Source: Rheinheimera sp. A13L
Lineage (GTDB): Bacteria > Pseudomonadota > Gammaproteobacteria > Enterobacterales > Alteromonadaceae
Direction of reading: 5' to 3'
DNA length: 64,000 nt
Assembly (NCBI RefSeq): GCF_000217935.1
Contig: NZ_AFHI01000012.1
Span: 186,001 to 250,000 of the forward strand
Part shown: piece after piece, positions 1 to 64,000 of the stretch
Layout of the letters: the number at the start of each line of letters is the position of its first letter
Numbering within the stretch: position 1 is the stretch's first letter
Position numbers and translations under genes: made by a program
The notes under the pieces: generated by a model
Database searches by the model: none
What the model was told of the DNA's origin: nothing
The model's input: the letters and a program-made list of their open reading frames with translations, nothing else

Positions 1-588
1 ATATGGAGCGCATTTATAATCCATGTACTTAACTTCTACAGCTTTCTCTTCAAACAACTCATGTTGAAGGTAGTTTGCTGCGCCATGACCGGTAATGTAA
101 CAGCTAGCTTTTAATGCGTTGCAAATATCCAATAGTCTCTGACTACCTGCGCCATCAACACCAATGTCTCGTGAATCTAAAAATTCTGTAGTTTCTGTTA
201 AACCAAAGTAGCGACTTAACGCAACTATGGACAAGCTGCTTAGCTGATCTAACGTAGTGCAAGGTTCAGACCAGACCGAATCGCACAAACCTTCTACATC
301 TGAAAAAAAAGGCGCTTTACCCAATGAACGTTTTAATATGGCTAAATGCTCTTGTTTCCAGTTTTTTTTGTGATCAATTTCGACCTCATCGATCCGCTGA
401 CGTGAACGAACATTTTTAACAGGAACAGTCATCCACGAAGTATCAGGATCAGTTTTGACCTGAACCCTATTAAAGAATCCCCTAGCAAATTGCACATCAC
501 TATAAAAAACAAACTTATCAGCCAGCCTCACTTGTTCTAACAAACCAACCCAAGGAAAATACATAGGCTGAGATATAACAACATTCAT
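1..588 (-). CDS. WbqC-like family protein (3' part missing, cut by window edge)
   Basis: The reading frame is open on the minus strand from an ATG at 588 (AAGG-type Shine-Dalgarno just upstream) to the window edge, giving about 196 residues. The N-terminus MNVVISQPMYFPWVGLLEQ followed by a DKFVFYSDVQF block matches the start of WbqC-like proteins, and the second family member in this window (41266-41973) begins in the same way. WbqC proteins occur in O-antigen and glycan clusters; their biochemical role is not settled. The gene lies 27 bp after the aminotransferase gene and is probably the next member of the same operon. The C-terminus is not visible. Confidence 0.8.
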   Translation of the reverse strand, partial: MNVVISQPMYFPWVGLLEQVRLADKFVFYSDVQFARGFFNRVQVKTDPDTSWMTVPVKNVRSRQRIDEVEIDHKKNWKQEHLAILKRSLGKAPFFSDVEGLCDSVWSEPCTTLDQLSSLSIVALSRYFGLTETTEFLDSRDIGVDGAGSQRLLDICNALKASCYITGHGAANYLQHELFEEKAVEVKYMDYKCAPY

Positions 589-615
589 TCTGAACCCCTT
601 TAAGGAGACCGAAAA

Positions 616-1734
616 CTACTTAATATTTTTTGTAATTAATTCAGTCAGCACGGCAACAACCCTTTTCTGCTCGTCCATTGATATATCGACAAAACTTGGC
701 AAGTTCATTGCCCTTTGACAAATAGAATATGCATTCGTGTTTGACTTATTTTCCTTAAACATAGGCAGAGCTGACAAAGGCCAGAAGAATACTCTGGCAT
801 CAATGTTTTCTGCTAAAAACGCTTCCTGTAGCTGTTTCTGATGAATGCCACTATCTTCTGAAAAAACGACAGTCGGCATCCAATAAGAATTAACACATTC
901 ATGTGATTCAGGATTCAGCTGAATTCTAGGCAACCCTTTCATTAATTCGGCATAACGATGAAAAACTTTACGTTTTGCGGTAATTAATTCCTCAATGCGT
1001 TCTAACTGCGCACACCCCAATGCAGCCTGGATATTAGACATCTTATATTTGAAACCAATCTCGTCCGGCCAAAACTGTTTATTCTGTCCGGTTTTACGAC
1101 CATGGTTACTCAAAGTCAAAACTTTTTGATATAGAGCTTCATCATTGGTCGCAAAAATACCTCCTTCTCCTGTAGTCATGGTTTTAGTGCCATGAAATGA
1201 GAACGCGGAAAATGTCCCCATACTGCCAGCCTTGTTTCCTTTATATTCCGAACCTAAAGCTTCTGCAGCATCTTCAATCAAGGCAAGTCCATACGTTCTC
1301 GCTAATTGCCTTAAACCATCCATATCACAAAGATTGCCATATAAATGGACTGCTATTATGGCTTTTGTTTTTGAGGTTATCGCGCGTTCAGCTTGCTGAA
1401 CACTGATACACCAGTTATCCGGGTCTATATCAACAAAGACTGGAGTTGCTCCCAGATGCACAACCGGAACGACACTGGCAATCCAGTTGGTGTCAGCCAA
1501 AATAACTTCATCACCGGGCCCTATACCTAAGGCCGCCATCCCCATGTGTAAAGCACCTGTACAGCTAGAGGTCGCTATGGCATAGCGCACGCCTAAATAC
1601 TCTGAAAAATTGCGTTCAAGCTTATTTATATAGTCATAACACTTGTCTCCCCAACCATGAGTGACTGCGTCCGTGACATAAGCTATCTCTAACTCACCAA
1701 TAGATGGCTTGGTATACATAATCTTGTTTTTCAT
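616..1734 (-). CDS. DegT/DnrJ/EryC1/StrS-family PLP sugar aminotransferase
   Basis: A 372-residue protein of the usual family length. It should transfer an amino group to a keto-sugar nucleotide with PLP as cofactor. Lys184, in SFHGTKTMTTGEGG, is the expected Schiff-base lysine, and Asp155 in IEDAAEA is the expected PLP-ring contact. The lysine argues for an aminotransferase and against an RfbH/DdhC-type 3-dehydratase, in which a histidine replaces it. The motif resembles perosamine-synthase types, suggesting C-4 amination (inference). The ATG overlaps the stop of the upstream methyltransferase gene (ATGA), so translation is probably coupled. The substrate is probably a CDP-4-keto-6-deoxyhexose made by the upstream gene products. 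Confidence 0.9.
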   Translation of the reverse strand: MKNKIMYTKPSIGELEIAYVTDAVTHGWGDKCYDYINKLERNFSEYLGVRYAIATSSCTGALHMGMAALGIGPGDEVILADTNWIASVVPVVHLGATPVFVDIDPDNWCISVQQAERAITSKTKAIIAVHLYGNLCDMDGLRQLARTYGLALIEDAAEALGSEYKGNKAGSMGTFSAFSFHGTKTMTTGEGGIFATNDEALYQKVLTLSNHGRKTGQNKQFWPDEIGFKYKMSNIQAALGCAQLERIEELITAKRKVFHRYAELMKGLPRIQLNPESHECVNSYWMPTVVFSEDSGIHQKQLQEAFLAENIDARVFFWPLSALPMFKENKSNTNAYSICQRAMNLPSFVDISMDEQKRVVAVLTELITKNIK

Positions 1735-2954
1735 ATGATCGATAACTCGGGAATAAGGGTAACGAACTTACAATGTTCCGGCAGCTGTCCCGCCAGTTGT
1801 TGTATAACTTCATCACGGATGTTCCATGGTAATATCAATACATAATCCGGTTGATAAGCACTCAGTTGTTCAGGAGGTAGGATAGGTATATGGCTACCAG
1901 GCAGAAACTGTCCTTGCTTTGACTTTGCCGCATCAAATACCACGGGCAGGTCATCAGCCTGAATACCTGCATAGTTTAATAGCGTATTGCCTTTTGCTGC
2001 TGCACCATAAGCGACCACAAGCTTACCCAGCTCTTTTGCTTGTTGTAAGAACGTCTTTAAACTCGTAGCGATTTGATTGACATGAGACTGAAATCCCTGA
2101 TAGACAGACACATCGGTCAAACCAAATTCAATCTCACTGTTCACCATATACTGCACACTTGGTTCTTGCTCTATACTGCAGTTATCAAGACAAGCCCAAA
2201 CCCTGAGACTTCCGCCATGAGTAGGCAAAGTTTCAACTTTCCACACGCGCAAACCAGCTTTTTGCAGTATAGAGCGTACGCTGTGGATTGAAAGATATGA
2301 GTAGTGTTCGTGATATATGGTATCAAACTGATGGTAGCGTAATAAATTCAGCAAATGTGGAAATTCAAAGCTACATACCCCGTCCAATGCCAACAAGTCC
2401 GCAATACCAGCTACAAAATCATTAATATCCGGTACATGAGCCAAAACATTGTTGGCAATAATTAGATCTGCTTTGCTGTATTGCTGTTTTATCAGCTTCG
2501 CCAATGAGACTCCGAAGAAGTCCGAGACAACATCAATACCTGATTGTTGGGCAACCAGAGCAGTAGCTTTTGTTGGCTCTACGCCGAGACAAGGAATACC
2601 GGCAGCGACAAAGTTACGCAATAAATAACCATCATTCGAAGCGATTTCTACCACAAAGTTGTCCGCTCTCAGTTGCCGCTTCTGGATAACATCGTCGGAG
2701 AACTGTCTGGCGTGTTCCAGCCAACTGCTCGACGTTGAAGAGAAGTAAGCGTAGTCTTCTGTAAATAATTCATCGGCTCTTGTGAAGTCTTCCGTTTGTG
2801 CCAGCCAGCAATGCTGGCAGACCCAGACTTTTAGCGGATATACCGCTTCTGCAATGAATTTAAGTTCTGAACTCAAATAGGCATTTGAAGGAGGCATTAT
2901 TCCAAGGTCGACCAAAGGTAGTGTCAATTGATTCAGGCAGTGCCGGCACTTCAT
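1731..2954 (-). CDS. SAM-dependent sugar C-methyltransferase-type protein with zinc-binding N-terminus
   Basis: A 407-residue protein with three family-typical parts. The N-terminal putative zinc site has cysteines at 3, 6, 46 and 49 (CRHC and CQHC). The class I SAM-binding core has the motif VVEIASNDGY at about 101-110, and there is a C-terminal lobe typical of TylCIII/NovU-like sugar C-methyltransferases. Such enzymes add a methyl group to C-3 of a 4-keto-deoxysugar nucleotide. It sits between the RmlC-like epimerase (4 bp overlap) and the aminotransferase (4 bp overlap) in one operon, so a branched-chain amino deoxysugar is the likely product. The family assignment is firm; the exact substrate is inferred. 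Confidence 0.85.
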   Translation of the reverse strand: MKCRHCLNQLTLPLVDLGIMPPSNAYLSSELKFIAEAVYPLKVWVCQHCWLAQTEDFTRADELFTEDYAYFSSTSSSWLEHARQFSDDVIQKRQLRADNFVVEIASNDGYLLRNFVAAGIPCLGVEPTKATALVAQQSGIDVVSDFFGVSLAKLIKQQYSKADLIIANNVLAHVPDINDFVAGIADLLALDGVCSFEFPHLLNLLRYHQFDTIYHEHYSYLSIHSVRSILQKAGLRVWKVETLPTHGGSLRVWACLDNCSIEQEPSVQYMVNSEIEFGLTDVSVYQGFQSHVNQIATSLKTFLQQAKELGKLVVAYGAAAKGNTLLNYAGIQADDLPVVFDAAKSKQGQFLPGSHIPILPPEQLSAYQPDYVLILPWNIRDEVIQQLAGQLPEHCKFVTLIPELSII

Positions 2955-3514
2955 ACAATTAGTCCTTCAAATGTCTCTGATAATAAAGTAAAGCCTAAGT
3001 CACGCGCGGAAATCAGGCTGACAGGTAAAGGCCAGCAAATATTAACCCTGGGATCGTCAGTCCTACAGCCACCATCATAATCACTCTTATAGTCTGCAGT
3101 GTGCAAATATAAAAGTTGACTGTCATCTTGCTGAGTTTGAAAACCATGAGCACAACCAGGAGGGATGACCAGCATTTGATCGTTCTGCTCATCCAGCTCA
3201 AACAACTGATGCTGCAAGAAAGTTGTCGAGCCTCGACGTAAGTCTAAAACAGCATCGCAAACGGCCCCACGGATACAACGCACCAACTTAAATTCACGTA
3301 ATGGCGGATAAAGAAAGTGCATTCCTCGTACCGCACCTGTTTTCAGATTCACCGAATGGTTGATTTGGCGAATAGTTTGCCCCCCCATCCATGGCGCTAA
3401 CTCTTCTTGACAAAACCAGCGACTGAAAGAGCCTCGTTCATCATTATGACGGCCTGACTGAACCAACATTACTCCTGCTAGTTTAGTCGCAGTGACTATT
3501 AATTTATTGCCCAT
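2951..3514 (-). CDS. dTDP-4-dehydrorhamnose 3,5-epimerase (RmlC)-like sugar epimerase
   Basis: A 187-residue cupin protein of RmlC type. The catalytic-histidine motif RGMHF (His66) and the following KLVRCIRG strand match RmlC, and PPGCAHGFQT is the typical C-terminal cupin segment. RmlC acts on dTDP-4-keto-6-deoxyglucose, but no dTDP enzymes are visible here. The neighbours make CDP-4-keto-6-deoxyglucose, so this copy more likely epimerises C-3 and/or C-5 of the CDP intermediate, possibly after C-methylation. Its ATG lies inside the last codons of the dehydratase gene (16 bp overlap), which indicates a tightly coupled operon. Confidence 0.88.
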   Translation of the reverse strand: MGNKLIVTATKLAGVMLVQSGRHNDERGSFSRWFCQEELAPWMGGQTIRQINHSVNLKTGAVRGMHFLYPPLREFKLVRCIRGAVCDAVLDLRRGSTTFLQHQLFELDEQNDQMLVIPPGCAHGFQTQQDDSQLLYLHTADYKSDYDGGCRTDDPRVNICWPLPVSLISARDLGFTLLSETFEGLIV

Positions 3515-4575
3515 AAAACCCCTTGTTCACAGGCACACTCTTGATAATATTCTAACTGCTGCTGCGTTATTACTGTGCTGTGTTGATAGTAGTTTTGATA
3601 CCAAAAGGCGGTTTGCAATGCAGTTTGCTGAAAATCCCAGACCGGCGCCCACCCCAAAACACGTTGAGCCAATTCACTCTTGATCATTAATAAACCAGTT
3701 TCTTGTAACTGTGCTTCCGTTTCCTGCAACCAACGAAGCTCTGGCCAATAAAGTTGCATTTCCAATAAAACCTCACGAACACTGAATACAGCATCCGATG
3801 CTGGTCCAAAGTTCCATGCTCTGGCACAAGTTTTGTCGCCAGCAAGTAGCTTGGCAGCCAGACAAAGGTAACCAGACAAAGAGTCCAACACATGCTGCCA
3901 AGGTCTTACAGCATCAGGATAACGAATAGTCAGCGGCCGCCCTAAAACCGAAGCTCGAATAATGTCAGGTATTAATCTGTCTTCTGACCAATCTCCGCCT
4001 CCAATTACATTGCCCGCGCGGGCAGTGGCGACGAGAACGTCATTTTTCGCAAAAAAACTCTGTCTATAACTTTGCACCAATATTTCACAGGCCGCCTTCG
4101 ATGCACTGTATGGATCATACCCTCCCAAAGGATCCTCTTCGGCATAACCTGTGCGCAGCTCCTTATTCAGGTACACCTTATCAGTGGTAACCACTAAAAC
4201 AGCCTTCACCGATGCAGTTTGACGACAAGCTTCCAGCAAATTCATAGTGCCATTAAGGTTGATTTGCCAAGTTTCAGTGGGATCTAAATAAGACTGACGA
4301 ACCAAGGGCTGAGCCGCCAAATGCAGTACTAACTCAGGCTGAATATCAGTCACAACCCTGTGCAAGGCGACCTGATCCCGAATGTCCAAAACATAATGTT
4401 CACAACAAGGCTCAAGTAGTTCTAGATGAGATGGTGTAGTCGGAGCACCTAAAGAAATTCCATAAACCCGGGCTCCTAGCTGCTCCAACCACATTACTAA
4501 CCAGCTTCCTTTGAAACCGGAATGCCCTGTTAGCAAGACTCTTTTACCGCGAAACACATCTGCAAACATGGTCAT
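3499..4575 (-). CDS. rfbG: CDP-glucose 4,6-dehydratase
   Basis: An extended short-chain dehydrogenase/reductase that converts CDP-glucose to CDP-4-keto-6-deoxyglucose. The Rossmann motif TGHSGFKGSW lies near the N-terminus, and the catalytic pair is in YDPYSASK. The frame is open further upstream to 4611, but I place the start at the ATG at 4575. It overlaps the stop codon of the cytidylyltransferase gene (TAATG) and has GGAAG about 8 nt upstream; the extra upstream residues are not family-like. This leaves 358 residues, the normal size. It works directly after the adjacent rfbF product. Confidence 0.93.
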   Translation of the reverse strand: MTMFADVFRGKRVLLTGHSGFKGSWLVMWLEQLGARVYGISLGAPTTPSHLELLEPCCEHYVLDIRDQVALHRVVTDIQPELVLHLAAQPLVRQSYLDPTETWQINLNGTMNLLEACRQTASVKAVLVVTTDKVYLNKELRTGYAEEDPLGGYDPYSASKAACEILVQSYRQSFFAKNDVLVATARAGNVIGGGDWSEDRLIPDIIRASVLGRPLTIRYPDAVRPWQHVLDSLSGYLCLAAKLLAGDKTCARAWNFGPASDAVFSVREVLLEMQLYWPELRWLQETEAQLQETGLLMIKSELAQRVLGWAPVWDFQQTALQTAFWYQNYYQHSTVITQQQLEYYQECACEQGVLWAIN

Positions 4576-5345
4576 TACCATTGCTTCCAGGGGGCTTGAC
4601 CACTTGCCCATAAGGATTCCAGCTGATTTTTATCTCGCAAAGTATCCATCGCCTGCCAAAACCCCTTATGCTGGTGAGCGTTTAGCTGCCCTTCGTTGGC
4701 TAATCTTAATAAAGGCTCTCCTTCAAAACTATCCTGATCTGAGTGCAGATAATCAAATACCTGCGGCTCAAGCACAAAAAAACCGCCGTTAATCCAAGCC
4801 CCATCTCCAGCAGGCTTTTCTTGAAAATTGATAACTGACGAGCCCTGTATATCTAAGGCACCATAACGTCCTGGTGGTTGAATAGCTGTCACTGTGGCAA
4901 TTTTTCCGGCATTTTTATGGGACTCCAGAGTTCGACTAATATCTAAATCAGAAACACCATCGCCGTAAGTAAAGCAAAATGTCTCGTTTCCTACGTAATC
5001 TCTAATACGCCTCAGACGACCTCCGGTCATACTATTCTCACCGGTATCCACTAATGTAACCCGCCAAGGTTCAACATGTTTTTCATGTACTTCCATCGTA
5101 TTGGCGGCCATATCAAAGGTTACATCTGACATATGCAAAAAGTAGTTGGCAAAATACTCTTTGATAATATACCCCTTGTAACCGAGGCAAATAATAAAGT
5201 CATTGATACCATGCGCTGAATAAATTTTCATGATGTGCCATAAGATTGGCTTACCACCAAGTTCGATCATAGGTTTAGGTCGCAGGTGCGATTCTTCACT
5301 GATCCGCGTACCCAACCCCCCCGCAAGAATTACAGCTTTAGTCAT
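4575..5345 (-). CDS. rfbF: Glucose-1-phosphate cytidylyltransferase
   Basis: A 256-residue sugar nucleotidyltransferase that makes CDP-glucose from CTP and glucose-1-phosphate, the first committed step of CDP-deoxysugar synthesis. The N-terminal signature [16 protein letters not shown] with the following [10 protein letters not shown] is characteristic, and [10 protein letters not shown] carries the catalytic aspartates. It is the first gene of the minus-strand run rfbF-rfbG-epimerase-methyltransferase-aminotransferase-wbqC. The 251 bp upstream (5346-5596) contain no gene and presumably hold the promoter; I could not recognise a specific site there. Confidence 0.95.
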
Positions 5346-5596
5346 GACGCCTCCACAGCAGACAAGTCGTATTTTAGTTTAACTGAAGGTTCCAAATAAT
5401 TGCCCGAGTCAACATCATCCGGTATCTCATATCAGCTATTACACAGTACGGGCATAAACCAGGCCAAAAAATTACGGTGTATAAAGAGAAAATTGCCCGT
5501 GAATTAGGATCTACTTCAACTCATAATAGAAAAATCTCTTAGCTTTGCTTAACCCATTTTTCAAACTCAGCTTTGAGGGATAACTGCCATATCGAT

Positions 5597-6892
5597 TTAT
5601 GAAAGCTTGAGCAAGGCACAACTTGCTACGCTGTAAAGATAAAAATAATTAACTGCATCAAGAATATTTTCACCCGACGATAAAACATTTTTACGCGGTG
5701 GCGCATTAAACTCGACCCAATGCATATTGGCCATGTCGGCGGCAGACAATCTCTCCGGCATATCATCCATTTTCGTTAAGCCAGCATGAAAAATCTCGTA
5801 GGAACAAGGTCCTGCTGTATATTTCATCTTTAGGTTGGCATCAATTCGTTCTTGCTGCTTCAAGGAAAGCTGGTCTTTGTAACCAAGTAAGTGACATTCG
5901 AGTAGCTCTTTATCAAAAGATCCGAAATCTGAAACATCATAAAAGTCAGATATCATCCAACTTAACAAATTAACGGAGTTTAGCTGGGTATGAACCAAGG
6001 GGCCATATCTGGCATTTTGTTTCATCCGAAGGTAATCAATAGCAATACAGTTGTTATGCCCGACCCAGCACCCTTTAAACAGCCCCTGATTTGCGTAGTA
6101 CCCTACAGACTCATTGTATGTTTTTAGAAAAACCTCTACTGTATTTAGAGATACTTTTGTTGCATCACCATTTGAAATTCCTTCGGCAAACACAACCATC
6201 ATCAAACTTTGCCCCACATCCATCGCAGACTGACATTCATTTAAAATGCCTACCATTGATGTGAAATCTGGGTTATAAGCTGGAAATACCTGGCCAAAGT
6301 GAGATTTAACCTTAGAGAGTACAGATCTTTTCACACAGCCTGAGTACATTTTCCCGTAACTATTTTTATGCCGCAACGGTCTGTAAAAAGATGGAGTTTC
6401 AAAACTGAAGCGTCTTTTTAACTCAGCTGCGGGATCGTAAAAACTTGGAACTACAGGTTTCATCAATGGATGGTAATGCCCCTTAGAAACATCATTCCCC
6501 TGTACTTCAAATCGTTCAAACTGCCAAGTTAAAAGCTCAGGCCGATACTTATCAATAAGCTTAGAAAGAACAGCCAACGCATCAGGACGCAGCATGAACT
6601 TCTCACTCAAAATAGCGACATAGTCACCTGTCGCCTGAGATACAGCAAATTCCCAATGCTCAGACATATTCATTTCACGCGGTGGACGAACGTATTTAAA
6701 CCGAGGGTCGCCGCTGTATGCAGCAAACTGCTTATCACAAAGGCCATCATGAGAACCATTGTCAGACAGTATTACTTGAAAGCTATAAAAGTCTTGTTGT
6801 GCTATACAAGCCAAACAATAACCCACTAGCTCAGCACGGTTTCGTGTTGGAATAACTAATGAAAACAATGGATCTTTATGTGTTTGTATCAC
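5597..6892 (-). CDS. Family 2 glycosyltransferase
   Basis: A 431-residue protein with an N-terminal GT-A domain of family GT2. FSLVIPTRNRAELVGYCLA at about 10-28, then VILSDNGSHDG, form the nucleotide-sugar binding start. No membrane segment is evident, so it is probably cytoplasmic. The C-terminal half is not recognisable to me. It stands alone between the CDP-sugar operon and the Maf gene, so it could transfer the CDP-derived sugar to a glycan or to flagellin. Donor and acceptor cannot be deduced from the sequence. Confidence 0.85.
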   Translation of the reverse strand: MIQTHKDPLFSLVIPTRNRAELVGYCLACIAQQDFYSFQVILSDNGSHDGLCDKQFAAYSGDPRFKYVRPPREMNMSEHWEFAVSQATGDYVAILSEKFMLRPDALAVLSKLIDKYRPELLTWQFERFEVQGNDVSKGHYHPLMKPVVPSFYDPAAELKRRFSFETPSFYRPLRHKNSYGKMYSGCVKRSVLSKVKSHFGQVFPAYNPDFTSMVGILNECQSAMDVGQSLMMVVFAEGISNGDATKVSLNTVEVFLKTYNESVGYYANQGLFKGCWVGHNNCIAIDYLRMKQNARYGPLVHTQLNSVNLLSWMISDFYDVSDFGSFDKELLECHLLGYKDQLSLKQQERIDANLKMKYTAGPCSYEIFHAGLTKMDDMPERLSAADMANMHWVEFNAPPRKNVLSSGENILDAVNYFYLYSVASCALLKLS

Positions 6893-7189
6893 TTAAAATA
6901 TCCTCTTAGTTATCTGTTTCGTCATTCTAAGACCTCGCAAAAAGATAGCTAATGCTGCGGAAAGCAAACTGCGCTTATCAATACTCAATAGGGCGACGCC
7001 AAGGTAGTCACCCTTACCAGAAATTAACCAATCAAAGTTGAGTGACCAGCACAAATTTAACACTGTTGTACTAGCCCCACTCTAAGTGTTGTAAGCTTCA
7101 AAGTAAAAACTACAACAATAGAGCAAATGAAAAACGTTATAAACATCAGCCGCTAGATTAAGTAAGCTTAGATGCGGTTAAATCCTCAA
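6893..7189. other. Intergenic region, nothing recognised
   Basis: About 297 bp between the GT2 gene start and the end of the Maf gene. It is AT-rich with no credible ORF, no intrinsic terminator for the Maf gene and no clear promoter match. A promoter for the GT2 gene presumably lies near 6893-6990 but cannot be named. Confidence 0.5.
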
Positions 7190-10033
7190 TTAAGTTGATT
7201 GGCTTACAGGCTGAGGAGGTGAAAACAGATAAGTGACATCAACCTGATCCAATGCCAGAGGCTCGGCTAAATATAACCTCATCCCCAGCTCTAAATACCC
7301 TCTCCAAATAACCAGAACATGATTAAAGGTCTCCAAAGCGAGCTCATTTTCAGTATTGATATTCGCCGCAATTTTAGTAAGAACCGCAGCAATAAAATTG
7401 GCGCTACCATGGAACAGGCAGAAGGTAATGTCTTTGTCCGTCACAGCGCGGGAACGCATAAAAGCCCACTGTTCACTGATCAGAGCACGGGCAGACAAAA
7501 TATCCGTGGCGTCTTGCGCTAACAGCTCGAGCCATGTTTCCATCGAAGCGCGGTATAACTCAGGAGAAAACAGCTGATAAATATTGTCCGCCAGCTCTGG
7601 CAGAGCTGGATAAAATGCCTGCTGCAGCAACAGCTCCAACTTGCTGTCTTTCTCTTCAGCTGTGGTTGACTCCAATAAAATATTTTCGGGCAGCAATGGT
7701 ATTGTGCCTTTAATTTTTACACCATCGCTACAGTTATAGACTTCAATTTTCCTGCCAGCCTTAGCTATTGCTTGCTCTAGCAGCTTTCTGGATACATCAA
7801 ACTCTGGTTTTGTATACAACTGAGGCCGAAAATTGCCTGGAGCCGGCACACCACCACCGTGATGTGCCTGATAGTTGTAAGCCTGTGATCCATCCACTTT
7901 AAAATAGGCTGAATGCTGCGAGTGATGACGGTTGATATCAACAAAACCTAAATCAACACCAAACAGATAAAAGCACTTCCAGCCCACTTTAATGCCATAG
8001 TTCATCACCATATTCGTCACTGTTGGGTACGCATAGGCAAGTGAAGCAACCTGATAGCCATTTTTTCTCATACCATTGTGAAAAACATAGGTTGAAGCTT
8101 CACCATCTTTGAAACACAAATAGGTAGCTTTAAATAAAGCGCTGGTGTCCGGATGAATGCCATTCACGCTAATCAAATTGATCCGGCTTAAATAGGCATT
8201 ATCTTTGATTTGAGACACCCAATCATAGGTGGCCCTGTTTTGTTCAATTTCAGCATGAAAATCAGGACAGATGCCATTTTTGTGCAAAGCTTTTAATGCT
8301 GTACCACAACTGATCAGAATCACCTGATCACGGTATTCTTTAATATACTCAAAACACTGATCCAGGCTAGGACCATTGCCAACAATAAAAACAGGTAAAT
8401 CCAGAGCAGGAAGCTGTTTATAATCGTGATTGGCATTTTTCAGAAAACGCTGCCCCGAATGCAAACTATGGTAGGTATGAGCAATACCAAAACGCGCATG
8501 GTCGTAGTATTCGCCCATAGCCAATACTACTTTCAATTCAGCTCTTAAATCTGCTATCGCTTTTTGCATACCAACATTGTAATAACTGCTTAGCATGTAA
8601 GTGTCAGCTATAGAATAGGCCCCCACCTGATAAAACTGTGACATTAAATCGTAGAAATAATGGCTGCCATCGCCGCCGAGATTCAGATAAATCCTGCTGC
8701 CATCGCTATCAGCCTGCTGAATGATACTAGCCCAATCCGTTACCCAAAGACTGGCAGCAAAAAAATCCAGATTAGGCTCACACAAGAACAGGTTTTTTAT
8801 CTGACGTTGTTGAGATAACAATTCAATGTGTTTGCCTAAACCAATACCAAAAACAATCAGAGTTTCAACTTGCTCAGGCAGTTTACTTTCCTGCGTCAGT
8901 ATTTTTTCAATAAGTGGCTGCAATTCAGCAATTTTAGAAAAATGCAGATAGTTTCTGAATTTGTAGCTTGTTCTCTGACTTAGTACTACATCGTCTTTAA
9001 AAGGATGCTCAATAAAATAGTCAACTAATTGTGCAGATTCATCGGGTAGATCCTGATGCAAAAGCGCATTACGTTTTTGATGATATAGATTAGGGTTACC
9101 CTGAGAGTCAGCCACCAATTGCCATGCTCTGGTTTTGTGTTCAAGTACAGCCTTATGCACTTTAGGATAAAACTTCTGCAAAGCTTCAATATTAGCGTCG
9201 TACAACGCCTGTGCTTGTTCAGTTTTATAGTCTTGTGCTTTGTAATGCCCTAATAAGTTACCTGCCCGCTCAGACACGTAATCTGCATAATCTTTGTATT
9301 CAGTAAATTGATGTCCTATTTGAGTCAGAGCATCTTGATTGCCGGAATGCTGCAGCACATAACGGATCACATCGTCCATCATAGGGTGAAACTGATGACG
9401 ATAAACAAAGACCTTGTCGAGCGCCTGATCAAAATCCAGTAGCTCTTTTAGCTCTGCTGGCAATGCGGTCGCATCAGAGCCAATCTGCAAAAAGATATGA
9501 GTGCCCATGCTGGTAGCTGTATCCAATAACTGTTGCCAATTATTGGCCTGAGCTGAACAAAGTAAAATATCTACATTAGGCTCATACACCACCAGATAAC
9601 GAATAGCGCAGTTCATTACCAGCTCGTTCAGGTGATAACCCAAACCCAAACCAAATACCAACAATACATCCACTTTTTGCGGTAATGGCTGATGACGCCA
9701 GGTTAAATCATCTGTATTGCTTTGCAGGTTAAAGTAAGCTGCATGAGAATAAAACTCCTGCACCTCAGTCAGTACTTCTTGTCTGGCTAAACTTTGGTAA
9801 AACACTCGCCCTGTGGCAAAGTCGACAATATTCAGTTCAGCATCTTTAGTACAAAATAAGGAGTGCTGCTGAACTTCATGTTCATTAATAACATTGACTA
9901 AACTGGGGATATGTTGCCGAAAGGCGTCAATATTCTGGCGAATGTTTCGCCCTATAGTGACTGAGACTTGTTTTTCCAGAGCTTCTTGCTGGTCGGTGTT
10001 ATCGAGGATTTGGTAATTAATATATTTCAGCAT
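7190..10033 (-). CDS. Motility accessory factor (Maf)-like flagellin modification protein, MptE-like (DUF115)
   Basis: A 947-residue cytoplasmic protein. The central MptE-like/DUF115 domain starts around residue 545 with VFIVGNGPSLDQ. Maf proteins are required for adding nonulosonic acids or other sugars to flagellin, and several act as the flagellin glycosyltransferase. The N-terminal half contains two copies of a Rossmann-like unit: VFGLGLGYH at 126-134 followed by YEPN, and VFGIGLGKH at 394-402 followed by CEPN. It is the last gene of the flaG-fliD-fliS-fliT-like run, 17 bp after the small fliT-like gene, so it is probably cotranscribed with flagellar filament genes. That supports flagellin as its target. 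The sugar is unknown, since no pseudaminic or legionaminic acid genes lie in the window. Confidence 0.88.
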   Translation of the reverse strand: MLKYINYQILDNTDQQEALEKQVSVTIGRNIRQNIDAFRQHIPSLVNVINEHEVQQHSLFCTKDAELNIVDFATGRVFYQSLARQEVLTEVQEFYSHAAYFNLQSNTDDLTWRHQPLPQKVDVLLVFGLGLGYHLNELVMNCAIRYLVVYEPNVDILLCSAQANNWQQLLDTATSMGTHIFLQIGSDATALPAELKELLDFDQALDKVFVYRHQFHPMMDDVIRYVLQHSGNQDALTQIGHQFTEYKDYADYVSERAGNLLGHYKAQDYKTEQAQALYDANIEALQKFYPKVHKAVLEHKTRAWQLVADSQGNPNLYHQKRNALLHQDLPDESAQLVDYFIEHPFKDDVVLSQRTSYKFRNYLHFSKIAELQPLIEKILTQESKLPEQVETLIVFGIGLGKHIELLSQQRQIKNLFLCEPNLDFFAASLWVTDWASIIQQADSDGSRIYLNLGGDGSHYFYDLMSQFYQVGAYSIADTYMLSSYYNVGMQKAIADLRAELKVVLAMGEYYDHARFGIAHTYHSLHSGQRFLKNANHDYKQLPALDLPVFIVGNGPSLDQCFEYIKEYRDQVILISCGTALKALHKNGICPDFHAEIEQNRATYDWVSQIKDNAYLSRINLISVNGIHPDTSALFKATYLCFKDGEASTYVFHNGMRKNGYQVASLAYAYPTVTNMVMNYGIKVGWKCFYLFGVDLGFVDINRHHSQHSAYFKVDGSQAYNYQAHHGGGVPAPGNFRPQLYTKPEFDVSRKLLEQAIAKAGRKIEVYNCSDGVKIKGTIPLLPENILLESTTAEEKDSKLELLLQQAFYPALPELADNIYQLFSPELYRASMETWLELLAQDATDILSARALISEQWAFMRSRAVTDKDITFCLFHGSANFIAAVLTKIAANINTENELALETFNHVLVIWRGYLELGMRLYLAEPLALDQVDVTYLFSPPQPVSQST

Positions 10034-10050
10034 AAAGGCCTGGCACCTGC

Positions 10051-10350
10051 TTAATTATTGTCTCCGTAGCTTTGATGCGCTTTTTTACCTTTGCGTACTT
10101 GCAACATCCTGGCAGCTACTGTACTTCTCTCAGAAGTGACTTGTTCAGTGATAAGACTAACCCACTGCAAGTTATCTGCCAATATACTTTGTAAATCAGG
10201 TGTTTGTTGTGGGTTTTCGCAGAGTTGTCGCAACAGCTTATCAAACTCCTGCCAATACAATGCAAATTCTTCAGTGGGGTATTCTTCCTGCGCCAGCAGA
10301 GTGGTTATTTGCTGGCGCTTGGCTTGTAAATTAGCGATGAGATCTGTCAT
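10051..10350 (-). CDS. Small FliT-like putative flagellar export chaperone
   Basis: A 99-residue, mainly helical, Gln- and Leu-rich protein directly after fliS (its ATG overlaps the fliS stop region). In many gammaproteobacteria this place is held by fliT, the FliD chaperone, and size and composition fit. Sequence identity to FliT is too low for me to assert the name. The protein ends in a basic, disordered-looking tail. Confidence 0.6.
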   Translation of the reverse strand: MTDLIANLQAKRQQITTLLAQEEYPTEEFALYWQEFDKLLRQLCENPQQTPDLQSILADNLQWVSLITEQVTSERSTVAARMLQVRKGKKAHQSYGDNN

Positions 10351-10790
10351 TAAGCAGATGCCAAAGCGACCTGGCTTTGCCGCTCGGCCAGTAACTGGAA
10401 GCCTTTTTGTCTGTCTTCTACCGGAATAGCATCCCAGCCAGATTTAATTTTGATCATGATGTCTATCACATCGTCTACTTTTGCCGGGTTGCTTTCGCGG
10501 CTGGCCTGCATCAGGTGATTCACCATAAAGTCATACAATGACCATAAGTTCTGTGAAACCTCACCACCTACATCCATATCCAGCGAATGTTGTAAGGCTG
10601 AGATAATACTCATGGCCTTGGACACTGTGCGGGATTTTTCAGCGAAATCTTTGCGCTCCATAGCGCCTTTCGCTTTGGCCATATTTTCCAGCGAACCCTG
10701 CATTAACAATTGAATAATGCGGTGCGGATCGGCAACTGCTAAATCATCTTTGACGCCTACAGATTTATAGGCCTTAATACCGTAACTCAT
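10350..10790 (-). CDS. fliS: Flagellin export chaperone FliS
   Basis: A 146-residue helical protein with family-typical blocks: an N-terminal Tyr-containing segment (YGIKAYKSVGV), the DPHRIIQLLMQG block and a central LDMDVGGE-VSQNLWSLYDFM region. FliS binds the C-terminal helices of newly made flagellin in the cytoplasm, prevents polymerisation and delivers it to the export gate. It lies 12 bp after fliD and next to the flagellins that are its clients. Confidence 0.95.
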   Translation of the reverse strand: MSYGIKAYKSVGVKDDLAVADPHRIIQLLMQGSLENMAKAKGAMERKDFAEKSRTVSKAMSIISALQHSLDMDVGGEVSQNLWSLYDFMVNHLMQASRESNPAKVDDVIDIMIKIKSGWDAIPVEDRQKGFQLLAERQSQVALASA

Positions 10791-10802
10791 GGCAAGCTCC
10801 TG

Positions 10803-12263
10803 TTAACTACCATATCGTGGCAAGTTTGCCAACTGTTGCACCAGGTAACTGGAGGTACTTTGTAATTGACCCAAAGTAGAGTCCAAAGCCCCATAACGCT
10901 GACGCAAGGTTTCTTCGTAGCTCACTATATATCGTTCAAAAGCTTCACGATCTTTAGAATTTTTTTTCAGTTGTGACTTCAGTGAGTCTTCTTTGTTCAC
11001 TAATAAGCCATCACGGTCAGTAAACTGGGAAATCACTTTATCCAGTGACTTGGTAATACCACCTGAAGCACCAAATAAATCAGCAATTTTATCGTAGTTA
11101 TTTTCCAGCGCCTTATCGAAACGTTCACGGCCTGAATCTGCACCAAAGGAACGAGTGCTGGAAATTTCCATTTTACCCTGGTCATTAAAAGTAATACCCA
11201 AGGCATATAAGTTGTTTAGTTCATCGCCACCTGAAGAAAAAGCACTACCTAAAGTTCGGGTAACCTGGCTCATAATACTGCGGACCATAGGATCGCTGCT
11301 TAAAGCTCCACCTTCAGCGACGACAGTTTTACCGTCATCCCCTATGGTGCGGTTTTTAGTTAAGCTGTTCACTTCAGTCAACAAACCGTTGTAGGCGTCC
11401 ATAAAGGCTTTGATTTTAGTTTCAGCCGCTTTTTTATCTGTTTCTATAGATAAAGTGGCGTTATTATCATCAGGCGTCACTGCAAGCACTGTCAGCTCAG
11501 TATCCTGAATCGCATTAGTAAAAGTATTGTTTTTACTGAATACGCTGATGCCGTCTATCACCACTTCGGCATTACCCGCTGCGATAGCTTCACCCAACCC
11601 ACCCGAACCGTCAGTATCGTTGCCAAAAGCTCTGGTTGAAATGCTGTTAAGGTCGGCGTTATCGTTAGTAATCTTTAAACCATTTCCCAAACCAGTGACT
11701 GATGATGTCAGCACTAATTTAGTGCCTATGCCATCGCCGGCATTAATAATGTTGGCACTGACACCAAAATTACCATCGGCATTGTTGACGGCTTTGCGGA
11801 ACTGATCCAGGGTCATACCAGCGGTCACGTCTACATCAAAATTTTTACCATCAGCACTGAAAGTTAATTTGCCGGCTGTAGCACTGACCACTGCAGATGC
11901 ACTGGTATAAGCTTCGTCCGCACTTTCTATCCGGCTGCCTGTAGCCAGCGATTTGACTTTAATATCAAAGTTACCAGGTGCAGCTGTACTGCTGGAGGTC
12001 GCTTCCAGGTAAGTTTTAGTGTCTGTGGGTTGTTTAATACTGGTTGTTCTGGCTCTGAGTTTATCGTCACCCAAAGCAGTCACTGTGTCTTTAAATTTGG
12101 TTAACGCAGATTTTAATTTACCAAAACCAGAAAGCGATGAATCCAGCTCCTTTTTTGTGGTGTCCAGACGACTGACTTTACTGTTCCGTTCCACTGTAAC
12201 TAACTGTGTAACGAGACTTTCAAGATCAAGCCCTGATGCTGCACCTAATGACCGGATAGCCAT
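10803..12263 (-). CDS. fliD: Flagellar filament cap protein FliD (HAP2)
   Basis: A 486-residue protein starting AIRSLGAASGLDLESLV, the typical FliD N-terminus, with a C-terminal coiled coil (FERYIVSYEETLRQRY region). FliD caps the filament tip and folds incoming flagellin subunits. The gene is 14 bp downstream of flaG and followed by fliS, the usual late-class operon, and should be read from the sigma-28 promoter upstream of flaG or by readthrough from the flagellin gene upstream. Confidence 0.96.
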   Translation of the reverse strand: MAIRSLGAASGLDLESLVTQLVTVERNSKVSRLDTTKKELDSSLSGFGKLKSALTKFKDTVTALGDDKLRARTTSIKQPTDTKTYLEATSSSTAAPGNFDIKVKSLATGSRIESADEAYTSASAVVSATAGKLTFSADGKNFDVDVTAGMTLDQFRKAVNNADGNFGVSANIINAGDGIGTKLVLTSSVTGLGNGLKITNDNADLNSISTRAFGNDTDGSGGLGEAIAAGNAEVVIDGISVFSKNNTFTNAIQDTELTVLAVTPDDNNATLSIETDKKAAETKIKAFMDAYNGLLTEVNSLTKNRTIGDDGKTVVAEGGALSSDPMVRSIMSQVTRTLGSAFSSGGDELNNLYALGITFNDQGKMEISSTRSFGADSGRERFDKALENNYDKIADLFGASGGITKSLDKVISQFTDRDGLLVNKEDSLKSQLKKNSKDREAFERYIVSYEETLRQRYGALDSTLGQLQSTSSYLVQQLANLPRYGS

Positions 12264-12277
12264 GATTCATCCTCTCT

Positions 12278-12682
12278 TTATATCGTTTTATCGATCATCA
12301 AACCTGTCGAAGACCCCAGATCTTCCTGTAATCTTTTGATTGCTTTGGCCATGGTCAGTACTTCTTCAGACGGGATCTGGCGAATTACTTCTTTGGTTTC
12401 AAAATCAACCACTTTCACTACTGGTTTTCCGGACTCTTCATCAACAGAAAAATTTAAAGTACGTCCCTGAGAATTAACAAACTGGTTAATGTTCTCAACA
12501 GCTTCACCTAATTCATCCTCTGTAATGGCTTGCTCTGCTTGTGCAGGCTCAGCCTTTAGTTTGGATTCTGGTGCAGCAGTCTCAGGAGCACTTTTCATTT
12601 TGTTCAGCTCAACTGCAACATTAGCAGCAGCTTTGGGGGCTGTTGGCTGATAACCAAAATTACCCGTAATTACTGAACTCAT
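12278..12682 (-). CDS. flaG: FlaG-family flagellar protein
   Basis: A protein of about 134 residues. The conserved FlaG C-terminal domain, from about residue 60 on, contains LNFSVDEESGKPVVKVVD and VIRQIPSEE. FlaG influences filament length in Vibrio, Campylobacter and Pseudomonas relatives. I choose the ATG at 12682 because AGAGG is then about 8 nt upstream; the ATG at 12688 is too close to it. The sigma-28 promoter directly upstream would start transcripts only about 8 nt before this ATG, so the leader would be very short (see findings). Confidence 0.88.
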   Translation of the reverse strand: MSSVITGNFGYQPTAPKAAANVAVELNKMKSAPETAAPESKLKAEPAQAEQAITEDELGEAVENINQFVNSQGRTLNFSVDEESGKPVVKVVDFETKEVIRQIPSEEVLTMAKAIKRLQEDLGSSTGLMIDKTI

Positions 12683-12696
12683 TTGCATCTACCTCT

Positions 12697-12723
12697 GTAT
12701 CGGCAAGCAAGGCGAAAACTTTA
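12697..12723 (-). promoter_or_regulatory. Sigma-28 (FliA) promoter of flaG-fliD-fliS
   Basis: On the minus strand, TAAAGTTT (−35) and GCCGATAC (−10) are arranged as TAAA-N15-GCCGATAC, the same form as the flagellin promoters in this window. The predicted start is near 12690. Confidence 0.85.
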
Positions 12724-12765
12724 ATTAAGTAGTCGCCCCCTTACGCTTTACCTAAAAGGCCACTA

Positions 12766-13599
12766 TTAACCTAATAAAGATAGTGCAGTTTGAGGCCTGG
12801 TGTTAGCCTGCGACAGGATAGTTGTACTGGCCTGTTGCAAAATCTGTGCCCGGGTCAATTCAGCAGTTTCTTTCGCAAAATCTGTGTCGCGGATCTGGCT
12901 GCGGGCAGCTGATACGTTTTCAACGATGTTGCTTAAGTTACGGATAGTAGACTGGAAGCGGTTTTGCAGCGCACCCAAATCTGCCCGTGCTGAGTCAATA
13001 GTTTTGATCGCGCTGTCAATGCTTGCCAATGCAGCTGATGCACCACCAACACTTGATACTGACAGTGAAGCTAAACCTAAACCTGAAGTACCGTAACCAC
13101 CGTCTGGTGCTGTAGAAGACAGGTTGATACTAATCGTTTGGCCCGCGTTTGCACCCACCAGGAACTTAGCAGAGAAGTCACCTTTCAGTAAATCAATGCT
13201 ACCAAATTGAGTGTTCTGAGCAATACGGCTGATTTCAGTTTTTAAGGCTGAAACTTCTTTTTGTAAAGCAACACGGTCCGCAGAACTATTAATACCATTC
13301 TGTGATTGTACAGCTAAAACACGGATACGCTGTAATGAAGTTGTAATTTCATCCATCGCGCCTTCAGCCACCTGAGCAACTGAAATGCCGTCGTTTGCGT
13401 TACTGATAGCCTGGTTTAAACCATTGATTTGGCTGGTTAAACGGTTACTGATTTGTAAACCGGCTGAGTCATCAGCTGCGCTGTTGATCCGAAAACCAGA
13501 AGACAAACGTTTGAATGAGGTATCCAGTGAATTGCCAGATGTTAATAACTGACGTTGTGCGTTTAACGCGGATACGTTGGTGTTTACTGCTAAAGCCAT
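12766..13599 (-). CDS. Flagellin (copy 1)
   Basis: A 277-residue flagellin that keeps only the conserved D0/D1 regions: the N-terminal [18 protein letters not shown]...[13 protein letters not shown] block and the C-terminal [16 protein letters not shown]...SLLG block, joined by a short Gly/Ser-rich middle without D2/D3 domains. It is exported by the flagellar type III system and forms the filament. A sigma-28 promoter lies 104 bp upstream and a good AAGGAG site precedes the ATG. No terminator is visible between its stop and flaG, so readthrough into flaG-fliD is possible. Its central linker differs most from copies 3 and 4. Confidence 0.97.
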   Translation of the reverse strand: MALAVNTNVSALNAQRQLLTSGNSLDTSFKRLSSGFRINSAADDSAGLQISNRLTSQINGLNQAISNANDGISVAQVAEGAMDEITTSLQRIRVLAVQSQNGINSSADRVALQKEVSALKTEISRIAQNTQFGSIDLLKGDFSAKFLVGANAGQTISINLSSTAPDGGYGTSGLGLASLSVSSVGGASAALASIDSAIKTIDSARADLGALQNRFQSTIRNLSNIVENVSAARSQIRDTDFAKETAELTRAQILQQASTTILSQANTRPQTALSLLG

Positions 13600-13702
13600 A
13601 AGTCACTCCTTAAAGTTGCGGCGGGTCTGCAAACCCTGGCACAACCTTTTGTGTTAAGCGGAACCCCGCAATTCTCGCCAAACTGCAATTTGGCTTAACT
13701 AG

Positions 13703-13729
13703 CTATCGGCAACTGACTTCAGGACTTTA
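13703..13729 (-). promoter_or_regulatory. Sigma-28 promoter of flagellin copy 1
   Basis: TAAA-N15-GCCGATAG on the minus strand. The predicted start is near 13696, giving a leader of about 97 nt before the flagellin ATG. Confidence 0.88.
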
Positions 13730-13862
13730 GTAAAAAAAGGCAATTTTTTTCCACACAGCGGCAATTAAATTCACTTTTCTTTATTTTTCATAAAGTTATG
13801 AGTGAAATTTTTTTTTAAACAAATAGAAATTTCGTGCATTTTTCATGTTTTTAATGAAGCAA

Positions 13863-13893
13863 AAAAAACGGACCCTTGTGGGGTCCGTTTTTT
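13863..13893 (-). terminator. Intrinsic terminator after flagellin copy 2
   Basis: A 7-bp stem CGGACCC/GGGTCCG with a short loop, flanked by A runs on the left and T runs on the right, so it can work on the minus strand (a run of U from 13868 downwards) and probably both ways. It lies 33 bp after the stop of the flagellin at 13926 and before the copy 1 promoter. Confidence 0.9.
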
Positions 13894-13925
13894 ATTACCA
13901 TGTCATTTCGGCTACTTTTAAAAAA

Positions 13926-14753
13926 TTAACCTAACAGTGACAAGGCCGCCTGTGGACGCTGATTCGCCTGAGACAGGATAGTAGTACTGGCCTGTTGCAG
14001 GATCTGCGAACGAGTCAACTCTGCGGTTTCTTTAGCAAAATCAGTATCTCTGATCCGGCTGCGCGCTGCTGATACGTTCTCCACAATATTACTCAGGTTA
14101 CGAATGGTCGATTGGAACCGGTTTTGTAAAGCACCCAGATCCGCTCTTGTGCTGTCGATAGTTTTGATTGCACTATCGATACTGGCTAATGCCGCTGAAG
14201 CACCACCTACACTGGATATCGACAACGCGTTGATACCCAAACCTGACGAACCGTAACCCCCACCAGTGCGTGATAAATTCACGCTGATATTTTGTCCGGC
14301 ATTAGCTCCAACCAGGAACTTGGCGGAGAACGTACCATCCAGCAGTTTAATACCACCGAACTGAGTTGTTGTTGCAATACGGCTGATTTCCGTTTTCAGC
14401 GCTGATACTTCTTTTTGTAATGCAACTCTGTCTGCCGAACTATTGATACCATTTTGCGATTGTACCGCCAGTACCCGGATACGCTGCAGAGAGTTGGTGA
14501 TCTCATCCATCGCGCCTTCCGCCGTTTGTGCCAGAGAAATGCCGTCGTTCGCATTGCTGATGGCCTGGTTCAAGCCATTGATTTGGCTTGATAAACGGTT
14601 ACTGATCTGTAAACCCGCCGCATCGTCAGCTGCACTGTTGATACGGAAACCTGATGATAAACGTTTAAACGCCGTATCCAATGAATTGCCAGAAGTAATT
14701 AACTGACGTTGTGCATTGATCGCTGATACGTTGGTATTGACATATAATGACAT
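13926..14753 (-). CDS. Flagellin (copy 2)
   Basis: A 275-residue short flagellin with the same D0/D1 architecture as its neighbours; it starts with [22 protein letters not shown] lies 8-9 nt before the ATG. Unlike the other three copies, no TAAA-N15-GCCGATAN sequence is present in the 231 bp upstream (14754-14984). It may be transcribed by readthrough from copy 3, whose gene has no visible terminator, or from a promoter of another class. A strong terminator follows it. Confidence 0.97.
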
Positions 14754-14984
14754 GGTGTCATCCTCCGGTTAGTAAATAAGTAGCCATAAAGCCTTTCCTT
14801 TTTCCTTTGGCAGGAGCTCCTCGCTATAGGTGCGTCAGAGCAGTGCCATAAAGTTGGTCGTACGGATCCGGCGCCCAATGCCTTCCAGATCCAGTGCTAT
14901 TCGTTTTGTACCCTGCCTTCTAAAGCTGCAGCTTCATTGGTCAGGCGTATTCTCAATCTGTGGACTTAAGTCCCTGTTGTCCTG

Positions 14985-15815
14985 TTAGCCTCCTAACAAG
15001 GACAACGCAGCCTGAGGTCTTTGGTTCGCCTGCGACAAGATGGTGGTACTGGCCTGCTGCAATATTTGCGAGCGTGTCAGTTCAGCCGTTTCTTTCGCAA
15101 AATCTGTATCTTTAATCCGGCTGCGTGCAGCCGAAATATTCTCCACAATGTTCGACAAGTTGCGGATCGTGGACTGGAAGCGGTTTTGAATCGCACCCAG
15201 GTCGGCTCGTTTGGAGTCGATCACGTTAATTGCACTGTCGATTTGTGAAAGAGCTCTGGAGGCGCCAGCTAAACTGCTGATACTTAAGCCCGCTATTCCT
15301 AGCCCAGATGCCCCAAAACCACCACCGGTCCTTGAGATATTCACACTGATGGTCTGGCCCGCATTGGCTCCCACCAGGAAAGTCGCTGAATACATGCCGT
15401 CTAACAATTTCACACCACCAAACTGGGTGGTTGTGGCGATACGACTGATTTCAGTCTTTAACGCCGATACTTCCTTTTGCAGCGCTACGCGATCTGCCGA
15501 ACTGTTAATGCCGTTCTGCGATTGCACAGCCAAGACCCTGATGCGCTGCAACGCATTGGTAATCTCATCCATGGCCCCTTCTGCCACCTGGGATAATGAA
15601 ATGCCGTCATTGGCGTTTCGTATCGCCTGATCCAGGCCCTGTATCTGGGCGGTCAGGCGGTTACTGATCTGCAAACCAGCTGCATCGTCTGCTGCGCTAT
15701 TGATGCGAAAACCAGACGAAAGTCGTTGAAAAGAGGTATCCAGGGTTTTCCCCGAATTTATTAGTTGCCTCTGCGCATTCAGCGCCGAGACATTGGTATT
15801 TACAAATAACGCCAT
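14985..15815 (-). CDS. Flagellin (copy 3)
   Basis: A 276-residue short flagellin, very close to copy 4 (shared [11 protein letters not shown] and LAGASRAL segments), so these two are the most recent duplicates. It has its own sigma-28 promoter about 76 bp upstream and CAGGAG before the ATG. The 231 bp between it and copy 2 contain small palindromes (AGGAGCTCCT, AAGCTGCAGCTT, GGACTTAAGTCC) but no run of T after a stem on the minus strand. Confidence 0.97.
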   Translation of the reverse strand: MALFVNTNVSALNAQRQLINSGKTLDTSFQRLSSGFRINSAADDAAGLQISNRLTAQIQGLDQAIRNANDGISLSQVAEGAMDEITNALQRIRVLAVQSQNGINSSADRVALQKEVSALKTEISRIATTTQFGGVKLLDGMYSATFLVGANAGQTISVNISRTGGGFGASGLGIAGLSISSLAGASRALSQIDSAINVIDSKRADLGAIQNRFQSTIRNLSNIVENISAARSRIKDTDFAKETAELTRSQILQQASTTILSQANQRPQAALSLLGG

Positions 15816-15890
15816 ATCATTTCTCCTGAGCGTTTATTGAATCAAAAGCGGATACGTCATTTTATATTTAATCTAATCCACTCAAATACT

Positions 15891-15917
15891 GTATCGGCAA
15901 ACAATATTGTTTCTTTA
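15891..15917 (-). promoter_or_regulatory. Sigma-28 promoter of flagellin copy 3
   Basis: TAAA-N15-GCCGATAC on the minus strand. The predicted start is near 15884 and the leader is about 69 nt. Confidence 0.9.
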
Positions 15918-15967
15918 GCCTTTTCTCTACTTATTTATAAATAAACATTCCACTATTAGATACAAAT

Positions 15968-15998
15968 AAAAAAGGCCATGCGGTAAAGCCGCATGGCC
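15968..15998 (-). terminator. Intrinsic terminator after flagellin copy 4
   Basis: A perfect 10-bp stem GGCCATGCGG/CCGCATGGCC at 15974-15998, followed on the minus strand by six U (A run at 15968-15973). It separates flagellin copy 4 from the promoter of copy 3. Confidence 0.93.
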
Positions 15999-16064
15999 AA
16001 AGAGCATAAAGCTCAGGAGTCGTACTAAAGATCGATTCAATATCTAATATTTATTGTTGAATAA

Positions 16065-16895
16065 TTAACCTTGTAATAAAGACAGTGCTGCCTGCGGTCT
16101 TTGATTTGCCTGGGACAGGATGGTAGTACTGGCCTGCTGCAAAATCTGCGCACGAGTTAAATCAGCTGTCTCTTTAGCGAAATCGGTATCTTTGATCCGG
16201 CTTCGGGCTGCCGAAATATTTTCTACAATGTTCGATAAGTTACGAATAGTTGACTGGAAGCGGTTTTGAATCGCACCTAAGTCTGCACGCTTGGAGTCAA
16301 TCACGTTAATTGCACTGTCGATACTTGCCAGAGCTCTGGATGCACCAGCTAAGCTACTGATACTTAAGCCTGCAATACCTAAGCCTGATGAACCAAAACC
16401 GCCTCCAGTTCTGGATATGTTCACACTAATGGTCTGGCCCGCGTTAGCGCCTACCAGGAAAGTGGAAGAGTACAAACCATCCAGTAACTTCACACCACCG
16501 AACTGTGTTGTTGCTGCAATCCGGCTGATTTCTGCTTTTAATGCTGATACTTCTTTTTGTAATGCAATACGGTCACTGGAACTGTTAATACCATTTTGTG
16601 ACTGTACTGCCAGTACACGAATTCGTTGTAAGGCGTTGGTGATTTCATCCATCGCGCCTTCTGCGACCTGAGATAATGAAATACCATCGTTTGCATTTCT
16701 TATCGCCTGGTCCAAACCATTCACCTGACTGGTTAAACGGTTGCTGATTTGTAAGCCTGCAGCATCATCTGCAGCACTATTGATACGGAAACCTGAAGAT
16801 AAACGTTGAAACGCTGTATCTAAACCTTTTCCTGAATTGATTAGTTGCCTTTGGGCATTTAACGCCGAAACGTTAGTATTAACAAATAAAGCCAT
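16065..16895 (-). CDS. Flagellin (copy 4)
   Basis: A 276-residue short flagellin with the conserved N- and C-terminal polymerisation regions, ending in SLLQG instead of the usual SLLG. It is the first of the four tandem copies in the direction of transcription. Upstream there are two candidate sigma-28 sites, one strong (17064-17090) and one weaker and closer (16961-16987). CAGGAG precedes the ATG. Confidence 0.97.
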
Positions 16896-16960
16896 GATAT
16901 ATCTCCTGAGTTTTTTTATATTTGCAGAGTAATTATTTTGTTGTTCCCTGCTTAATTACT

Positions 16961-16987
16961 GTATCGACGTCAGGAGGTTTTTCTTGA
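16961..16987 (-). promoter_or_regulatory. Possible second, proximal sigma-28 site of flagellin copy 4
   Basis: TCAA-N15-GTCGATAC on the minus strand. The −35 has one mismatch, and the −10 is the same GTCGATAC as in the pilin promoter at 50119. The leader of about 59 nt is closer to that of copy 3 than the leader from the distal site. Confidence 0.5.
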
Positions 16988-17063
16988 GGATTTTCTTTAA
17001 TTTTATTGAATAAATTTAATGACTTAGGCTATGGTATTGCGGGTATTTTTGCAGCTAACTATA

Positions 17064-17090
17064 GTATCGGCACACAACTTCATAACTTTA
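17064..17090 (-). promoter_or_regulatory. Sigma-28 promoter of flagellin copy 4 (distal)
   Basis: TAAA-N15-GCCGATAC on the minus strand. The predicted start is near 17057, giving a leader of about 162 nt. The rest of the 312-bp gap 16896-17207 is AT-rich and holds no gene. Confidence 0.87.
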
Positions 17091-17207
17091 ATTCAAATGT
17101 TGGTTTTATGGCTGAATAGGTGAAAAAGTTGAGGAAATGGACGTCTGAGTACTTATAGAACAGAGCAATGAGGCAGAGCTACACCTGGCGGCTCGCTCTG
17201 CACTTTC

Positions 17208-18755
17208 TTAATGTTGAAGCTGGTAGATGTAACTATCGTAATCAAGCAGAAGTGACTGCACTATGGCGAAGCTATCTGTTGCTTTAGCTGCTGCCTCCAG
17301 ACAAGTCTGCACATAATCAGCTTCAAACTCAGCATCTGTCAGATAACGCTGAATAAAATCCAGTCGTTCCTGATCCGATGAAAATACAAAGTCATCCCCA
17401 ATGTACTGATAGACATCACCGTAGGCTTCAGTCAATACCGGAATGCCAAGACTTAAAGCTTCAATAGCAGAAGTACCACCGCCCTGCCGTTTTGGATTGA
17501 GCATAAAGTGGCAACTGGCAATGAGGTCTATCGCATTGCTGACTCTGCCGCTGAAATAGCTACAAGCTTCTAACTCAGGTGGAAATCCTTCAATCGCATC
17601 AGGCCCGATAATGACAAAAGCCGACTGAGGAAGCTGCCTTTTAATCATCAACAAGGTGTTAATGAAATCGGAGCGAATTTCGTGTTCGAGCCGGTAACCG
17701 ACAATGGCAAACTTCAGTACTTTGTCTGTCACTGTGCTGCTTTTGACACAGTCAAACTTGCGTAGTCTGAAGGGTAAACGACTGGTAAGCACAGGCTGAG
17801 ACAAAGACAAGGCTTCAACCCTTAATTGATCTTTTTCTGTCAATTCACGATGCAATACAGGCACCGCATATAAAGGCGTCACTAAAGATGTGACACAAGG
17901 CACGTTCAGCACTGGCCGGCTTTGGGCTATAAATTCCAGCACTGGGTTTAAACCACCCACGCCAATTATAAAACGTGGGTTGATTTGATTAATCACATTA
18001 ACTAAATCAACCAGATGTTCTGCATCGTCCATAGGGGTAATTTGCATAAAATCAAAATATTGATCCCAGCATTTCACCACAGAGCCCCCTGCATTGGGCT
18101 GCTGCTTGCCCGTATCCAAATCAAATAAAGTGTCGCCTTTGAAGTATTCGTTACGCACTGTGCCAAAAAAAACCGGCGCTGGCATCGGATACACATAATG
18201 AGACGACTTGGCCACACTGGTGCAACAAATCACCACCGGATGTTTTCCCATAGCTTTTAAAGCACTGGCGTAATTTAAAATAGTCAGAGTAGGCCCATGC
18301 TGAGCAGTGACAAATTGATTGGTCAGCAATAACACAATTTCTTCATTGCCATTGCCAATCAGCGGGCTGACCTGGCAAAACTCTGCACTTTGCTGGCAAA
18401 AGTTTTTAATCATCAACTGGTACAAAGGCGCGTAATCAAAAGCCCTGGACTGACCAACAAAATTGGCCCGCATTAATTGACTGTACAGCATATTCTGCTG
18501 CAAAAAAGGCAAGCTACTAAAATGCTCCAGTAGCTTTTTCTCATCTACACTGTGCTCACCCAGCAGCAATAATCGCAATTTGCGCCATAAAGATACAGCC
18601 ACAGAATTGGGGCTAAAACTATTTAAAAGGCACAATTGAGTTTGTGGATCCAGAACAGAAAAATTGACCGTGTCCCAGTGATGAAATTCATTCACTGGCC
18701 AGTCATTAGCTTGTAAATACAATTGATCAAAACGAGAGAGTTCTTGCGTAGACAT
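17208..18755 (-). CDS. Glycosyltransferase (GT-B type), putative flagellin glycosylation
   Basis: A 515-residue soluble protein. The C-terminal third looks like a GT-B donor domain of GT1/GT4 type: GGGTSAIEALSLGIPVLTE near residues 425-445, preceded by a CHFMLNPKRQ strand. The N-terminal ~130 residues are not recognised. It lies between flgL (51 bp upstream) and the four flagellin genes and has no promoter or terminator of its own that I can see, so it is probably transcribed with flgKL. Position suggests that it modifies flagellin or a hook-associated protein (inference). Confidence 0.8.
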   Translation of the reverse strand: MSTQELSRFDQLYLQANDWPVNEFHHWDTVNFSVLDPQTQLCLLNSFSPNSVAVSLWRKLRLLLLGEHSVDEKKLLEHFSSLPFLQQNMLYSQLMRANFVGQSRAFDYAPLYQLMIKNFCQQSAEFCQVSPLIGNGNEEIVLLLTNQFVTAQHGPTLTILNYASALKAMGKHPVVICCTSVAKSSHYVYPMPAPVFFGTVRNEYFKGDTLFDLDTGKQQPNAGGSVVKCWDQYFDFMQITPMDDAEHLVDLVNVINQINPRFIIGVGGLNPVLEFIAQSRPVLNVPCVTSLVTPLYAVPVLHRELTEKDQLRVEALSLSQPVLTSRLPFRLRKFDCVKSSTVTDKVLKFAIVGYRLEHEIRSDFINTLLMIKRQLPQSAFVIIGPDAIEGFPPELEACSYFSGRVSNAIDLIASCHFMLNPKRQGGGTSAIEALSLGIPVLTEAYGDVYQYIGDDFVFSSDQERLDFIQRYLTDAEFEADYVQTCLEAAAKATDSFAIVQSLLLDYDSYIYQLQH

Positions 18756-18805
18756 AAAGGCGTCCTGCCAGAGAAGAAGGGTTGAGAAAAGTGTTTAGTT
18801 AATGC

Positions 18806-20032
18806 TTAGTTAATATAGTCAAATAAACTCAGGCCTGTGACCCGATTAAAAGTAGCCTGCACAGCTTGCAATGCAGTTTCCTGCTTCACAAGTTCAGTAA
18901 TACCTGTGCTGTAATCCAGTTCCACCACATCTGCTTTGTGGGATTTAGTGGCAATGAGTACATCTTCATTACTGCCAAAAATGCTTTCAATTACATTTAA
19001 GCGACCACCTATAGAAGACACAGCTGAATCGACTTTAGCAGAAGCGTTGTCAATTTCAACTGTGGCATCCAGAATACGTTCGTTCAGTGCATCCCCACTA
19101 TCGCCCGCTTCAATGCCGTTAATTAAATCGGTTAAAGAATTGAGAATATTGGTTTTTTCTGGTGGTTGCAGACTGAAATCCACAGTACCTCCAGGCGCAG
19201 CACCTGTGACATCAATAGACAAACCTTTATAGTTTATAGCTTCACCAGCAGTGTAAGTGCCAGTCACAGCTGGTACCTGAGGCGCACCATTACGTTGAAT
19301 TTCATAATTAGATGGTGCAGAAAACACCACAGAGTAATCATTGTTAGCCGGTGTCAAACCGTCATAGTTTTGCTTGTAGAAATTATCAAAAACACTTTGA
19401 TTGGCCACTGTGACTTTCGCCGCCGTCACAGGAGCACCTACAGTTGCATTGCTGGTCTGAAAACGTTTATCCACACTGTCAAAAATACTGCGGCCACTGT
19501 CATTAGCAGCTATCGATATAGATAAAGACAGCTGAATAGATTTTTGACCTTCGTCGCCATTAAATTCATATTCACCAGTGGCGCTGTTCAGGCTATAGGG
19601 CTGAGTTTGATCCTGAAAACCGGAAAACAAATAACCACCCAGTTCGTCCCTGCGATTCATTAAATCAAACAACTCATCACGGATATTGCCTAACTGATCG
19701 CCAATAGCTTTGCGATCATTTTGATCATAAGTGCCGTTGCCCAAAGACAAAGCAAGAACTCTTGCTCTGTCCATAGCGCCACGCATGCTGCTAAGCACTG
19801 TTTCCTGCAACTCAAGACTATTACGGGCAGCAGTATTGTTGTTCTGATACTGGCTGGTTTGCTGAATAGTAGCTTCCAGACCCACAGCACGGGCAGCACC
19901 TGATGGGTCATCAGCCGCAGTTAAAATTTTGGTTTGCTTATTCAGCATCAAGCTTGCAGTTTGTAACTTGTCCTGAGTACTTAAAATGGAATCCAGGCTC
20001 TGGCTGTACTTCATGTTAAAAGTGGTACGCAT
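18806..20032 (-). CDS. flgL: Hook-filament junction protein FlgL (HAP3)
   Basis: A 408-residue protein with flagellin-like ends: N-terminal helix MKYSQSLDSILSTQDKL and a C-terminal ETALQAVQATFNRV...SLFDYIN segment. FlgL sits between FlgK and the filament. It starts 2 bp after the flgK stop and is expressed with flgK from the sigma-28 promoter at 22099. Confidence 0.95.
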   Translation of the reverse strand: MRTTFNMKYSQSLDSILSTQDKLQTASLMLNKQTKILTAADDPSGAARAVGLEATIQQTSQYQNNNTAARNSLELQETVLSSMRGAMDRARVLALSLGNGTYDQNDRKAIGDQLGNIRDELFDLMNRRDELGGYLFSGFQDQTQPYSLNSATGEYEFNGDEGQKSIQLSLSISIAANDSGRSIFDSVDKRFQTSNATVGAPVTAAKVTVANQSVFDNFYKQNYDGLTPANNDYSVVFSAPSNYEIQRNGAPQVPAVTGTYTAGEAINYKGLSIDVTGAAPGGTVDFSLQPPEKTNILNSLTDLINGIEAGDSGDALNERILDATVEIDNASAKVDSAVSSIGGRLNVIESIFGSNEDVLIATKSHKADVVELDYSTGITELVKQETALQAVQATFNRVTGLSLFDYIN

Positions 20033-20034
20033 TA

Positions 20035-22062
20035 TTACCTCGCCGCCTGCAACAGGGTGTCAAAAATCGTTTGTGACGTCGACAGAATTTTCGCCGCCGC
20101 AGCATAAGTTTGCTGAAACCTGACTAAATCAGCTGCTTCTTCATCCAGACTGACACCTGATAAAGATTCGTGCCATGCCGTCGTTTGCTCCAATAAAGAC
20201 TTAGAGGATGCAGCAGTCACCCGAGCCTGACTGGTTTGAGTACCGACAAAACCCACTAATTCTGAATAGGCCTGATTAAAAGTCTGGTATTTGTCTGCAT
20301 TGACAGTGCTTGCAGCATTAATCCTTACCATATCCGCATTTTGTAAATTGCCTAACAACAAGCCGTTTCTGTTATCCTCGAAGCCACCAGTGTTGTAATC
20401 AACACTAAAGGTATCGCCCACTTGCGGCACACCTTTAACAGAAAAATCAAAACCAGCATTATTAAAGTTGGTGGAGGCACCTAATAAGTTCTGATAATCA
20501 GTGCCCGCATAGGTGACAGTTTCACTGACAACCGGAGCTCCTGCGTCTTCGATTAGAAACTGATTGTTGCCCAGATAAGTGACAGAAATAGGCCCATCAG
20601 TAAAATTAGCCGGCGACGATAATCTGTTGCCTGCCTGTCCTACACTGCTCACCGAAAGCTTATCTATTTCGGCATTGCCCAAATTTTCCAGTGTTTTTTC
20701 GCCTTTGAGTGGTGATGCAAAAGCCAAAGCTTCAGGGCGGTTAGTCGCCAGACTGATGTTTTGAGCCGCATTACTTAAAGGTCTTAAGTCAAATCTGTCA
20801 CCTGCAGCAAAAGCCGGTGCGCCATTGGCTAAAGTAATGTTTAAGCCAAAAAAATCGTTTGTATCGTCTGAAGTGACAGTCACAGGGAAAACCACACCAG
20901 TGCGACTGATGGCTGTTCCTGGTATCACATTTCCTGAAGCGTCAACAGCTTCTACCGTAAAAGCATCTGCAGCCGTAAAAGTAATACGCACATCATTGGC
21001 AGGAATATTTTTGCCTTGTCCTGGGGCTACTGAGGCAGTAATTGTCCCTGCCCCTGTGTTGCCACTAAAAGGCCAGGCTGCAAAAGTGGGTAAGGTAAAT
21101 AGATCGCCGCCTAGGTTACCATCGGCATTCATTCCCAGCCTGTTTTGTGTGTTAAAGGCATCGGTAAAGGCTAAAGCCAACTGACCTAATTCTTTCTGTG
21201 CCGGGTCCAATACAGCGGTGCGAAACTGTAAGGAGCCGCCTATTTTTCCACCTAACTGAGTTTCAGAGACATTGATCAACACATTTGGATTACTGGCGGC
21301 TCTGAGCTGCAAGGTTTTGCGATTGGGATCAGGGTTACCAGCCACACTAAACAAGCTGAATTTGCCGTTTTCAATCACCAGAGACTGACCGCTGCTGAGA
21401 AAAATTTGTTTGTCACCATTGGCCGCATCCAGCACATTAATATCCACCAAACCAGATAATTCCTTAATAGCCTGATCTCTTTTATCAAGTAAATCTAATG
21501 GTGGCGGTTTTCCCGGGTTGTTGCCATAGGCCAGTATTTCCTGATTCAGCTGCGCTATCACAGTAATTTTTTCATTGGCAGATTGGGCATCAGTTTCCAG
21601 TTGCTGGCTGATGTACTTATTCTGCTCTGTCATCTGATTTGACAAGGTATTGAATCTGTTTAATAACGTCTGGGCGCTGCCCATCACCAACTGACGTGAT
21701 GCGGCATTGGTTGGATCATTGATGGCTGTTTGTAACTGGCTGAAGAATGAGGACATGCCGGTAGAAATACTGTTGGATTGATCAGACAACAAAGCGTCGA
21801 CACGACTGGCTTCGGATAAATACTGGTTGGCATAACTGACAGAAGACGTATCGCGCCACATTTGTTTTTGTGCAAAGTCATTCACCAGACGTTCGGTAGT
21901 TCCCCGGCCGACTCCCAGCCCCAGCATATTGGATTCAAACTCAGTGCGTTGTCTGCTGTAACCCGGAGTATTCAGATTGGCGATATTATTACTTGTGGTA
22001 GAAAGCAGAGCCGTACTGGCCAGTATGGCTGAGGTTCCAATCCGAAGTAAGTTATCCGACAT
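20035..22062 (-). CDS. flgK: Hook-associated protein FlgK (HAP1)
   Basis: A 675-residue protein. The N-terminus carries NNIANLNTPGYSRQR (rod/hook-family motif) and the C-terminus EEAADLVRFQQTYAAAAKIL, both diagnostic for FlgK. It forms the first junction ring on the hook. It is preceded by its own sigma-28 promoter, so flgKL can be expressed late in addition to readthrough from flgJ. Confidence 0.97.
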   Translation of the reverse strand: MSDNLLRIGTSAILASTALLSTTSNNIANLNTPGYSRQRTEFESNMLGLGVGRGTTERLVNDFAQKQMWRDTSSVSYANQYLSEASRVDALLSDQSNSISTGMSSFFSQLQTAINDPTNAASRQLVMGSAQTLLNRFNTLSNQMTEQNKYISQQLETDAQSANEKITVIAQLNQEILAYGNNPGKPPPLDLLDKRDQAIKELSGLVDINVLDAANGDKQIFLSSGQSLVIENGKFSLFSVAGNPDPNRKTLQLRAASNPNVLINVSETQLGGKIGGSLQFRTAVLDPAQKELGQLALAFTDAFNTQNRLGMNADGNLGGDLFTLPTFAAWPFSGNTGAGTITASVAPGQGKNIPANDVRITFTAADAFTVEAVDASGNVIPGTAISRTGVVFPVTVTSDDTNDFFGLNITLANGAPAFAAGDRFDLRPLSNAAQNISLATNRPEALAFASPLKGEKTLENLGNAEIDKLSVSSVGQAGNRLSSPANFTDGPISVTYLGNNQFLIEDAGAPVVSETVTYAGTDYQNLLGASTNFNNAGFDFSVKGVPQVGDTFSVDYNTGGFEDNRNGLLLGNLQNADMVRINAASTVNADKYQTFNQAYSELVGFVGTQTSQARVTAASSKSLLEQTTAWHESLSGVSLDEEAADLVRFQQTYAAAAKILSTSQTIFDTLLQAAR

Positions 22063-22098
22063 CTAAATCTCCATTGATGCTAAGCATCTTCACTCTGT

Positions 22099-22125
22099 TA
22101 ATCGGCTATACCGGTCAGTTCTTTA
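22099..22125 (-). promoter_or_regulatory. Sigma-28 promoter of flgK-flgL
   Basis: TAAA-N15-GCCGATTA on the minus strand in the 74-bp gap between flgJ and flgK. The predicted start near 22092 gives a 30-nt leader. Confidence 0.83.
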
Positions 22126-22136
22126 ATCTGGGTGTT

Positions 22137-23147
22137 TTATTCTTTATTTGTAAGCAGGTTTCGTGCCTGTTTGAAGGTTTCGCTGTTAAATACCGATAAA
22201 ATCTTCTGAGCGTAGTTTGGATCTGTGGCGTAACCTGCGGCCTGCAGCTGCTGGAAATAAGCTTTAGGGTTGTCTACTACACTAAGAGCTTGTTGGTAAC
22301 GGGGGTTGGATTTAATAAAGTCGACATAATCCCCCAGTGCCTGCTCAGGTGACTCATAAGCGCGGAATTTGGCTTTTTCTTTTTGTGCTACACCTTGACG
22401 GTACTCCAGGGTGTCCACCACAGCCACCTCACCTTGCCAGCTGTTATGTGCCTTGATGCCAAAAAAGTTAAAGCTTTGATGACCTTCAGCTGTTTTAAAA
22501 GTGCGTTGTCCCCAGCCGGTTTCCAAAGCAGCCTGAGCTAACAAAGCCAAGGGTTCTAACCCCAGCTTCTGCGCTGCTTGTCTGGCGGCAGGCATCAGTT
22601 TTTGAATAAAATCACCTGGTGTTTTAAAACTCCAGTCATCCGGCTGCTGTTTTGCCTGTTCAGGACCTGCAACAACCAGAGTGGATGGAGGTTGAGGCAG
22701 AACAGGCATTTCATACTCAGGCTGTTTCTTTAACAGCACGCCAACTAACTTATTCTTATTCTCCGCCCTTGTGGCTTCGTCACGCACAGGTGCAGATTCA
22801 GTGGGCACTTTCAGCATAGAAGCGGGAGTGGTTTTGCCTTTGGTCGGCCGTAACTGCTGGACCAGCAAATCAGCTAAACCTAAACTGCCTTTTTCTGACA
22901 GATCCGTTGCCAGCTGTTTGTCATACATCTCTTTATAAAACTTGGTTGCACTAGAGTTGAGCGCACCGTCATCTTCGAATACTTCATTGGCTTTGCGCAT
23001 GCTGCTCAGCAACATGCCCATAAAAATAGATTCGAACTGTTTAGCCGCTTGTTTCAGCGCTTTGTCATCATCTCCACCGGAGCTGTGCTTCAGTTGCTGT
23101 AAGCTGGTTAAATCATGATAGTTAACTTTCTGCTCAACTTTACTCAT
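22137..23147 (-). CDS. flgJ: Flagellar rod assembly protein / peptidoglycan hydrolase FlgJ
   Basis: A 336-residue two-domain protein. The N-terminal rod-binding domain (about 25-105, FESIFMGMLLSSMRKANE) scaffolds rod assembly. The C-terminal glucosaminidase domain (about 180-330) contains the catalytic-glutamate motif AALETGWGQRTF and opens the peptidoglycan for the rod. This dual form is typical of beta- and gammaproteobacteria. The gene abuts flgI with no gap. Confidence 0.96.
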   Translation of the reverse strand: MSKVEQKVNYHDLTSLQQLKHSSGGDDDKALKQAAKQFESIFMGMLLSSMRKANEVFEDDGALNSSATKFYKEMYDKQLATDLSEKGSLGLADLLVQQLRPTKGKTTPASMLKVPTESAPVRDEATRAENKNKLVGVLLKKQPEYEMPVLPQPPSTLVVAGPEQAKQQPDDWSFKTPGDFIQKLMPAARQAAQKLGLEPLALLAQAALETGWGQRTFKTAEGHQSFNFFGIKAHNSWQGEVAVVDTLEYRQGVAQKEKAKFRAYESPEQALGDYVDFIKSNPRYQQALSVVDNPKAYFQQLQAAGYATDPNYAQKILSVFNSETFKQARNLLTNKE

Positions 23148-24245
23148 TTAGATCACCACAAGCTCACCATGAATGGCGCCCGCTTCTTTTAAGGCTTCTA
23201 AAATGGCCATCAAATCACCTGGCGCTGCGCCAACGGCATTGATGGTACTGACTAAATCATCCAGTGTAGTACCGGGGTCGAACTTAAACATACGCGAACG
23301 GTCCGGCCTTACATCGATAAGGGTATTTTGTTCCACAGCGGTATCGCCCCCAGCCAGCGGATTGGGCTGCACAACAACAGGGTTTTCGGCAATAGTTACA
23401 GTTAAACCACCATGGGTCACAGCGGCAGGAAAAAGCCGGACATCTTTGCCAATGACTATGGTGCCGGTTCTGGAGTTAATAATAATTTTGGCCGACTGAC
23501 TGGCAGGCTCCAGCGTTAAGTTTTCCAGCGTAGATAAATAGGATACCCGCTGATCCATATCCCGCGGTGCTCTGACCTGCACTGACGATGAATCTAAGGA
23601 TTGAGCAGTACCAGGGCCAATAAAATTATTAATAGTCTCAGCCAGAGTTTTGGCAGTAGTGAAATCTGCACTGTGTAAATTAAAGGTAATGAAATCGCCA
23701 TCGGCAAAAGGGGAAGGTACTTCACGTTCAACCATAGCACCATTGGGAATACGGCCTACAGTGGGAGTGTTCACCAAAATTCTGGAGCCATCTGCACCTT
23801 CGGCGCCCAGACCACTGACAATTAACGAACCCTGGGCTACCGCATACACATTGCCATCTAAACCTTTAAGGAAAGTTTGCAACAAAGTACCGCCCCGTAA
23901 ACCTTTGGCACTGCCCATAGAGGAGACAGTGATATCAATGGTCTGACCCGGTTTACTGAATGCAGGTAATTCAGCATGCACTGCAACAGCTGCCACGTTT
24001 TTGATCTGAGATTTCATGCCCGCCGGCATATTGATGCCAAAGTTACTTAGCATGGTTCTGAAACTTTGTTCAGTAAAAGGACTTTGCTCGCCGGTGCCAG
24101 GCAAACCTACCACCAGACCATAACCCACCAATTGGTTACTGCGCACCCCTTGTACACTGGTTAAATCTTTAATGCGGGCCGCTGAGGCCGGAAAAGACAA
24201 AGCTCCGGACAACACAACCAACAAAAGGCTTTGGATTAGTTTCAT
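23148..24245 (-). CDS. flgI: Flagellar P-ring protein FlgI
   Basis: A secreted protein of about 365 residues that forms the P-ring around the rod in the peptidoglycan. The signal peptide ([22 protein letters not shown]) is followed by [20 protein letters not shown], the classic FlgI start. The open frame reaches 24281, but AGGTG lies 5 nt before the ATG at 24245, and this start leaves a proper signal peptide and the usual family length. Confidence 0.95.
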
Positions 24246-24258
24246 CATTTCACCTGTA

Positions 24259-24942
24259 TTAAAACGGCCACAACACGCCATTAAAGAAGCGGGTTAACCA
24301 ACCCGGGCCCTGCCCACCATGGGTTGCGCCAGTGCCACTGTATTCAATACGGGCGTTGGCAATTTTGGTCGACTGGACAGTGTTTCGTGAATCAATATCC
24401 TCAGCACGAATGACACCTGTTAAACGAATAAATTCTTTACCTGTATTCAGGGTCAGCCATTTTTCACCACGGATCACCAGATTACCGTTCGCCATCACCC
24501 TCAGCACGTTCACCGAAATATCACCGACTAAGCTGTTGCTTTGGTCGGCTTTGGAGTCGCCTTTAAAGTCAGAGGCAGAACTGGCACCAAACTGCAACGA
24601 ATTGCCTAAGGCCGTCACTTCCCTTCCTGCCAAGCCTATCATAGGATCAAAACTGGCTGAGCTGTCTTTACCAAACTCTGTTTTAGCCGTTTTAGAAGCC
24701 TGAGTATTTTCTTTCAGCACCACGGTAATAATGTCACCCGGGCGACGGGCTTTGTTATCTGAGTACAGACCGTTGGACAAGCCCTGAGCAAATAAGGAGC
24801 CATTGTTAGACAGCGGAACAGCTTCTGGCTCAGGTGGCAGAGGCGCAAAGTTTGGATCATCCGGCATAGGTTCGTTGAAGCTACCTGCGCAGCCCACACA
24901 AAGTTGTAATGTCAGTACCAACAAAATTAACTTGTTCATCAA
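24259..24942 (-). CDS. flgH: Flagellar L-ring lipoprotein FlgH
   Basis: A 227-residue outer-membrane lipoprotein with lipobox CVGC (Cys18), then the typical NGSLFAQG...[18 protein letters not shown] region and C-terminal [19 protein letters not shown]. It forms the L-ring bushing in the outer membrane together with the FlgI P-ring. It is 7 bp after flgG in the flgF-flgG-flgH-flgI-flgJ run. Confidence 0.96.
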
Positions 24943-24949
24943 CTTACTC

Positions 24950-25738
24950 CTACAGCTGCTGGATCATGGTGCCAAGCATCTGATCAACAGTTGAAATTAC
25001 TTTGGAATTCATTTCATAAACCCGCTGACTTTCAATCAGGCTAACCAGCTCTTCCGTCACATTGACGTTTGAGGTTTCCAAAGCGCCCTGGACTAAAATA
25101 CCCCGGCCTTCCAGGCCCGGAATACCTTGCACCGGATCACCACTGGCTGCTGTTGCAGTAAATAAGTTTTGTCCAACAGGCTCTAAACCAGCCGGATTCA
25201 CAAAGTTAGTCACTGTCAACTGGCCTAACACGGCCTGATCCACCTGACCAGGTAAACGCACTGAGACTTCACCGTCCTGAGAAATAGTGATGCTTTGTGC
25301 ATCTTCAGGAATAACTATATTCGGTTGAATTTGGTAACCCGCGCCTGAAGTAACTAAGTTGCCTTCACTGTCTGTGGTGAACTGACCATTGCGGCTGTAA
25401 GAAATAGTGCCATCCGGCATCAGAACTTCAAAAAAGCCATGGCCCTGAATCATCACATCCAGACTGCCTTCTGTGGTAATCATATTGCCTTGAGTAAAGC
25501 TTTTCTGAGTGGCCACTACTTTAGTACCTGCGCCTAACATCAGGCCGTTGGGCAGCTCTGAGTTTTGCGAGGAGCGCCCGCCTGGCTGGTTGATGTTCTG
25601 ATACAACAAGTCCTCAAATACAGCACGGCTCTTTTTAAAACCTATAGTGCTGGCGTTGGCCAGGTTGTTTGAAATCACCGAAATATCACGCTGCTTCGCG
25701 TCCAAACCGGTTTTACTGATCCATAAAGCTGGATGCAT
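24950..25738 (-). CDS. flgG: Flagellar distal rod protein FlgG
   Basis: A 262-residue rod protein beginning HPALWISKTGLDAKQRDISV with the motif NNLANASTIGFKKSR and the C-terminal ETSNVNVTEELVSLIESQR block shared by hook/rod proteins. It builds the distal rod. It lies 22 bp after flgF. Confidence 0.96.
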   Translation of the reverse strand: MHPALWISKTGLDAKQRDISVISNNLANASTIGFKKSRAVFEDLLYQNINQPGGRSSQNSELPNGLMLGAGTKVVATQKSFTQGNMITTEGSLDVMIQGHGFFEVLMPDGTISYSRNGQFTTDSEGNLVTSGAGYQIQPNIVIPEDAQSITISQDGEVSVRLPGQVDQAVLGQLTVTNFVNPAGLEPVGQNLFTATAASGDPVQGIPGLEGRGILVQGALETSNVNVTEELVSLIESQRVYEMNSKVISTVDQMLGTMIQQL

Positions 25739-25760
25739 GCTAACCTCCCAGGCTTAAGCC

Positions 25761-26504
25761 TTAGATTATTCTCATCATTTGGTTATGTTGCCGATCAATA
25801 TCTTCGGCCGTTTTCATCATTTTGATCTGAACTTCAAACTGACGCTGTAAACTGATCATCTGGGTCATTTCGCCCACGGCATTGACGTTACTGCCTTCCA
25901 CTGCACCGCTCAGAACTCTGACCGTTTCATCTAATTCTGCGACTTCACCATCTTTACGCCTGAACAAACCGTCTGTGCCTTTTTCAATATCCTGAAATTC
26001 AGGTTTGACCAGCTTCAGCCGTGCTACTTCCTGCATAGCATTAGCAGGTGCGCCTTCTGGTCGGATACTAATGGTGCCATCTTCATTAATTTCCATTTTG
26101 CTAATAGGCAGAGGGATCTGAACCGGACCGCCATCACCTATAACGCTTAGGCCTGAAGCGGTTTGCAGCATACCTGTGGAGCTAAGTTGCAAATTGCCCG
26201 CTCTGGTATAGGCTTCATTGCCTTCAGCATCCTGTACTGACAACCAGCCTTTGCCCTGCACTGCCACATCCAGTTCACGCTCAGTGATAATAAAAGCGCC
26301 ATCGTCAAAATTTTGACCTGGTCGTTCAGTCAGTGAAAACACCCGGGTAGGTAAACCTTCACCAAATGCCTGCATAGCCCTGGCCTGCTCTAAATCAGCT
26401 TTAAAGCCTGTTGTAGTGCTGTTTGCAAGGTTGTTCGCTTTAATGCTGATGCCATTCATATTCTCTTTGGCACCGCTCATTGCGATATAAAGTAAATGGT
26501 CCAT
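25761..26504 (-). CDS. flgF: Flagellar proximal rod protein FlgF
   Basis: A 247-residue rod protein (DHLLYIAMSGAKENM start, NNLANSTTTGFKAD motif, C-terminal VEGSNVNAVGEMTQMISLQR). It is the first gene of a second hook/basal-body transcription unit, with GGAGG before the ATG and a sigma-54 promoter 34 bp upstream. Confidence 0.96.
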   Translation of the reverse strand: MDHLLYIAMSGAKENMNGISIKANNLANSTTTGFKADLEQARAMQAFGEGLPTRVFSLTERPGQNFDDGAFIITERELDVAVQGKGWLSVQDAEGNEAYTRAGNLQLSSTGMLQTASGLSVIGDGGPVQIPLPISKMEINEDGTISIRPEGAPANAMQEVARLKLVKPEFQDIEKGTDGLFRRKDGEVAELDETVRVLSGAVEGSNVNAVGEMTQMISLQRQFEVQIKMMKTAEDIDRQHNQMMRII

Positions 26505-26537
26505 AGTCAGGCCTCCACTTGAGATAAGATAAGTAAA

Positions 26538-26552
26538 GCAAGACTAATGCCA
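26538..26552 (-). promoter_or_regulatory. Sigma-54 promoter of flgFGHIJ
   Basis: TGGCATTAGTCTTGC on the minus strand has the −24 GG and −12 GC at exact sigma-54 spacing. The predicted start near 26526 is about 22 nt before flgF. Confidence 0.83.
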
Positions 26553-26647
26553 AGAAGGGGGAAACAAAGGGCATATAGAGAAGATGAGTTCTAAGTCTAT
26601 GTATTTAAAGGAAGGTTAAAGAATGCAATGAGTGGAAGCAGATCAAG

Positions 26648-27067
26648 CTAAGGAGCTGAGGCTATGAATTTGAATCTGTTGATCACTGAAAATGCAGTTT
26701 GTGCCGTAGTGAAATTTGAGTTCGTGACTTCAATATGCGCTTTGTACTGAACTGATGCTGGCAAAGGTGTTTTAAAGTAGTGAACCTGGCGATCAGCGCA
26801 GTTATAGCGCCCCAGCAGTAGATTGGATGGGCCATACAAATGCAAAGTACAACTGACGGATAAAGCCTTAACCGGATTAAATCCAAGCATCACAAAGTGA
26901 TCTGCATGTTCAGGCATCTGAATATCAATGATACGGCTTTGAGACTCGCCCGCGTTAAGCATAAAATCAGTGGTTACCAGTAGATCCCGCTCTCTGGCAG
27001 CATCTGCTGTCGCCCCGGATGAAAATGCCATAAGCAGGCTAAAAGCAAAGGTATTCAGGAATTTCAT
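26648..27067 (-). CDS. Secreted protein of unknown function between flgE and flgF
   Basis: About 139 residues starting at the ATG at 27067 (the GTG at 27073 lacks a ribosome site). An N-terminal signal peptide is clear (FLNTFAFSLLMAFSSGATADA), so the product is periplasmic or surface-exposed. The mature part is predicted mostly beta, with three cysteines (in VSCTLH, YNCAD) and no domain I recognise. It lies between the flgE terminator and the flgF sigma-54 promoter, in the same direction, and interrupts the usual flgE-flgF junction. A flagellar role is possible only by position. Confidence 0.65.
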   Translation of the reverse strand: MKFLNTFAFSLLMAFSSGATADAARERDLLVTTDFMLNAGESQSRIIDIQMPEHADHFVMLGFNPVKALSVSCTLHLYGPSNLLLGRYNCADRQVHYFKTPLPASVQYKAHIEVTNSNFTTAQTAFSVINRFKFIASAP

Positions 27068-27151
27068 AACCACCCCGCATTATAAAATGGGTTCTGTTGA
27101 CCGGGTTCTGCCAGATCCCGCTTTGGTCACAAGACTAAATTTAAGGTAATA

Positions 27152-27182
27152 AAAAACCCAAAGCAAAAGACTTTGGGTTTTT
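27152..27182 (-). terminator. Intrinsic terminator after flgE
   Basis: An 8-bp stem ACCCAAAG/CTTTGGGT with A and T runs on its two sides, starting 12 bp after the flgE stop. It ends the flgBCDE unit and looks able to act in both directions. Confidence 0.9.
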
Positions 27183-27194
27183 CTGATCAAGCTA

Positions 27195-28544
27195 TTAACG
27201 GATCTGCAGTACGGTATTTTGTAATGTACTGTTCACTTCAAGTGCTCTGGAGTTGGCCTGGAAGTTACGCTGAGCTGCAATTAAATCTACCAGCTCATTG
27301 GTCAGGTTGACATTAGAAGCTTCAAGCGCTGACGCATTAATAGAACCAAAAGTCCCTGAGTTTGCTTCACCAGCTAAAGCCTCCCCTGACAACAAACTTT
27401 CACGCCATGAGGTATTGCCAGCCTGAGTTAAGCCCTGAGGATTGGCGAATTTCACCATAGCCACCTGAGCCAGATACGTTTGATCGCCATTAGAGTATGA
27501 CGCCATGACTTTACCTGCAGCATCAATATCCACGCTGGTTAAACGACCTACTGTAGTACCATCCTGACCCAAAGCGCCTACTTCAAACTTAGACGCATAC
27601 TGAGTCGGTAACTTAGTACCACTTTCATCGCGGAACTGCACTGTGATGTTATTGTTGAACTGAGCGCCATTGGTTAAATAACCATTCAGAGGGTCGTTTA
27701 ATCCTGTGCCTACACCAGCTGGCAGGATCAGGTTAGGTAAAGACGCTGTTGTTGGCAAACTCGGAATACCTGTGGCATCAAAATCCATAATGATAGGGCC
27801 AATAGCAGAGTTGGGTGTTAAAGGACCACCTGCAGGAGATGCCGGGACCGTATTATTGTCATCCAATACCGCATACACCTCCCAATCGTTATTCAAGGTT
27901 GGTGCCTCACGACGGAAATACATAGTCAGAATATGAGGTTCACCTAAACTATCGTAAATTGTGGTAGAGGTGGTTGCATTGTAGCTGGCCTGATCTGTTG
28001 GGTTAAAAGCAACAGTTGGTGGCGTATTACGGGAGTCTACGTTCATTGTCACATAAACGTTGGACGTTGCCCGGGGTGCACCCGCTGTGTTTGGGATCTG
28101 AATAGGCTGAGTGGTACTTAAGCTAACCGAGGTTGTGTTGCCATTGGCCGGATTCACAGGAAAGCCCTGCAGGAAACCACCGTTATTGTCTGAGATAAAA
28201 TTGTTTTTATCCAGTTTAAAAGCACCGGCTCTGGTGTAAGAATAATCACGGGCGCCAATTTCAGGGGAGATGGCAAAAAAACCGTCACCTGTAATCGCCA
28301 TATCCAGCGAGTTATTAGTAAATCTTAACGAGCCCTGGGAAAACTGCTGTGCCACTTTAGAGGTCGTGACACCATCGCCTACTTTTGTTTTGTTGGAACT
28401 AAATACAGAGGCAGCATACACATCTGCAAACTCAGCACGGGATTCTTTAAAACCTGTGGTATTGACGTTGGCGATGTTATTCGCTGTAGTATCAATATCC
28501 TTCTGAGCCGCAGCCAGACCGCTTAACGCTATATTAAAACTCAT
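27195..28544 (-). CDS. flgE: Flagellar hook protein FlgE
   Basis: A 449-residue hook subunit. N-terminus SFNIALSGLAAAQKDIDTT with NNIANVNTTGFKESR, C-terminus ALEASNVNLTNELVDLIAAQR. It polymerises into the hook using the FlgD scaffold. It is the last gene of flgB-flgC-flgD-flgE and is followed by a strong terminator. Confidence 0.97.
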   Translation of the reverse strand: MSFNIALSGLAAAQKDIDTTANNIANVNTTGFKESRAEFADVYAASVFSSNKTKVGDGVTTSKVAQQFSQGSLRFTNNSLDMAITGDGFFAISPEIGARDYSYTRAGAFKLDKNNFISDNNGGFLQGFPVNPANGNTTSVSLSTTQPIQIPNTAGAPRATSNVYVTMNVDSRNTPPTVAFNPTDQASYNATTSTTIYDSLGEPHILTMYFRREAPTLNNDWEVYAVLDDNNTVPASPAGGPLTPNSAIGPIIMDFDATGIPSLPTTASLPNLILPAGVGTGLNDPLNGYLTNGAQFNNNITVQFRDESGTKLPTQYASKFEVGALGQDGTTVGRLTSVDIDAAGKVMASYSNGDQTYLAQVAMVKFANPQGLTQAGNTSWRESLLSGEALAGEANSGTFGSINASALEASNVNLTNELVDLIAAQRNFQANSRALEVNSTLQNTVLQIR

Positions 28545-28568
28545 AGATCACCTCAATTCATTCATTGA

Positions 28569-29312
28569 CTAGGTTGCAATTTCTTCAATATCAGATAATT
28601 TTTTCTGGCCTTGGCCATAAACGTTTAATAACAGCCCCTGAGTGGTGCCATTACCTAAAGTAATACTGGTTACGGGTGCATAAACTGAAGTCGTTATAGC
28701 CTCATTTTTGCCCGCAATAGAGGCTTCAACTGAAATGGTATAAACACCTGCTTTTGCAAGTTCCATCACAGGAATACCTTTGTCATCGACCTTAGGAGTA
28801 CCATCCTCATTCACAGCCTGAGTATCAGTAGTACCATCCCATGGCAGTTGTAAGCGTCCTGCGTCCGCTTTATCTATAGTGACGGAACGAACTACAACTC
28901 CACTTTCATTTTTGATACTAACTTTGACGTTTGTGGCGTTTTCCGGGAAATTAGCACTTGCCACTACATCATTTTTACCGTCAAACACCAAATCGTCCGA
29001 CTTCACCAACACATACTGCCCCACCAAAGATGAAGCCTGTAAAGCCTGACTGGAGTTCATGGAGGTGGCAAAATCTTTAAAGTTGGTATTCATCTGGGAA
29101 ATACCATCGGCCATAGTAAAGTTGGTCATCTGCGCTATCATCTGATCGTTTTCAACCGGCTTGGTTGGATCCTGATAAGCCAGTTGTTGCGTTAAAAGCG
29201 CAAAAAAGTCTGACTGGGTTAAAGCGCCATTGCCTTCAGATTCAGGCGTAGTGGGCTTTTCCCCCCAATACATACCATCTAAAGCACTTTTATCATTGGT
29301 TACATTACTCAT
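28569..29312 (-). CDS. flgD: Flagellar hook assembly scaffold FlgD
   Basis: A 247-residue protein. The N-terminal FlgD segment LTQSDFFALLTQQLAYQDPTKP and NDQMIAQMTNFTMADGI is characteristic, and the C-terminal part has the Ig/FlgD-Tudor-like strands. It caps the growing hook and is discarded afterwards. It is in operon with flgC (10 bp) and flgE (24 bp). Confidence 0.95.
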   Translation of the reverse strand: MSNVTNDKSALDGMYWGEKPTTPESEGNGALTQSDFFALLTQQLAYQDPTKPVENDQMIAQMTNFTMADGISQMNTNFKDFATSMNSSQALQASSLVGQYVLVKSDDLVFDGKNDVVASANFPENATNVKVSIKNESGVVVRSVTIDKADAGRLQLPWDGTTDTQAVNEDGTPKVDDKGIPVMELAKAGVYTISVEASIAGKNEAITTSVYAPVTSITLGNGTTQGLLLNVYGQGQKKLSDIEEIAT

Positions 29313-29322
29313 GCCTTACCCC

Positions 29323-29739
29323 TTACCTTTGGCCCATCATCAGCGTCCGACTGACCAATTGTTTGGCAGCATCTGCTACCTGTACATTGGTTTCGTAAGA
29401 GCGTGAGGCTGAAATCATGTTGGCCATTTCTTCCATAATGTTCACGTTTGGCTTGTAGATGTAGCCTTTTTCATCAGACAAAGGATGATGAGGCGCATAC
29501 TCCACATTCAATGGTGCATCAGACTCAACAATACCTAACACCTGCACCTTGGCACCTGCCTGACCTTGCTGAGCATTTTCAAGTGCTGTAGCAAAAACCG
29601 GATGACGGGCTCTGTAGGTTTGGTCAATGCTACTGCTGACGCTATTGGCATTAGCCATATTACTGGCGGTGGTATTCAGCCGTACTTGTTGCGCTGACAT
29701 CCCGCTTCCGGCTATATCAAAAATGTTATATAAACTCAT
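29323..29739 (-). CDS. flgC: Flagellar proximal rod protein FlgC
   Basis: About 138 residues with SLYNIFDIAGSGMSAQQVRL at the start and PNVNIMEEMANMISASRSYETN at the end, both diagnostic. I prefer the ATG at 29739: GGAG lies 9 nt upstream of it, whereas the ATG at 29748 is only 1 nt from that site. Confidence 0.94.
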   Translation of the reverse strand: MSLYNIFDIAGSGMSAQQVRLNTTASNMANANSVSSSIDQTYRARHPVFATALENAQQGQAGAKVQVLGIVESDAPLNVEYAPHHPLSDEKGYIYKPNVNIMEEMANMISASRSYETNVQVADAAKQLVSRTLMMGQR

Positions 29740-29788
29740 GACTGACATACTCCAGTAACAGCAATATCAAAAACTTTATGCAGGCTCA

Positions 29789-30190
29789 TCATTGAGATCC
29801 TCCGGTAATGGCTTTTTTCAGGCCGCTGATCCGACTATTCAGGAAGTTCAGCGTTGTCTGATATTCCATACTGTTGCGGGTAAAAGCATTTCGCTCTTCG
29901 TGGATGTCAACCGTATTGCCATCCCCTGTATCAGGCTGATTGGGAATACGGTACTGAGACTCAGCATGGCGGGCTGTGGAGATTTCAAAATGCTTCGGAT
30001 CAGTGCGGCCAAGCGAACCCGATTGGCGCGACTTAGCACCTGCCAAAGCGGTTTGAAAGTCCATGTCTTTTGCCTTGTAACCCGGAGTATCGGCATTTGC
30101 GATATTTTCGGCCAAGACCTGAGAACGTTTGTCGCGGATCAGTAATGCATCAGGGTGAAGCCCAAATGCGTTTTCAAAGCTGATTGCCAT
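29789..30190 (-). CDS. flgB: Flagellar proximal rod protein FlgB
   Basis: About 133 residues starting AISFENAFGLHPDALLIR, with NIANADTPGYKAKDMDF. The frame is open to 30220, but the sigma-54 promoter predicts transcription from near 30216, and AGGA lies 8 nt before the ATG at 30190. This start also matches the family. First gene of flgBCDE. Confidence 0.94.
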   Translation of the reverse strand: MAISFENAFGLHPDALLIRDKRSQVLAENIANADTPGYKAKDMDFQTALAGAKSRQSGSLGRTDPKHFEISTARHAESQYRIPNQPDTGDGNTVDIHEERNAFTRNSMEYQTTLNFLNSRISGLKKAITGGSQ

Positions 30191-30227
30191 TATTGCCATC
30201 CTGTTTTTCAGAGATGGCAAATACTAA

Positions 30228-30242
30228 GCAAAACTCAGGCCA
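30228..30242 (-). promoter_or_regulatory. Sigma-54 promoter of flgBCDE
   Basis: TGGCCTGAGTTTTGC on the minus strand has −24 GG and −12 GC at the exact spacing with TTTGC at −12. It lies in the 61-bp gap between cheR and the corrected flgB start. Confidence 0.85.
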
Positions 30243-30251
30243 GATTTTTTG

Positions 30252-31091
30252 TCAGACTTTTTTGCGGTACACAATACCCGGATTACAACGCACCATATCA
30301 AAGTCGTTGTTCAGGCTGGAAAGGGATTCTGAAGCACCAAGAAACAAGTAACCACGCGGGTTTAACGCTTGCGAGAACTGTTTGATGATTTTCATTTTTA
30401 CTTCGGGGGAAAAATAGATCAGTACGTTGCGACAGAAAATAATATCAAACTTGCCCAGCAGGGTGTAGCTGTCTAACAGGTTTAAATGGCGGAACGAAAC
30501 GTTTTTTCGAACGGCATCTTTTAGCCGCATCATGCCGTTGCCGGAATCATCAAAAAATTTACTGCGACGCTCCGGAGATAAGCCACGGGATAAAGCCAAA
30601 CCGTCATATTCGGCTCGCTGGCAATGCTCCAGCATGGCGTTGGAGATATCTGTGCCTAAAATGTGCAGGCCCATTGGAAAGGCCGAAGGCCTGCCTTGCT
30701 GGTATTCCAGACCCGTCATGGCAATTGAATAAGGTTCCTGACCAGAGGAACTGGCAGCCGACCAAATTTTGACGGTTTTCTGAGTTTTCTCAAATTCAGG
30801 AAGAATTTGTTTTTTCAGAAGTTCATAAGGGTAACTGTCACGAAACCACAAGGTTTCATTTGTGGTCATAGCGTCTATCACAGCGGAACGCAATTGCCGC
30901 TCAAAGGGGCTTAAGGTTTTGTTCAGTAACTCTGACAAAGACGACAAGCCAAAGCGCTGCATCAAAGGCGCAAGACGGCTTTTGACCAGATACTGTTTGT
31001 TATCGCCCAACACAATACCGCACTGTTGCTCGAGGAAATCCCGAAACAGACGATATTCACTTTCCTGCAGTTCTTTGTTTGCCACTAACAT
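30252..31091 (-). CDS. cheR: Chemotaxis protein methyltransferase CheR
   Basis: A 279-residue CheR. The N-terminal helical domain is followed by the SAM-binding domain with IWSAASSSGQEPYSIAM and IIFCRNVLIYF. It methylates glutamates of chemoreceptors with SAM for adaptation. It lies 7 bp after cheV in the same direction, and the cheV-cheR pair upstream of flgB is the usual arrangement in Vibrio, Shewanella and relatives. Confidence 0.96.
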   Translation of the reverse strand: MLVANKELQESEYRLFRDFLEQQCGIVLGDNKQYLVKSRLAPLMQRFGLSSLSELLNKTLSPFERQLRSAVIDAMTTNETLWFRDSYPYELLKKQILPEFEKTQKTVKIWSAASSSGQEPYSIAMTGLEYQQGRPSAFPMGLHILGTDISNAMLEHCQRAEYDGLALSRGLSPERRSKFFDDSGNGMMRLKDAVRKNVSFRHLNLLDSYTLLGKFDIIFCRNVLIYFSPEVKMKIIKQFSQALNPRGYLFLGASESLSSLNNDFDMVRCNPGIVYRKKV

Positions 31092-31098
31092 AAAACCT

Positions 31099-32028
31099 CT
31101 AATCAGTATGCAACCATTTCCGCACGGATTCGGCTAATTCATCGGGATTAAATTTCGCAATAAAATCATCTGCGCCCACTTTTTGTACCATCTGCTGGTT
31201 AAAAACACCACTCAGAGATGTATGTAAAATCACATGCAGGGGTTTCAGCTTTGGATCCAGCCGAATTTCCGCTGTCAGGGTGTAGCCGTCCATTTCCGGC
31301 ATTTCTATGTCAGAAATCAACAGCCCCACTTTGTCAGTGACCGAATTTTGACAAGCCGCTGCCGTTTCCTGTAAATAAGTTAAAGCTTCACGGCCATTGT
31401 TGACCAGATGCATCTGCACCCCTAAACCTTCCAAAGCGCGTTTTACCTGATTCCTGGCTACAGCAGAGTCATCGGCAATCAGAATCAGTCTGTCGCCCAA
31501 ATCTTCGCTGATGGTCGAAGTAATTACATTGCTGCTGATGCTGGTTGGCGAAGGTGAAATTTCTTCCAGAATTTTTTCAACATCGATAATTTCAACCAGT
31601 TCTTTATCTATTTCGGTAATAGCCGTCAGGTAACTCTGTTTACCCCCTGTGCCTTTTGGCGGCGGCATAATAGAAGCCCAGTTGATATTGATAATTCGTT
31701 CAACAGACTGGACTAAAAAACCCTGCACAGAGCGGTTATATTCAGCAATGATAATAAAACAATCTTTGGTGTTTTCGATAGCTCGGCCGCCCGTTGCCAG
31801 ACTTAAATCGATCACAGAAATTGTCTGACCACGGATATGAGCTATGCCTCTGACATACTTATTGCGTTTAGGTATGGCGGTTAAAGGAGGACACTGCAGC
31901 ACTTCGCGCACTTTAAATACATTAATACCAAAACGCTGACGACCATTTAAGCGGAATAATAAAAGCTCCAGTCTGTTCTGCCCTACCAATTGAGTGCGCT
32001 GATTGACTGAATCCAGAATACCCGCCAT
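31099..32028 (-). CDS. cheV: Chemotaxis coupling protein CheV (CheW-receiver fusion)
   Basis: A 309-residue protein. The N-terminal CheW domain (about 15-160) couples receptors to CheA. The C-terminal receiver domain (about 180-305) has the acidic pair in ILIADDSAVARNQ, the phospho-acceptor Asp in ISDIEMPEMDG, and the conserved Lys in FIAKFNPDEL. It probably adjusts receptor coupling upon phosphorylation. It is divergent from flgA. Confidence 0.96.
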   Translation of the reverse strand: MAGILDSVNQRTQLVGQNRLELLLFRLNGRQRFGINVFKVREVLQCPPLTAIPKRNKYVRGIAHIRGQTISVIDLSLATGGRAIENTKDCFIIIAEYNRSVQGFLVQSVERIININWASIMPPPKGTGGKQSYLTAITEIDKELVEIIDVEKILEEISPSPTSISSNVITSTISEDLGDRLILIADDSAVARNQVKRALEGLGVQMHLVNNGREALTYLQETAAACQNSVTDKVGLLISDIEMPEMDGYTLTAEIRLDPKLKPLHVILHTSLSGVFNQQMVQKVGADDFIAKFNPDELAESVRKWLHTD

Positions 32029-32122
32029 AGAAGACTCCCCTGCCTGAAAGAATTAGTGGTCCTAGAAAATCGGGAACGATTCTTGCTTAGGTCACTCTAG
32101 AATGAAAAATGACTGAAAATTG

Positions 32123-32157
32123 ACATACTTAAGTATGTTATAACCCTTTGCCGATAA
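32123..32157 (+). promoter_or_regulatory. Perfect palindrome and sigma-28-like −10 between cheV and flgA
   Basis: ACATACTTAAGTATGT (32123-32138) is a perfect 16-bp inverted repeat. Twelve bp after it is GCCGATAA (32150-32157), an ideal sigma-28 −10. A −35-like TAAG overlaps the palindrome but with N16 instead of N15 spacing. A start near 32164 would leave only about 11 nt before the flgA ATG. Either the palindrome is an operator or the site is a weak FliA promoter; this is uncertain. Confidence 0.45.
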
Positions 32158-32174
32158 AGCATAGCTGAAACCAT

Positions 32175-32876
32175 ATGAAAATGTACGATAATTTTTTGAG
32201 ATCCTCCCTGTATTGTACTGTGTTAGCGACGGTTTTTTCTGCCGCGTTTTCAGTGCATGCGGCAAGTTTCAGCCCGCAGCAATTGACTGCTGAAGCAAAA
32301 AACTGGCTGGAGTTGCAAAAAGAAGTACCAGCAGGTGCTCAGAGTCAGATTTCAACTCTGGACTCACGTCTGGGGCATAAAGAATGTAATCAGCCTTTAC
32401 AGTTTAGCTTTGCAGGTCCTGTCAGTAATCAGGCTACAGTTCAAATTCGCTGCCAAAGCCCACAAAAATGGCAGTTGTTTGTTGCAGTGCGTTTTACCCA
32501 ACAAACAGAAGCTGTACTGAGTTTGCGAAATATTGCTTTAGGTTCTTTGATCACTGCCGATATGTTAACGCTTGGGCAAGCCGATTTGCGGCTGGCTCGA
32601 GGTTCTCTGATTAAAAACCCTGCTTCGGTGCTGGGTGCCAGAGTAAAAAGAAGCTTGTCTGCAGGACAAGTTGTGACATTGCAGGATCTTTGTCTTGTAT
32701 GTAAAGGCGATATAGTTACAATTAGTGGTTTGAATAACGGTCTTGAAGTCAGAGCTGTGGGAATAGCTCAGGTGGATGGCATTCTTGGTGACCAAATTCA
32801 GGTGACCAACAGACAGTCCAACAGAACCATAGTCGCAGAAGTTGTTGCAGTGAAAAAAGTTGCAATAAAATTTTAA
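32175..32876 (+). CDS. flgA: Flagellar P-ring assembly chaperone FlgA
   Basis: A 233-residue periplasmic protein with a signal peptide ending near VHAASF. The C-terminal SAF-like domain (NIALGSLITADMLTLGQADL..., then RVKRSLSAGQVVTLQDL) is typical. FlgA assists FlgI ring assembly. The start (ATG 32175) has only a weak ribosome site; ATG at 32181 is an alternative. First of flgA-flgM-flgN on the plus strand. Confidence 0.93.
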   Translation: MKMYDNFLRSSLYCTVLATVFSAAFSVHAASFSPQQLTAEAKNWLELQKEVPAGAQSQISTLDSRLGHKECNQPLQFSFAGPVSNQATVQIRCQSPQKWQLFVAVRFTQQTEAVLSLRNIALGSLITADMLTLGQADLRLARGSLIKNPASVLGARVKRSLSAGQVVTLQDLCLVCKGDIVTISGLNNGLEVRAVGIAQVDGILGDQIQVTNRQSNRTIVAEVVAVKKVAIKF

Positions 32877-32884
32877 ATACTGAC

Positions 32885-32911
32885 TAAAGTTTTACCGGGC
32901 ACTGCCGTTAT
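32885..32911 (+). promoter_or_regulatory. Sigma-28 promoter of flgM-flgN
   Basis: TAAAGTTT...GCCGTTAT arranged as TAAA-N15-GCCGTTAT, 8 bp after the flgA stop. The predicted start near 32918 gives a 35-nt leader. This allows FliA to boost its own anti-sigma factor. Confidence 0.8.
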
Positions 32912-32952
32912 ACAAAGTAAGGGATCCGAAACCGGATAGAGAGGGTAGAAAA

Positions 32953-33294
32953 ATGGCGATCAATGTAAACACAGGCCTGCCAGTCACTCAACAAGTGAAA
33001 GCTGACAAAGCCGAACAACAAAATATTCAAAAACAGCAGGTTGTACAACAACAGGCCGTTCAGCAGCAAGCCACTACAGGCACAGCTGCACAAAAACAGG
33101 ATTCAGTATCGCTGACATCTCAGGCGCAGCAATTCAGCAAAGCCCAGGACAAAGCGAAAGCCAGCTCAGGTGTTGATCAAGAGAAAATCGATAAGATCAA
33201 ACAAGAGATCTCTGAAGGCAAATATAAAGTGAATGTAGAACAACTGGCACGTCGTATCGTCCAGTTTGAAGGCGAGCTTTTCAGTAAAAAATGA
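32953..33294 (+). CDS. flgM: Anti-sigma-28 factor FlgM
   Basis: A 113-residue protein. The Gln-rich, disordered N-terminal half is followed by the conserved C-terminal FliA-binding part (DSVSLTSQAQQFSKAQ, then VDQEKIDKIKQEISEGKY). It holds FliA inactive until the hook is complete, then is exported. Its targets are visible in this window as the sigma-28 promoters. It overlaps flgN by 4 bp (ATGA). Confidence 0.94.
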   Translation: MAINVNTGLPVTQQVKADKAEQQNIQKQQVVQQQAVQQQATTGTAAQKQDSVSLTSQAQQFSKAQDKAKASSGVDQEKIDKIKQEISEGKYKVNVEQLARRIVQFEGELFSKK

Positions 33295-33725
33295 GTAACG
33301 CCTACTCTTCTATCCTCACCCTGTTAAATGAGCAAGAGCAGCACCTGGATGTGCTGCTTTTGTTGCTTCATAAGGAGCTGGACGCTATCCGGAGCCGTGA
33401 TGTTGAAGCACTTAAAAACAATACAGACGAAAAAATCCGTATTCTTGAATTGGTTCAGACCGCTGATCTGCAATTAGCTGCCTTGCCAGAATTAGCTGAA
33501 GCCAAAGAGCAAAGCTGGTTTCAGGAGCATTTAAATCGTCTTGAAGAAAAGCTGGCGCAATGTAAATACCAGAATCAGGTCAACAGCCAAAGTGTTGAGC
33601 AAAGCCAACTGGTGATTGAACGCTTTAAAACTGAATTATTGCAAAGCCGTGGCCGTGCAGGTTTAACCTACACCAATAAAGGCAAAACGGCTCAGGTAGA
33701 TAAAGGCCCGGGTATTAAAGCCTAG
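33291..33725 (+). CDS. flgN: Flagellar export chaperone FlgN
   Basis: A 144-residue helical protein with coiled-coil heptads (LLNEQEQHLDVLLLLLHKE at the start) and a disordered C-terminal tail. FlgN carries FlgK and FlgL to the export apparatus. Its ATG overlaps the flgM stop, and a strong terminator follows. Confidence 0.9.
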   Translation: MSNAYSSILTLLNEQEQHLDVLLLLLHKELDAIRSRDVEALKNNTDEKIRILELVQTADLQLAALPELAEAKEQSWFQEHLNRLEEKLAQCKYQNQVNSQSVEQSQLVIERFKTELLQSRGRAGLTYTNKGKTAQVDKGPGIKA

Positions 33726-33742
33726 ATGCTTCGTTATCCAAC

Positions 33743-33770
33743 AAAAAAACCGTCATCTGACGGTTTTTTT
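33743..33770. terminator. Bidirectional terminator between flgN and flgP
   Basis: The stem ACCGTCA/TGACGGT is flanked by seven A on the left and seven T on the right. It serves flgN on the plus strand and flgP on the minus strand. Confidence 0.93.
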
Positions 33771-33790
33771 GATCTGCAAGCAGCAGGCTA

Positions 33791-34246
33791 TTAATAGTAC
33801 TTCACATTTTTGATACGGCGGGTTGGCTGACTGTTTAAATACAAGTCATACACCTGTTTAAAATCCAGTTCCAGCTCTGTGGCATACACATCACCCACAG
33901 GATAAGTTTTTACTACCCTGGCACCACGAATAATGCCGCTGACTGATGAGTTTAGTTGATCATTGCCAACCATCATTTGCTGCATATTGGCTTTAGCGTC
34001 AATTCTTTGGCCATACACCTGCTCTGCAAGCTCTCTGTAGGCTTCCAGCTTAGAGGCTTTCATTGCCATCAGCATACGTTCTTGCTCGGTGGCTCCGGGC
34101 TGCTGACTTAAGGGTGCATAACCCACTGCTTTTAGCACAGGAAAACGCTGCGGTTCCACGGTTTCCCATTCGACATGCCGATCGGCAACCATGCTGCAGC
34201 CGGGTAATAACGTCAGCAACAACGCACTGATGGTTAGTTTGTTCAT
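33791..34246 (-). CDS. flgP: Flagellar outer-membrane lipoprotein FlgP
   Basis: A 151-residue LPP20-type lipoprotein with lipobox LLPGC (Cys16) and the conserved core MAMKASKLEAYRELAEQVYG...IRGARVVKTYPVG. In Vibrio, FlgP together with FlgO and FlgT forms outer ring structures (H-ring region) that stabilise the flagellum. It is convergent with flgN and divergent from flgT. The usual neighbour flgO is absent here; FlgO-family genes are at 50479-53693. Confidence 0.9.
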   Translation of the reverse strand: MNKLTISALLLTLLPGCSMVADRHVEWETVEPQRFPVLKAVGYAPLSQQPGATEQERMLMAMKASKLEAYRELAEQVYGQRIDAKANMQQMMVGNDQLNSSVSGIIRGARVVKTYPVGDVYATELELDFKQVYDLYLNSQPTRRIKNVKYY

Positions 34247-34296
34247 AATAGCCTGCCTCTGCCTATCTATTGATCTCTTTCATAACTGTAAATAAT

Positions 34297-34311
34297 GCAC
34301 AATCCGTGCCT
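34297..34311 (-). promoter_or_regulatory. Sigma-54 type promoter of flgP
   Basis: AGGCACGGATTGTGC on the minus strand has GGCACG at −24 and GTGC at −12 with exact spacing. The predicted start near 34285 is about 39 nt before flgP. Confidence 0.72.
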
Positions 34312-34352
34312 TTTCTATAATTTCTGACTATGTTTGATAAAAATTGAAATTC

Positions 34353-34367
34353 AGGCATAACTTTTGC
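34353..34367 (+). promoter_or_regulatory. Sigma-54 type promoter of flgT
   Basis: AGGCATAACTTTTGC on the plus strand has GG and GC at exact spacing. The predicted start near 34379 lies 24 nt before the ATG at 34403 and just before its AGAGGA site, which supports that start. Confidence 0.75.
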
Positions 34368-34402
34368 TTCTGTCCTGTCAGATACTTTATAGAGGATTAG
34401 TC

Positions 34403-35560
34403 ATGCGTTTATCTGCGCTTAGCTTGGTACTGATGGCTTTACCGCTGCTTTCTGGTTATGCAGTGGCCGATTGGTATGAAGCAACAGGTCAGGCTGTGCT
34501 TAGAGCCGGCGACAAAGTTGCAGCAAGAAAGTTAGCCACTGAAGATGCAGTGCGTAAAGCGCTGTTGTACTCAGGGGCTTCTATTCGCACTGTGCAACAG
34601 GTGACCGACGGATTATTGACTCAGGAATCGATGTTTTTACACAGTCAGGGCGAAGTACAAAATGTACAAATTGTCTCTGAGACAGAAGAAAATGGGTATA
34701 TCAACGTCACCATCAGGGCTGACATTTACCCGGATCAAAACCAGTGCGCTAATCTGCAACTGAAAAAACAACTGCTGGTAAGCCCCTTTATCATAGAAAA
34801 CCGGGAACAAGCCGTTGTAGGACAGCTATACGAGCTGGATCAAGCCAGCACCACTGTGTTTATGCAGAAACTGGAAGAATCTTCAGGTTCAAGCCTGATC
34901 AAGCTACTGCCCCAATCCATCCGGCAACAGGAATTAAGTTATGCCGATCGCAGTGCTTTACAGCGCAATTATGGCGGTCGTTATTTGCTGAAAGCCAGTT
35001 TGGGGGATGTCTCTTTAGGAGAACGGGTTGGCAACAACTGGACCTTTTGGTCCGATCCGGACCGTGAACGGTTTTATCAGTTGCACCTGGAGCTGTCTGA
35101 CATTCAGGAGCAAAAAGTCTTATTAAGTCAAAAATACCAAACCTCAGCCGTCTGGGGTTTTCGTGAGACGACCATCATCAGCCCAAAGACTCAGCGATTC
35201 TGGCAAACCGATTATGGTAAATCTATAGAACGGGTATTAAATGCTGCGGCACAAGATGTGGAAGAAGCCTTGCGCTGCGAAACTATACTGGCAGATATCA
35301 CGCTGGTCAATCAGCACAAAGTGCTGCTTAACCTTGGCAGCAAACAGGGTTTAAAAACAGGGGATGAACTGACTATTTTGTTCCGCCGTCAGCACAAAGA
35401 CCGTTTTGGTCAGCTGCAAGACCAACTGACCGTCAGCGAACTCAAAGTGAAAGTGACAGAGCTGACACACACTAGTGCCTGGGCAGAAAGCGTAAATATG
35501 GATTTATTAGCGAATGTGCAGGTAGGTGATGCTGCAACCCTGATTAGCGATAAAGAGTAA
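34403..35560 (+). CDS. flgT: Flagellar H-ring protein FlgT
   Basis: About 385 residues. The ATG at 34403 (AGAGGA upstream) gives a proper signal peptide ending AVADWYEATG; the frame is open to 34364, but that part lies before the predicted transcription start. The N-terminal domain (AVLRAGDKVAARKLATEDAVRKALLYSGA) is typical of FlgT, followed by middle and C-terminal domains. It assembles the H-ring around the L and P rings in sodium-driven polar flagella of Vibrio and relatives. Confidence 0.9.
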   Translation: MRLSALSLVLMALPLLSGYAVADWYEATGQAVLRAGDKVAARKLATEDAVRKALLYSGASIRTVQQVTDGLLTQESMFLHSQGEVQNVQIVSETEENGYINVTIRADIYPDQNQCANLQLKKQLLVSPFIIENREQAVVGQLYELDQASTTVFMQKLEESSGSSLIKLLPQSIRQQELSYADRSALQRNYGGRYLLKASLGDVSLGERVGNNWTFWSDPDRERFYQLHLELSDIQEQKVLLSQKYQTSAVWGFRETTIISPKTQRFWQTDYGKSIERVLNAAAQDVEEALRCETILADITLVNQHKVLLNLGSKQGLKTGDELTILFRRQHKDRFGQLQDQLTVSELKVKVTELTHTSAWAESVNMDLLANVQVGDAATLISDKE

Positions 35561-35587
35561 GAGTGACTTTACCTAATGAACAAAAGA

Positions 35588-35662
35588 TGGCCGCCCCAAC
35601 AGGAATCGAACCTGTAACTGCCCCTTAGGAGGGGGCCGTTATATCCATTTAACTATGGAGCG
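35588..35662 (-). tRNA. tRNA-Arg (anticodon CCU)
   Basis: The minus strand folds into a standard cloverleaf. Acceptor stem CGCTCCA/TGGGGCG, D-arm GTTA...TAAC, anticodon arm GCCCC-CTCCTAA-GGGGC with CCT in the anticodon position, T-arm ACAGG-TTCGATT-CCTGT, discriminator G and an encoded CCA. It reads AGG codons. Confidence 0.95.
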
Positions 35663-35806
35663 GCTGTAATGAGGATTGATAAGCTATCATAAATTTTAGA
35701 CTTATAACATGTTGTAAATGCTAGATTTTGTTTATTGCACATTTAGTAATCAAAATTATCATAAAGTGGATCTGTAGTCTGGATCAAAAAGAATCAGGAG
35801 AAAAAA

Positions 35807-36679
35807 ATGCTAACTCCGCAAGATGCTGGGTTTCTTGGCAGCACGACCGCTAAGTATATCAACGACATAGCACCACAGCTTGATGGCTGGTTTTATCCTT
35901 TAGACATGATGATGTTTGGCATGATCGAGGCATTTCATCGTAGTTTGTCACTCTCTGGTGATATCGCGGAAATTGGAGTCTGGAAAGGTAAATCCCTGGC
36001 CCTTCTAGCTATGATTGCACCAGTAAAAGATCAGCTTTATGCAATGGACTTGTTTGGCGACGATTTGCTGGAGCAAACTCAACACAATATCTCCAGATTT
36101 GTTGCACCTGAGCTTGCTTCACGCATCAGTTACCTCAAAGGTAATACAGCGGATTACAGTACAGACTACCTCAAAACTTTATTTACAAATAAGCTGCGTG
36201 TTCTGCACATTGATGCAGGCCATGAATACCATGAAGTGTTGCATACTCTGACTCTCGCTGCGCCTTTTGTGCAGGATTACGGCATTATTATTATGGACGA
36301 CTACCAGGACCGAGAGTTTCCGGGTGTTCCGGCTGCCACCTTAGATTATTGTTACGAAACGGCACAAGGCCGTTGGGTTCCATTTTTGGTCGGAGCCAAC
36401 AAAATGTATTTAGCTAACCCTGTATATGCCAAACTGTTTCAGTTATTCCTTTGTAATGAAGCTTACTTTAAAGACAGTTTCCGACTGAGTCGTATTAAAG
36501 ACTCATTAGTCCTGATCGCGCAAAGTAAGCTGCCAATGAAGTCGACTGTGATAGAACAACTTGTCAAAAGTCAGTTACATGCTGTAGCAACCCCAACTGA
36601 ATTAGAGACCTTAACAGAAAAAGCCAGATCACAAAGTCAAACAGCTTTGGAAGCAGAACAGGCACAACCAGTGCAATAA
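35807..36679 (+). CDS. Class I SAM-dependent methyltransferase (TylF/Methyltransf_24-like)
   Basis: A 290-residue protein. SAM motif I is in DIAEIGVWKGKSLALLAMI (about 50-70), LYAMDLFGDD follows, and a metal-type acidic region IIIMDDYQD is near 165. This fits sugar O-methyltransferases of the TylF/MycF group. CAGGAG precedes the ATG. It is the first gene of the plus-strand glycan cluster. The substrate is probably a nucleotide sugar or glycan (inference). Confidence 0.75.
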   Translation: MLTPQDAGFLGSTTAKYINDIAPQLDGWFYPLDMMMFGMIEAFHRSLSLSGDIAEIGVWKGKSLALLAMIAPVKDQLYAMDLFGDDLLEQTQHNISRFVAPELASRISYLKGNTADYSTDYLKTLFTNKLRVLHIDAGHEYHEVLHTLTLAAPFVQDYGIIIMDDYQDREFPGVPAATLDYCYETAQGRWVPFLVGANKMYLANPVYAKLFQLFLCNEAYFKDSFRLSRIKDSLVLIAQSKLPMKSTVIEQLVKSQLHAVATPTELETLTEKARSQSQTALEAEQAQPVQ

Positions 36680-36765
36680 ATAAAGGTGTTGTGGTTTAGC
36701 TTTTGCTGGCTATAAAAGATGTTATGACACCCGATTTTATGCAGGTCTATTAAGGCGGTAGAACC

Positions 36766-37905
36766 ATGAATAATAAACCAATTTATGTAACACAACCGGC
36801 TCTGCCGCCGTTGGATGAGTTTATCCCCTACCTGCAGCAGATTTGGGACAACAAAATATTGACCAACTGCGGCCCCTTTCATCAACAATTTGAAGAAGCG
36901 CTGGCTGACTATCTTGGCGTCAAATATGTTTGCCTCTTTGCCAATGCCACCCTGGCTTTGGTGACAGCCTTGCAGGCTCTTCGTATTTCAGGTGAGGTTA
37001 TAACCACGCCCTACTCTTTTGTAGCGACAGCCCACTCGCTGAAATGGAATAGTATCAAACCAGTGTTTGTGGATATTGATGCAAAAACCTGCAATCTGGA
37101 TCCTGCGGCTATTGAAGCAGCTATCACACCACAAACCACAGCAATTATGCCTGTGCATGTTTATGGCACACCTTGTGATACTGAAGCTATCCGTAAAATA
37201 GCGGAAAACTATAATTTAAAAGTGATTTACGATGCAGCTCATGCTTTTGGCTGCAGATACAACAACCAGTCTCTTTGTGCTTTTGGTGATATCTCTGTGG
37301 TCAGTTTCCATGCGACCAAAGTATTTAACACCTTTGAAGGAGGCGCCATTATCTGTCAGGACGCTAAAACCAAAGCTCATATTGACCATTTAAAAAACTT
37401 TGGTTTTGTCGATGAAACCACAGTAGTGGCGGCAGGCATTAACGGCAAAATGAGCGAAGTAAATGCCGCTTTTGGACTACTGCAATTAAAGTACATTGAC
37501 TCTTGTATTGAAAAAAGAAAACAAATCAGCCAGTACTACAGAGACAACATTAAGTTTATCCGCGGCATTTCATTGCCGGATCATCAACTGTCTTTTACCT
37601 CGAATTATTCCTATTTTCCTGTGTTTGTTGAAGCAGACTACGCTTTATCCCGTGACGAGTTGTATGAAAAGTTCCGGGAACAAAACGTGATAGTGCGACG
37701 TTATTTTTATCCTTTGATCACGGCATTTCCTATGTACAGAACCGCCCATACAGATCGGGATAATGAGCTGCCAAACGCCAGATATATCTCGTCCAGAGTA
37801 CTGTGTTTACCTTTACACCCTAATCTTGAACAAGAGGAGCTGGAGAAAGTGATGGCGATATTGTCGGGCTTTTCGAAAATACAACAGACTCAAAAAGCTA
37901 TATAG
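36766..37905 (+). CDS. DegT/DnrJ/EryC1/StrS-family PLP sugar aminotransferase
   Basis: A 379-residue aminotransferase. The Schiff-base lysine is in SFHATKVFNTFEGGA and the PLP-contact Asp in VIYDAAHAFG. This motif form is common in VioA/FdtB-like enzymes that make 4-amino- or 3-amino-dideoxysugar nucleotides. Because a formyltransferase gene follows 3 bp later, an N-formylated amino sugar is the likely end product. No dehydratase that would make its keto-sugar substrate lies in this cluster; the CDP or a dTDP pathway elsewhere must supply it. Confidence 0.9.
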   Translation: MNNKPIYVTQPALPPLDEFIPYLQQIWDNKILTNCGPFHQQFEEALADYLGVKYVCLFANATLALVTALQALRISGEVITTPYSFVATAHSLKWNSIKPVFVDIDAKTCNLDPAAIEAAITPQTTAIMPVHVYGTPCDTEAIRKIAENYNLKVIYDAAHAFGCRYNNQSLCAFGDISVVSFHATKVFNTFEGGAIICQDAKTKAHIDHLKNFGFVDETTVVAAGINGKMSEVNAAFGLLQLKYIDSCIEKRKQISQYYRDNIKFIRGISLPDHQLSFTSNYSYFPVFVEADYALSRDELYEKFREQNVIVRRYFYPLITAFPMYRTAHTDRDNELPNARYISSRVLCLPLHPNLEQEELEKVMAILSGFSKIQQTQKAI

Positions 37906-37908
37906 CGC

Positions 37909-38523
37909 ATGAGTAGCACAGCAGCAAACAACACCACTCCAAACCAGTTTAATCTGGTGGTCTGTGCCTCAGGCGGTGGGGGAAATTTTCAGGCCATCAT
38001 TGATAAGCAAGACAGGTTGGCAGTCACCATCACTAAGCTGATTGTTGACCGGCCCTGTGGTGCTGTTCAAAGAGCGCAGCAACAGGGTATTGCAGTGCAT
38101 CAGTTGAACTATTCCGGCGATTTGGCGCAGCAGCTGTTAAACGCTATTCCTGAAAACACAAATTTAATAGTGCTGGCTGGTTTTATACCAATACTGCCAG
38201 CAGCGGTGTGTAAGCTCTGGCATAAAAAAATAATTAACACTCACCCATCCCTGTTGCCAGGTTATGGTGGCAAAGGCATGTACGGAGTGAAAGTGCAGGA
38301 AGCTGTCATGCAAGCGAAAGAAAAATACGCTGGCTGCACTGTGCACTATGTCGACTCTGGCATTGATACAGGTGAAATCATTCTGCAAAAAGCCATTGAG
38401 GTCGATTACCGGTTAACACCATGGGAGTTAGGCGGACTGGTATTTAAAGAAGAAAACAAACTTCTGGTGGATGCTATTCAATTGTTAAAATTAAACCAAG
38501 CTGCGGAGATGCAATGCAATTAA
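37909..38523 (+). CDS. Formyltransferase family protein (PurN-like), probable sugar N-formyltransferase
   Basis: A 204-residue formyl-tetrahydrofolate-dependent transferase fold. The catalytic Asn/His are in IINTHPSLLPGYGG, and the conserved Asp region is GCTVHYVDSGIDTGEI. These resemble glycinamide formyltransferase PurN, but the gene sits between a sugar aminotransferase and glycan genes, so the acceptor is more likely an amino sugar nucleotide. It overlaps the next gene by 10 bp. The true housekeeping purN would normally be beside purM, which is not here. Confidence 0.8.
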   Translation: MSSTAANNTTPNQFNLVVCASGGGGNFQAIIDKQDRLAVTITKLIVDRPCGAVQRAQQQGIAVHQLNYSGDLAQQLLNAIPENTNLIVLAGFIPILPAAVCKLWHKKIINTHPSLLPGYGGKGMYGVKVQEAVMQAKEKYAGCTVHYVDSGIDTGEIILQKAIEVDYRLTPWELGGLVFKEENKLLVDAIQLLKLNQAAEMQCN

Positions 38524-39488
38524 CATGGGAAAAATTGGGGCTAGTCTTTGATCCTGAGCTGATACCGGAGCGCCCGGACTGGATGGTTAATTTCGCTCAG
38601 GCACCCAATGTCGTTATTTTTGATAGCTTCATACGGGTGTTTTTTTGTTGCCGCCCCAAACCGGACGAAAATAAACAGTTTGTCAGTTATTGTGCTTTTG
38701 TTGATTTGGATAAAACAGATCTGTTTAAAGTGCTGAATATCAGCCAGAAGCCACTGTTAAGCCTTGGCGACCTGGGGACCTTTGATGAGTTTGGTACTTA
38801 TCCAGTGTCCGTTACCGAAGATAGCGGGGAGCTGATTGCCATTTATGGCGGCTGGCAGCGCTGTGAATCTGTACCTTTTAATATTTCATTGGGTTTGGCC
38901 CGAAGTCATGACAAGGGAGTCTCCTTTACCAAACATGGCCCTGGCCCTGTGTTATCGCACTCACCCAATGAACCTTTTATTGTCACGTCTCCAAAACTTC
39001 GTAAATACAATGACACCTGGTATCTGGCCTACACAGCAGGACGAAAATGGATACTGGATGAAGAAGGTCGCCCGGAAATTATTTACAAAATGCGGATGGC
39101 CACCTCAAAAGATTTAGTGAACTGGACCAGACTGGACAGGGATATTATCGATAGTAAGCTGGGCGACGATGAAGCTCAGGCTTGTCCTGATATTTTTTAC
39201 GCTGCTGGTAAATACCATATGTTTTTCTGCTACCGGCAAGGTCTGGATTTTCGCTCGAATAAAAATAATAGCTACCGTATTGGTTATGCCAGCTCTGTTG
39301 ATCTTCAGCAGTGGCACAGAGATGATTCAAAAGTGGATCTGGATGTGTCTGAAACAGGCTGGGATTCAGAGATGGTTGCTTACCCGACAGTGTTCGAACT
39401 GGATGGCACTGTGTATATGCTGTATGCGGGGAATGGCAATGGTAAAACAGGCTTTGGCCTGGCGAAACTGCATGGAGCTTTGGGCTGA
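38514..39488 (+). CDS. Beta-propeller glycosidase-like protein, tandem copy 1
   Basis: A 324-residue protein with repeated propeller-type strands: ISLGLARSHDKGVSFTKHG, IGYASSVDLQQWHRDD and FGLAKLHG, of the kind seen in five-bladed GH43/GH32/GH130-like folds. Conserved acidic positions are visible (GDLGTFDEFGTYP, ETGWDSEMVAYP). There is no signal peptide, so it is probably cytoplasmic. It is clearly homologous to the next gene along its whole length. Its role may be in glycan or nucleotide-sugar processing; the catalytic status is unknown. Confidence 0.7.
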   Translation: MQLTWEKLGLVFDPELIPERPDWMVNFAQAPNVVIFDSFIRVFFCCRPKPDENKQFVSYCAFVDLDKTDLFKVLNISQKPLLSLGDLGTFDEFGTYPVSVTEDSGELIAIYGGWQRCESVPFNISLGLARSHDKGVSFTKHGPGPVLSHSPNEPFIVTSPKLRKYNDTWYLAYTAGRKWILDEEGRPEIIYKMRMATSKDLVNWTRLDRDIIDSKLGDDEAQACPDIFYAAGKYHMFFCYRQGLDFRSNKNNSYRIGYASSVDLQQWHRDDSKVDLDVSETGWDSEMVAYPTVFELDGTVYMLYAGNGNGKTGFGLAKLHGALG

Positions 39489-40444
39489 TGAAATGGCAAA
39501 AACTCGGGAAAATCTTCGACCCAACCACAGTGGTTCTGGCCGATGGCTGCACTGAATTTGCGAAATCCCCTCAGGCTTTGGTATTTGAAGACTTTGTACG
39601 GATTTACTTTTGTGCACAGAAAAAAACGGCCAATGGCAAATACCTGAGTTTTCCTCAGTATGTCGACTTTGACAAAAGCCTGAACAAAATCCTCGCCTTA
39701 TCGGAACAGAGTATCATACAGCCGGGAGAGCTTGGCCATTTTGATGAGCATGGCATTTTCCCTTTCAGCGTAACACGGGATGACAAAAGCATACTTGCTT
39801 ATACTTCTGGCTGGAGCCGTCGTACTTCAGTCTCTGTTGATATGAGCATAGGTCTTGCCCGCAGCACAGATCAGGGTGCCAGCTTTGAGAAATACGGAGC
39901 TGGCGGGCCTGTTATGGCAGCCAGCCATAATGAGCCTATGATGGTCGCAGATGCCTTTGTACTGAAAGTAAACGGCAGCTACCACATGTGGTATATCTTC
40001 GGCAGTCACTGGCAGAAAAAGACCGCTGACGGCGCAGCAGAACGCTTTTATAAAATTGCCTATGCCCATTCCAGCGACGGCATAACATGGCAACGCACAG
40101 GCCAGACTATTATTGACGAAAGAATACCGGATGAATGTCAGGCACTGCCGACTGTTATTTACGCTGCAGGCAAATACCATATGTATTTCTGCTACCGCAG
40201 TGCCTATGATTTCAGGCAAAACAGCAAAAATGCCTACCGACTGGGTTATGCCTGGTCTGAAGATTTAATCCGCTGGACCAGAGACGATAATCTGGCTGGT
40301 ATTGATCTATCTGATTCAGGCTGGGATTCAGAGATGATGTGTTATCCAAATCTGTTTGAATCTGATGGCCAGATTTTTTTGTTATATAACGGCAATGAAT
40401 TTGGCCGCTATGGCTTTGGTCTGGCCCGTTTAACAGAGCTATAA
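39488..40444 (+). CDS. Beta-propeller glycosidase-like protein, tandem copy 2
   Basis: A 318-residue paralogue of the previous protein. It starts KWQKLGKIFDP (copy 1: TWEKLGLVFDP) and keeps GELGHFDEHGIFP, SGWDSEMMCYP and YGFGLARL at equivalent places. Its ATG overlaps the previous stop as TGATG, so expression is coupled and the two may form a heteromeric pair. The divergence is well beyond a recent duplication. Function not known. Confidence 0.7.
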   Translation: MKWQKLGKIFDPTTVVLADGCTEFAKSPQALVFEDFVRIYFCAQKKTANGKYLSFPQYVDFDKSLNKILALSEQSIIQPGELGHFDEHGIFPFSVTRDDKSILAYTSGWSRRTSVSVDMSIGLARSTDQGASFEKYGAGGPVMAASHNEPMMVADAFVLKVNGSYHMWYIFGSHWQKKTADGAAERFYKIAYAHSSDGITWQRTGQTIIDERIPDECQALPTVIYAAGKYHMYFCYRSAYDFRQNSKNAYRLGYAWSEDLIRWTRDDNLAGIDLSDSGWDSEMMCYPNLFESDGQIFLLYNGNEFGRYGFGLARLTEL

Positions 40445-40502
40445 CCCGACTTGAGCTAAGATGCAGCTTAAAACTAACTAACAAGCAGGACAAGGTGTCC
40501 CT

Positions 40503-41243
40503 ATGACAACAGCAAGAGACTTTAACAAAGAAATTATCGACAACTCAGGCCGCTCTTATTTCTATGGCTTTGACTATGACGTGATGCACCCTTATATGAT
40601 CCAGTCGTTTGAGCCTTTTCTGAGAAACGGCAATCTGTTGGAATTAGGCAGTTTTAAAGGTGAACTAACCAAAAGACTGCTGCCCTACTCAGAAGACATT
40701 ACCTGCGTCGAAGCCTCAGATGTGGCCATCAGCGAAGCAAGGCAGAAACTGGGAGATAAAGTAACTTTTGTGAATGCGTTATTTGAGCAGGCCCAGCTAC
40801 CCACACGTTATGACAATATTGTGATGACCCATGTGCTGGAACATCTGGACGATCCGGTCCTGGTGCTCAAACGCATTAACGACGAATGGCTGTCAGACAA
40901 AGGCCGCTTCTTTTTAGTTTGCCCTAATGCCAACGCACCTTCCCGTCAGATTGCGGTAAAAATGGGCCTGATCAGCCACAATGCAGCAGTAACCCCGGCA
41001 GAAGCTGAACACGGTCATCGTTGCACTTACAGCCTGGATACACTGGAGAGGGATGCTGTAGCCGCAGGTTTAAAAGTGGTGCATCGTTCAGGCATCTTCT
41101 TCAAAGCCCTGGCAAACTTTCAGTGGGACAGATTGCTGCAAACCGACATTATTTCACCGGCTTATCTGGATGGCTGCTATAAACTGGGCCAGCAGTATCC
41201 GGATTTATGTTCCAGCATCTTTTTAGTCTGTGAAAAAGGTTAA
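40503..41243 (+). CDS. Class I SAM-dependent methyltransferase
   Basis: A 246-residue protein with SAM motif I LLELGSFKGELTKRLLP near residues 34-50, the acidic VEAS after motif II, and THVLEHLDDPVLVLKRI typical of Methyltransf_11/23 enzymes. It is the last plus-strand gene of the glycan cluster and ends 22 bp from the convergent WbqC-like gene. It probably methylates a sugar or a glycan terminus; the target is unknown. Confidence 0.82.
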   Translation: MTTARDFNKEIIDNSGRSYFYGFDYDVMHPYMIQSFEPFLRNGNLLELGSFKGELTKRLLPYSEDITCVEASDVAISEARQKLGDKVTFVNALFEQAQLPTRYDNIVMTHVLEHLDDPVLVLKRINDEWLSDKGRFFLVCPNANAPSRQIAVKMGLISHNAAVTPAEAEHGHRCTYSLDTLERDAVAAGLKVVHRSGIFFKALANFQWDRLLQTDIISPAYLDGCYKLGQQYPDLCSSIFLVCEKG

Positions 41244-41265
41244 AGCAGCGGCACTGCCGGCTCTG

Positions 41266-41973
41266 TCAATTACGCACCAGGGAATAGTCAGCAAGCATCT
41301 CTTTGAGCTGCTGCTGACTGGTAAACATTATCAGGTCAATGACTGATAAATAAGGTACAAACTCAGCGCCAAATTGCCGGTAGCCTGGCAAATGGGATTG
41401 CAAAAAACAAAGCTCCAGACCAGCGCGCTCAAAAGTAGTTTTGTTGTACAGCTCAAGCCCACCTATTGCATTGATATAGCGCTTTGCCCCCAACGCCTGA
41501 CACAAGGCGATGACTTTTACTTCAGAACGCAGGCTGTGATCAATGGCAATGTCAGAGGAGCGGATGATCGTGCGTTCAATACCAAGGAACTGACACAGCA
41601 GCCGAATGGAGTGTTCGGTAAAATAAAACAGATTTGTCTGTGGGCAGAGAAAACACTGCTCAATCACAGGATAGGCTGTGTCAAAATACGGCGCTTTACG
41701 GTAACTTTGTTTGATCTGAGCCAGTATTTTACTGATGGCCTGCCCTGCGTCATCCGCCAGATAACGTTCCACCACATTCAGATAATCAGAGCCTTGTTTT
41801 AACGGCAGAGTAAAGAGTTTTTTTTCGCCGTTCAGCAAGATGTTGTTGCGGTGAAACCAGCCTTTTTTTGTAAACTGAATATTGTCGTAAAGCACAAAAA
41901 CGTCACTGGCAACAAGGAGTTGCCAGTAACCCAGATAGGGCAAAAAATAGGGCTGCATAATAGCTACATTCAT
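41266..41973 (-). CDS. WbqC-like family protein
   Basis: A 235-residue complete WbqC-like protein (MNVAIMQPYFLPYLGYWQLL, then DVFVLYDNIQFTKKGWFHRN). It is homologous to the truncated protein at 1-588. It lies 35 bp after the HMW1C-like glycosyltransferase gene in the same direction and so is probably the last gene of the pilus/glycosyltransferase run. WbqC proteins accompany glycan synthesis genes; the reaction is not established. Confidence 0.85.
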   Translation of the reverse strand: MNVAIMQPYFLPYLGYWQLLVASDVFVLYDNIQFTKKGWFHRNNILLNGEKKLFTLPLKQGSDYLNVVERYLADDAGQAISKILAQIKQSYRKAPYFDTAYPVIEQCFLCPQTNLFYFTEHSIRLLCQFLGIERTIIRSSDIAIDHSLRSEVKVIALCQALGAKRYINAIGGLELYNKTTFERAGLELCFLQSHLPGYRQFGAEFVPYLSVIDLIMFTSQQQLKEMLADYSLVRN

Positions 41974-42008
41974 TGTTTTGCCTTTTTAAAGACCCTATTC
42001 CACAAGGC

Positions 42009-43901
42009 TTATATAATCCGGTCGTTATCCCAGGTAATGAGTTTATGTTTTGTGGATTTATACATATTCAGCTTGTGATACACAGCAGCAATAAACTCAC
42101 CAAATTCAGAGGGCTGGTCTTTTTCAATACTCAGCATGGCTTTGATGTCTGCAGATTTAATACATTGAGTCTGAGCTGCATAATACGCATCATCATTCAC
42201 CAGAGCTGTAACCTTATTCAGGTAGCTTTCGACTGAGTCGCACATAAAATGCTGATCAAGTCCAAAGGACTGTAACACCAGATAGTCTGTATAGCTGCAG
42301 AACTCATGACCTTTCAGTGCCACCACGGGTAATCCAAGCAACATGGAATCTACAGTGCTGTTGGTGTTACCAAATGGAAAAGGCGCCAGACTGATATGAC
42401 ATTGACCCAGTGTTTTAAGAAACTCAGGGTATGGCATCTGTGCATAGACTGTGGCATCAGGAAACTGTCTGAGCAGCATGCTTTTCAGGCCGTCGTTAAA
42501 GAGTCCATCACCGGCAGGAAAAAAATGATAGTTAACCCTGGATCCGAGTTTTGTTTTCACATCCTTGAGCAACTGAACAAACACACTACTTAATTTCATG
42601 GCGGCACAGTTAATAGCTATATGTTTACGGCCATCTGAAATTTTTGCTGAACTCAGGCTCTCAGACGCCAATTCACTGTGTTCAATCGCCGTATAACGAT
42701 AGTTTTTATTTTGTAGTATGTTTTCCGAAGCCAAAGCGCTTGCACCAGGCAAATCCGGACCGTAGTAAATAAAATCTATGTTGTCAGAAAAACTACTTTC
42801 AGGATGGCCGCAACTCATGACCTGCATAGCGGCTAAACGCAGGTTCGCCAAATAGATAGTCCAATGCGACATTCCAAGGCTGGGATAATAAATAATATCG
42901 GGATTAATACTGGTAATAGTTTGAATAATAGCTTTTAAATCAGTGACATCATCCACTATCAGATGGCGTGGAAACACAGTTTTGGATACGTCATCAAGCA
43001 ATGTCTGCTCGGCAAGAGAATACACTTCAAAATGCTGCTGCAACGAAAAATAAAGGGGCAAATAGCAGCGGAACATTGCATGGTTGCGCCCTGCCCGTTC
43101 ATGGATCACTAATAGTCTGGGTATGTGACGTATTTCCGACGCTTTCTTTTTGGGAACAAACAGGCCATTTGAATGCAGAAAGTTACCAATCATCTTATTG
43201 ATATTCTTTTTAATCTCCCTTTTGTTTGTACTGGGAGAATAAGAACAATACATCCATGCATTTACAACACTGTTCATAAAGCTTTGATTTGGATTTACTC
43301 TTAACAGCAGTTTGGATTTCTCAAACAGGGTCTCTCTGTTTTTTTCCCCCTGACTGGTTAACACCACACCAGTATTGAGCCACCCCATCATCAACACGGC
43401 AAAATAAGCTTCGTGAAGTTGAGTCGCAAGAGCCAGGTAGGCGGGATCCACATCATCAATATGGACAAAAACAAAATATAACAACAACTTATGTTGAGGT
43501 ATGACAAAAGAGCCTGTTTCAGTTCTTTCCGTCAGATAGGTTCTCAGGTGGGCATAACCTCTGTAACCACTGTTATAAAAAACACTGGCGATTACTTCTT
43601 TATAGCGCGCTAAATCAGAGAGGTCTTCAACGGACAAAGCTTGTTCTTCGCAAGAGGCCCACAACGACAACAAAGTTGCCATTCTGGTAAAAAGTTCATC
43701 CGCAAAGTAGTTTCGTACAGAGGTATCATTTGAATACAAGGTTCTGTTGTGAAAGCTGTCGTAAAATGCCTGCAACAAAGCAAGAACCTCCTTTAACGAA
43801 AGTTCTCCCCTGGAATGAATTTCCATTTCCAGTTTCGCCAGCATTTTATGAAACTCAATAATCTGGCTTTTGCTTTGTTGCTCTGCTGCATTGTCTGTCA
43901 T
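42009..43901 (-). CDS. HMW1C-like (GT41 family) protein glycosyltransferase
   Basis: A 630-residue soluble protein resembling HMW1C/ApNGT cytoplasmic N-glycosyltransferases. An all-helical N-terminal part (to about 250) precedes a GT-B core. Family landmarks: ARNH-like HERAGRNHAMFRCY near 268-280, GMSHWTIYLANLRLA at about 343-357, CGHPESSFSDNIDF at 364-377, a lysine in AAMKLS (436), and LAPFPFGNTNSTVDSM at 505-520. HMW1C-type enzymes attach glucose to Asn in N-X-S/T of adhesins and flagellin-like proteins. It starts 7 bp after the SPOR lipoprotein gene of the pilus operon. The minor pilin has three N-X-S/T sequons (NAS, NGS, NLS); the major pilin has none. Confidence 0.8.
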   Translation of the reverse strand: MTDNAAEQQSKSQIIEFHKMLAKLEMEIHSRGELSLKEVLALLQAFYDSFHNRTLYSNDTSVRNYFADELFTRMATLLSLWASCEEQALSVEDLSDLARYKEVIASVFYNSGYRGYAHLRTYLTERTETGSFVIPQHKLLLYFVFVHIDDVDPAYLALATQLHEAYFAVLMMGWLNTGVVLTSQGEKNRETLFEKSKLLLRVNPNQSFMNSVVNAWMYCSYSPSTNKREIKKNINKMIGNFLHSNGLFVPKKKASEIRHIPRLLVIHERAGRNHAMFRCYLPLYFSLQQHFEVYSLAEQTLLDDVSKTVFPRHLIVDDVTDLKAIIQTITSINPDIIYYPSLGMSHWTIYLANLRLAAMQVMSCGHPESSFSDNIDFIYYGPDLPGASALASENILQNKNYRYTAIEHSELASESLSSAKISDGRKHIAINCAAMKLSSVFVQLLKDVKTKLGSRVNYHFFPAGDGLFNDGLKSMLLRQFPDATVYAQMPYPEFLKTLGQCHISLAPFPFGNTNSTVDSMLLGLPVVALKGHEFCSYTDYLVLQSFGLDQHFMCDSVESYLNKVTALVNDDAYYAAQTQCIKSADIKAMLSIEKDQPSEFGEFIAAVYHKLNMYKSTKHKLITWDNDRII

Positions 43902-43908
43902 AGCCAGC

Positions 43909-44634
43909 TTATCCTTTATTCACTATGCAGCTGGCACCGCTGCTCATCAGCAGTTTACAGCTTTGTTTTGCCTCATTGTAACTCTCAAAGCGGCCCGCCT
44001 TTACCCTGTAGTAAGTACGGTTAGCAACCAAAACCTGCTCTGAATGCAGATCTAACGACCCTAATACCTCTGGATGGCGTTTTTTCAGTTGCGTCCAGGT
44101 GGGGTCAACTGCTTCTTCTTTTGTTACAGATGCCAACTGTAAGCTAAAAGAAGTATTTTCGGCTTTGGATCCGGCACCAACCTGAGACAAAACGGACATG
44201 TTTTGTTCGACAGAGGTGGGGGCAGAAGTCTGACTCAGAGTTGCTGTCAGAATTTCGTCATTGATTTGTTTTTCTGCTGGCTGAACTGCCCGTGTTTGAA
44301 CCGGCACTGGCGTAGCAAGTTTTTTCTCTTCGAAGTGAACTGGGGTCATCACCTGAGTTTGAACATTATGCCCATTGTCAGCTGTTGCCAGCTGAGCCGT
44401 TGGTTCATTTTCTGTAATAGTTTCCAGAGTTGCCAGCAGGCCCTTTAACTCACCTTCAATAGCCACAAGCCGCTGAACACCGGGCTTTAGTTTTCTCCAT
44501 TCAGCCAGTTCAGCTTCCATTTCTTTATTATGTGAGGTTGCAACTGGCTCTGGTTGGCTGGCACAGCCAGCGATCAGAGAACTCAACAATACCGCTATAC
44601 TGCAAAGCAAAGACTTATTCATTGTAATTACCAT
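43909..44634 (-). CDS. SPOR-domain lipoprotein of the pilus operon
   Basis: About 241 residues. I place the start at ATG 44634, which has GGGAG 8 nt upstream; ATG 44622 is the alternative. The lipoprotein signal is clear (lipobox LIAGC). Near the mature N-terminus is a short coiled coil with WRKLKPGVQRLVAIEGEL, a long Thr/Gln-rich linker follows, and the C-terminus is a SPOR-like domain (QLKKRHPEVLGSLDL, YYRVKAGRFESYNEAKQSC). SPOR domains bind peptidoglycan lacking stem peptides. It lies 49 bp after the usher gene, whose C-terminus has a similar segment. Confidence 0.78.
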   Translation of the reverse strand: MVITMNKSLLCSIAVLLSSLIAGCASQPEPVATSHNKEMEAELAEWRKLKPGVQRLVAIEGELKGLLATLETITENEPTAQLATADNGHNVQTQVMTPVHFEEKKLATPVPVQTRAVQPAEKQINDEILTATLSQTSAPTSVEQNMSVLSQVGAGSKAENTSFSLQLASVTKEEAVDPTWTQLKKRHPEVLGSLDLHSEQVLVANRTYYRVKAGRFESYNEAKQSCKLLMSSGASCIVNKG

Positions 44635-44683
44635 AAAAACTTCTCCCTCTTGTTTGCGTGGTCTGCCGAAATAAGCCCTGATG

Positions 44684-47600
44684 CTACAGCTTGGTTTCAA
44701 ACTGATTTACAGCACATGCCAGCCTTCGGCCTTTAATTCGGTTACATACTTCTTCTGCCAGATGCTGTTCTTTGAAAAAGCCTGCCCGAAGCACGTATTT
44801 GCCGGACTCTTCATCCTGCAGGTAGAATGGTCTTAACTTAGCAACATTCATACCACTTCGAACCAACAAGCCCCAGTAGGCTTTTAGTACAGTTAATGAG
44901 CCAAAGCTGCCCATATCAGCGGAATACCCACCCGCAGCTTCTTTTTGCTGCAACATGATGTCAGTACCGTTGATCACATCGCCCCCTCTGACGGCCAGGT
45001 AAACCGGATCGGACAAACGCAAATTACGACGTTTAGTAAAACTCTTGTCGATCATAACTTTGTATTGACCTGGCACTACATCAACAAACAAATAATAACC
45101 GTCATATTCTGATTGGGCTGTATCAACCACTTTGCCATTGCTATCAATCAATTGAATAACTGCATAGGCAGCGGGTTCCATATCCCCGTCCACAGAGCCT
45201 GAATACAGAGTACCTTCCAACTCACCTGTCGAGGTCACAGCAAAATCGATATGCTCGATATAGCCTTTACGTCCGGTCAGAGCCACACCAGGGATCAATG
45301 TTTTCATCGTTGGATCTTCAAAGCTGCCTCTGTCGACCACAATGTCTGTTTTTTGATTGGCAGCCAAACCTGTGAGTACCGCAATACCTTTTTCATTGGT
45401 GACCACATCTCTGCTCCCTCCCTGTAACGACATTATTTTTGCATTTTTAATAGGAGTTTCACCTTCGTCCATCACACCATTGAGGTTCTTATCTTCATAA
45501 ACACGTGCGCTGACAGCACCAGCCTGAGCGACGTTGCTGCTGGAAGAGAAATAACCTGACTCCTGACCATAACCAAAACCGAAACGAGCGTTCAGACCTC
45601 CTGACCAACCATTTAAATTGTTGTAACTGGTGGTGGCTGATAAATAAACATTATCCAGACGCCAGTTCAATCCGAGGCTGGCTGAGGTTTGATCTGTCAG
45701 GGTATAACGGAAAATACTAAAGTTTGAGGTCAGATCCGGTGAAAATGGATAACTTAGACTGACACCATAAGACGTGAACTCCGAATCAGGTTTCAGGTTG
45801 TAGTTCGCAAAAAAACGGGTGAAGACTGAGTTAAAATTCTTCCTGTATTGAAAACCACCGGAGGTTACGTTGGGCAGATCAACCTCCCCTGTTAACTCTT
45901 GTTCCTGCTGCTGCTCTAAACGTTCCAGCAACTGTTGGGCGTAAGCCGCCTGATCAAAAAAGTCAGAGATAACAGGCGAAGGCTGCAGGCTAGTCACTTC
46001 TGTTTGTTTCCTCCATTCCAGCGTATTGCCAAAAGACCCTATTTTGGTATTTACGCCCAGAGAATTACGGAGAATTTCAGTAGTACCTGAAAAATCCTTA
46101 TCACGCCGCCACTCATTCTGATAACTCAGTGGCATATCTGAACGACCAAATAACCGACCAGCCATACTGGCAACCAGAGAATCAGAGGCCTGATTCTGGT
46201 TTTCTATTCTGTCCCCTATTGGGTCGTTGTTCTGATAACCCAAACTCACGGCATTGCCAAGGACCTGAGTCCGCAAGCTATGAGAGCTGGTTCGCAGAGA
46301 ATCTTTTACTTCGCCCAAGCTGCTGCTTAACAAAGCAGAACCAAAGATATTCAGGTTTAAACCCAGATCGTAACTCAACAGCTCCTCACCCACCTCTGGT
46401 TTGAATGAGCCCACAGCAGTGCTTAAGCTTAACCAGTCAAACAAACCATAACCGGATACCACATTTGCCTGGATCCCTTGATCAGCCTCATCAGCACCCA
46501 AATTATCTTCTTCCAGCGCAAACACCGATTTGTTTGCTTCCACCACTGAAAATTGATAGTTAAACTGCCCCTGCCCAACGCTGTTACTGTCGACATTAAA
46601 GACTTCTGTTTTAGTTTCAACCTGGCCCTGAGGTCCATAAAATACTAATTCGAAGTTGTTCTCACCGAAGTCCAGATTAATCTCATTAAATTCGTAGCGA
46701 CCATTATTGATGCCAAACTGTTGGCCAATTAAGATACCGTTCCGGTACACTTCTACATCCCAGCCATCTGGTACATCTCCAGTCAAATCAACCTGACGTC
46801 CGTCGACAGAACTGACCAGAGGTGTATTACTAAATCTCAGACCTCGCCCCAAATTCCGGCTGGCGCCCCTGATACTTCCGACAGGCAAGATATCTCCAAA
46901 CTCGAATTCAGTGGCTTTAAGTGGTCCTAACAAATTGTTTTTATCGGATTCACGAGAGAAGGTCAGGCGTGCACTACTGAGCAGATCATCATTGTTACCT
47001 GATAAATAGTACCGGCTGGTTAAATAAGCTAAGTCATGTGACCCTACGACTGAGTGGGTACTGGTCGTTTTAGACCCTCTGTGACTGGCGGAGATCTGTG
47101 CGTCAAATAACGGCTGTGAAAAGGCTTTATAGCCTGTTTCACGATAGGGCATCACAGAGGTGTTGTTATAGGAGAGATTTGTAACTTCCCTGCCACGTCT
47201 GGCTAATCTGAGTTCAACCGGAAGTTGTCTGCTGGTGGTTAACGTCAGTTTTAGTCTCGACTCGTCAATCACATACTTAAAACCAAACCATTCGGCAATA
47301 GCATTTAGATCAATGTAAATATCATCAGATTCAACAGAATAACTTTGCTCTGTTAAAGTCCATTGCTGACCACTGAGCGATACCTGCAGGCTGTTATCTT
47401 CGCCGACAGACATACTGAATTTATTGCTTTCGTTGTACAACCAGCCATTAGCACGTTTTAAATCAGAGGAGATTTCAATGGGCAACTCTAATAACTGAAT
47501 CAGAGTGGCAAAACCAACTGTAGCAGAAGTTTTCGTTTTAAAGGCAAATACATCAGCCAGGGCTGCAACGTCATTTTTTGACGCTATTTCCAGACCCAGA

Positions 47601-48016
47601 ATAAGTTCCTCGCCCTCAGCAAACCTGCTGCCTTCGACCAAAGCGCCAGAAAATTCGTTATCTTGATAGTAATCAGCGCTGTCAGAATTTTGACTATTAT
47701 CGAAATTATCAACTCCATCCGCAGAACTGCTTGCAGTCATCTGGCCTGACTGTGAATTGGCTTCAGAATTAATGGGTTGACTTACTAATTTTGCAGAATT
47801 TAGTGTTTTGTCGTCTTTTTGTGTAGCTGCAGTGTTTTGTTCGGCTGTTTTATACTTTTTGATCAATCGTTGCAACGCCTGACGGAATTGCGGGTCCTGT
47901 AAGGCCGCTTTCCCATCAGTAGTCTGAGCAACAGAGGCGGGATGAATAGAAAGGCAGGCCACAGCAACAACCAAGGACGACTTCTGACAGAACGTATCTT
48001 TTGGCCTGAATTTCAT
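44684..48016 (-). CDS. Outer-membrane usher of a chaperone-usher pilus, with C-terminal SPOR-like domain
   Basis: A 1110-residue protein with a signal peptide (about 1-30), a disordered Gln/Ser/Asp-rich stretch (about 50-130), then usher regions: the N-terminal domain, a long beta-barrel with strand repeats, plug-type GWDVEVYRNGILIGQQ and FELVFYGPQGQVET near 430-490. After the barrel, carboxypeptidase-regulatory/SdrD-like domains (RVYEDKNLNGVMDEGETP, then EYDGYYLFVDVVPGQYKVMI) follow. The last 70 residues (LLVRSGMNVAKLRPFYL, YVLRAGFFKEQHLAEEVCN) look like a SPOR domain, which is not usual for ushers. The usher secretes and assembles the subunits handed over by the chaperone. It resembles alternative-type ushers more than FimD/PapC. 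Confidence 0.82.
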   Translation of the reverse strand: MKFRPKDTFCQKSSLVVAVACLSIHPASVAQTTDGKAALQDPQFRQALQRLIKKYKTAEQNTAATQKDDKTLNSAKLVSQPINSEANSQSGQMTASSSADGVDNFDNSQNSDSADYYQDNEFSGALVEGSRFAEGEELILGLEIASKNDVAALADVFAFKTKTSATVGFATLIQLLELPIEISSDLKRANGWLYNESNKFSMSVGEDNSLQVSLSGQQWTLTEQSYSVESDDIYIDLNAIAEWFGFKYVIDESRLKLTLTTSRQLPVELRLARRGREVTNLSYNNTSVMPYRETGYKAFSQPLFDAQISASHRGSKTTSTHSVVGSHDLAYLTSRYYLSGNNDDLLSSARLTFSRESDKNNLLGPLKATEFEFGDILPVGSIRGASRNLGRGLRFSNTPLVSSVDGRQVDLTGDVPDGWDVEVYRNGILIGQQFGINNGRYEFNEINLDFGENNFELVFYGPQGQVETKTEVFNVDSNSVGQGQFNYQFSVVEANKSVFALEEDNLGADEADQGIQANVVSGYGLFDWLSLSTAVGSFKPEVGEELLSYDLGLNLNIFGSALLSSSLGEVKDSLRTSSHSLRTQVLGNAVSLGYQNNDPIGDRIENQNQASDSLVASMAGRLFGRSDMPLSYQNEWRRDKDFSGTTEILRNSLGVNTKIGSFGNTLEWRKQTEVTSLQPSPVISDFFDQAAYAQQLLERLEQQQEQELTGEVDLPNVTSGGFQYRKNFNSVFTRFFANYNLKPDSEFTSYGVSLSYPFSPDLTSNFSIFRYTLTDQTSASLGLNWRLDNVYLSATTSYNNLNGWSGGLNARFGFGYGQESGYFSSSSNVAQAGAVSARVYEDKNLNGVMDEGETPIKNAKIMSLQGGSRDVVTNEKGIAVLTGLAANQKTDIVVDRGSFEDPTMKTLIPGVALTGRKGYIEHIDFAVTSTGELEGTLYSGSVDGDMEPAAYAVIQLIDSNGKVVDTAQSEYDGYYLFVDVVPGQYKVMIDKSFTKRRNLRLSDPVYLAVRGGDVINGTDIMLQQKEAAGGYSADMGSFGSLTVLKAYWGLLVRSGMNVAKLRPFYLQDEESGKYVLRAGFFKEQHLAEEVCNRIKGRRLACAVNQFETKL

Positions 48017-48027
48017 AGATATCCTCG

Positions 48028-48864
48028 CTAGTTATTCATTTTTATAGCGCTCCTGTCTACCTGTACTGAAGTATCGAAAAAGGTCTGACCCTGAAAGTCT
48101 CTCATACCTTTGTACACGATCCGGAGCTTGCCATTGGTAGGTGCAAAATCTGCGCCAACCCATGCCAAAGTCGTAAAGGTCTTATTTAATTCAGGCCAAA
48201 AGGTAAAAGCTGAGGTTTTTGCTATCAAACGTTCTTTGCCGCCCGCTGGTGTCCAATAGGCTTCCATATCACCAAAAGTGGAGTATTTTCCTGAACGACT
48301 GACATTTACAACCACGCTGCTTTTGCCCGGAACTGCAGCGTCATAAATAATAGAAGCACTGTTAAAGCTGATGTTGCTATTACTTTCCCCATTTTGCACT
48401 ACAACAGGTATCACAAAACTGGTAATCAAATTTAAGCTCATAGTCAAACCTGCAGTTTGCTCATCAGGTGCTCTCAGTGATGCCGGTGGAGGCAGAGCCT
48501 TAAAAATCAGGTGAGAGCGGTATTCACCTTCAGCAAGACGGGCTGGTTTGCGTAAACTTAATTTGATGGTCTGACGCTCACCAGGTCTTAATGTCACCTG
48601 ACGGGGCGTAAAACGAACCATAGAGCTTGCCGTAGGGAAGTTTTTCAGCGCATCCCCTTTTAAATCTGTGTAGCCGCCCCCTTGTTTAGCTAGCTTTTCC
48701 CGCCACTCCAGACGGTAAGTATTAGTGGTTTTAGAATCATTAAGTAACGTGACTTCGGTACTGCGCTCACCCGGATTAAACTGAATACGTATAGGGTGAA
48801 TCACTAAATTGGCTTCAACCCAAAAACTCATTAGTGCAATAATAACAAGGACTATTTTGCCCAT
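48028..48864 (-). CDS. Periplasmic pilus assembly chaperone (PapD-like)
   Basis: A 278-residue PapD-like protein with a signal peptide (IVLVIIALMSFWVEA) and two Ig-like domains. The chaperone signature is visible in FTPRQVTLRPGERQTIKLSL and the following GEYRSHLIFKALPP. It should bind DUF4402-type subunits by donor-strand complementation in the periplasm. It is 11 bp upstream of the usher gene and 18 bp after the minor subunit gene. Confidence 0.9.
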   Translation of the reverse strand: MGKIVLVIIALMSFWVEANLVIHPIRIQFNPGERSTEVTLLNDSKTTNTYRLEWREKLAKQGGGYTDLKGDALKNFPTASSMVRFTPRQVTLRPGERQTIKLSLRKPARLAEGEYRSHLIFKALPPPASLRAPDEQTAGLTMSLNLITSFVIPVVVQNGESNSNISFNSASIIYDAAVPGKSSVVVNVSRSGKYSTFGDMEAYWTPAGGKERLIAKTSAFTFWPELNKTFTTLAWVGADFAPTNGKLRIVYKGMRDFQGQTFFDTSVQVDRSAIKMNN

Positions 48865-48882
48865 TTCTGTGCTCCACTTTTA

Positions 48883-49353
48883 TTAATATGAAAACTCGAT
48901 TTCAAGGTAAATGTTATAAACCGCTTCATTGTAGTAAACACCACCCAAGCCAGAGGTTGCCAAAGTCCCGCCTATAATAAGAGTTGCCTGTCCCGCCAGA
49001 TCTGTTTTCACTGACGCGGGCATATCTAAAGCTGTAATGGTGAACTGCTCTGTGCCGCCATACCCCATAGCAGAACTGACCGGAGTATTGGCTGACAAAT
49101 TCATAGTGGTATAAATAGGAAAATTACTAAGTTGCAGTATGGCTGGTTCACCAGACTGCACTACCAAAATTTTGTTGGTGCTTTGTTGTGACCCGTTACG
49201 CCGCACTGTTGTTGTGCTGACAGAAGCATTAGAGGTGATTGCTATTTTGCCAAAGCTAAGTTGTTGATTAACTGTTATATCGCCATATGCAGGCCATGAA
49301 TAAAAACTGAAAAAGACAACAAAAATTAATGCAGCTAAGTTGTAATTTGACAT
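48883..49353 (-). CDS. Minor pilus subunit, DUF4402-like
   Basis: About 156 residues from the ATG at 49353 (the frame is open to a TTG at 49365, but the ATG follows a GGTGGA site and starts a clean signal peptide ending WPAYGD). The mature part is beta-rich with ITVNQQLSFGKIAI, matching the start of DUF4402 pilin domains, and ends in IYLEIEFSY, a plausible donor strand. It has NAS, NGS and NLS sequons and no cysteine. It may form the tip or an anchor of the pilus. A terminator-like hairpin separates it from the major subunit gene. Confidence 0.75.
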   Translation of the reverse strand: MSNYNLAALIFVVFFSFYSWPAYGDITVNQQLSFGKIAITSNASVSTTTVRRNGSQQSTNKILVVQSGEPAILQLSNFPIYTTMNLSANTPVSSAMGYGGTEQFTITALDMPASVKTDLAGQATLIIGGTLATSGLGGVYYNEAVYNIYLEIEFSY

Positions 49354-49367
49354 AAGGTCCACCAAAG

Positions 49368-49397
49368 AAAAAGGAGCCTAATCATAAGCTCCTTTTT
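49368..49397 (-). terminator. Attenuating terminator between major and minor pilin genes
   Basis: A 10-bp stem AAAAAGGAGC/GCTCCTTTTT with a 10-nt loop, starting 15 bp after the major pilin stop. On the minus strand it ends in a U run. It sits inside the operon and so probably reduces expression of the downstream genes relative to the major pilin. Confidence 0.8.
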
Positions 49398-49412
49398 ATT
49401 TCAAACCAAAGC

Positions 49413-50036
49413 TTATTGGTAGGCAACTTCTACATCAATGTTACCAGTGTAAGCGATGTTATTTTCATAGTTTTGACCAGCAAAAGAGTCATCTGTATGC
49501 AAAGTCGCGCCTAACTGGAACACAGCACCACCGGTACCATCTACCTGAATAGTAGTAGTCACAGCGCCTGGAGTACCACTTGTTTTCCATGCAGTGAAAT
49601 CACGCATAAAGAAAGAAGCTGCGCCAGGGGCTAAAGGAGCAGTTAATTCAACTGTTGTTGGTAAAGTTACGTCTAAAGTAGTGAAGGCAGCAACACCAGC
49701 AATAGTGAAAGTTGGGCGCTCTAAAGTGCCACCGATCGACTGAACTGCTGCGTTACCAGCACCAGTACAGAAGCCTGTAGTAGCAGCGCCACCAGTTGCA
49801 GCAATAGCAGGAGCAGCAGGACCAGCACTTAAAGTAACATAGGCGCAGTTGTTTGCAGAGTTATCTGCTACAGCGCGTAAAGTACCGAAGTTTAAAGTAC
49901 CGGCAGAAGTGAAATCGATTGAGTTGTCTACAGTAACAGAAGCTGTTACTGATGCTATCTCAGCCATTGCCCCAACTGAGGTCATGGTAGCAACGGCCAG
50001 CACGGCCGCTTGTGTAATTTGATTGCGTTTCTTCAT
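49413..50036 (-). CDS. Major pilus subunit, DUF4402-like
   Basis: About 207 residues from the ATG at 50036. The open frame reaches 50117, but the predicted sigma-28 start is near 50112, and AGGA is about 9-10 nt before this ATG. The signal peptide (KKRNQITQAAVLAVATMTSVGAMA) is followed by a Ala/Thr/Gly-rich beta protein with VDNSIDFTSAGTLNFGTLRA, the typical DUF4402 start, two cysteines (NNCAY, GFCTG) and a C-terminal strand IDVEVAYQ. It has no N-X-S/T sequon. The terminator-like hairpin after it suggests that it is made in excess. Confidence 0.82.
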   Translation of the reverse strand: MKKRNQITQAAVLAVATMTSVGAMAEIASVTASVTVDNSIDFTSAGTLNFGTLRAVADNSANNCAYVTLSAGPAAPAIAATGGAATTGFCTGAGNAAVQSIGGTLERPTFTIAGVAAFTTLDVTLPTTVELTAPLAPGAASFFMRDFTAWKTSGTPGAVTTTIQVDGTGGAVFQLGATLHTDDSFAGQNYENNIAYTGNIDVEVAYQ

Positions 50037-50118
50037 AATCATCTTTCCTATATTGATCAAATAGTTACAATGAACCCGCTCAGATAACATTTGATGTTTC
50101 ACACTAAGCGTATTCATG

Positions 50119-50145
50119 TATCGACCGAACTTATCAAAACTTTAT
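50119..50145 (-). promoter_or_regulatory. Sigma-28-like promoter of the pilus operon
   Basis: On the minus strand TAAAGTTT matches the −35 consensus at all eight positions. The −10 is GTCGATAC after exactly N15 from TAAA, one base different from the GCCGATAC of the flagellin promoters here. The predicted start near 50112 gives a 76-nt leader, similar to the flagellin genes. Confidence 0.72.
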
Positions 50146-50478
50146 ACAATTTTTTGTTTTATTTGTAATTTTTTCATTATTTCATTATTTGCACAAAACA
50201 AAATAAAAAAGTACCGTAAAATTAGGCTTAAACGATGTAAAACAGGGCCTGTAAAACATTAGAAAAATTTAAATTACTGAGTGAAAACTTCATTTCCAAT
50301 CTGAACAAAGTGCAAAAAACGGCACAAACTGAATAAGAAAATGGTCATATAGCTGAAGCAAAGAACTGCGGTTTTAGCACCAGAATTTTGCAAAATCATT
50401 CAACAAAATAGACATAGTTCAAAAGATTGTAAACCTAGTATAGCCCCATATTAATTTTTAGCCTCTTCTCCTGCCCCG
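50146..50478. other. AT-rich intergenic region upstream of the pilus promoter
   Basis: A 333-bp stretch with long A/T runs between 50146 and 50215 directly upstream of the sigma-28-like site. No gene, no clear terminator for the FlgO-family operon and no repeat are visible. The A/T tract could act as an UP element or nucleoid-protein site (inference). Confidence 0.5.
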
Positions 50479-51906
50479 TCAAAGTTGCTGCAGTACTAAG
50501 GCTGGGATCAAAGTGCTGGCCGATGCAATGACCACATTATCTCTGGTGGAAACCACCCGGCTATGGATCTGTAAGCCCCGGCGGGTTGGCACCATAGTGC
50601 CGGTCAACACATAGTCCATACCCTGTGAATCACGCAGTTTTCTGGTATTACGTGACAAAGATAAATCTCCGGTCGGCCCTACGGTAATTTCACGTGTCAG
50701 TTTGTATTCAATAACCCTGGCGCCATAAGCAGGCAATACAGTACTGAGTTCTTCCGCTAATTGATTTCCTACCGCACTGGTTTTTTCTAACTGCTCGTCA
50801 AAAAAAACAAAACTGGCCACACCTATTTTGTTGCCGGCCAACTGCTGATTTCCAGCAAGTTTAAATGCCAGTTGAGACACATAATCACTTAAAGATTTGC
50901 GGCTCATATGAAATTGTGGCGCCATTGCATACTGCTGTAAATCTGCGCCAGCTGCTGCCAGTTCAGAAGGTAAAGTAAGGCGCTTAAAGGTTTTTACCTG
51001 CAAACCCGGAATAGGTTGGCCTGCCACAGCTTCACTGTCCAGTTGAGATACTGGAGTAGTGCTTGTCGCTGGTGCTGCTTCGGCATAGGGTGTAGTCATT
51101 GCAAACCAGCTTGGGTCACGAGCTTTAGCCGGGCCGGAATTTGCTGGCGATGAAGTTTCTGAGTCTGTGCAATTGCAATCTGCTGAAGTCTGGGTATAAG
51201 AACTCTGTGTCTGAATGCTGGTGGTGCTGCCACCATCCGGACTCTGAGCGGTCAGATCAGCACTCGGAGTTGAAGCCATCTCAGATCCTGAGTTTTCTGT
51301 ATTTTGCACTGCTGAAGGTCCAAATGACTGCTGTGCAGAACCAGACTGAGCGAAGCTTTGGTGCCCGGTCAGCTCCTGTCGGTTTGCTGCAACATCAGAG
51401 ACTACAGTACTTAAATCAACCAGAAGCGTATTCAACTCTTCCTGCGTACTGACCAACGACTGTAATGCCTGTAAACTTTGTTCTCTTTTTTCAGCAGTAA
51501 GCTCGTCCTGACCTAAATATTGGCTACGTGAAGGTTCATCCGCTAACTGGGACATGTCAGCCAAAGCCTGTACCAAAAATTCAAGATCAGCTTCATTACT
51601 GACAAGACGTTCCAATGCAGGTTTTTGCTGTTCCCATTCAATTTTCAAACTTTCCAGTTGCTGCTCTAATGCTCTGACCTGATTTTCAGCCTGAGCCAGT
51701 TCAGGTGACTTGACTTCATCAGACACTGCATCCGTATTGCTCAGGTTCTCTGTCGAAGCGACCGGGTCAGAATCTGTTGATCCTGACCCCATTAAAGCAC
51801 AGCCCTGTAATAAGGAAATCAGCAACAGCGAAGCGAAAGCGCTACGGAAAATACACCTGTTATTTACGGAGTTTTTAGTGATTGATTTCATATTCATAGG
51901 TTCCAT
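50479..51906 (-). CDS. FlgO-family lipoprotein, long form with coiled coil
   Basis: 475 residues. The lipoprotein signal has lipobox LLQGC. Residues about 70-175 are a coiled coil with EWEQQKPALERLVSNEADL, followed by a Ser/Gln/Thr-rich linker (about 180-290). The C-terminal FlgO domain (about 325-475) has MSRKSLSDYVSQLAFKLA, VASFVFFDEQ, PTGDLSLSRNTRKL and ASASTLIP. FlgO is an outer-membrane protein needed for flagellar stability in Vibrio. It is last in a four-gene run. The precise start is uncertain: ATGs at 51906, 51897 and 51891. Confidence 0.8.
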   Translation of the reverse strand: MEPMNMKSITKNSVNNRCIFRSAFASLLLISLLQGCALMGSGSTDSDPVASTENLSNTDAVSDEVKSPELAQAENQVRALEQQLESLKIEWEQQKPALERLVSNEADLEFLVQALADMSQLADEPSRSQYLGQDELTAEKREQSLQALQSLVSTQEELNTLLVDLSTVVSDVAANRQELTGHQSFAQSGSAQQSFGPSAVQNTENSGSEMASTPSADLTAQSPDGGSTTSIQTQSSYTQTSADCNCTDSETSSPANSGPAKARDPSWFAMTTPYAEAAPATSTTPVSQLDSEAVAGQPIPGLQVKTFKRLTLPSELAAAGADLQQYAMAPQFHMSRKSLSDYVSQLAFKLAGNQQLAGNKIGVASFVFFDEQLEKTSAVGNQLAEELSTVLPAYGARVIEYKLTREITVGPTGDLSLSRNTRKLRDSQGMDYVLTGTMVPTRRGLQIHSRVVSTRDNVVIASASTLIPALVLQQL

Positions 51907-51916
51907 TTAACACAGG

Positions 51917-52351
51917 TTAATTACCGGGAGCTGCAGTTAAGGTGTTCAACTCAAACATCAAACGGGAAAGCTCTGATTTCAGTGTTTGCTGATTGGCGGC
52001 CATCACCTGTAAATAATCCACTGTGACTTCTTTAGTCTGGCCGGCTGCATCACCGCTCAATTGCGTTTGCTGTTGCCTGATATGCATTAAGCGGATCAAT
52101 TGCTCTAAATCCGCATCATTGTTAATCAATTTCTGCAACTGAGCCCTCTGCATATGCAGCTTATGGTGTGTTTCCAGTAAGCGTTTTTTCAACACAGCGA
52201 CTTTTTCAACCTGAGTTAACTCAGCTTCAACTTTCTCAGGTTCGCTGGACAGCGTCGAACAACCCGGCAACAAACTCAATACGACCAAAGCAGCTGCGCC
52301 ATACAGCACAGAAGAGCGCCATAATGAATCGGTGTGTTGACGGATAGCCAT
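51917..52351 (-). CDS. Small coiled-coil lipoprotein of the FlgO-family operon
   Basis: A 144-residue lipoprotein (lipobox LLPGC) whose mature part is a predicted coiled coil: KLHMQRAQLQKLINNDADL, then LIRLMHIRQQQTQ. This block aligns with coiled-coil segments of the 475-residue FlgO-family protein next to it and of the SPOR lipoprotein in the pilus operon. There is no FlgO domain. I do not recognise the family. The start is 1 bp after the previous stop, so it belongs to the same transcript. Confidence 0.7.
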   Translation of the reverse strand: MAIRQHTDSLWRSSVLYGAAALVVLSLLPGCSTLSSEPEKVEAELTQVEKVAVLKKRLLETHHKLHMQRAQLQKLINNDADLEQLIRLMHIRQQQTQLSGDAAGQTKEVTVDYLQVMAANQQTLKSELSRLMFELNTLTAAPGN

Positions 52352-52352
52352 G

Positions 52353-53093
52353 TTATTGCACTCCAGCCGCTTTTAACTGCAACAATGGCGCACTATGAGT
52401 GCCCTTCAGGCTCTGAACAACCTGTTGTGGAATAAAAGCCTGAGCCGATGCCAGTACTTTTTTGTCATTTACATTCACCATTCTGGCATTCACTATCACG
52501 CCGCCATGGTGACGTACTAAGGTACCGCCCAGCACCACACTAATAGGGTATTGTTGAGTCAGTTCAAGGAAATCACGACTGAAGGTAAAATCGCCTGTTG
52601 GCGTCACCCGGATATAATCCGTGGTTTTAAAATCTGTCACGGCCATACCAAACTGAGTGGCCTCGTGCATAAAAGCTTCAGACAGCTGGTTGCCAAGCAA
52701 ATCGCCTTGCTGGTAATCACCATCCAGATAAACAAAGCTGGTCACCCCAACGCTGAAGGTCGTACTTAACACCTCCAGGTTAGCCGCTAAATCATGCATC
52801 AGGCTTTGTACATAGTGATTCACTGTCACCGAAGTTTCTGCCTTGTAACCAGGTACTGCCATGCCCGCCATACGGGCATTTTGCATAGCTGCACTGTCGT
52901 AACCACCCACATACAAAGGTGCATAAGACTGATTTTTTTTGAGCCTCGGAGCATGACCCTGATTTAACTCAACCTGATTAGCCGTTGAAGGCTTGCCTTC
53001 TGAATCCAGCTGGATCAGAGGAGTACAACCAAAGTTCAGGCTCAAAGTGGCGAGGCTGGTGAGTAGTAAAATATAACGATTTGGTGTATTCAT
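52353..53093 (-). CDS. FlgO-family outer-membrane protein
   Basis: A 246-residue protein with a signal peptide that may end at a lipid-modified Cys (LNFGC). The FlgO domain covers about 85-235: NHYVQSLMHDLAANLE, VTSFVYLDGDYQQGDLLGNQLSEA, PTGDFTFSRDFLEL, ASAQAFIP. It is the closest in its domain to the C-terminus of the 475-residue protein, sharing PTGD-FS-R and the final A-S-A-x-x-x-I-P. It lies 3 bp after the preceding FlgO-like gene. Confidence 0.85.
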   Translation of the reverse strand: MNTPNRYILLLTSLATLSLNFGCTPLIQLDSEGKPSTANQVELNQGHAPRLKKNQSYAPLYVGGYDSAAMQNARMAGMAVPGYKAETSVTVNHYVQSLMHDLAANLEVLSTTFSVGVTSFVYLDGDYQQGDLLGNQLSEAFMHEATQFGMAVTDFKTTDYIRVTPTGDFTFSRDFLELTQQYPISVVLGGTLVRHHGGVIVNARMVNVNDKKVLASAQAFIPQQVVQSLKGTHSAPLLQLKAAGVQ

Positions 53094-53096
53094 CCG

Positions 53097-53693
53097 TTAC
53101 GACTCCGAATTGCGATACAACTTATTATGACGCAACTGCAACTGTTCGTTTGGCCATAACACATCTACAGGAATAACACTGGAAGCTGCAGCTAACACTT
53201 GCTGGCTTTTCAGGTCGATTAATTTGGCATTGACAGTGATATGTACCTCACCCTCAGTCAGGGTGCCTGTGATCAAATAACGTGCCTGTTGGTTTTGCGC
53301 CAAATGGCTTAAATTCCGTCCTAATGAGTTTTCATAACCTGTATGTACTAAAACCGCATCATTGAGGCGTAATTCGCTTACCTGGTAGCCCAACTGAGTG
53401 GCCACAGTCTGCATACTTTCCTGCAACTGCAAAGCTGCGTTATAGCTGGAATTGCGGCTGGTATCAGGCGCCATCAATTGCACATCAGCAAAAGTGGTCA
53501 CAGCTATAGCACCGGATTCCAAAGGTTGTAATTGATGAAAAAGCTGATCAGCAAGGCGTTCGGTATAAAACAATAAAGGAGGATGCTGTGCTGCTTTTGA
53601 AAGCTGTACAGGCTCGGCAATATCTTGCCCTTGTGGCAAAGAACTGCAGCTGCATAACAGCAGAACTGTGATGACTAACCCGAATATTCGCAC
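53097..53693 (-). CDS. FlgO-family lipoprotein, first gene of the operon
   Basis: 198 residues from a GTG start with a GGGGG site upstream. The lipoprotein signal has lipobox LCSC. The FlgO domain follows (LLFYTERLADQLFHQL, IAVTTFADVQL, YLITGTLTEGEVHITVNAKLID, AAASSVIP). It is the first of four closely spaced minus-strand genes and lies 49 bp downstream of a sigma-54 type promoter, which supports a flagellar link even though the flgP/flgT locus is 20 kb away. Confidence 0.85.
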   Translation of the reverse strand: MRIFGLVITVLLLCSCSSLPQGQDIAEPVQLSKAAQHPPLLFYTERLADQLFHQLQPLESGAIAVTTFADVQLMAPDTSRNSSYNAALQLQESMQTVATQLGYQVSELRLNDAVLVHTGYENSLGRNLSHLAQNQQARYLITGTLTEGEVHITVNAKLIDLKSQQVLAAASSVIPVDVLWPNEQLQLRHNKLYRNSES

Positions 53694-53741
53694 TGTAGCC
53701 CCCGGCGTTGGTGTCGCTTGTTTATCTCTGTCTGATACACA

Positions 53742-53756
53742 GCAAAATTAATGCCA
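53742..53756 (-). promoter_or_regulatory. Sigma-54 type promoter of the FlgO-family operon
   Basis: TGGCATTAATTTTGC on the minus strand has −24 TGGC and −12 TTGC at exact spacing and differs from the flgF promoter in only two positions. The predicted start near 53730 gives a 37-nt leader. Confidence 0.78.
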
Positions 53757-53812
53757 GAAAATTTTGACGGTTTACCTGATCCAGGCGTTCGCCAGATCAC
53801 ACGGCGCATGTG

Positions 53813-53872
53813 GACGGGAGTGGGCTAATACCGCGGTACATATAGACGGGAGGGGGCAAGCCCCTCCGCTAC
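53813..53872 (+). repeat. Degenerate REP-type repeat pair
   Basis: Two units begin with GACGGGAG and end in GTAC or CTAC: 53813-53839 (degenerate) and 53845-53872 (with the palindrome GGGGGCAAGCCCC). Read on the minus strand, the second has a GTAG head followed by a palindrome, as in RAYT-associated REP sequences and as in the REP pair at 60572. They lie just after the thyA stop. Confidence 0.7.
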
Positions 53873-53876
53873 AGAT

Positions 53877-54710
53877 TTATATCGCTATCGGGGCTTTAAT
53901 AGCTGGGTGTGCCAAATAATTGACCAGCTCAAAATCGTCGATACTAAAAGCAAAAATATCTTTGATAGCCGGGTTTAATTTCATTTGAGGCAATGGGTGT
54001 GGTGTACGGCTTAGCTGCTCGTTCACCTGCTCCATATGATTGCTGTACAAATGGGCATCGCCAAAAGTGTGCACAAAATCGCCTGGAGTTAAATCGCAAA
54101 CCTGAGCCACCATCATGGTAAGCAAGGCATAACTTGCAATATTAAAAGGCACACCCAGGAAAATGTCGGCGCTGCGCTGGTATAATTGACAGGATAATTT
54201 GCCGTCATGCACATAAAACTGAAATAAAGTATGGCAAGGCGGTAAAGCCTGTTTGCCCATAGCTGCATTGTCTTTAGGACTGAATTTGGTATCAGGTAAT
54301 ACAGCAGGGTTCCAACCGCTGACGATTAAACGCCGTGAATCCGGATTGGTTTTAATGTCATGGATAAGTTGACTGATCTGGTCGATAGTACGGCCATCCG
54401 GTGTTTGCCAGCTGCGCCACTGGGCCCCATAGACCGGGCCTAAATCGCCTTGTTCTGTCGCCCACTCATCCCAAATCGACACTTTATTGTCTTTCAGATA
54501 CTGAATATTGGTGTCGCCTTTAAGAAACCACAACAGCTCATGAATAATGGAGCGCAAGTGACACTTTTTGGTCGTCACCAGAGGAAAGCCCTGACTTAAA
54601 TCAAACCGCATCTGATAACCAAATACACTGATGGTGCCTGTGCCTGTGCGGTCCGATTTTTTATGACCATGCTCCAGCACATGGCGCATTAAGTCTAAAT
54701 ACTGCTTCAT
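53877..54710 (-). CDS. thyA: Thymidylate synthase
   Basis: A 277-residue ThyA that methylates dUMP to dTMP with methylene-tetrahydrofolate. The active-site cysteine is in [13 protein letters not shown], and [19 protein letters not shown] is the family signature. Its ATG overlaps the lgt stop (ATGA), the usual lgt-thyA arrangement. Confidence 0.98.
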
Positions 54711-55555
54711 GCCTTGCTCTCTTTCTTCACTGCTTTTTCCGCACTGTTTTTAGTCTTGCGGTCTGATTTCGCTTCACGGCTATAGCCCCAGACAATCAAT
54801 CCCAGGCCTGCTGCTATCATTGGAATACAAAGCCACTGGCCCATCGACATCCCCATAGACAATAAACCTAAATGCGCGTCCGGTTCCCGGAAGAATTCAA
54901 TAATAAAACGTGCAGTACCGTAGCCCAGCAGGAATAAACCAGCGACATTACCTGCAGGTGGATTCTTGCCTTTGTACCATTGCAGTAAAATAAACAGCAT
55001 GATGCCTTCAGCCACCATTTCATACAGCTGAGAAGGATGACGTGGCAACATACCGGAGTTTGGAAATAACACAGCCCAGGGTACGTCAGTAGTACGGCCC
55101 CATAACTCGCCGTTGATAAAGTTACCTAAACGGCCAAAGGCCAGACCTAAAGGCAACAGCGGCACCACAAAATCGCCAAGCTCAAGGTACTTTTTGTTGT
55201 TGCGCCAGGCAAACCAGGCCATAGCAGCCATCACACCTAACACACCACCATGGAAAGACATGCCGCCTTCCCAGGTGCGGAATAAATACAGCGGGTCGGC
55301 CATTAAATTGCTGAAACCGTAGAACAGCACATAACCAAAACGGCCACCGACTATCACACCTAAGAAACCGAAAAACATTAAATCGCTGACCTGATCACGG
55401 GTCCAGCCAGAACCTGGTTTATCGGCCTGACGGTTGGCCAGCCAGTTTGCCAGTAAAAAAGCGATCACATACATCAGGCCATACCAACGCACAGCCACAG
55501 GCCCGATACTGAAGATCACCGGGTCAATTTGCGGGAATAAAAAATAAGAGTCCAC
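54707..55555 (-). CDS. lgt: Prolipoprotein diacylglyceryl transferase Lgt
   Basis: A multi-pass inner-membrane enzyme that adds diacylglyceryl to the lipobox cysteine of prelipoproteins. The motifs FHGGVLGVM and [14 protein letters not shown] are diagnostic. I choose the GTG at 55555, giving 282 residues that start [20 protein letters not shown] in line with other Lgt proteins; the frame is open to 55627, but the extra residues are not family-like. The C-terminal tail is Lys-rich. It is required for the many lipoproteins in this window. Confidence 0.95.
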
Positions 55556-55651
55556 TATAAAAAATCCTGTTCTAAGCAATAAACCAGTAAGGCACCAGAG
55601 CTGATGCGCAGAGCCTGATAAGGTCAAACATTGTAACAGCCCTTGGTGCTG

Positions 55652-57919
55652 TTAAGCACGTAATTGGTTCAATAGCTGTTTTTGATCGAGGAAACGCTGA
55701 ACTTGCAGACGAACTTGTTTTGGCGACTGGCAGGCCAGAATTTCCGGCAGCAGCAATTGCAGTTCAGACATATTGACTCTGCGCAGCAACCATTTGATTT
55801 TGGCCAGATTACTGCTGTTCATACTGAACTTGTCATAACCCATGGCGGCTAAAATCAGCACACCCGCAGGTTCACCTGCCAGCTCACCACAAATGCTCAT
55901 CGGCAGCTGTAAACCCTGAGCCTGCAATGACATCTGGTGCAAAGCGCGTAATACCGCAGGATGCATCGCATCATACAAACCCGCTACTCTTGGGTTGTTG
56001 CGATCGACCGCCAATAAATACTGGGTTAAATCGTTGGTACCGACAGAGCAGAAATCAATTTTACGGGCCAGTTCAGGCAACTGATACATAATGGACGGCA
56101 CTTCAATCATCACGCCCACTTTGGCTTTAGGCAGCTGCACTTCAGTACCGGCTAATTCATCTGTCAGTTCAAAAGTGGCTTGTTTAATCAGACGAAGTGA
56201 TTCATCCACTTCAGCCAGATCAGAGATCATCGGCAGCAAAATATGCAAATTACCCTGACCTATATTGGCCTTGAGCATGGCGCGGATCTGCACCAAAAAG
56301 ATTTCGGGATGATCCAGGGTTAAACGAATACCACGCCAGCCTAAAAAGGGGTTTTCTTCAATAATGCTGAAATACGGCAGTGCTTTATCACCGCCTACGT
56401 CCAAAGTACGCATCACTACCGCTTTGGTGGGGTGCGACGCTAATACTTTTTTATAGAGTTCTATCTGCTCCGCTTCGGTTGGAAAGCGGTTGCGCATAAT
56501 AAAAGGGAATTCAGTACGGTATAAACCTATGCCGTCTGTATAAGAAGGCTGAGTACTCTCCAGCTCTATCGCCAGACCAGCATTGACCATCAGGCTAAAA
56601 GGCGCACCACAAGCGCTCTGAGCGTTTAAATGCATCTCGGATTGATAACGGGCACTCAACTGAGCATCTTCACTGATAAGCGCCTGATACTCAGCCACTA
56701 TAGCTTCAGCGGGAGCCACTAAAATCTGCCCACGGTAGCCATCGACAATCAGACGTTTACTTTGCCAGTGAAACAACGGCAGCTCGTCCAGGCCCATCAC
56801 AGCCGGAATACCTAAAGCCCGCGCCATAATAGCGGCGTGTGAATTCACTGAGCCTTTCAGCGAAACAATAGCCACCAGCTGAGCGCGTGGAATTTCAGCT
56901 AACATAGTGGCAGTGACGTTATCAGCCACCAGCACCACTTTTTCCGGCAACTTATGATGGCGCTGCTCAGTGTCGAGCAAATGATTCAATACCCTCTGGC
57001 CTAAATCACGGATATCTGTGCCCCGCTCTCTCAGATAAGGGTCGTCCATATCGTCAAACTGGCGGGCGAACTTTTCTACCACACGTTTCAATGCACTTTT
57101 GGCACACCAGCCTTCGTGGATTTGTTTTTCAATTTCATTGCCAAGGCTGGCGGCGTCTAATAACTGATGGTACACATCAAAAATAGCCAAAGCGTCTGGC
57201 GGCAAATGCCCGGCCATACGTTCAGCCAGACGATTAAATTCGGCTTTGGTAATTTTGACGGCTTTGTAAAAACGAGACAGTTCCTTTTCCGGATCGTCGA
57301 CTTTCTTCAGCGATATCGCATCAAAATCGCTGGAGGGTTCCAATACAAAACCTTCACCTATGGCAATACCAGGAGCACCAGGTAAACCCTGTAACTGGCC
57401 TGTACTTTTTTGCTGCCTTGAATTCTGGCTGGCCGCCTGACGCATTTCAGCATGCACCAATACAGAGGCCAGCTGCACTCCTAAAGTCACTAAAAAGGAT
57501 TCTTCGTCTTCACTGAATACCCGTGATTCGCCCTGCTGTATGGTTAATACACCCAGCACTTTACGGTGATGAATAATAGGGCAACCTAAAAAGGCCGAAA
57601 AACGGTCTTCGCTGACTTCAGGGGTGACTTTAAAACGGGGGTGTAAATGAGCTTGTGCCAGATTGATCGGCTCTTCACGCTGACCCACCCAACCAATTAA
57701 ACCTTCGGAGAAACCAATAGAAATTTGGCCTACCGCTTCAGGATTTAAGCCATCTGTGGCCATCAACATAAAATGCTGCTGTTCATAGTCGGCTAAATAA
57801 ACAGAGCAACACTCTGTTTTCAGGGCATTTTTTACGTTCGAGACTAAGCCAGCCAATGCGTTATTCAGTACCGGCTCTTGCGCCACATCCTGCACTATGC
57901 GCCTTAACTGGCTCAGCAT
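55652..57919 (-). CDS. ptsP: Nitrogen PTS phosphoenolpyruvate-protein phosphotransferase PtsP (EI-Ntr)
   Basis: A 755-residue protein. The N-terminal GAF domain (about 1-165) is followed by the enzyme I parts: the swivelling phosphohistidine domain with GSVNSHAAIMARALGIP, and the PEP-binding barrel with TDGIGLYRTEFPFI, MRTLDVGGDKALPYF, GTNDLTQYLLAVDR and ICGELAGEP. It starts the PTS-Ntr phosphorelay. It is 2 bp after rppH, as in Escherichia coli and many relatives. Confidence 0.97.
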   Translation of the reverse strand: MLSQLRRIVQDVAQEPVLNNALAGLVSNVKNALKTECCSVYLADYEQQHFMLMATDGLNPEAVGQISIGFSEGLIGWVGQREEPINLAQAHLHPRFKVTPEVSEDRFSAFLGCPIIHHRKVLGVLTIQQGESRVFSEDEESFLVTLGVQLASVLVHAEMRQAASQNSRQQKSTGQLQGLPGAPGIAIGEGFVLEPSSDFDAISLKKVDDPEKELSRFYKAVKITKAEFNRLAERMAGHLPPDALAIFDVYHQLLDAASLGNEIEKQIHEGWCAKSALKRVVEKFARQFDDMDDPYLRERGTDIRDLGQRVLNHLLDTEQRHHKLPEKVVLVADNVTATMLAEIPRAQLVAIVSLKGSVNSHAAIMARALGIPAVMGLDELPLFHWQSKRLIVDGYRGQILVAPAEAIVAEYQALISEDAQLSARYQSEMHLNAQSACGAPFSLMVNAGLAIELESTQPSYTDGIGLYRTEFPFIMRNRFPTEAEQIELYKKVLASHPTKAVVMRTLDVGGDKALPYFSIIEENPFLGWRGIRLTLDHPEIFLVQIRAMLKANIGQGNLHILLPMISDLAEVDESLRLIKQATFELTDELAGTEVQLPKAKVGVMIEVPSIMYQLPELARKIDFCSVGTNDLTQYLLAVDRNNPRVAGLYDAMHPAVLRALHQMSLQAQGLQLPMSICGELAGEPAGVLILAAMGYDKFSMNSSNLAKIKWLLRRVNMSELQLLLPEILACQSPKQVRLQVQRFLDQKQLLNQLRA

Positions 57920-57921
57920 TC

Positions 57922-58440
57922 CTAACCCCTTCTGATTAACTTCTCATTTTTTCCATCTCTACGAAGATACGGCAATGCAATAGGGGCAAACTCTTTCATC
58001 ACCTTACGGTACACTTCCCGTTTAAAGGCGACGACCTGACGCACAGGATACCAATAACTGACCCAACGCCAGTCATCGAACTCCGGATGCGAAGTTTTTA
58101 ACAGATTTACGTCTTCATCCTTACAGGTCAGGCGCAACAAAAACCATTTTTGCTTTTGCCCTATACACACCGGATTACTGTCTCGTCGAATTAAACGCTT
58201 AGGTAATTTGTACCTGAGCCAGTGTTTGGTTACAGCAATAATTTCTACATCTTCAGGCTGTAAACCAACTTCTTCGTTTAACTCGCGGTACATGGCCTGC
58301 TCCGGGGTTTCCCCGTCATCAATGCCGCCCTGTGGGTACTGCCAGGAATGTTGACCGTATCTCCTTGCCCAAAACACCTGTCCCTGGTGGTTGTATATTA
58401 CAATGCCGACGTTGGCTCTAAAGCCTTCAGCGTCGATCAC
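57922..58440 (-). CDS. rppH: RNA pyrophosphohydrolase RppH
   Basis: A 172-residue Nudix hydrolase. The box [20 protein letters not shown], then VGLQ, fits the GX5EX7REUXEEXGU pattern. RppH removes pyrophosphate from 5'-triphosphate mRNA and starts 5'-dependent decay. Start at ATG 58440, with no ribosome site of note. It is followed by ptsP. Confidence 0.97.
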
Positions 58441-58524
58441 AAAAACCTCTAGCTTGGTTCCAGCTGTTGTTTCATCGATTCTTTCATAAAGTCACGACTT
58501 CGGCAAATTGTATTTTCTACAGAG

Positions 58525-58730
58525 TTATCCACAATTTAACTGATTAATTAGCACGCACTGTGCACTTCTACACAGGCTCTGTACATAAAGCTGTGCATAA
58601 GGGTGTTTTTGTTCTTGAATAACTCTGAAACGCTGGAATAACACTCAACCAAAACTAAAAAAATAACCATAAAAAACATTAAGTTAGATTGAAAAGACTG
58701 CTATTTAACCAGTGTTACAACTGTGCATAA
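58525..58730. promoter_or_regulatory. Cluster of DnaA-box sequences between rppH and mutH
   Basis: TTATCCACA at 58525-58533 (plus), TTATGCACA on the minus strand at 58592-58600 and again at 58722-58730, plus the near match TTATGTACA (minus) at 58580-58588. All three full matches fit TTATNCACA. The 381-bp region 58441-58821 is AT-rich and otherwise holds no gene. Confidence 0.65.
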
Positions 58731-58821
58731 CTTGCTTTGGTTGCTTTTTGAGCAGCAAAATAAGTCAAAAAATGCTAATGTTTTGAAAGACCTGAATCAC
58801 TGCCGCTTCAATGACGTTTTT

Positions 58822-59493
58822 ATGAGCCACCCGCCGAAAAATACAGCAGAATTACTCGAACGTTGTTATCTGATCGCAGGCCTGACTTTAGGCCAACTGG
58901 CAGAACAATGCCAGTTGCAGCTGCCCGCCAATCTGCAACGGGAAAAAGGCAGTGTGGGCCAATTACTCGAACTGGTGCTTGGAGCCAGCAGTGGCAGTAA
59001 AGCTGAACCTGATTTTCCACATCTGGGCATAGAACTAAAAACCTTGCCTGTGGATCGTTTTGGTAAACCACTGGAAAGCACTTATGTCTGTGTTGCACCT
59101 TTAACTGACGTGGCTGGTTTGCACTGGCAGGACTCCTGGGTCTGTCGCAAACTCAGCAAGGTATTGTTTGTACCCATACTGGCCGAACGTACTATTCCAC
59201 TGACTGAGCGGCAGATAGGTACAGCTTTTTTATGGAGCCCGGATGCAGAACAACAGGCCTTGTTGCAGCAGGATTGGGAAGAGTTGATGGAGTTGATTGT
59301 TTTAGGTGGCATCGATCAGATTAAAGGCGCGCATGGCAAAGTGTTGCAATTGCGCCCTAAAGCGGCCAACAGCAAAGCCCTTACTTCAGCTATTGGCACA
59401 GAGGGCCAACCTATTCAAACCTTGCCCAGAGGCTTTTATTTAAAGGCCAGCTTTACTGCGTCTTTGCTGGCCCGCCAGTTTGGTATTCGCTAA
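58822..59493 (+). CDS. mutH: DNA mismatch repair endonuclease MutH
   Basis: 223 residues from the ATG at 58822. The frame is open to a GTG at 58723, but the extra 33 residues are not family-like and would overlap the DnaA-type boxes. MutH nicks the unmethylated strand at hemimethylated GATC. The catalytic D-x(n)-ExK group is visible in EPDFPHLGIELKTLP. Its presence implies Dam methylation in this organism. No strong Shine-Dalgarno sequence is evident. It is divergent from rppH. Confidence 0.96.
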   Translation: MSHPPKNTAELLERCYLIAGLTLGQLAEQCQLQLPANLQREKGSVGQLLELVLGASSGSKAEPDFPHLGIELKTLPVDRFGKPLESTYVCVAPLTDVAGLHWQDSWVCRKLSKVLFVPILAERTIPLTERQIGTAFLWSPDAEQQALLQQDWEELMELIVLGGIDQIKGAHGKVLQLRPKAANSKALTSAIGTEGQPIQTLPRGFYLKASFTASLLARQFGIR

Positions 59494-59497
59494 TACC

Positions 59498-59622
59498 TTA
59501 CTCTAAGTAATTGGAGTTGCAGTGCGGCGACAAGTGTTCGAGACCCCAGGAGCATAGTTGTCCTATGTGACTGGGGGGAGAGCCGCAGTCAACAAAACTG
59601 CGGCTTCAAGTACGACGAGTAA
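59498..59622 (+). repeat. Structured intergenic repeat, copy A
   Basis: A 125-bp element filling the gap between mutH and the convergent solute-binding protein gene. Terminal inverted repeats TTACTC/GAGTAA extend imperfectly to about 25 bp. Inside are a perfect 9-bp hairpin stem AGCCGCAGT/ACTGCGGCT (59581-59605) and a pairing CCCCAG...CTGGGG with CATAG/CTATG. It is homologous to copy B (62207-62344) in the opposite direction. Confidence 0.85.
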
Positions 59623-59623
59623 G

Positions 59624-60466
59624 TTAACTCTGGTATTTATTCAGTAGCTGTTGATAATCCCCACTGTCTTTTAATTGTTGCAGCGCCTGATTAAAAGAGC
59701 TGACTTTTTCCGGCTGCACTGTGGCTTTGCTGAACATGACATAAATAGGGCTTTCTGGCAGTTTCACCTGATGTGGCTGAATTTGTTGCTCTAATCCTTT
59801 ACGCCGGATAATAGCAGCACCGACAAAACTGTCTTCGAGTACTGCATCTACCTGGTCGTCTAACAATACAGCTATATTCAGTTCGCTCATAGAAGATTCA
59901 ACAAACTGCGGCCGCATATGTTCATCGCTATACAAGGCGCTGATTTGCTCACCGTAATAATAGTCGCTGATCAGCCCCACTTTATGTTTGGCAGCCACCA
60001 TTTCAGCCACTGAAGCAAAGTTGTATTGATCGGCTTCGTCTTTGCGTACAAACAACTGAAACTGTTCAGCTCTGTAGGGCTCAGAAAACAGCGCAAACTC
60101 TTCCCGAGCCGGCGTTTTAGAAGCACCCAACAACAAATCAACCTTACCTTGTTTCAACTGCCCCAACAGGTCCTGCCAGGTGCCATGCTGCATCACTAAA
60201 GTACAATTCATTCGATTGGCAACGGCCTGCATAATTTCAATGTCCAGCCCGCTGGCTTGTTGTTCCAGGCCAATGTATTGATAAGGTTCCCAGGATTCAA
60301 AACCTAGTTTTAACTCGCACGCTGCGGCTTTAGGTTCTGGTTGTGTTTGAGCCACTGTTGTGACGGCTTCAGGTTTTACATCAGGAGCAGGTTTAGTTTC
60401 AGCTGGTTTACAGCCAGATAACAGCAGACAAACTACAGCGCTGCACAGGAGGTGTTGAAGATTCAT
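59624..60466 (-). CDS. Family 3 extracellular solute-binding lipoprotein
   Basis: A 280-residue periplasmic binding protein with lipobox LLSGC and a Pro/Glu-rich linker, then the SBP_bac_3 fold: LKLGFESWEPYQYIG, ASGLDIEIMQAVANRM, KVDLLLGASKTPAREEFALFSEPY. Proteins of this type bind amino acids or related ligands. There is no adjacent ABC permease or ATPase, so it may serve a distant transporter or a signalling role. It is transcribed towards mutH. Confidence 0.88.
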   Translation of the reverse strand: MNLQHLLCSAVVCLLLSGCKPAETKPAPDVKPEAVTTVAQTQPEPKAAACELKLGFESWEPYQYIGLEQQASGLDIEIMQAVANRMNCTLVMQHGTWQDLLGQLKQGKVDLLLGASKTPAREEFALFSEPYRAEQFQLFVRKDEADQYNFASVAEMVAAKHKVGLISDYYYGEQISALYSDEHMRPQFVESSMSELNIAVLLDDQVDAVLEDSFVGAAIIRRKGLEQQIQPHQVKLPESPIYVMFSKATVQPEKVSSFNQALQQLKDSGDYQQLLNKYQS

Positions 60467-60571
60467 AAGCGGCCTCTTTATTTTTTAGTATCTATCCGCT
60501 TTGAGCTTAGTGCATCCGGGTAATTTTTCCTCTTACATCAGATACTTTTTGTGAACAATTCATAGTGAAAT

Positions 60572-60675
60572 GTAGGGGCCGTGGCTTGTCCCGGCCCTTC
60601 TATCTGCGCCGCAATGTTTTTGTGTATATCACACCGCGGTGTCATTAGACGGGCGGGTACAAGACCCGCCCCTAC
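60572..60675. repeat. Inverted REP doublet (REPIN-like)
   Basis: Two REP-like units face each other about 50 bp apart. The first has head GTAG at 60572 with palindrome GGGCCGTGG...CCCGGCCC; the second (60648-60675), read on the minus strand, also begins GTAG with GGGCGGGTCTTGTACCCGCC. The GTAG head is typical of RAYT-mobilised REPs. No RAYT transposase lies in the window. Confidence 0.78.
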
Positions 60676-60730
60676 GTTTTTTCAAGGTTAATTTACATCC
60701 ACGATATCACGCGACAATTTTTTGTCCTGT

Positions 60731-62107
60731 TCAGACAAAACGGCAGCGGAACTGACGGCCTTTGATTTTTCCTTCACTTAAACGCTTTAATGCGGTGCTG
60801 GCCACATCGTTACGTACAGCCACAAAACTCACCATAGCCAACACGTTTATTTTGCCAATCTGTTCAAAAGACAAACCCAGTTCACCTGTTAAAGCGCCTA
60901 CTATATCGCCAGGCCGTACTTTGTCTTTTTTACCGCCATCAATCATCACAGTACGCATAGGCGCGCGCGCTGGTACAGCATCTTTAGCCGGATAAGCAGT
61001 TAACTCGGCCCACTGTGCTGTCAGACTCAATTGATCTTCCAGTGCGGCCAAACGGCCCATTTGTGAAGGAGTAACCAGAGTTAAAGCCAGACCTTCGCTA
61101 CCAGCACGGCCAGTACGCCCTACCCTGTGTACATGCACTTCAGGGTCGTTGGATAAATCGTAGTTAATGACCAAAGGCAAAGCACTGATATCCAGCCCCC
61201 GGGCTGCCACATCAGTTGCCACCATAATCAGGCAACTTTGATTGGTAAACTGCATTAATACCCGTTCACGGTCACGTTGTTCTAAATCGCCGTGAAGTGA
61301 CATTACGCTGTAACCGGCATCGGATAGTTCATCACAAATATCCTGAGTATCTTTGCGCATATTGGAGAAAATCAGCGTGGGCTTAGCGCCATGCCAGGAC
61401 AATATTTGCTTTAAGGCAGTAATTTTATCCTGCGCTTCCACTTCAATAAATTTCTGTTCTATTTCAGTTTGTTCAGCGTCTTCAACAAACACCTGCACAG
61501 CATCGGCTTTTAAATGACGTTTTAAATCATTTACTTTGTCCGGGTAAGTGGCTGAAAACAACAAGGTTTGGCGATCTGCAGGCAGAGCTTTCAGAATAAC
61601 GCCTATATCATCAGAGAACCCCATATCCAGCATACGGTCGGCTTCGTCCAGCACAAGGGTTTCTACATCAGACAGGTTCAGCAGATTGCGGTCGATCATC
61701 TCGAGGATACGACCCGGCGTGCCAACAATTATATGAGCACCGTGTTCTAAGGAGCCAATTTGTGGGCCAACAGAAACGCCACCCACCAGAGTAAGAACTT
61801 TAATATTGTGCTGGCTGCGGGCTAAACGACGGATTTCCTGCGCTACTTGTTCAGCCAGTTCACGGGTAGGACAAAGCACTAAAGACTGGATACGGAAACG
61901 TTTGACCGCCAGTTTATGCAGCAAGGTCAGGGCAAAAGCTACTGTCTTGCCACTGCCGGTGCGGGCTTTGGCCAGAATATCTTTGCCTTCCAACAGCGCA
62001 GGCAGGGCCTGTTGCTGAATAGGTGTCATCTGACTGTAGCCAAGGCTCTCAAGGCTTTGTAATAAATGTTCTGCTAAAGGCAGACTGGTAAAAGTGGCGT
62101 TGCTCAA
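60731..62107 (-). CDS. dbpA: ATP-dependent RNA helicase DbpA
   Basis: A 458-residue DEAD-box helicase. ARTGSGKT (motif I), DEAD in VLDEADRMLDMGF, SATYP (motif III) and HRVGRTGRAG (motif VI) are present. The C-terminal domain (about 385-458, DIVGALTGELGLSFEQIGKI and the VRNDVA segment) is the DbpA-specific RNA-binding domain that targets hairpin 92 of 23S rRNA. It acts in large-subunit assembly. Confidence 0.95.
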   Translation of the reverse strand: MSNATFTSLPLAEHLLQSLESLGYSQMTPIQQQALPALLEGKDILAKARTGSGKTVAFALTLLHKLAVKRFRIQSLVLCPTRELAEQVAQEIRRLARSQHNIKVLTLVGGVSVGPQIGSLEHGAHIIVGTPGRILEMIDRNLLNLSDVETLVLDEADRMLDMGFSDDIGVILKALPADRQTLLFSATYPDKVNDLKRHLKADAVQVFVEDAEQTEIEQKFIEVEAQDKITALKQILSWHGAKPTLIFSNMRKDTQDICDELSDAGYSVMSLHGDLEQRDRERVLMQFTNQSCLIMVATDVAARGLDISALPLVINYDLSNDPEVHVHRVGRTGRAGSEGLALTLVTPSQMGRLAALEDQLSLTAQWAELTAYPAKDAVPARAPMRTVMIDGGKKDKVRPGDIVGALTGELGLSFEQIGKINVLAMVSFVAVRNDVASTALKRLSEGKIKGRQFRCRFV

Positions 62108-62206
62108 AAAATGGGTACTCTCTATTTATACAGAAATTGGCACAGGAAAAAGGGCGCGCACTATAACAGAAGCCCCATCTCTGAGCGAGTATAAATTTTA
62201 AGCAAC

Positions 62207-62344
62207 TTACCCTTCATACTTGAAGCCGCAGCTTTGTTGACTGCCAGCTTTTATAAATAAGGTCGCCCCAGTCACATAGGACTACTATGCTCCTGGGGAC
62301 TCCCACACTTGTCGTCGCGCTGCAACATCAATTACTTTGGGTAA
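62207..62344 (-). repeat. Structured intergenic repeat, copy B
   Basis: A 138-bp element on the minus strand, homologous to copy A: shared blocks include GACAAGTG, CCCCAGGAGCATAGT, TCCTATGTGACTGGGG, CAGTCAACAAA and CTGCGGCTTCAAGTA. Its terminal repeats are TTACCC/GGGTAA, with matched changes relative to copy A. It lies between dbpA and the thioesterase gene. Confidence 0.85.
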
Positions 62345-62357
62345 GTGCACTTGCTGT

Positions 62358-63161
62358 TCAGGCGAAGACTGTGACCGTCTGGCGGCTGATGGCTGCCAAC
62401 TGGCCGTCCGGTTGCCATAACTTGGCTTCAATATGATGATAACCATCAGCTCCATGTTCAATGCTGGCCAGATAGGACCACCAGTTCGTCGTTGTGGCTG
62501 TTGATTCGCTTGCCTGATGTGGCTGAATAAACTCGATAGTCCAGGTTAAAGAACTGGCAGGAGCAGGCTGGTTTAATAAAGTTAAACTGACCGGAGGCCA
62601 GGCATCCACTAAAGCCAATAACTCCAATACGCCTGCTGCAGTACTGTGACCTTCAGCAAAACGTATTAAACCGCCCAGCTCTGTGCTGCTACCACCTGAA
62701 AACGGCATCACACCCCGTTTGATTTGATAATCAAAATGTCGGGTAAATTCAGGCACAGGGCCTTGTTTGGGCATCACCAGAGCTTTTTCGGTAAAAACCG
62801 GAGCTGTTTCGCTTGCGATCTTATAAGCAGAAGGCCGCTCTACGCCAAAGCTGGCGAGCAACACTAAAGCCACCTGTCCCTGCTGCGTAATTTCCACCAT
62901 AGCCTGAACAACAGACTTGCCCTGACGCAATATACGCCTGAAGACTGTCGCAGGCCCTGCATTTAAAGGGGCAACAAAAGACACGGACACAGAGCGCAGC
63001 GGAATTTGTGCTGGCAGCTCTGTGACTAAATGCGCCAAAGCTAAAGCCGACGCCATACCACCAAACACAGCACGACCCTGACCCCACTGCTCTGGTACTT
63101 CAATCTGAAGCTCATCTGGCTGTCCGGCTTTAAACTGCTGCATTACATCGGCAAATACCAT
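62358..63161 (-). CDS. Acyl-CoA thioesterase family protein (double hotdog, TesB-like)
   Basis: A 267-residue protein with two hotdog-type halves: an N-terminal GRAVFGGMASALALAHLVTEL segment (the first hotdog helix) and SVSFVAPLNAGPATVFRRIL, then a C-terminal half with WPPVSLTLLNQPAPASSLTWTIEF split by short strands. Proteins of this type hydrolyse acyl-CoA. The substrate is not predictable. It is next to a fatty acid desaturase gene in the same direction, which fits lipid metabolism. Confidence 0.82.
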   Translation of the reverse strand: MVFADVMQQFKAGQPDELQIEVPEQWGQGRAVFGGMASALALAHLVTELPAQIPLRSVSVSFVAPLNAGPATVFRRILRQGKSVVQAMVEITQQGQVALVLLASFGVERPSAYKIASETAPVFTEKALVMPKQGPVPEFTRHFDYQIKRGVMPFSGGSSTELGGLIRFAEGHSTAAGVLELLALVDAWPPVSLTLLNQPAPASSLTWTIEFIQPHQASESTATTTNWWSYLASIEHGADGYHHIEAKLWQPDGQLAAISRQTVTVFA

Positions 63162-63226
63162 GATTCTGTCCTTTTTTTACTTTAGTGGCACAGCCACTTT
63201 TTATGCCCTGGCGGCGTAGCCGCCTT

Positions 63227-64000
63227 TTATGCTGCAGTAGCTTTGCCACCTGGAAAAGAATATCTGATAATTCGCCCAACTACCGTAGCGTACTGGCGTA
63301 AAAAACTGCCGCTGTTATAAGCAATGCCGTATTTTTTCGCAATAGCCTGCACTTGGGGAGCTACCGTCAGATAATGCAAAGCAGGCATATCCGGAAATAA
63401 GTGATGTTCAATCTGGCAGCTTAAATGGCCGGTTAAAATATGAAACCAGCGTGGCCCGGTAAAATTAGACGAGCCCAGAATTTGCCGGTAATACCAATGC
63501 CCACGGCTTTCACCCTCGCATTGCTGCTGGGTAAAAGTGTGAACATCAGCGGTAAAATGACCACAAAAAATCACAGTGGAAGTCCATAAATTACGGATAA
63601 TATTCGCAAGCAAATTGCCAGCTAACACCCATAACCACATAGGCCCGGCAATCAAAGGAAAAAACACATAATCTTTAAACAGCTGCCGTGCACCTTTGCC
63701 GAAAAAAGCTTTTTTCAGATCGCTGTGGCTGACACTGTTGATGCGGTCAGGCTTCTTTTTACCAAAAAATACCCGTTCACCTGCCAGCTCGTGGTAAGAC
63801 ACCCCCCACTGAAATAACGTACTTAAAACCAGATAAGTGACAAACTGCCATAAATTACGTAGCCGCCAGCGGAAATCATTACTCAGGCGCAATAAGCCAT
63901 AACCAAAGTCACGGTCCTTACCGATGATATTGGTGTAGGTGTGATGCTCAAAGTTATGAGTGCGTTTCCAGGAACCTGCGTCACAGGCGATATCCCACTC
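63227..64000 (-). CDS. Membrane fatty acid desaturase (N-terminal part beyond window edge)
   Basis: The frame is open from the stop at 63227 to the window end, so the gene starts outside; the internal TTG at 63892 is not the start. Two histidine boxes are visible: HNFEHHTYTN near the edge and QIEHHLFPDMPALHY near the C-terminus; together with a first box outside the window they bind the di-iron centre. Hydrophobic segments (WLWVLAGNLLANII) fit an integral membrane enzyme. It introduces a double bond into acyl chains of lipids. Confidence 0.9.
   Translation of the reverse strand, partial: EWDIACDAGSWKRTHNFEHHTYTNIIGKDRDFGYGLLRLSNDFRWRLRNLWQFVTYLVLSTLFQWGVSYHELAGERVFFGKKKPDRINSVSHSDLKKAFFGKGARQLFKDYVFFPLIAGPMWLWVLAGNLLANIIRNLWTSTVIFCGHFTADVHTFTQQQCEGESRGHWYYRQILGSSNFTGPRWFHILTGHLSCQIEHHLFPDMPALHYLTVAPQVQAIAKKYGIAYNSGSFLRQYATVVGRIIRYSFPGGKATAA

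Follow-up and report, generated by a model that had tools for sequence, protein, structure and literature searches.

Flagella and chaperone–usher pili are commonly presented as programmes in opposition to each other. In the FliA/FlgM system, late flagellar genes are switched on when assembly of the hook-basal body is finished and FlgM has left the cell. Known SPOR domains, for their part, bind septal peptidoglycan. No FliA-driven chaperone–usher operon was found in the literature within reach, including passages of PMC5864184, PMC13188923 and PMC6687942, most subscription papers lying outside that scope. For Pseudomonas fragi, one of these reports describes fim and flagellar genes that are not cross-regulated, i.e. 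a result in the opposite direction (PMC13188923).

The locus considered here lies in a 64,000-nucleotide stretch of Rheinheimera sp. A13L DNA, the whole of which is referred to as the window. The initial annotation had placed a FliA-type promoter at 50119–50145 on the minus strand, and direct reading finds it exactly there as TAAAGTTT-N11-GTCGATAC, or TAAAGTTT-TGATAAGTTCG-GTCGATAC with the spacer written out (minus strand, 50145–50119). The site thus carries the TAAA and GCCGATAA-like pair at the fixed spacing by which FliA promoters are recognised, and the strict pattern TAAAGTTT-N11-GNCGATA has two matches in the window and is absent from all of 100 shuffles. The genome-wide check that had been proposed, run here as a search for TAAA-N15-GNCGATA, did not help, returning 43 matches versus 29 for the reversed control. 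Since this loose pattern alone is unspecific, a scoring matrix was built from 19 distinct late flagellar sites, drawn from flagellin loci of related genomes (17) and from the window itself (four, including one that precedes a 136-aa gene at 12278–12688), with the pilin site kept out of training. Thirty flagellin loci had been fetched for this purpose; five were dropped as no start was found, and 8 of the 25 tested showed no FliA-type site within 350 nt.

On this matrix the pilin site scores 23.7, the maximum possible being 26.7. Nine sites in the window score at least 15 versus 0.12 expected per shuffled window, and four score at least 23 versus 0.0 expected (100 shuffles each). Seven of the nine sit 5' of late flagellar genes, namely four flagellins, the 136-aa gene, an flgK-like and an flgM-like gene (the last three labels being our own reading rather than the outcome of a family search); the other two lie within the flgK-like gene and at the pilin. 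The spacing between −35 and −10 is identical at all nine, in agreement with what had been claimed for the local FliA promoters. The reported one-base difference in the −10 is also real: the pilin element has GTC instead of the GCC of the commonest form, as do 5 of the 19 training sites, and is identical to that of some flagellin promoters of the order. The site within the flgK-like gene (score 16.9, at 20437 on the minus strand) lies 379 nt 5' of an flgL-like gene. Elsewhere in the genome, a GTCGATA site scoring 18.8 lies 5' of an unnamed 336-aa gene (contig stretch L091, 4691, plus strand), and strong FliA-like sites also precede genes of 255 aa (L094) and 215 aa (L095).

Between the end of the −10 and the ATG at 50036 there are 81 nt, which would give a 5' leader of about 76 nt (50037–50112, minus strand) from a transcription start placed near 50112 by position. 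The corrected pilin start at 50036 is supported by an upstream AGGAAAG and a signal peptide; an alternative in-frame ATG at 50117 overlaps the promoter. The leader holds a 26-nt block, GAGCGGGTTCATTGTAACTATTTGAT (50054–50081, minus strand), that is conserved in the genus, exact in the window and in four other loci (L035–L037 and L102) and one base off in L038. Its core occurs only once in the window's genome, and the block could possibly act as a post-transcriptional signal. Only 1 of the 14 base pairs proposed for the leader has changes on both sides, and no claim of a leader structure is therefore made; Rfam gave no match over 41000–54000.

Downstream, all on the minus strand, follow the genes for a major pilin-like protein of 207 aa (49413–50036) and a minor one (48883–49365, with ATG at 49353 the likelier start), both DUF4402-like, the family being matched by 12 of 19 and 14 of 19 homologues, respectively. 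Between them lies a terminator-like hairpin (49368–49397; 10-bp stem, 10-nt loop), which was read from the sequence and is missing from a hairpin scan that allows loops of 3–8 only. The next gene encodes a PapD-like periplasmic chaperone of 278 aa (48028–48864): among 21 homologues, 19 match PapD_N at E ≤ 0.01, the best of them at 4.2e-9; the protein of the window gives 0.0011 and stays below the Pfam cut-off, and the chaperone profile found four weak rows in the PDB, two of them CsuC. The usher of 1110 aa (44684–48016) is divergent. None of 22 usher homologues matches Pfam Usher (PF00577) at E ≤ 0.1, a PDB sequence search found nothing for the single usher, and its profile gave only unrelated domain matches. 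As these sequence searches were fruitless, predicted folds were compared, and the predicted usher barrel and later domains align with FimD/PapC. Models of the subunits are closest, though weakly, to CfaB, FimG, the PapG pilin domain and Csu. The label chaperone–usher pilus thus holds at the level of the predicted fold and of the PapD-like chaperone and fails at that of the Pfam Usher sequence family; given the 0 of 22 matches, the system is filed as a divergent one that shares the modelled fold. In the RefSeq record of Pseudoalteromonas xiamenensis no gene of the operon is labelled usher or pilin, the labels being 'carboxypeptidase regulatory-like', 'DUF4402', 'hypothetical' and 'SPOR', so that the class is easily overlooked.

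The usher ends in a SPOR-like tail (residues 1028–1103), which reaches 19.7 bits against SPOR PF05036 (cut-off 21); among 22 homologues four match it at E ≤ 0.1, the best at 2.1e-7, and the tail model has the order strand-helix-strand-strand-helix-strand plus one extra short helix. The SPOR profile scores 37.9 bits, above that cut-off, in the lipoprotein that follows (43909–44700), which also carries a KPxLxRLVxxExDL motif. The initial annotation had extended the operon over 41266–50145, of which the last two genes are accessory. The first of these, at 42009–43901 and 7 nt past the lipoprotein, is present in 3 of the 5 genus loci read, and its product scores 171.6 bits against the HMW1C/NGT equivalog NF049992, below the cut-off of 1000; it is a glycosyltransferase related to NGT and is not filed as NGT. 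The second (41266–41973), of the WbqC family, has no tblastn match in the 26 other loci examined. The window pilin, considered as a target of the NGT-like enzyme, contains no N-X-S/T site versus 5–6 in each of the four flagellins, and is therefore not an obvious one. Also noted were a Maf-type flagellin glycosyltransferase (7190–10033, minus strand) and, lying between flgT and the pilus genes, a series of sugar genes (34364–41243, plus strand).

Used as bait, the usher matched 5 of 22 genomes of the genus and 33 of 394 of the order, some weakly, and six named loci were added through a chaperone search. The best site within 250 nt upstream of the pilin start scores at least 14 in 21 of 23 loci and at least 16 in 20 of 23; of 4600 upstream regions after shuffling, 0.04% score 14 or more and none gets to 16. 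As many of these rows are close kin (L056–L058; L047 and L048), 21 of 23 overstates independence. A sixth genus locus, L102, is cut off by the end of its contig; it retains the pilin start and a site scoring 23.7, the same as the window. The pilin has been relocated behind the chaperone in four loci, and in three of them (L051, L052 and L060) the site has moved too, into the gap before the pilin; at the fourth, L129, which holds the pilin of L050, the site is degenerate (11.6). P. xiamenensis (L141), a later independent case, shows a weak site of 13.3 in an 82-nt gap 5' of a pilin-like gene, the sole site of at least 11 in 20.7 kb. Two loci of the tailed usher clade, L053 and L126, have no site and no recognised pilin. 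The two of the 23 loci that carry the operon without the site, L044 and L046, are both of one genus; they also have no FlgO genes nearby and look like a natural loss of the coupling.

Further, a second usher clade of seven far-diverged operons (L109, L110, L111, L113 and L121–L123) has a site scoring 16.2–22.2 5' of the first pilin in all seven. Conservation in operon-bearing relatives, the lack of which the initial annotation would have taken as a refutation, was thus observed in the 21 of 23 loci, in L102 and throughout the second clade. No site stands at the recognised operon genes of thirteen further stretches of the order (L112, L114–L120 and L124–L128, including the tailed-clade L126 mentioned above). 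At class level 31 of 274 genomes match, with long usher matches in only 10 besides the window's own and repeat domains only in the rest; of ten stretches from other orders, nine lack a site at their operon genes (the best score being 9.8), and L135 has no recognised operon gene. On a tree of 50 ushers, with site states set by hand and one row left open, the site needs four changes, i.e. two gains or retentions and two losses. L120 and L119 are long branches in this tree, from which a near-identical usher (L057), one in pieces (L140) and three very weak ones (L124, L127 and L128) were left out.

Beside the operon lie flagellar genes. Upstream of the pilin, again on the minus strand, are flgO3 (50479–51906), a gene for a 144-aa lipoprotein with the KPxLxRLVxxExDL motif (51917–52351), flgO2 (52353–53093) and flgO1 (53097–53693), the three FlgO proteins scoring 101.9 to 145.8 bits against PF17680 (cut-off 22.6). 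FlgO-family genes occur in 22 of 58 stretches, all 22 of which have a FliA-type site; an independent-pairs test of site against linkage found four pairs only, too few to reach significance. In L035 and L038 the cassette is flanked directly by flgO3 and flgT, glycan genes intervene before flgT in the window, and in L036 and L037 flgT is outside the stretch read; in pilus-free stretches flgO3 faces flgT directly in 8 of 9, the ninth (L100) showing no flgT. FlgO3 has an N-terminal extension of about residues 1–200 in pilus-bearing genomes of the genus, where its reading frame is 439–532 aa in 6 genomes versus 239–332 aa in 16 pilus-free ones (Fisher p 1.3e-5, uncorrected for descent; in 7 of the 16, two very fragmented assemblies included, absence of the pilus was judged from the usher search and flgO3 comparison alone). 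The extension carries the same motif, and a motif profile built on seven seeds picks up lipoproteins or FlgO3 in 27 of the 58 stretches, including the tailed-usher loci except L049, and in none of the nine pilus-free stretches. Of the 33 genomes with the usher, 32 have a strong match to a FliA gene, versus 273 of the 361 without it, the exception (G130) having a weak usher match.

Between the window and four genus genomes (L035–L038) the pilus proteins are 28–40% identical, whereas the flanking genes are mostly 79–100% identical (flgO3 51–91%). Despite this divergence the −10 and the leader block are nearly unchanged in the genus. The cassette is also present in some genus genomes and absent in others, and, with the contrast in identity between cassette and flanks, this looks like old alleles being swapped at one fixed position. 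The initial annotation had mentioned neither the SPOR tail nor the linkage to FlgO nor how extremely the cassette diverges.

Taken together, we consider it highly probable that the operon is a member of the class 3 flagellar regulon. Of this reading, the sequences themselves show the FliA-type promoter, its retention in relatives, the divergent chaperone–usher gene set and the linkage to FlgO genes, whereas a FliA start near 50112, late timing, excess pilin, fibre assembly, SPOR placement and FlgO contact are inferred parts. RNA polymerase with FliA would begin the transcript near 50112, and pilin, chaperone and usher would be made only after completion of the hook-basal body and export of FlgM, simultaneously with flagellin. 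The hairpin could let pilin mRNA outnumber the mRNA for the assembly proteins. The SPOR-like domains of usher and lipoprotein could put the usher at the new pole, the site of the polar flagellum, and the motif common to the pilus lipoproteins and the FlgO3 extension suggests contact with the flagellar FlgO layer of the outer membrane. That the site is kept in relatives although the pilus proteins differ greatly suggests that swimming and the pilus are meant to go together. A fuller version, which we put forward tentatively and think less likely than not, makes the pilus a built-in companion of the polar flagellum, timed by FliA, placed by SPOR at the new pole, held to the FlgO layer through the motif and diversified by exchange of divergent cassettes; diversification under one conserved promoter and leader would be expected of a surface structure under phage attack or used in recognition.

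Whether the two structures share more than timing is finely balanced, and we give an even chance to FliA driving the operon with no spatial tie to the flagellum, e.g. for the attachment of newly motile cells. In seven loci with the site, the stretch read contains no FlgO gene (L039, L040, L042, L049, L051, L052 and L060), and the second-clade ushers (1116–1227 aa) cover only up to positions 886–911 of the 998-position usher profile, with no SPOR-like tail seen and no motif lipoprotein in their operons; on the other side stand the linkage in 22 loci and a FlgO3 extension that, within the genus, coincides exactly with the presence of the pilus. Less favoured, and in our view rather unlikely, is a non-adhesive thread or coat, covering the flagellated pole for example. 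It is raised because the operon includes no recognised two-domain tip adhesin, just two single-domain subunits being seen; adhesins may, however, be encoded elsewhere or be polyadhesive subunits, and the pilin models match mainly ordinary chaperone–usher fibre pilins, though weakly. A chance match or a relic, with an unseen sigma-70 promoter and the operon's own regulators in charge, is a very improbable account of the site: in its favour are an A+T-rich leader region, several sigma-70-like matches upstream of it (50482–50405) and the case of L044 and L046, which manage without the site, but such matches are at chance level (11 versus 15.7 in shuffles), and retention 36–150 nt 5' of the pilin in two far-diverged usher clades is unexpected of a relic.

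If the class 3 reading is true, a conserved late-flagellar pilus class would alter the picture of how marine and freshwater Gammaproteobacteria pass from swimming to attachment and back, and FlgO-family proteins would gain a possible partner. Compared with known systems, the locus resembles the FimD/PapC-type ones (type 1 and P pili) in its predicted usher barrel and later domains and its PapD-like chaperone, and, weakly, CFA/I and Csu in its modelled subunits; it differs from the FimD/PapC type in the SPOR-like usher tail, the SPOR lipoprotein, the FliA-type promoter, the FlgO neighbours and the missing Pfam Usher match. Its promoter has the −35 and spacing of FliA (sigma 28) class 3 promoters and a −10 one base away from the commonest form, whereas its target is a chaperone–usher operon. 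The neighbouring genes are like FlgO/FlgP/FlgT of Vibrio-like polar flagella, with FlgO and FlgT domains far over the cut-off, and unlike them in the N-terminal extra part of flgO3, confined to the pilus-bearing genomes of the genus.
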